From Ectocarpus siliculosus (taxonomy: Eukaryota; Sar; Phaeophyceae; Ectocarpales; Ectocarpaceae), in contig FN648910.1 in NCBI GenBank assembly GCA_000310025.1, positions 1,832-22,454 of the forward strand: DNA of 20,623 bases, in the 5' to 3' direction. Positions 1-20,623 of this stretch are shown here, piece by piece. A model generated the notes under the pieces. It saw nothing but the letters and a program-made list of their open reading frames with translations, searched no databases and was not told the DNA's origin. Positions within the stretch are counted from its first letter, which is position 1. Each line of letters starts with the position of its first letter. Both the position numbers and the translations under genes were made by a program.

Positions 1-19
1 CGGCAACCGTTGATCTTAC

Positions 20-37
20 TTGGAGTCCCCGTAGGTT
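20..37 (-). CDS. Possible 18-nt Pro/Thr microexon (terminal in window)
   Basis: On the minus strand a pyrimidine-rich stretch ending in CAG precedes 18 nt, which are followed by GTAAGATC. Read in phase 1, as in the cysteine-rich exons, it encodes Glu-Pro-Thr-Gly-Thr-Pro and leaves the frame unchanged. The paralogous position in the neighbouring unit (826-837) has the same arrangement with 12 nt, which supports a conserved tiny exon encoding a proline-rich linker. Exons this short are rare and no transcript is available, so it may be an intronic coincidence. Confidence 0.35.
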
Positions 38-825
38 CTGATTGTGGTAGAAACACGGAGAGTAGCATCCAAGGTAGCACCGAGGGTGGCAATGAAAGGG
101 TAGCATCAAGGGGGGCCGTGAGGCATGAACGCGGCGTCGAACAACTTCGGGCGGATATCAACTTTTGGCAAAGCGTGTGTAAGTCGCTGATGTATTCCCC
201 GAACATCTAAATGAGAGGTTAACCCAACGACTTGCAAAGGGTCTTGTGTCAACAATCGTGGTGCCAGGCGGGCAGATGCTGAGTCTTGGGGGTTAGAATA
301 GGTAGTAGGGCCAACGCGAAACCCCGCGAAATGAATCGACATACCTTTGTGCTAACAGGCCGCAGTTCGTTTTCGGGTGTGCGATGCAACTCATTAAGCA
401 CCGGGAGTTTGCGGAATACAGGAGCTAAAGATGTGCACCGTATGCACGCGGTGATACGAAGCAGTGCGACCACGGGCCCCCGGGAACACGTGGGCTGTTT
501 TGGGTATCTTCTCCACGTCCCACGACACCAGCCTCAACAACGTCGGACGAGGGCAATATGAGCCGGTCCCGCTCTCAAGCAGGCGGCAGCCACATCAAAC
601 GGTTGGTTGAAAGGCAGCAACGGGGTTTACACATTTCATACACAATGGTGATCGTGCCTTCTAAACAACAGAAGTGCCATATTTCACGCGGAAAGAAATC
701 TTGCAAACAATTGCGATTACGGTAATCCGGACCATTTTTCAACACCGAAGCTGATTTTCTGTTTTCCGACGTACACCAAGCATAGGTGCAGCGAGCCAAA
801 CCGAATTGGGTACCATCAATTTTAC

Positions 826-837
826 CTGGGGTAGGCT
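826..837 (-). CDS. Possible 12-nt Pro/Thr microexon
   Basis: The minus strand reads a pyrimidine tract (CTCGGTTTTCCTACC...) ending CCACCAG, then 12 nt, then GTAAAATT. With an incoming phase-1 base G the exon reads Glu-Pro-Thr-Pro and exits in phase 1. It is thus symmetric like the 108-nt cysteine exons upstream and can be included or skipped without a frame change. It is paralogous to 20-37. Ser/Thr/Pro linkers between disulfide modules are common in secreted proteins, so the idea is plausible, but only splice-site shape and paralogy support it. Confidence 0.38.
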
Positions 838-1510
838 CTGGTGGTGGTAGGAAAACCGAGAGTAGCACCGAGTACAGAACCAAGTGTAGCAAAGAAAGGG
901 AAGCAACGAGGGGGTACGTGAAGCATAAACACGGCGTCGAGTGTGTTCGGGTGGATATCAATTTGGAAGATGCGTGTGTCAGTCGTTCGTGTATACCCCA
1001 AACATCGTGATGGGACATTCACGAACGGGCCTTTTGAAGGGGCTCGTCGCAACAATCGTTGTACCAGACGGGTGGATGGTGAGTTTTGGGCGTCGAATAC
1101 GCAAAAATCATCCGTCCGTGAACGGGTTGAAGTTAGTTTTCGTGTGTGTGATGCCTCGGTTCTTACAGCGGCGGGAGACAGGCTAAAAGCTGGCTGAACA
1201 GATGTGCACCACGTGAACGCAGTGATTCGAAGCAGTGCGACAACGTGACCCCCGGCACGCGCAAGCTGTTCTTGGTCTCCTTCCCCGCGACCCACCACCA
1301 GCCCCAACAACGTGGGACAAAGGGACTACCAGGTATGAGATGGCTACTCTTCCAACCAAGCGGGAGCCATATCAAAACGTTATTATGCTGTAATGAGGGC
1401 TAGAATGGTAATCGTGCACGATCAACCAACAGTGTAATACTCCACGCCGAAAACAATCTTCGAAGCAATTTCGATGACGGTGATCTGAACCTTTTTCAAC
1501 ACGCTTTCAG

Positions 1511-3045
1511 TGTCTCGCCTAAGGCAAATAGCTGATCCTTGCCAACGTCAAAGACAGCATTGGAAATTTTGTGAAAGTCTCACATACCAGCGCATGCTTT
1601 CTACAACATCCGGCGCGTTTGAAGATATCAGCCATTGGCCAACCTCGAAGGTTTCCGGCTGAAGAACATTCTCCGCTGGGGTGAAAGGGGTCGTCATACT
1701 GGCGACTGCTAAGCTTCGGCCGGAAAAATCACAACGGTGTCTGGTTGATGTTGCAGTCCGTTCTGTGACGTGGCATTCGCCTCGCCCCAAAGATGGTTCG
1801 CTGATAAGCGTGGTCGACGGAACAGACAGACCAGTTCCAAGCCTTTACCCCAACATCTTTTATCCCGAAAGACTTGTGTCGGGCGACGCGGTGTGGCACT
1901 CGGTCTAGCAAGTGATGCCTTCAACCCCCGGCGTCTATACCACCGGCTATCGAGATGAATGTGTGCACGAGTTGGTCTACGAGGGTCCTGGTGTTCGTGA
2001 GAAAAACTGTGTCGCGGTTGTGAGCACGTCTCCCTCCTCCCCCGGTGGCGTATCAGCTGAACTTCCTCTGTCTCCGAGCCCTTGTGAGAGTTCCACCACG
2101 CACGGTCTTACCGTCTGAACGGCAGCATGTACTTTCATCGCAGGTGCCGCCGCAGCCGACACCGTCGCCAAGGTATACAGGAGTCGGGTCCTCGCATGCT
2201 CCATTCCAAGTTCCACATAATTCTGCAGGACATCACAAGTCGCCAGGGCCGACGACGGAAAATCCACCCGTTCAAGCGTGCATTTTCGGACAGACACCAA
2301 AGTGACTCTTACACAGCGAGAACAGGCAATTCGTCTACAGCTCTTGGTTTCAAACAGGGAGTCTCGTGGGGTGTCCCAGTGTTCACGATACCGGTCCCTC
2401 GGGAGCCACGTTCCCAACCCCGACACAAAATAAAACTGTAGGGAGACAGGTCAGGCGTTGATGGCGGTCGGCACCGTAGGTTGCACTTTCTTTTCTCATG
2501 ACCTATTTTCAAGACTTCACGGGCCCCTCGATAGAGACCGAAATTGGGCCATAACTAGGGTTGCGTTCAACTCCCAGTCGTATCCGCACGGGTATCGCTT
2601 CGTAAGGCTGATATTGCCACGGATTTCGGTGGAACTTGAACTGAGAGGTAAGACTCGAATTTACGTGCATGTACTGTAGTGCTACGTTGCCCTGTAGCAC
2701 TGTCTACAAAAGGAGCCAGCGGGTCACAAGGATGTCCGCGTGGGGTGGGCGGGGGGGTTCTCATAGTCGTGCATGCCGTAGTCGTTAGACCATTGACCTC
2801 GCATCCCTACAAAGCCGGGACGGAGAACGCCGGGTTCTCACCGGACCAGGCTCTCACATCACCAAAGGGTGCGCTGCATCCTGCTAAGGGTGATCGGCAT
2901 CTTGTGCTTACTTCCTTGCGTACGGATGACAGCTGCGTGTGACTTCATTTATTTTCATGGGGGGGAATTTTTCCTGTTCCTGTCGCACGCGCATATGGAC
3001 ACGTCTCGTCTAGGGCAACAGCTTATCCTGGCCATAGACATGGGG
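1511..3045 (-). repeat. Array unit carrying cysteine-rich exon A
   Basis: This segment is homologous to the units right of 9110. A block at 1511-1563 recurs at about 3001-3041, 9588-9650 and 11664-11725. A second block at about 2341-2373 recurs at about 9155-9190, 10441-10475 and 11249-11275. Outside exon 2112-2222 the sequence has many stops and indels and behaves as intron. Positions about 2760-2960 lack a counterpart in the other copies. Homology stops near 3045, inside the start of a new unit, and marks the left limit of the large foreign segment. Confidence 0.75.
2112..2222 (-). CDS. Cysteine-rich module exon A (111 nt, phase 1-1)
   Basis: This is an internal exon of an unrecognised minus-strand gene. 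The acceptor is TCCTGCAG and the donor is GACG|GTAAGACC. In phase 1 it encodes a 37-residue module with cysteines spaced C-X6-C-X13-C-X3-C-X4-C-C, and with a Trp-Asn-Gly motif before the second Cys and Pro-Thr-Pro-x-Tyr-Leu-Gly after it. It is 3 nt longer than its paralogs at 10205-10312 and 11050-11157, adding one Asp after Cys-Cys-Arg-Ser. Six cysteines in about 30 residues suggest a small disulfide-bonded, probably extracellular domain, but no known family was recognised. The intron upstream is about 8 kb because of the foreign insertion; the next candidate exon downstream is the microexon at 826-837. Confidence 0.75.
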
Positions 3046-4547
3046 GAATGAACAGATAAATGACGCGGGCAAACGCAGGGGACAGCATCGAGTCGGGGGA
3101 CTCGACTGTAGCGTGTTGTGACCGCCTGTGTTTGATTTCTCGGTCTCTGTACCGCGTTGGTTATGACTGTTTTGGATCGGAATGCCTGCAAGCGAACTAG
3201 GGCCAGTCGCGGCTGCTTTAGGTGTGTATTGTACGGGCCACGGTCGTCTGGCATTCCCGGTAACGTGCGCGTTGTTGGCGCACCAAGGGAGTGCGTGGAA
3301 AACTGTCTAAGCCGGGTCGGCTCATTGTGGGTTCCCTAAATGTTGACAAAATGAGTTAAACATTCAGGTTGATCAAAACTATGAGATGAAAACAACGAAA
3401 GTTTTGCTGTACGTGAGCCCACAAACTGTGGCACAACTCTGACTGACTGCCGTTTGCGGGGCTCGTCGCTAATGTCGTCCCCAAGTCGTCCCAAGGCGGG
3501 CCGGTATCACCGTATGAGAAGAGTCGGAAAGCCCAGTTCGAAAAACGAACCTAGAAAGAGACGTTGGGGAACTATCAAACAACAATAGCCAGCCTCTACG
3601 TTGGCGTTGCGTTGCAGGCCACAGTCCCACAGTATATACGATAGAGACGATGGCAGAGATTTATCAACATATTTGAACTAAAACAGATACTTCGACGTAT
3701 GGCAAGTTCTCAGCGCACCTTCACAGACTTTCTTGACGGGATCGCAGACTTGTTCAGGGTCCTCGCAATTCCCTGTGACAAAAACACGCGCCCGGAGGGG
3801 GTAATCTACCCACGTACTGGGCGATCCTAAGCATATGTACATGGTATCTTACTACTCACTAAGTACTCGACGGTTAGTCTATGCTTTGGCGCGCGGGTAC
3901 TTGGCGCTACAGTACATTATCCCTGCGCAGTGGTTGTCGCCTGGCACGCGAGTTGTGTCACCGGCAATGTTTCAACTACTGTACCTCGCCAGCAGTACAC
4001 TGAACCAACGACTGGGGCGGGTCAACTCTCAAATCAAATAGGAAGGGTTTGTTCGTCGAAGCAGATAGAATAAACTGGTGTTTATTTTGTAACAGTCGAA
4101 TTAGAATTTGGCTTCATTTCTACCGGAAACCCAGGGTCACGGTGTTTGGAATTATTAGTCTATAGTTGGGGGTGTCATTCCGTGATCGAGTCCACGCAGG
4201 GGCTGTAGCAAAGTCGGGTAACGTGTGACAGCTACAGAGCGCGTGAAGCAACGGAAGGACAGCAGCAGCCGCCTAACGCAGTAGCGGCGGCAGTTTAGAA
4301 AAGGGCGGGACGGGACACGGCGCAAGCATTGGGGAAGCGACCAGCACGCGTCTCTCCATAAAAAGGTGTGTACTCGTGTCCAACATCCATCGTGTCGGCC
4401 GTGTTCCTATTCGCGTCCCGCTACTCTTGTGACCTCACCGCTGCGTGCATTTAGCACGAGGGGGGAGGGTGCAGTAAGATAAGCGGCGGCAAGCCACCGC
4501 AGTCTCGTTCGCCGCGCCGCTCAGATAGGTCCCTTCCCAAACATTGG

Positions 4548-4637
4548 ATGCGGTTCATCCCAACCGAGACGTACTCTCGCTGAAGAAAAAAATGCGGTTC
4601 ATCCCAACCGAGACGTACTCTCGCTGAAGAAAAAAAA
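4548..4637. repeat. 44-bp tandem duplication, two copies
   Basis: Copies start at 4548 and 4592. They are identical over the 38-nt body (ATGCGGTTCATCCC... to ...CTCGCTGAAG) and each ends in an A run of slightly different length. It looks like a recent local duplication. No function is apparent. Confidence 0.9.
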
Positions 4638-5087
4638 TTCAACGGCAAAAAGAAAGAGCGGGGCCTGTTGTTTGGTCGCACGCTGACTTGTCGCGGTTGC
4701 TGTACGTGCCACGATAGCAGCTATTGTACTGCACGGGGTGGAGGAACCCTGCGGCATCGGACATAACCAATCGACCCGCGGCAGTAGGGCATGATGCTGT
4801 CACGAGTATGCACATGAGGCAGGTGCCTTGTTTTCTGTTCCCCCGGCTTACTAGGGACTACTTGCCGGTACAATCTTGTCTGTGCCGCGCACAGAGGGGC
4901 ATATAGCTGAAGGAATCGACGATAATATGCTCACTCACGTAAGCAATCGTCTCCACGGATAGTATTGACAAGTCCCCACTGATGGTATCGACAAGTCTCA
5001 CGGCATACAAAGCGGCCGCATACGTAATCGGAAAGTGCATTCAACAGCATTCACGGGAACGGATAAAAGCAAAAACCACATGCATGC

Positions 5088-5221
5088 GAGAGAAAGACCC
5101 AAAGAAAAAGACTGAAAAACAAAGAAGACGAGAAAAAAAAACGAGACAGCGAACTACGTGCTGTATGCATAAGGAAAAAGAAGATGAGAAAAAAAAAAAA
5201 AAGGGGGGGGGGAGGTGAAAG
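5088..5221 (+). repeat. Purine-rich tract ending in A14 G10
   Basis: This stretch is strongly purine-biased on the plus strand and ends in 14 A (5189-5202) followed by 10 G (5203-5212) and AGGTGAAAG. It is simple sequence. It resembles a polypurine tract, but no LTR was identified after it. A Pol III B-box-like string, GGTTCGACCCC, begins at 5232, without an A box upstream. Confidence 0.7.
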
Positions 5222-5483
5222 TGACACGCGAGGTTCGACCCCGCGAGGAACGTCAGGTAACGGTCCATTCGGGTGTACTACGGTCTCGAGGGGCATCACG
5301 TCAAATTTACGCCCGATGTGACACAAACCTTCTATAAGAATACGTCACATCCATCGACGATTAAGCGACCGTTCCAAAAAACGCCCGGACAGCAATTGAT
5401 GCATGCCAAAAGCTCGTCAACCTGCCGTAGGATTGTCTATGCGGAAGTGATCTCAATGAAAAAAAAAAACACGGACACGCACC

Positions 5484-6275
5484 AGCACGGGACGCGCCAA
5501 TAGTGGAAGCACTCGTCCGTGCTGTTGGCGAGTGGAAGTTAACCGATCTCAACGCAACGAAACACGAAGTCATACATATATCAGCACGGGATGCGCCAAT
5601 GAGTGGAAGCACCCGTGCTGTTGGCGAGTAGAGTTAACCGAATTCAACCCAGCGGTAGAAAAATACCACAAATCATGCATCAGTACGGGACGCGCCAATG
5701 AGTGGAAGCACCCGTGCTGCATATGTGATGTCAGCCTCAGCACGGGACGCGCCAATGAGTGGAAGCACTCGTGCTGTTGGCGAGTAGAGTTAACCGATCT
5801 AAAAAAAAGAAAGAACAAAACGCCGTACACGTATCAGCACGGGACGCGCCAATGAGTGGACGCACCCGTGCTGTTGGCGAGTAGAATTAACCGATCTCCG
5901 CGCATCGAAAACGAAGTCATACACGTATCAGTACGGGACGCGCCAATGAGTGGAAGCACCCGCGCTGCGTACAAGTATCAGTACGGGTCGCGCCAATGAG
6001 TGGAAGCACCCGTGCTGCATATGTGTTGTCAGTTTCAGCGAGGGACGCGCCAATGAGTGGAAGCACCCGTGCTGTTGGCAAGTGGAGTTTCACCGTGTAT
6101 CCAACGCATCGAAGAAAAAAAAAAAAAAACACGTATCAGCACGGGACGCGCCAATGAGTGGAAGCACCCGCGCTGTTGGCAAGTGGAGTTCACCGTATCC
6201 AAAGCATCGAAGAAAAAAAAAAACACGTATCAGCACGGGACGCGCCAATGAGTGGAAGCACCCGTGCCGATGGCG
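5484..6275 (+). repeat. Ten-copy hairpin/CCAAT repeat array upstream of gag
   Basis: Ten copies of a roughly 37-bp core start at 5484, 5583, 5682, 5739, 5836, 5930, 5980, 6037, 6138 and 6232. The core begins AGCACGGG, continues with CGCGCCAATGAGTGGAAGCA and ends CCCGTGCT, so the ends form an 8-bp inverted repeat, with a mismatch or wobble in some copies. Copies are spaced either 94-101 or 50-57 bp. Most long-spaced copies add TTGGCG right after the core, complementary to the internal CGCCAA. Every copy contains a CCAAT motif. The array ends about 30 bp before a TATA-like box and about 390 bp before the gag-like frame, so a promoter/enhancer or element-terminus role is plausible but unproven. 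Confidence 0.92.
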
Positions 6276-6304
6276 AACCGGGACTCACCGAATCCAAGAA
6301 AATC

Positions 6305-6314
6305 TATATATAAA
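6305..6314 (+). promoter_or_regulatory. TATA-like box upstream of gag
   Basis: TATATATAAA lies directly after the CCAAT-containing repeat array and about 350 bp before the ATG of the gag-like frame at 6662. Position relative to the CCAAT motifs fits a Pol II promoter. It sits beside an A-rich run, so chance is possible. A short upstream ATG frame starts at 6342 and stops after 17 codons. Confidence 0.4.
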
Positions 6315-6661
6315 AAAAAAGAAACCATCGCTAGTGTTCCAATGAGAGAAATATTCGGGATTGGTCGACGTCCGGTGACCGTAGCGTCAGCACAATAATC
6401 ACTCCATTCAATCCACAGGCGTCGAGAACGAACTAACGCGAGCTCGCGATATAACAACGCGTCGTTCTGGGCCCGACGAAAACCCTCGTCAGATAGTTTC
6501 GCCCGAAGATAGGATTTGTAGACCATTCTAACTGCAGATCCAGGCGCGCGATCGACTACGCCCACGATGAAGAGGAAAAGAAGTGTTCCCGCAACGCCGC
6601 CCTGACGCTCGCCCGCCGCCTGCCGCCGGTTCGCTGCATATACGACTCTAACCGCGACCAG

Positions 6662-8043
6662 ATGCCGACACGGGCCTCCACGCGGAGCGGCAGGGCAGCG
6701 GCTGGGCAAGCAGGGCGAGGTCGGGCGGCGACACCTTCGACACCACGCACGAGGAGGTCTACCGCGCGATCGGTGGCGAGCTCGACGGCTCGCCCCTCGA
6801 CGCGCAGCGGATCACGTACTCCCGCGAGGCGTCGAGCGGTATCCTCCTCGCGAGCGCGAGGGACAGGCACCCGCGGCGACCCCCCCGCTGATGAGACTGA
6901 ACTCGCTTCTCTCCGCGGGCTGGTGGACGGCCTGAGGGAGGAGCTGCAGCGGAAGCGCGATGAGGCTGCCGGCGATCGCCAGCAGCTTCAAGCAACGATC
7001 GACGACCTGATCGCCACCCAAGCAGCAGGACCTGGCCTTCAGGGGGAGGTGCAACTGGTGGGCACAACCGCCCCACCATCGGCCTCTCGGGCCCCCGCTA
7101 CACCCAACGCCGAGGCGGCTAAGGCTACGGCAAAGGATAGAGCGCGCATGTGGGGGGACCTCCGCCGGGTAAAAGCGTGGCTCATCCTGGGGCGGCCTCC
7201 GGCAGTTTCAAAACTGTCGCAGATGGAGTGGCAATCCTTGCTTCGCAAAGGGGTCCTGGTGACAGAGAAAGTGGCGCGGCATCGCTCAACACGCTCTCAA
7301 ACTTCCGGGTCGAAGACTACCGTTCGGGATCTGACACGCCTAACGCCGAGGTTCTGTTGGAAGAGTCGCTCTCGATCCTCATCACGACCATATCGGCGTT
7401 GCTCAAAACAGGCATTACCGATTCTGAGAGTCTCCAGCGCGTGGGCATCCTCGAGGAGTCCCTCAACGTCGGCTTGGCGATGGTCACCGAGCACTGTCGT
7501 GAAAACCGCGGCGAGATGCGAAATCCCGCGAACAAACTCCGGTTCGCGGGATTCATCAACGACGATCTAATCCTGTTCGCATCGCGGTGGTTTGACGCCG
7601 CCATCAGTTTCAAGACAACGAACTCTGCGCCGCCGACTGTCATCGAGGATTTTCCGCCCGTGGTAACCATCGAGTGGAAGAGGATTACTGGCTTCATCGC
7701 CATGGGCGGGGTCGGCGCCGCCGCCTTCTACCAGCCTCAGATACGGGCAGGAGAACAGCTCCTATCGCCGTCCAAGCGAGCCCGGGGGACCACTTCCGGA
7801 AGATCGCGTGGTTACTGCTTCGCCTTCAACTCGTCGTCCGGTTGCCATGATCGTAACTGCCCATACATCCACGCCCAGAACCCTTCCCACGCTAGGCGCG
7901 AAGCGTCCGAAACTCCGGCAACCGGCGCGCGCGGCGTTGGCCACGGCAACGGGGGAGGGCGCGGAGGAGAGGCGCGCGCCGCTGGCGAGGGCGGCGCGAG
8001 ACCCAAGGCCGCTGACTTCTTCACCCACGGGAAAGACAAATAG
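6662..8043 (+). pseudogene. Gag-like protein with coiled coil and CCCH zinc finger, frameshifted
   Basis: This is the probable nucleic-acid-binding structural protein of a YR retroelement. The first part, from ATG 6662, is Arg/Ser/Thr-rich and basic, then has a predicted coiled coil of about 35 residues (6896-7015, rich in Leu/Glu/Gln/Arg). Near the G6 run at about 7150 the coding signal moves from frame 2 to frame 1. The second part (7150-8043) is a helical region ending in a CCCH finger at 7816-7872 (C-X8-C-X4-C-X3-H) and a Gly/Arg/Ala-rich tail, and stops at TAG 8041. The shift may be a mutation or a programmed frameshift. CCCH fingers of this kind accompany DIRS-like elements in algae and fungi; that comparison is from memory of the families, not a search. 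The YR relic follows directly in the same frame. Confidence 0.65.
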
Positions 8044-9118
8044 GGGTGCGGGCTCTCCCGCGTGGCGGGGGGGCCTACCTCGGATGGCAGCGCACCTGCG
8101 GCTAAATCGAACGGCTGCACGCCGGTCTGCACGAGGTTGGCTCCAGGGCTATCAGCAGGTTCAGGACCTGGGACAGGCAGGACGGGACTTTGTTACCGAC
8201 GTCTTGGCATGCAGCTCGTCGAGCACTCAGTTGCGTCTTCGTCTAGAAGGACTTACACGTCAGGCTTCAACTCTTGGTGCACGTTTCGCAGGCTGACGGA
8301 GAAGCCTAAGTTCCTAGGGCAACGTGCCGGGGACCTTCATGTGTGGGAGTTGATAGACTTCGTAGCCTGGTGTTTCGAGTCTGAGGGTAATCTAGCGAGT
8401 ACAATATCCGGAAAACTCACGGCTGTACAACATTTTCATAGGCTGGAAGCTTCTGTCGAGCTAGACTTGTCGTCTCCGATGTTGAAATGTGCGCTAAGCG
8501 GGATTGCGAGGAACCACGTGGCTATGGGGACGGTACGCCGTGTGCGCCTGCCTGTGTCTTGGCGTATGCTGCTGGACGGGGTGTGTCTGCCTGTGTCTTG
8601 GCGTATGCTGCTGGACGGGGAAAGCGCAAGCCAGAACTAGGGGGAAGGGGGCAGAGTGATGTGGCTGTGTCTGTGCTTGTCCTATCTCTTTTATCACACG
8701 GTCTGATGAGGTGTTCGCGAATGATGCGGGCAGGGTGCATGAGGCACACTGTCTTACGAGGGCGGACGTAGCATTGTTTGCTGGCGAGACGCAATTAGTC
8801 TTTAGTCACTATCGTAGAGCAGACCGTGTTGAAATGAGGTTTAGAGGGCACAAGGCCGATCAAGAGCAGAAAGGAAACATACGGGTTCGTACGCGAGACG
8901 AAGTCACCGGACCGCAGTCAGGTGTGAGAGCACGCGGCGGCGCGGTGGCTCTTGTGGTGGAGCTGTTATCGTGTCATGCGACGTTGCCTGACTCCGCACC
9001 GTTGGCTTCGTACCGTAGTGGAAGAGCAGTGAGAGTAGTGAGGTATACTGCTGCCCTCCGTGCAGTCAGAGAAGTGGTAGCGAAGTCGGGGCGTAACCCC
9101 CAGGAGTACGCACTTGCG
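8044..9118 (+). pseudogene. Tyrosine recombinase (DIRS/Crypton-like), broken and 3'-truncated
   Basis: This would be the strand-exchange enzyme of a YR mobile element. Frame 1 continues after TAG 8041 and from about 8206 reads as a core-binding domain, including a Ser-Ser-Ser-Arg-Arg-Thr-Tyr-Thr-Ser-Gly-Phe start typical of these proteins. The frame is then hit by an in-frame TAG at 8638, continues for about 16 codons, and moves to frame 2 near the T run at about 8690. Frame 2 carries the box I arginine (Arg-Ser-Asp-Glu-Val-Phe, Arg at 8699-8701) and the beta-hairpin lysine (Phe-Arg-Gly-His-Lys, Lys at 8852-8854). It ends Gln-Glu-Tyr-Ala-Leu-Ala just where the HxxR box should follow, so the second catalytic Arg, the His and the Tyr nucleophile are missing. 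There is also a 39-bp in-frame duplication at 8548-8620. It cannot be active. DIRS-like is favoured over Crypton because of the gag-like neighbour. Confidence 0.8.
8548..8620 (+). repeat. 39-bp in-frame tandem duplication inside the recombinase
   Basis: CTGCCTGTGTCTTGGCGTAT and the following 14 nt occur at 8548 and again at 8587, a period of 39 bp. This duplicates 13 codons (Leu-Pro-Val-Ser-Trp-Arg-Met-Leu-Leu-Asp-Gly plus two) without changing the frame. The two copies are identical over 34 nt, so the event is recent. Confidence 0.92.
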
Positions 9119-10320
9119 TGATATTTTCACGTCGAACCCAGGCCATTCGCCTACAGGGTTTGGTTTCAAACCGGGAGTCTCGTGGGTTCTCCCCGTGTGC
9201 GCGATACCTGCACCTTGTGTGCCGCGCTCCCGACCCCCACAAACGCTGTAAGGAGAGCAGGTCGAGCGTTGGTGGCGGTGGTGACTTTAGGTTGGACGTT
9301 CTTTCTCACGGACCATATGAGACTTCATGGAGCGCTCGATAGAGACCGAAAGACGGCCACAACCAAACTGTCACATTAAACTCAGACTGGTACCCGTGCG
9401 TGTCACGCTTCGTCCGGCTAATGTTTCCGCGGTTTTCGGTAGACCAACGTTGTGACTCGACCTTACTGTACGTACATGTTCAGCAGTGGTACCTCGCCCC
9501 GCTCACAAAGGGAGTCAACGAGTCGAGTGTCCGTTTTCATTGACAGGGGAAAATATCAACGTATCCTGTCGTAGGTACATTCGCACGTGTCTCGCAGGCA
9601 TGTAGGGCAGACAGCTTGTCGTGGCCAACGTCGAAGACAACATTGGAAAATGGTGAAGGCTTTACATACTAGCCCATGGTTTCTACCTCAACATTGTAGA
9701 ACATTCAAGGAACTGGCCAAGCTCGGAGCTTCCCGGCTGTGAAGGTCTTCTTAGTACGGCGGAGGTCGCCTTACTCATGACTGCTCAGCTTCGACCGAAA
9801 AGTACGCAACGGTGTTCGTTTCACCTTACAGCCACTCTCGTGACGTGCTCCTTCTCTCGGGCCAAGACTGCTTGCTGAGATGCATGGTCGAAGTAACGGC
9901 CCCAGCGTGGAATAGCGAGGCCAGTACCTAAGGCTCTAGCCCACTATATTACAATATAGAAATACTTTGCTGTGCAACGCAGTGTAACATTCGGTCAGGT
10001 GCGTGTTGCCCTCAACGCCTCACTTGTACATCACGGACTATTGGGGTACACGAGTGTTCTACCAGGATTCTGGTGTGTACGGGAAGTCTGTGTCGCGGTT
10101 GTGAGGGTATTTTGACCAACACCCCCGCCGCTAATCGGGAGCAACCCTACTGTGCCCAAGCGACGGAGCGCCCTGGTGGGAGCTTCCACCACACTCCGTC
10201 TTACCTGAACGGCAGCATTTGTTGGCATTGCAGGTGCCGGCGCAGTTTTGATTATTACCAAGGTAAACAGGAGTCGGATCCACGCATGCTCCATTCCAAT
10301 CTTCGCATATCTCTGCAGGA
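9110..10320 (-). repeat. Array unit(s) carrying cysteine-rich exon B
   Basis: Homology to the other units resumes at about 9110. The stretch 9110-9170 matches about 10390-10455 and more weakly 11225-11255. The block at 9588-9650 matches 1511-1563 and 11664-11725, and 9700-9940 matches 1620-1860. Apart from exon 10205-10312 it has frequent stops and is read as intron of the minus-strand gene. The start coincides with the truncated end of the recombinase relic. Confidence 0.75.
10205..10312 (-). CDS. Cysteine-rich module exon B (108 nt, phase 1-1)
   Basis: This is an internal exon of the unrecognised modular gene. The acceptor is TCCTGCAG and the donor is TTCAG|GTAAGACG. It encodes 36 residues with the same C-X6-C-X13-C-X3-C-X4-C-C pattern as exons A, C and D, including Asp-Trp-Asn-Gly before Cys2, Pro-Thr-Pro-Val-Tyr-Leu-Gly after it, and the Cys-Cys-Arg-Ser end. 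Residues between cysteines 2-3 and 4-5 differ from the other copies (Asn-Asn-Gln-Asn; Asn-Ala-Asn-Lys). The upstream intron from exon C is 737 nt. The downstream intron to exon A is about 7,980 nt and contains the YR element. A secreted, disulfide-rich product is inferred; the family is unknown. Confidence 0.78.
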
Positions 10321-11049
10321 TATGACAAAGCCGCCAAGACCGACGACGGAACAGTCACATGTGCAAGGAAGCGTTAGGGTCAGGGCACCAAAGCAACTTG
10401 CGTCTGCCTTTCACGTCGAGAATAGGCCATTCGTCTACAACGTTTGGTTTGAAACAGGGAGTCTCGTGGGGTCTCCCCGTGTGCACGCTACCTGTTCCTC
10501 GTGTGCCGCTCTCTCGACCCCCGCAAACGCCGGTGGGAGCGCAGGCTAGTCAGGTATTAGACGGTGGCCACGTTAGGTTCCACTTACCTTTCTCATGGAC
10601 CATGTTCGAGAAGTCGTGGAGCCCTCGATAGGGACCGAAGTGGGGTCATGACCAAATGGTCACATTTAACTCTTAGTCATAGCCGTGCGGACCACACTTC
10701 GTGCGGCTGATGTTTCCACGTTTTTGGGTGGAGGTTGATTTTGAGAAGCTACGACTCGAACCTACGTACGTAGCCAGCAGTGGTACCTCGCCCGGTTCAC
10801 AAAGGGAGCCGACGAGTCGGGAGAGTGGTCGCGCGTTTCGACAGTGGGGAAATTCAACATGCTAATCGACTATTCGGATAAATGTATTACGAGGATTTTG
10901 GTGTTTACTAAAACCTTAGTCGTGGTTCTGAGGGTGTTTTGCACCTCCCCTTCGAAGCTTGTCAGCGGCAACCCTACCATGTGCGAGCGCTTATGTCGTA
11001 TCACACCACGGAGCGCCCTGGTGGGGGCTTGCACCACGCTCGGTCTTAC
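10321..11049 (-). repeat. Array unit between exons C and B
   Basis: This is intronic sequence homologous to the corresponding part of the other units. The block at 10441-10475 matches 9155-9190 and 2341-2373, and 10560-10860 matches 9260-9545 and 2450-2760. This copy lacks the block found at 1511-1563 and 9588-9650, so it is a shorter unit. No other gene was seen. Confidence 0.7.
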
Positions 11050-11157
11050 GTGAACGGCAGCATTTGGCAGTACTGCAGGTGCCGAAGCAGTCCTCGCCAT
11101 CGCCAAGGTATTCCGCAGTGGGGTCCGCGCATACTCCATTCCAATCTTGACATACCT
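11050..11157 (-). CDS. Cysteine-rich module exon C (108 nt, phase 1-1)
   Basis: This exon is paralogous to exons A, B and D. The acceptor is TCCTGCAG and the donor is TTCAC|GTAAGACC. Here the last exon base is C rather than G, which changes the residue formed across the junction. The 36 residues keep all six cysteines at C-X6-C-X13-C-X3-C-X4-C-C and the Trp-Asn-Gly and Tyr-Leu-Gly motifs. The Pro-Thr-Pro-Val of the others is Pro-Thr-Ala-Glu here. Loops differ again (Asp-Gly-Glu-Asp; Ser-Thr-Ala-Lys). There are no stops or frameshifts. Introns are 916 nt to exon D and 737 nt to exon B. Function unknown; probably a small disulfide-stabilised module in a repeat protein. Confidence 0.78.
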
Positions 11158-12073
11158 CTGCAGGACATGACAAGCCGCCAAGACGGACGACGGAACAGCC
11201 ACAAAGCAAGCGTTAGGGTAAGGACACCAGAGCGCGACTTGCGTCAACCTCTCAAACAGGGAGTCTCGGGGAGTCTTCCTGTGTACACGGTGCCGCGGCT
11301 CCCGACTCCCGCAAGCGCTGTAGGGAGGATTGGAGGCGATGGCCACTTTAGGTTGTTTCAGATTTTCATGGACTGTATTCGAGAATTGCTGAGGCCAGGA
11401 CCTTAGAGACCGACATAGGGCCAGGACCAAATGGTCACATTCAACTCCCAGTCGTAGCCGTGCTGGTCACGCTTCGTTAGGCTGATGTTCCCACGGTTTT
11501 TCGGTGGACATTGATCTCGAAACGTTACGACTCGAACCTTCGTACGTGTACATGTGGTATACCTCACCCCGTTCACAGAGGAAGCCAACAAGTCGGCGGG
11601 CGAGTGTCCGTGTTCATCGATAGGGGAGAAATTGAACAAGCTCATGTCGCATGTACATGCACCGTGTCTCGTCTACGGCAAACAGCTGATTGTTGCCAAC
11701 GTCAAAGCCAACATTGGAGAACGGTGGAGGTTTCACACACTAGCTCATATTCTCCGTCAACACGTTAGAGCATTCCGCCCATTGGCCAAGCCCGAAGCTT
11801 CCCAGCTGTGGAAGCGTTGGCGGTGAGGCCGGAGGGGTCGTTAAGTGATCTTTGCACCGCTTGACTCGTCAACCACCGACTATTGAGATGAATCTGTACA
11901 TATGGGTGCTCTACTAGGATTCTGGTGTTTGCGTAAAACCTGTGTCGTGGAAGTGAGCGCGTTTTCCGTCCTCCCCCCGTCGCGTATCCGCTGAAAACGT
12001 ACTGCGTCCGAATGATTTCGTCGCGTCACCTGACGGAGCCCACTGGCGGGAGTGCTACCACGCACGGTCTTAC
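11158..12073 (-). repeat. Array unit between exons D and C
   Basis: This intronic copy contains both recurrent blocks (about 11249-11275 and 11664-11725), in the same order as the unit that starts at 9110. Open frames here are short and not shared between copies. No other gene was recognised. Confidence 0.7.
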
Positions 12074-12187
12074 CGGAACGACAGCAGTCACTGGCGTCGC
12101 AGTTGAGGAAGCAGCCGACATTATCGCCAAGGTACACAGGCGTCGGGTTCGCGCATGCTCCATTCCAATCTCCACATAGTTCGACAG
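12074..12187 (-). CDS. Cysteine-rich module exon D (108 or 114 nt, shifted acceptor)
   Basis: This is the first exon of the array visible in transcription order. The donor is TCCG|GTAAGACC. The acceptor used by its paralogs (CTGCAG) is CTGTCG here, so it lacks AG. Six bases upstream is TGTCAG, preceded by a good pyrimidine tract (CTTCCCCTCC). Using it gives a 114-nt exon that keeps phase 1 and adds two codons. The module keeps C-X6-C-X13-C-X3-C-X4-C-C, Asp-Trp-Asn-Gly and Pro-Thr-Pro-Val-Tyr-Leu-Gly. Loops are Asp-Asn-Val-Gly and Asp-Ala-Ser-Asp, and Gly-Thr before Cys4 is replaced by Leu-Asn. The gypsy element begins shortly beyond it, so the exon upstream of this one is not visible. Confidence 0.7.
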
Positions 12188-12332
12188 CTGACATTTTAAA
12201 GGAGGGGAAGCCGTGGGCGGTAGCTTGCTCCTAGAGATAGATGAAGGTAGGTTCTGTCGTTGACACGCTTGTCCACGATCACGATGAGATGAGAAAGTTG
12301 CTTGTTATTGCTGAGAGACGATCAGCAAGGGT

Positions 12333-12365
12333 CTGAGGTGAAGTGGGGATCCAACTTCACCTCAG
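12333..12365. repeat. Perfect 12-bp hairpin, 9-nt loop
   Basis: CTGAGGTGAAGT (12333-12344) and its exact reverse complement (12354-12365) flank GGGGATCCA. It is close to the end of array homology, within the presumed 3' LTR of the gypsy element. It could be an RNA structure near a transcript end; direction cannot be decided because the stem is symmetric. Confidence 0.85.
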
Positions 12366-12554
12366 GGGGTACGCAGACTAGACAAATCCTATGAGGATAG
12401 GTGCATGAAGGGTATACCTCCTGGGACCGACCCACATCCTATCAACAATAAGATGTACCCTATTCAGGCTAGCAGCCACACTCCTTAACACTAGCCCACC
12501 CTGAATATCATATATGCAGATTCTATACTCAAATCAATGCTCAAATCCTAAAAG

Positions 12555-13277
12555 CTACAACGAAGATTTGAGCTGACGATTGATGCTCATGAATCGAAGA
12601 TATGACTCTTCACAAAACATCCAAAAGGAGGGTGAGTTGTAGAAACATCCCGAATCAACCCCCACACCATCATTGAGACGAAAGATGGATGCGAATGGCC
12701 ACGAGACAACACATCGACATCTCAATGACAACGCTCCTACCAATGAAGGGATAAGGCCAAGAAAAGATGTAGTGCTGCACCGCACGCTATCCGCAACAGA
12801 CGACGGCAAGGGAAATAAAGTCCAAAATCTAAACGCCACACACCACTCTTTTACGCGCACCCGCGCGTATGACAATGGGAGGAATGAGCGCGACCACCCG
12901 AGAGAGTCCCAAAATACGACAACAAAACTCAAAACCCAAGCAAATTTCCGAACGAATACGGCCTTTGATACTGGACGTGACGTAAAGGGGAAAATATGAA
13001 CGCAATCAATGTAGGAAAGCGTCAAGGAAGGGCAGGAGAAATGAACGACGACAGGCAGACCCACTGACAACAATTTCCAGCGTGTCCGAGAACTCAAACC
13101 GTATAGAGAGGCGGCCACAGCAAGACCGAAAGAAAACCAAGAATGCAAAGCATGAATGATGAACGTCTGAGAAGCGATCTGACGAACTTGCCCTGGCTCA
13201 CTGGCAACGCACAACACAGAAAGACTCAAACAACACAGAAAAGTCGCAGAGATACACACAACAACACAACGACTCAA
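12555..13277 (-). CDS. 240-codon open frame in the env position, doubtful
   Basis: This open frame lies downstream of the polyprotein, where some gypsy elements have a third ORF. It starts with a hydrophobic stretch (about residues 4-26, rich in Cys, Val, Leu and Ser) followed by Ala-Ser-Glu, which looks like a signal peptide. The rest is rich in Phe, Ser, Cys and Val. The plus strand here is A/C/G-rich, so the minus strand automatically encodes many hydrophobic residues, and the frame may be a composition artefact. No known domain was recognised. Confidence 0.2.
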   Translation of the reverse strand: MSRCVVVCISATFLCCLSLSVLCVASEPGQVRQIASQTFIIHALHSWFSFGLAVAASLYGLSSRTRWKLLSVGLPVVVHFSCPSLTLSYIDCVHIFPFTSRPVSKAVFVRKFAWVLSFVVVFWDSLGWSRSFLPLSYARVRVKEWCVAFRFWTLFPLPSSVADSVRCSTTSFLGLIPSLVGALSLRCRCVVSWPFASIFRLNDGVGVDSGCFYNSPSFWMFCEESYLRFMSINRQLKSSL

Positions 13278-13498
13278 GGGCTCGACGATGAGGAAGGCGT
13301 CGTCTGCAGGTAACGATGACGGAGACGAAGTAGAACGAAGTGTGGATGACGACGAATGTCCACGGGAGAAGACGACGCCACTGGATGGGAGCCCGAAGTA
13401 ACAGGCCTAGACGACACTTCGGCGGCACGGTGGAGCTAAAAAAAAATGAGTTGGCAAAAGGCGAACCAAGGGAAACCCGAGAAACTCGGTGTTTGCCT

Positions 13499-13669
13499 GG
13501 TCAGAGGCGAACATACCGACGAAACTTGGGAACTCTTTGTCCAAGTGTTCAGAGGCAAACAACACCGACGAAACTTGGGGAACTCTTTTTCCAAGTGTTC
13601 AGAGGCAAACAACACCGACGAAACTTGGGGAACTCTTTTTCCAAGTGTTCAGAGGCAAACAACACCGAG
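13499..13669. repeat. 50-bp tandem repeat, about 3.5 copies
   Basis: CCAAGTGTTCAGAGGCAAAC recurs at 13541, 13591 and 13641 with a 50-bp period. An additional diverged copy (48 bp) precedes at about 13501, and the last copy is partial. It lies 90-260 bp downstream of the gypsy polyprotein stop (minus sense). Tandem repeats in 3' regions of LTR elements are common and copy number often varies between insertions. Confidence 0.92.
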
Positions 13670-13696
13670 AAAACAAACACAAAACAAAAAAAAGAA

Positions 13697-13723
13697 CAAC
13701 AAACAAACAAACAAACAAACAAA
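13697..13723. repeat. CAAA microsatellite
   Basis: About six CAAA repeats lie in an A-rich stretch between the 50-bp repeats and the polyprotein stop. It is simple sequence. Confidence 0.9.
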
Positions 13724-13760
13724 GTCCAAGATAGACCAACTCGAACCTAAAACGGCGACG

Positions 13761-16700
13761 CTAGGAAGAGATATTGGGAACAGCCGACGGTAAGAAGTCA
13801 GTAATGGGAGGAGTGCGATCCCGGGCGTCGCCCAAAGGGCGCGAGCGATGTTTTTCTAAACACCACGATCCACAGACGGCGTCCAAGGCGGTGGAGTAGA
13901 GGTGCGCCGGCAGAGGGAGAACGCTGGGGCCCGGGTCATCCAGAAATCGAACGGTGTACAAGCCGTCCTGATGAGCACCAATACGTCCTGTCCACCATAA
14001 CCCGTCGCGGGCCTTGTACCACAGCCGCGCTCCCACTGGAAGGGGCGAAATGCTGAAGCGACGGAGCCAAGTCGCGTGAAGCACAAGGTCAGCCCCAGGA
14101 GGCAAATAACGTTCGCCGCGATTCCGGGCTAGCTCCCGTTGTGCCGCGCGTGTCCGAGCCACTCGATACGTGCGGTTACCCTGCTTGCTTTGGCAGACCT
14201 CTCGAGACCAGTACAATAGGATGTGTCGACGGAATTGATCGAGATCGGACTCCCGTTCCCAAGAAGGAGTAGTCAGGCCTAGCCAATGCGTCTGGTACAG
14301 GACGGCGAGAACGCCGCTACGGCCCCGCACCAATTGGTGTCCCGAAATGTAGTCGACCTCGAGGCGCCCAACAGGCACCGACACATCATCTGCGGTGACG
14401 TGAAACGGTGGACATTTGTCGCCGAAAGAGTGCAAGACATGACGCGAAAGCTCAGCGGGTAGAGATTGAGGCAGGTCGTCCGTCTCGTATGGATTGCGAC
14501 AGGGCTTGCAACGAAGGACAGATACCCGACATCGAGCAGCTGGGCCGGAAAGATCCGAAGGCAGGTCCAGGTAGAGGAGTTTGCGCGCCAACGGGCTTCC
14601 ATCTGGGGTGGCGTCGGCCGAAGCGGGACCCACCGCAAGAACTTTGTAAGGCCCCGTCCAGGAAAGCGCGAATTTGGCCTTGAGCACCTGTTGATCCGTG
14701 TCCTTCCGCACACCCTGTCGAATTGTAGCAGCCGTGTTGTAGACCCAAGCCCACCCGCCAACAGTAAATTGCGGGAGCTTGTGGATGGCGTCCAGCAGGG
14801 ATGAATTACTGCGTTCGACTCGCGAAATCTTCAGGGCGTTGTACTCACGGACCAGGTCGTAGGCCCGGCGCTGGCGATCGACAGCCAAGTTGCAGTACTC
14901 GAGTTGGTCACGGGCTAAGCTTTGATGACCACCGACCGTTGGATGATCGAAGACCGAAAGCGGAAGCCGCGGAATGCGTCCGATATGGATCTCGTTCGGC
15001 GCCAATCCAGTCGACTGGTTCACGGAATTGTTGTAGGCAAATTCAACGTGCGGGAGATGTATGTCCCAATCGTTTTGCTGGTCGTTGACGACTACCGCAA
15101 GCATCTGAGCCATCGTGTGATTGACGCGTTCCGTGCCGCCGTTGGTTTGCGGGTGGTAGGAGCTGGTGGTGACTTTCTTGATTTTCATCATCTCATAGAT
15201 CGCCATGGAGAGCTTCGAGCAAAATTGCAGTCCGTTGTCCGACAATAACGTAGTCGGACATCCCCACTTGGTCATGTACTGGTTGACGAAGATGTGAGCC
15301 GTCCCTTTCGCCGTAAATTCCGCCGCTGTAACCGCGAACATGTCGGCTCTCCGGCTGAAACGGTCTGTGAACAATAAAATGTAGGAGTTGCCCTTGGCAG
15401 TCACGGGCAGGGGTCCGAAGAAGTCGACGCCGACGACCGTACCAGGCCCCTGTGGCAATGGCATAGCGATGACGGGCCACCGAGCGGTTTGACGCGAAGT
15501 CTTGCGAGCTTGACACACCAAACACGCGCGAAGCCACCAGCGTACGGATCGATCCAGACCAATCCACCAGTAGAAACGCTCAAGCAGACGTTGTGTACGA
15601 TGAACATCAAGATGGAAGGACGCGGCGGTATGGCAGGCATGAAGGACCCACGGACGCATCAACATGGGCACGTTGACACGGGGCACACCAGTATCCGGTA
15701 GACGAGTGGCCCTGCCGCCAGAGCGCCCGATCGGCGATGGCGCCGGTTTATGTACGAGGAGGGTGACGTTATCATCGGTCGTGTGCAGCCTGGTTTTCGC
15801 CGCCAACGCAAGGATATCGTCTAACCGAGGGGAGCGGAGCGGGGCACTAAGGGTGAGCAAGTCAGAAGGGGGTGGGGAGGGAGAGCCACGAGACAGAAAA
15901 CGCATAGCCACCACGCATTCCCTCTCCCGCTGTTGTTCCCTAGCCCAGTCCACAGTGCCGAAGCTCTGAACGCAAGCTCGCAAATGTGAGGGGTCCAAGT
16001 CAGTTGGCTCCAACCCAGAGTCAAGCGATCCCACGGAAGAGGCTGTAGAACGAGGAGCCTCAACGACTGGTGAAGTTGCAGACAGCGGTGTCACCCTAGG
16101 AGGAGGCATCGGGAGGGGCGACGTCCCAGGCGAAACCTGGATAGAGGGCAAAACCGAGGATGCAGCGCGCGCCGATGCCGGCGAAGGCACCTCTGGCGCA
16201 GAGGCAGTCGACGAAAACGCCGACGTTGGCGTCGCAGATGACGGCAGGGGACGCGTGCCGGTCTGGATGGTCTTGTTTGTCGAGCGGGACCTGCTAGGAC
16301 GACGGGCAGTGGACGATGCCCGAGGGACGATGGTAGCCCGCGGCTGGCGTCCGAAATAGGTGGGACCGGTGACGGTGCCTCCAGAAGCAGCGGTGGTCTT
16401 GGCCCGAGTTCGTGAAGAAATGAGCGGTCCCCGCTCCGGAAGCGAAGACAGGACGTGCACATATCTATTCGCCAAAGACGCGGCCGGAGACATTCCGCGG
16501 GACGTAGCCGGAGCCAAACAGGAAACAGGCACCGGAGACGCGGAAACATGTGAGACCACGAAGACTCCCGAAGACCTCCGAGAATCTTGATAATCAATCG
16601 GTGAGTCCGATCGAACATCCAGCAGGCGCGGGTGATGACGGCGAAAATCCCCAAAATCGGATGGCTGTAGCGCTGGGGGTGAAAAGACGCCTGCGGAGCA

Positions 16701-19700
16701 GGGAGGGCGGAGCCCACCCAAACCGACCTCCGGCGTAGACGACGAGTGATAGTTGAGTCCACAAGCCCGAATGAGGAAGACACCAGCGTGATCGACACCA
16801 TCAATGCAATCGGGGCCGGTTGTGTCCGTGTCTTGTGCTGGTAAAGGCAGCCGCGAAAGAAAATCCGCGTTGCCGTTTGCCGAACCTTTCCGATATTTCA
16901 GGGTGTAGGTGAAGTTGGACAGGAATTCGAGCCATCGTTGTACCCTGGCGTTGTGTTCTCCAACCTTGCCAATGCTCTCTAAGGTTTTGTGATCTGAATA
17001 GATGATGAACTTGGTTGACCATAAATAGCCCCGAAGACGCTTAATGGCCCAAACAATGCCACCAGCTTCCAGATCCAGAAGAGTCCAGTTCCGCTCCGCC
17101 GGAAGAGTAGCGCGGCTGATGTACACAATGGGTCTTACCGAGCCATCGAGTTGTTCTTGTTCCAGGGAGGCTCCAAAGCCGTCAATGCACGTGTCGGAGC
17201 ACAAACGGAGAGGACGGCTGTTGTCCTCGACCGCAGCCCAATCCGGGAAGACCAAAATCGGGGGACGCGCGAGTTCGCTCAACAACGTTTTGACAACCTT
17301 GACCATGCCCGGGGTGTACTTGAAGGGGACGCCTTGTTTGAGAAGAGAGTTGAGAGGCCGCACCTTGGTGGCGAGATTCTGAAGGAATTTCCGGTAGTAG
17401 CTGAGGCCACCGAGGAGGCTCCTAAGCTGCTTAACATTCGTCGGCGGCGGCATGTGCGTGAGCGCCCGAACCTTGACGCCATCAGGGCTAACCCCAGCCG
17501 GGGAGATGGTGTGACCGAGGAAATTGGCGTGGGTGGCGCCGACACGAGCCTTCCCTGGAGACAGCTTGAGGTTGTACTGGCGCAGCCGTTTGAAAAACTC
17601 GATCATGTTGAGCACGTGTCCCAGAGGTTCCTCATCGAAACAGATAACATCATCCAGATAGGCAAGCACACGCTCCAGACCGTGCACCACTCTGCTGATG
17701 ACCTTGACGAACCAAGACGGGCTGGCGTTGGCTCCTTGCGGCATCCGAAGCCATTCGAACAACTGCGTGGGAGTGCCAAAGGCGGTGAGCGGGACAGTGT
17801 CTTCGTCACAAACGATCTGGTGGAAGGCCGAATTGAGATCGAAGATGGAGAACACTTTCCCGGTGTAGAGAGAATCCAAGATACCGTCCACCCGAGGGAG
17901 AGGTTGTCCATCCAAGTCCACCAGGGCGTTGAGTCGTTTGTAGTTGACGGTGATGCGAACCGATCCGTCCTTCTTGGGGATGACGACCAGGGGAGAAGCC
18001 CAGGGAGAAGTGGAATGCTGAATGAGCCCTGCCGCCAAATACTGATCCAAAACGGCATCCACTTTCTTCTGCATTAACGGGTTAATACGATACGGGCGCG
18101 ATGCGACGGGCTTCGTCCCGGCGGGGACAGAAAGAGCGAATGGCATGACGGTGCAAGAACCAAAATCGGTTTTCGAAGTAGAGAACACGTCGGAATACGC
18201 AACAAGGGCGTCGGCCAAACGATCAATAGCCTCCGGTGTCCATCCCGGGTTGTGAAGATCGAAAGCGATGTCGTGCATATGTGCGGGCAGCCTAGCCCAC
18301 AATCGCAGAAAACTGGAACGCTGGGCCTCGGAGAAGCGGTCAAGCAGTTCTTGTGGGGGCGGCTTCGGAGGAGGCGGGGCGGAGGCTGGGTCCGGAGAGC
18401 GGCGAGTCCCGGACTTGGGGCCAACGGCGTTGACCCGATGCGGTGATGTAGAGGATGGGGGGGCGGTGGGAGTCGAAGATGGAGCCGCCTTCAGAGTTTC
18501 TACCGGTACTCGTAATAGCGGTGCAGCAGACACGCCAAGAACGTCGCCCGGCTCCAATTCGGCACAACCTGCAAGGGGAATACGCTGAAGACCATTGGAA
18601 ACAAATGCATCGGGGGACGAAAGTGCACCCACTTCAGGTCGGAACGATACGAGATATTCGCCGATCAGCGCAGGCATGCCCGAAGAACGGACGAGGTCCA
18701 CCTCAACAAGGGCCGGCTCCGGCCCCAAGGAAATGCCCGAGCTCCCTGCATATTTGAGGTGAAACGAAGAGGCAGGAGCGTCGTCGTGCGTAGCGTAAAC
18801 ACACGCGCCAGCGGTGAAACGTGGAGAGAGCGTGAGCTCGCCCATAACCCGGCCGTTTGGTCCAGGGTGGGGGAGGGTGGTGAACACTCGAGAGTTGAAC
18901 CGCATCCAGCTATCGCGACCCAGAAGCACGGCGTGCCCCATGGCGGCATCTGGAACAACGCAGGCCCAGACCGCCAACGAAGCGGTAGCTCGAGCTCCAT
19001 GAAGAAAATTAACGGTGAGACGAACTGACCGAGTGGTCACAAGGGCGGGTCCATCACCAAACCCACCCCAACGACGAGAGGGAGAAACACGAACGCTGCC
19101 AGCTGTCAAGGCTCCAGCAGCTATCATGGCGGTGACCACGGAGTCGGACACAAAAGACGCAGGAGATCCAGAGTCCAGCAGCGCCACTCGCGCGAGTTGA
19201 GAAGTGGCTGTAGGTCCTCCATGCAGCAGAACCCGGGTGGTGTAAGAGTCCGAGTCCAACAGGAGCGTGCCGCCGACCAGATCGGGCCCGTGTTCCAGAA
19301 GAGGAGGTTGGTCTGCACAAGCGGAGGTCGAGGCCACCAGATGAACACCAGGAGCATGGTCCCCCGGAGCGTCCAAATGGAGACAGGCTGGGTCTTCACC
19401 CCGGTCCTCCCGTGACGACGAACCTGCCACGGTAGCAACCTCGTGGATGCGTCTACGGCCATGTGGAGGAGGCTGCAAAATGGGAGGTGCGGGAGAAGTG
19501 GAGGCGGGGAGAGCTTCGCCAGACAGGGGATGATCACGCAAAAGGCGCCGAACTTCCATCAAAGCTTTTCCCAACAAGTTTTTACCACTAGACGCCCACT
19601 TGGATGAAACGCTAGCCTCCGGAAAGCATGCAGACATGCCGATACCCCAAACGCGATCGAAGGGGCTGGCTTCCGCAAGGAGGCGGGTACCCGTCTCCAG

Positions 19701-20623
19701 TAAATGTTGTTTCATGTCGTGGTTTTGAGCGAATTTGGCATACGACCCCGTAAGCACGATCTCTTCTCGACGACGCTCCCATTCAGCATAGTCAAAAGGA
19801 CGTACGTTACGACCCAAGTACTTGTGTGTCTTAGGATCTGGTGCAGCCATGATTTTGTCATACGACGTCATATCCCCAAACAACTTCGCTTTTTCAGACA
19901 TCATAAATTGCTCACCACATGAATAACGTACCCCCAGTACGTCAAAAACCGAGGGAGTCCATTGCGAGAACACAGACGGAGGTTTCCAGAAGAGGAGGAC
20001 GTCATCCGAAGCGTACTCGCATTTGTCATCAAACGGCGGAGCCGGTGCAGGGCGCAGAGGCAAAGAGCGGGCACCAGGCACGGGCGGGGGTGGGCCAAGC
20101 GGACGGGTCCTCATCTCCGACGGGGAGGACCCAGAAAGCGAGGGAGGAGCGGGCGAAGTCGCTCCGGTCCATGATCCGGAGGGCGGCCTACGGGCGGCGG
20201 CTCCGGCGAGGTCAATGTTAGCAGAGGCCATTCGGCTATTAGAGACCTGTTCGTTAGGAGAAGTCTTTCCTGCGGCAGACGGATATGTGTGAATGGACGC
20301 AGGGCGCTCTGGACTACTCCCCCGTGACAAAGGAGCCGAACCTTCCACAGAACGGTGGGCACTACCATCCGATCCCGATGGCAGTGGTGCAGTCAGCACG
20401 TTGTGGGCAGCAGAGGAAGACGCATTCGTATCAGGTGCTGCCACACGGGGGCAGCGGACGGTCGAAGACAACGAAAGCTGCGAGAGAGAAGGAGAATCGA
20501 CGGGGTCCCCGACGAGTGTAGAAGAAGGCTCGTGTGCTATCCGAGAAGAGGCCCGGCTGACAACACCAGGAGAGTCTTGGCGAACAGTAGTAGACGAGGT
20601 TCTTGTTCCTTCTGTAACCCGAG
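13761..20623 (-). CDS. pol: Ty3/gypsy chromovirus-like polyprotein with N-terminal NADAR domain (5' partial)
   Basis: This is the replication and integration polyprotein of an LTR retrotransposon. The frame is open from the right window edge to the stop at 13761 (over 2,280 codons, no frameshift), so the start is outside the window; the first in-frame ATG visible is at 20231. Residues below are counted from the codon at 20471. NADAR lies at ~160-312. Retropepsin is at ~400-545 (Asp-Ser-Gly at 433-435, Leu-Leu-Gly-Arg-Asp near 516-520). RT is at ~780-1010 with Tyr-Leu-Asp-Asp at 938-941. RNase H is at ~1085-1205 (D1093, E1135, D1160). A Ser/Pro-rich linker spans ~1211-1600. Integrase has H1614, H1620, C1650, C1653 and D1683, D1745, E1781 (D-X35-E), then Gly-Pro-Tyr at 1940-1942. 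A chromodomain is at ~2034-2092 and a Tudor-like barrel at ~2144-2195. No CCHC knuckle is visible, so Gag is probably further upstream. All catalytic residues are present, which suggests a young, possibly active copy. Confidence 0.95.
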   Translation of the reverse strand, partial: RVTEGTRTSSTTVRQDSPGVVSRASSRIAHEPSSTLVGDPVDSPSLSQLSLSSTVRCPRVAAPDTNASSSAAHNVLTAPLPSGSDGSAHRSVEGSAPLSRGSSPERPASIHTYPSAAGKTSPNEQVSNSRMASANIDLAGAAARRPPSGSWTGATSPAPPSLSGSSPSEMRTRPLGPPPPVPGARSLPLRPAPAPPFDDKCEYASDDVLLFWKPPSVFSQWTPSVFDVLGVRYSCGEQFMMSEKAKLFGDMTSYDKIMAAPDPKTHKYLGRNVRPFDYAEWERRREEIVLTGSYAKFAQNHDMKQHLLETGTRLLAEASPFDRVWGIGMSACFPEASVSSKWASSGKNLLGKALMEVRRLLRDHPLSGEALPASTSPAPPILQPPPHGRRRIHEVATVAGSSSREDRGEDPACLHLDAPGDHAPGVHLVASTSACADQPPLLEHGPDLVGGTLLLDSDSYTTRVLLHGGPTATSQLARVALLDSGSPASFVSDSVVTAMIAAGALTAGSVRVSPSRRWGGFGDGPALVTTRSVRLTVNFLHGARATASLAVWACVVPDAAMGHAVLLGRDSWMRFNSRVFTTLPHPGPNGRVMGELTLSPRFTAGACVYATHDDAPASSFHLKYAGSSGISLGPEPALVEVDLVRSSGMPALIGEYLVSFRPEVGALSSPDAFVSNGLQRIPLAGCAELEPGDVLGVSAAPLLRVPVETLKAAPSSTPTAPPSSTSPHRVNAVGPKSGTRRSPDPASAPPPPKPPPQELLDRFSEAQRSSFLRLWARLPAHMHDIAFDLHNPGWTPEAIDRLADALVAYSDVFSTSKTDFGSCTVMPFALSVPAGTKPVASRPYRINPLMQKKVDAVLDQYLAAGLIQHSTSPWASPLVVIPKKDGSVRITVNYKRLNALVDLDGQPLPRVDGILDSLYTGKVFSIFDLNSAFHQIVCDEDTVPLTAFGTPTQLFEWLRMPQGANASPSWFVKVISRVVHGLERVLAYLDDVICFDEEPLGHVLNMIEFFKRLRQYNLKLSPGKARVGATHANFLGHTISPAGVSPDGVKVRALTHMPPPTNVKQLRSLLGGLSYYRKFLQNLATKVRPLNSLLKQGVPFKYTPGMVKVVKTLLSELARPPILVFPDWAAVEDNSRPLRLCSDTCIDGFGASLEQEQLDGSVRPIVYISRATLPAERNWTLLDLEAGGIVWAIKRLRGYLWSTKFIIYSDHKTLESIGKVGEHNARVQRWLEFLSNFTYTLKYRKGSANGNADFLSRLPLPAQDTDTTGPDCIDGVDHAGVFLIRACGLNYHSSSTPEVGLGGLRPPCSAGVFSPPALQPSDFGDFRRHHPRLLDVRSDSPIDYQDSRRSSGVFVVSHVSASPVPVSCLAPATSRGMSPAASLANRYVHVLSSLPERGPLISSRTRAKTTAASGGTVTGPTYFGRQPRATIVPRASSTARRPSRSRSTNKTIQTGTRPLPSSATPTSAFSSTASAPEVPSPASARAASSVLPSIQVSPGTSPLPMPPPRVTPLSATSPVVEAPRSTASSVGSLDSGLEPTDLDPSHLRACVQSFGTVDWAREQQRERECVVAMRFLSRGSPSPPPSDLLTLSAPLRSPRLDDILALAAKTRLHTTDDNVTLLVHKPAPSPIGRSGGRATRLPDTGVPRVNVPMLMRPWVLHACHTAASFHLDVHRTQRLLERFYWWIGLDRSVRWWLRACLVCQARKTSRQTARWPVIAMPLPQGPGTVVGVDFFGPLPVTAKGNSYILLFTDRFSRRADMFAVTAAEFTAKGTAHIFVNQYMTKWGCPTTLLSDNGLQFCSKLSMAIYEMMKIKKVTTSSYHPQTNGGTERVNHTMAQMLAVVVNDQQNDWDIHLPHVEFAYNNSVNQSTGLAPNEIHIGRIPRLPLSVFDHPTVGGHQSLARDQLEYCNLAVDRQRRAYDLVREYNALKISRVERSNSSLLDAIHKLPQFTVGGWAWVYNTAATIRQGVRKDTDQQVLKAKFALSWTGPYKVLAVGPASADATPDGSPLARKLLYLDLPSDLSGPAARCRVSVLRCKPCRNPYETDDLPQSLPAELSRHVLHSFGDKCPPFHVTADDVSVPVGRLEVDYISGHQLVRGRSGVLAVLYQTHWLGLTTPSWERESDLDQFRRHILLYWSREVCQSKQGNRTYRVARTRAAQRELARNRGERYLPPGADLVLHATWLRRFSISPLPVGARLWYKARDGLWWTGRIGAHQDGLYTVRFLDDPGPSVLPLPAHLYSTALDAVCGSWCLEKHRSRPLGDARDRTPPITDFLPSAVPNISS
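13887..14042 (-). other. Tudor-like domain at the extreme C-terminus
   Basis: Residues ~2144-2195 read as a Tudor/SH3-like barrel: Val-Gly-Ala-Arg-Leu-Trp-Tyr, Trp-Trp-Thr-Gly-Arg-Ile, Leu-Tyr-Thr-Val-Arg-Phe-Leu-Asp-Asp, then a last strand. It follows the chromodomain after about 50 residues, which would give the integrase two putative chromatin readers in tandem. Recognised by pattern only. Confidence 0.5.
14196..14372 (-). other. Chromodomain at the integrase C-terminus
   Basis: Residues ~2034-2092 have the chromodomain layout: Val-Asp-Tyr-Ile then a short hairpin, Leu-Ala-Val-Leu-Tyr in place of the usual Leu-Val-Lys-Trp, Ser-Trp-Glu-Arg-Glu-Ser-Asp-Leu, and a C-terminal helix ending Leu-Leu-Tyr-Trp. 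In chromoviruses this domain follows integrase and directs insertion to particular histone marks. The aromatic cage cannot be confirmed by eye. Confidence 0.7.
19536..19994 (-). other. NADAR domain within the retrotransposon polyprotein
   Basis: Residues ~160-312 match the NADAR (YbiA-like) family in signature and length. In order: Phe-Ser-Gln-Trp; Gly-Val-Arg-Tyr followed by Glu-Gln-Phe-Met-Met and Lys-Ala-Lys-Leu-Phe-Gly-Asp; Ala-Ala-Pro-Asp-Pro-Lys; Leu-Gly-Arg with Phe-Asp three residues later; Lys-Phe-Ala-Gln-Asn; Glu-Ala-Ser-Pro-Phe-Asp-Arg-Val-Trp-Gly-Ile-Gly; and Asn-Leu-Leu-Gly-Lys-Ala-Leu-Met. Known members are N-glycosidases: E. coli YbiA acts on riboflavin-pathway intermediates, and other NADAR proteins remove ADP-ribose from guanine bases. 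The domain is in frame with protease and RT and looks intact. Its role here is unknown. Counteracting a host ADP-ribosylation defence, or handling NAD-derived modifications on the element's nucleic acid, is inference only. Confidence 0.9.

Follow-up and report, generated by a model that had tools for sequence, protein, structure and literature searches.

Pol polyproteins of a Ty3/gypsy retrotransposon lineage that is abundant in the genome of the brown alga Ectocarpus carry a NADAR domain that retains its active-site residues, lies upstream of reverse transcriptase (RT) in most of the related copies scored across the genome, and is constrained like the Pol enzymes with which it shares a reading frame. 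The whole reading, in which NADAR-bearing Pol is packaged by way of readthrough at a UGA-C stop, hydrolyses ADP-ribose and was gained once, probably from the host, is given roughly even chances of being correct. The window referred to below is the whole stretch of 20,623 nucleotides from contig FN648910.1 that was analysed.

The first-pass annotation had put the NADAR-Gypsy fusion forward as a discovery, and it was already in print: the parts of a 2025 Genome Biology paper that deal with it (PMC12477816) describe a YbiA-type NADAR that is conserved across every family of a single Ectocarpus Gypsy lineage, propose processing of the RNA intermediate as its role, and name only Gypsy and Tx1 as retroelements with NADAR. 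Among the CC-licensed literature in PubMed Central this is the only relevant paper on NADAR with Gypsy or DIRS elements. In its available text the terms "readthrough" and "stop codon" are absent, and its passages on NADAR mention no active-site test, no selection, no cellular NADAR of the host and no DIRS-like elements that carry the domain. Since the fusion is in print, the added value lies in its origin, expression scheme, selection and DIRS-like parallel. New here are the location of NADAR in Pol past a UGA-C stop, a relative among host genes, a sister lineage that lacks NADAR, and a parallel in DIRS-like elements. The likely host-gene origin, the conservation and the DIRS-like parallel make the role of NADAR worth testing. 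Beyond the cases published in 2025, no retroelement is known to us that encodes an enzyme for processing ADP-ribose.

Domain organization of the window element

A minus-strand frame at 13761..20621 runs for 2286 codons without a stop, its 5' side open where both the window and its 22,454-base contig end (Table 1). The Pfam NADAR profile PF08719 matches it significantly (E 1.1e-44; 153 bits, cut-off 35.1), and the alignment covers profile positions 2-163 of 163, i.e. the full length. The same domain also exceeds the cut-off of the riboflavin-intermediate N-glycosidase model TIGR02464 (143.4 bits against 73.7), and its closest solved structure is 8bau (phmmer E 2.7e-17, 66.5 bits; profile E 3.5e-37). 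By Pfam, NADAR, RVT_1, RNase H, Integrase_H2C2 and rve follow in this order in the single frame, rve scoring 30.4 bits, slightly below its cut-off of 32.6. These matches in one unbroken frame confirm the in-frame fusion of NADAR to a Ty3/gypsy Pol that had been called from the letters of the DNA, and the profile check that had been proposed for the NADAR call came out in its favor.

The Ty3/gypsy Pol order protease-RT-RNase H-integrase is present, the protease by motif alone: a Pfam search of the window frame gave no retropepsin match, and the motif DSGS at residue 483 was read from the translation. We take this DSGS, situated between NADAR and RT, to be a retropepsin-like motif. Two further segments in the tail of Pol are weak. 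The chromodomain profile PF00385 scores 13-14 bits there, beneath its cut-off of 25.1, and a Tudor-like segment, which is also found in other families of the element, matches 4ii1 (ZGPAT) with a phmmer E of 0.37, ranked under two antibody chains. The matched region of 4ii1 is presumably its Tudor domain. Downstream of Pol, similarity between the window copy and three other copies stops at the end of the 3' LTR listed in Table 1.

Table 1. Features of the retroelement in the window (positions are those of the whole stretch)
Feature	Position	Strand	Basis or remark
N-terminal Pol linker, truncated by contig end	19992..20621	-	in relatives starts right past the Gag UGA
NADAR domain (YbiA subfamily), residues 211-362	19536..19991	-	PF08719, TIGR02464, residues
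Retropepsin-like region, outer limits approximate	18822..19286	-	DSGS at 19152-19175
Reverse transcriptase RVT_1	17505..17981	-	Pfam; YLDD at 17649-17660
RNase H (RT_RNaseH)	16911..17225	-	Pfam
Integrase zinc-binding H2C2	15498..15671	-	Pfam
Integrase core rve	15150..15449	-	Pfam, slightly below cut-off
Chromodomain-like segment	14205..14360	-	PF00385, below cut-off
Tudor-like segment, weak	13917..14054	-	by eye and one weak match
Three 50-bp tandem repeats	13528..13677	+	inside the element, downstream of Pol
3' LTR end, last ~208 bases	12195..12402	-	96.2% match with the 5' LTR piece of copy C36

Gag, Pol and the intervening stop codon

The window copy has an LTR only at its 3' end and holds no Gag, its contig ending upstream of the Pol linker; the remaining architecture was read from other copies. 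In the C36 copy a 212-base stretch, part of the LTR, is 100% identical between the 5' and 3' ends. LTR pairs were not found within the stretches fetched for 21 loci because these did not span both element ends. The Gag frame of the C36 copy extends 1514 codons from stop to stop and is separated by a single UGA from a Pol of 2376 codons in the same frame, the first 220 residues of which contain no methionine. A CCHC knuckle of Gag was seen by eye in P0002, a protein of the window's family, and in the sister copy L033.

The stop at the Gag-Pol junction is UGA followed by C in all 20 junctions compared, a subset of 30 loci that spans four families, and the motif SQD[AV]R[VI] past the Gag stop is common to them. 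Among the ten further loci, L020 has the same UGA-C plus another UGA nearer NADAR, the stretches of L009 and L040 end before the junction, and the other seven (L001, L002, L005, L006, L008, L017, L028) show other stops nearer NADAR. No stimulatory RNA structure after the UGA stands out against shuffled sequence in five copies with three windows each (z -1.70 to 0.85). The UGA-C, the shared frame and the common motif suggest stop-codon readthrough and place NADAR in Pol with the enzymes; judged from frame and stop context, Pol is probably made as a Gag-Pol fusion by UGA-C readthrough. The suggestion that NADAR might serve structurally in a divergent Gag is not supported and was rejected, Gag being a separate upstream frame that ends at the UGA and NADAR lying inside Pol.

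NADAR among the element copies

The genome of 189 Mb in 492 contigs was searched separately for NADAR and for RT relatives of the window element. All 150 NADAR matches scored, from 230 candidates, were over the cut-off, which is not a chance outcome. From 458 RT candidates 150 were likewise scored, and in 120 of these one of the listed NADAR matches lies upstream on the same strand, at a spacing of 0.6-2.6 kb that is mostly 1.45-1.6 kb. Five further RT relatives with an upstream NADAR (C11, C63, C486, C54 and C24), found by eye in a search with a host protein, bring the count to 125/150. By RT identity, the 120 comprise 33 of 39 relatives at 90% or more, 22 of 27 at 65-89%, 65 of 82 at 50-64% and neither of the two at 45%; families that are ~40% different in RT have NADAR. 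Distances in NADAR agree with those in RT (Mantel r 0.90, 0/5000 shuffles, 11 sequences of which some are near-copies), as expected if both were inherited together.

In the remaining 25 of the 150 no NADAR was found upstream, and six of them were inspected individually. L037, L038, L039 and L041 are truncated or rearranged, since the expected upstream stretch has no polyprotein match. L033 and L034, at 45% RT identity, have protease-like and RT parts, and nothing in the 4.7-4.8 kb fetched for each matches NADAR; the layout of L033 is a CCHC Gag, a stop and a Pol without NADAR, and the two are a NADAR-less sister lineage. The presence of NADAR in most of the scored relatives shows that it is no accident of one copy and rules out a one-copy rearrangement; the possibility raised at the outset, that other family members would lack the domain, fails on the same count.

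Active-site residues and selection

PMC11543638 defines the ADP-ribose-contacting residues of the Phytophthora nicotianae NADAR and also reports that mutation of E43, K50 or E125 cost activity or antitoxin function. The equivalents of nine contacting or catalytic residues (E43, K50, K75, R79, W89, R93, E125, D130 and W133) are all present in the window NADAR. A set of 30 genome copies was examined that consists of the eight best-scoring NADAR matches and others mostly chosen for long open frames, one of the 30 being the window; the same nine are identical in 28/30, so that the catalytic residues, the absence of which, in a copy joined by a recent rearrangement, had been named as refuting, are kept. 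The two exceptions are L040, a cut fragment that holds the first six of the nine, and L029, which is decayed in mid-NADAR, apparently by an internal frameshift, and keeps E43, K50 and E125 but has lost some other contacts. E43 and K50 equivalents occur in 30/30 copies, all three of E43, K50 and E125 are kept in the 29 of 29 in which all three can be read (L029 included), and the Glu at the E125 position, the criterion for the YbiA subfamily in the classification given in PMC11543638, occurs in 29/29 copies that cover the site. The nine are also kept in 5/5 of the proteins P0002-P0006, and eight of them in two host proteins, which have K at the R93 position. Of the other positions, the Y84 equivalent is F in the elements and D86 is variable.

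Selection on these copies was estimated as dN/dS, with intervals that are rough because long open frames guided the choice of copies and the pairs have a common history. Among 11 family-A copies, window included, the ratio for NADAR is 0.15 (0.07-0.35), a low value in the comparison among insertions that had been proposed. In the same family the protease has 0.15, RT 0.30, RNase H 0.30, integrase 0.14, the chromodomain-like segment 0.09 and the Tudor-like segment 0.23. Ratios for the intervening parts are 0.95 (0.38-3.07) in the linker before NADAR (residues 60-200), 0.32 (0.13-0.82) in the linker after it, 0.22 (0-0.88) in the segment before RT and 0.54 (0.31-1.06) in the spacer between RNase H and integrase. 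The level of constraint on NADAR is thus similar to that on the Pol enzymes, and only the first linker stands in clear contrast to it. Family B gives 0.22 (0.06-0.62) from ten pairs, and family C 1.8 (0.29-2.89) from three pairs with very few changes.

The residues and their conservation suggest that the domain is apparently a working enzyme. That NADAR might be a functionless passenger, joined by a recent rearrangement, could draw on the decay of some copies such as L029 and on the family-C ratio with its few changes; it is highly improbable in view of the spread of NADAR across families of RT relatives, and a non-functional domain is likewise disfavored by the low ratio in family A.

NADAR in a second class of retroelement

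NADAR also precedes RT in proteins of another kind. P0009 has NADAR and then an RT/RNase H that BLAST does not match to the RT-RNase H of the Gypsy elements; its relative P0135 gives a weak match (E 0.003). A search with the P0009 RT, in which 8000 candidates of limited length that shared most words were scored, gave ten proteins including P0009 itself at 34-100% identity, and in 7/10 NADAR lies upstream of RT. The three without it are P0131 and P0133, which are short, and P0135, which has 526 residues before RT. Two distant RT relatives, P0139 with RT and a Dam methylase and P0140 with RT and a tyrosine-recombinase motif seen by eye, point to DIRS-like elements, Dam methylase and tyrosine recombinase being taken here as class features of these.

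In a 56-row tree, five of the seven P0009-type NADARs form a clade of their own (98/95), though tests do not reject joining them with the algal NADARs (p 0.16 and 0.45). The nine active-site residues are all kept in P0134 and P0136; K75 and R93 are changed in P0009, P0130 and P0132, and in P0137 and P0138 the active-site residues are more altered. With the published Tx1 LINEs counted, this makes NADAR what appears to be a repeated companion of retroelements.

Origin of the element NADAR

The window NADAR is 94% identical to that of P0002 from Ectocarpus sp. CCAP 1310/34. Outside the elements, brown-algal NADARs of host type are P0012 from Ectocarpus sp. 13 and P0016 from Pylaiella littoralis, each with a cysteine-rich N-terminus of its own. 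A host NADAR gene on C24 matches P0012 as four separate pieces, with identities of 83, 90 and 95% for three of these, and this division implies three introns. The element NADARs group with P0012 and P0016 at 98/96 in an 81-row tree and 97/90 in the 56-row tree, and in the 81-row tree the bacterial, fungal and viral-contig rows fall outside this group. A first quick tree of 94 rows (21/80 bacterial loci, 14/80 viral loci and 37/120 listed proteins together with element, host and other rows) had the phage protein P0007 and P0008 inside the element-host group; both were among the 13 rows dropped as long-branched, distant or redundant to give the 81. Host genes are nested in the element group in one tree (83/41) and stand beside the elements in the 56-row tree (elements 91/39), and monophyly of the elements is not rejected by an AU test (p 0.37).

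By these trees the nearest cellular relative of the element NADAR in the sample is the intron-bearing brown-algal NADAR gene. A single gain of NADAR in the lineage is most likely, and the source was probably the host cellular gene. Suggested instead in the discussion of origin in PMC12477816 is horizontal acquisition from bacteria, in which case the host gene would be unrelated or later derived from the element. The best named prokaryote matches, mostly myxobacteria, are 49-56% identical (the first six among the matches listed), and a grouping of elements with myxobacteria is disfavored yet not rejected (AU p 0.094). Against such a transfer stand the strong element-host grouping, the distinct N-terminus of the host proteins and the three introns of the gene in this genome, and we consider it unlikely. 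Grouping with an intron-bearing host gene speaks more for uptake of a spliced host transcript than for transfer straight from bacteria, but it proves neither the source nor the direction.

Possible role of the element NADAR

As part of a readthrough Gag-Pol, NADAR would accompany protease, RT and integrase into the virus-like particle and be present there at enzyme stoichiometry. Packaged in this way, it would most likely strip ADP-ribose from guanine, or a like N-glycosidic adduct, on the RNA or cDNA of the element, or else remove an ADP-ribose-derived signal of the host. Removal of the adduct or signal would let reverse transcription proceed. A precedent for the chemistry is the YbiA-type NADAR of P. 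nicotianae, which hydrolyses ADP-ribosyl-guanine according to PMC11543638. The weak point of the mechanism is the writer of the ADP-ribose: the genome gave neither a detectable DarT-like writer nor a Tpt1/KptA match in searches that may miss intron-split genes. PARP-domain fragments are represented in the genome by four weak matches, the best at E 4.5e-6 and two with an internal stop. Substrates may also differ for NADARs that are not part of DarT operons.

Two alternatives concern what the domain acts on and whether it acts at all. Its targets might be free NAD- or ADP-ribose-derived defence signals or intermediates of the riboflavin pathway, and not the nucleic acid of the element, as could be argued from the score with the riboflavin N-glycosidase model, from the PARP-domain fragments, and from the proposal in PMC9503650 that soluble ADP-ribose derivatives are the substrates of many viral NADARs. 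The same paper, however, supports macromolecular conjugates for the polyprotein NADARs of eukaryotic RNA viruses, and a domain located in Pol, and so probably packaged, would go better with nucleic acid as its substrate than with a diffusible compound; a soluble target is rather unlikely. A non-enzymatic reader of ADP-ribose or RNA that serves packaging or targeting, in the manner of a chromodomain, would suit the chromodomain-like and Tudor-like parts of Pol, both weak, and the changed active sites of two DIRS-like proteins (P0137 and P0138). It is hard to reconcile with the invariance of E43, K50 and E125 in the element copies, and we regard it as quite improbable.

If the preferred reading of an active, packaged eraser holds, and if such an eraser is needed for transposition, this would be direct evidence of nucleic-acid ADP-ribosylation acting on eukaryotic mobile elements, a modification whose role has so far been studied mainly in bacterial toxin-antitoxin systems. 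More tentatively, and on balance doubtfully, active NADARs may have been recruited separately by the algal Ty3/gypsy elements, a DIRS-like RT family and the oyster LINEs as packaged ADP-ribose erasers; if so, ADP-ribosylation of nucleic acid by the host would restrict retrotransposons in protists and algae, and the algal element would turn the host's own NADAR gene against this restriction. With open frames, a mappable active site and a paralogue in the host, the question can be put to the test on purified protein.

Comparison with known NADAR systems

The closest published counterpart is the Gypsy-12_Ec32 lineage, which, in its description in PMC12477816, is also from Ectocarpus and has NADAR in the N-terminal portion of Pol; the window element is likened to it by that description. 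A putative C-terminal chromodomain is described for Gypsy-12_Ec32, and the window has its sub-cut-off PF00385 match in the corresponding place. The Tx1 LINEs of Crassostrea gigas, as the same paper presents them, share a NADAR in a retroelement protein and differ in being non-LTR elements with NADAR in the ORF1 protein, where it is called divergent.

Among NADARs outside retroelements, that of DarTG1 belongs to the same superfamily, and has the ADP-ribosyl-guanine hydrolase chemistry treated in PMC11543638. Unlike the element domain, it is of the BC4488 subfamily with Asp where the element has Glu, and the element resides in a genome without a detected DarT; with Glu at the E125 site and no DarT match, the element NADAR does not fit a DarT1-associated antitoxin. 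The P. nicotianae NADAR of 8bau is alike in belonging to the YbiA subfamily with E125 and in having the nine contact residues in common, and differs in having been studied, in the account of PMC11543638, as an orphan NADAR outside a retroelement polyprotein; the phmmer match to it is modest. The RNA-virus polyprotein NADARs discussed in PMC9503650 resemble the algal element in that NADAR lies inside a polyprotein with a polymerase, and differ in that they belong to RdRp viruses and not to LTR elements.

NADAR copies in the Ectocarpus genome

One of the 30 NADAR-element copies compared for active-site residues (L029, C89:154200-164199) is a NADAR-damaged element copy of natural origin: the middle of its NADAR is scrambled, apparently by a frameshift, and its RT and integrase are still similar to those of its own family. 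Two further NADAR matches from the search of this genome were reported with open frames far exceeding the length of the element, 10,887 codons at C3:3913787 and 6,365 codons at C489:435177, and these outsized frames may be due to masked bases or to tandem structure.

The cellular NADAR gene of the host is matched in four pieces that are presumably separated by introns; its N-terminus is rich in cysteine and histidine, and it has a relative in Pylaiella.

Features of the window and the cellular NADAR gene
Feature	Location	Strand	Basis
Degenerate direct repeats of several families (unit length 150-166 bases or less)	window 2073-12197		
Tandem-like cluster	window 5459-6249		
Overlapping open frames	window 6662-8640	+	by eye
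Cellular NADAR gene, four pieces	C24:2125206-2127066	-	sequence matches

Other frames in the window

Among the overlapping frames, inspection by eye found a CCCH-like motif close to the end of one and, in the frame that follows it, a likeness to the N-terminal part of tyrosine recombinases. Together the frames are perhaps an Ngaro/DIRS remnant; a Pfam search gave no match for three of them.

NADAR in other large proteins

The database protein P0008 (2816 aa) carries an N-terminal NADAR and an FHA domain, as well as stretches that to the eye resemble an RT and a tyrosine recombinase, and is possibly another YR retroelement; BLAST of P0008 against the DIRS-like P0009-type RT gave no match. P0132, a member of that RT family, has at residues 33-130, upstream of its NADAR and RT, a weak OTU cysteine-protease match (18.4 bits, below the cut-off). 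In the giant protein P0007 (2912 aa) NADAR occurs together with a DprA-like domain (PF02481), and the protein, with its DGSDFDADK motif, resembles by eye a crAss-like phage polymerase protein.
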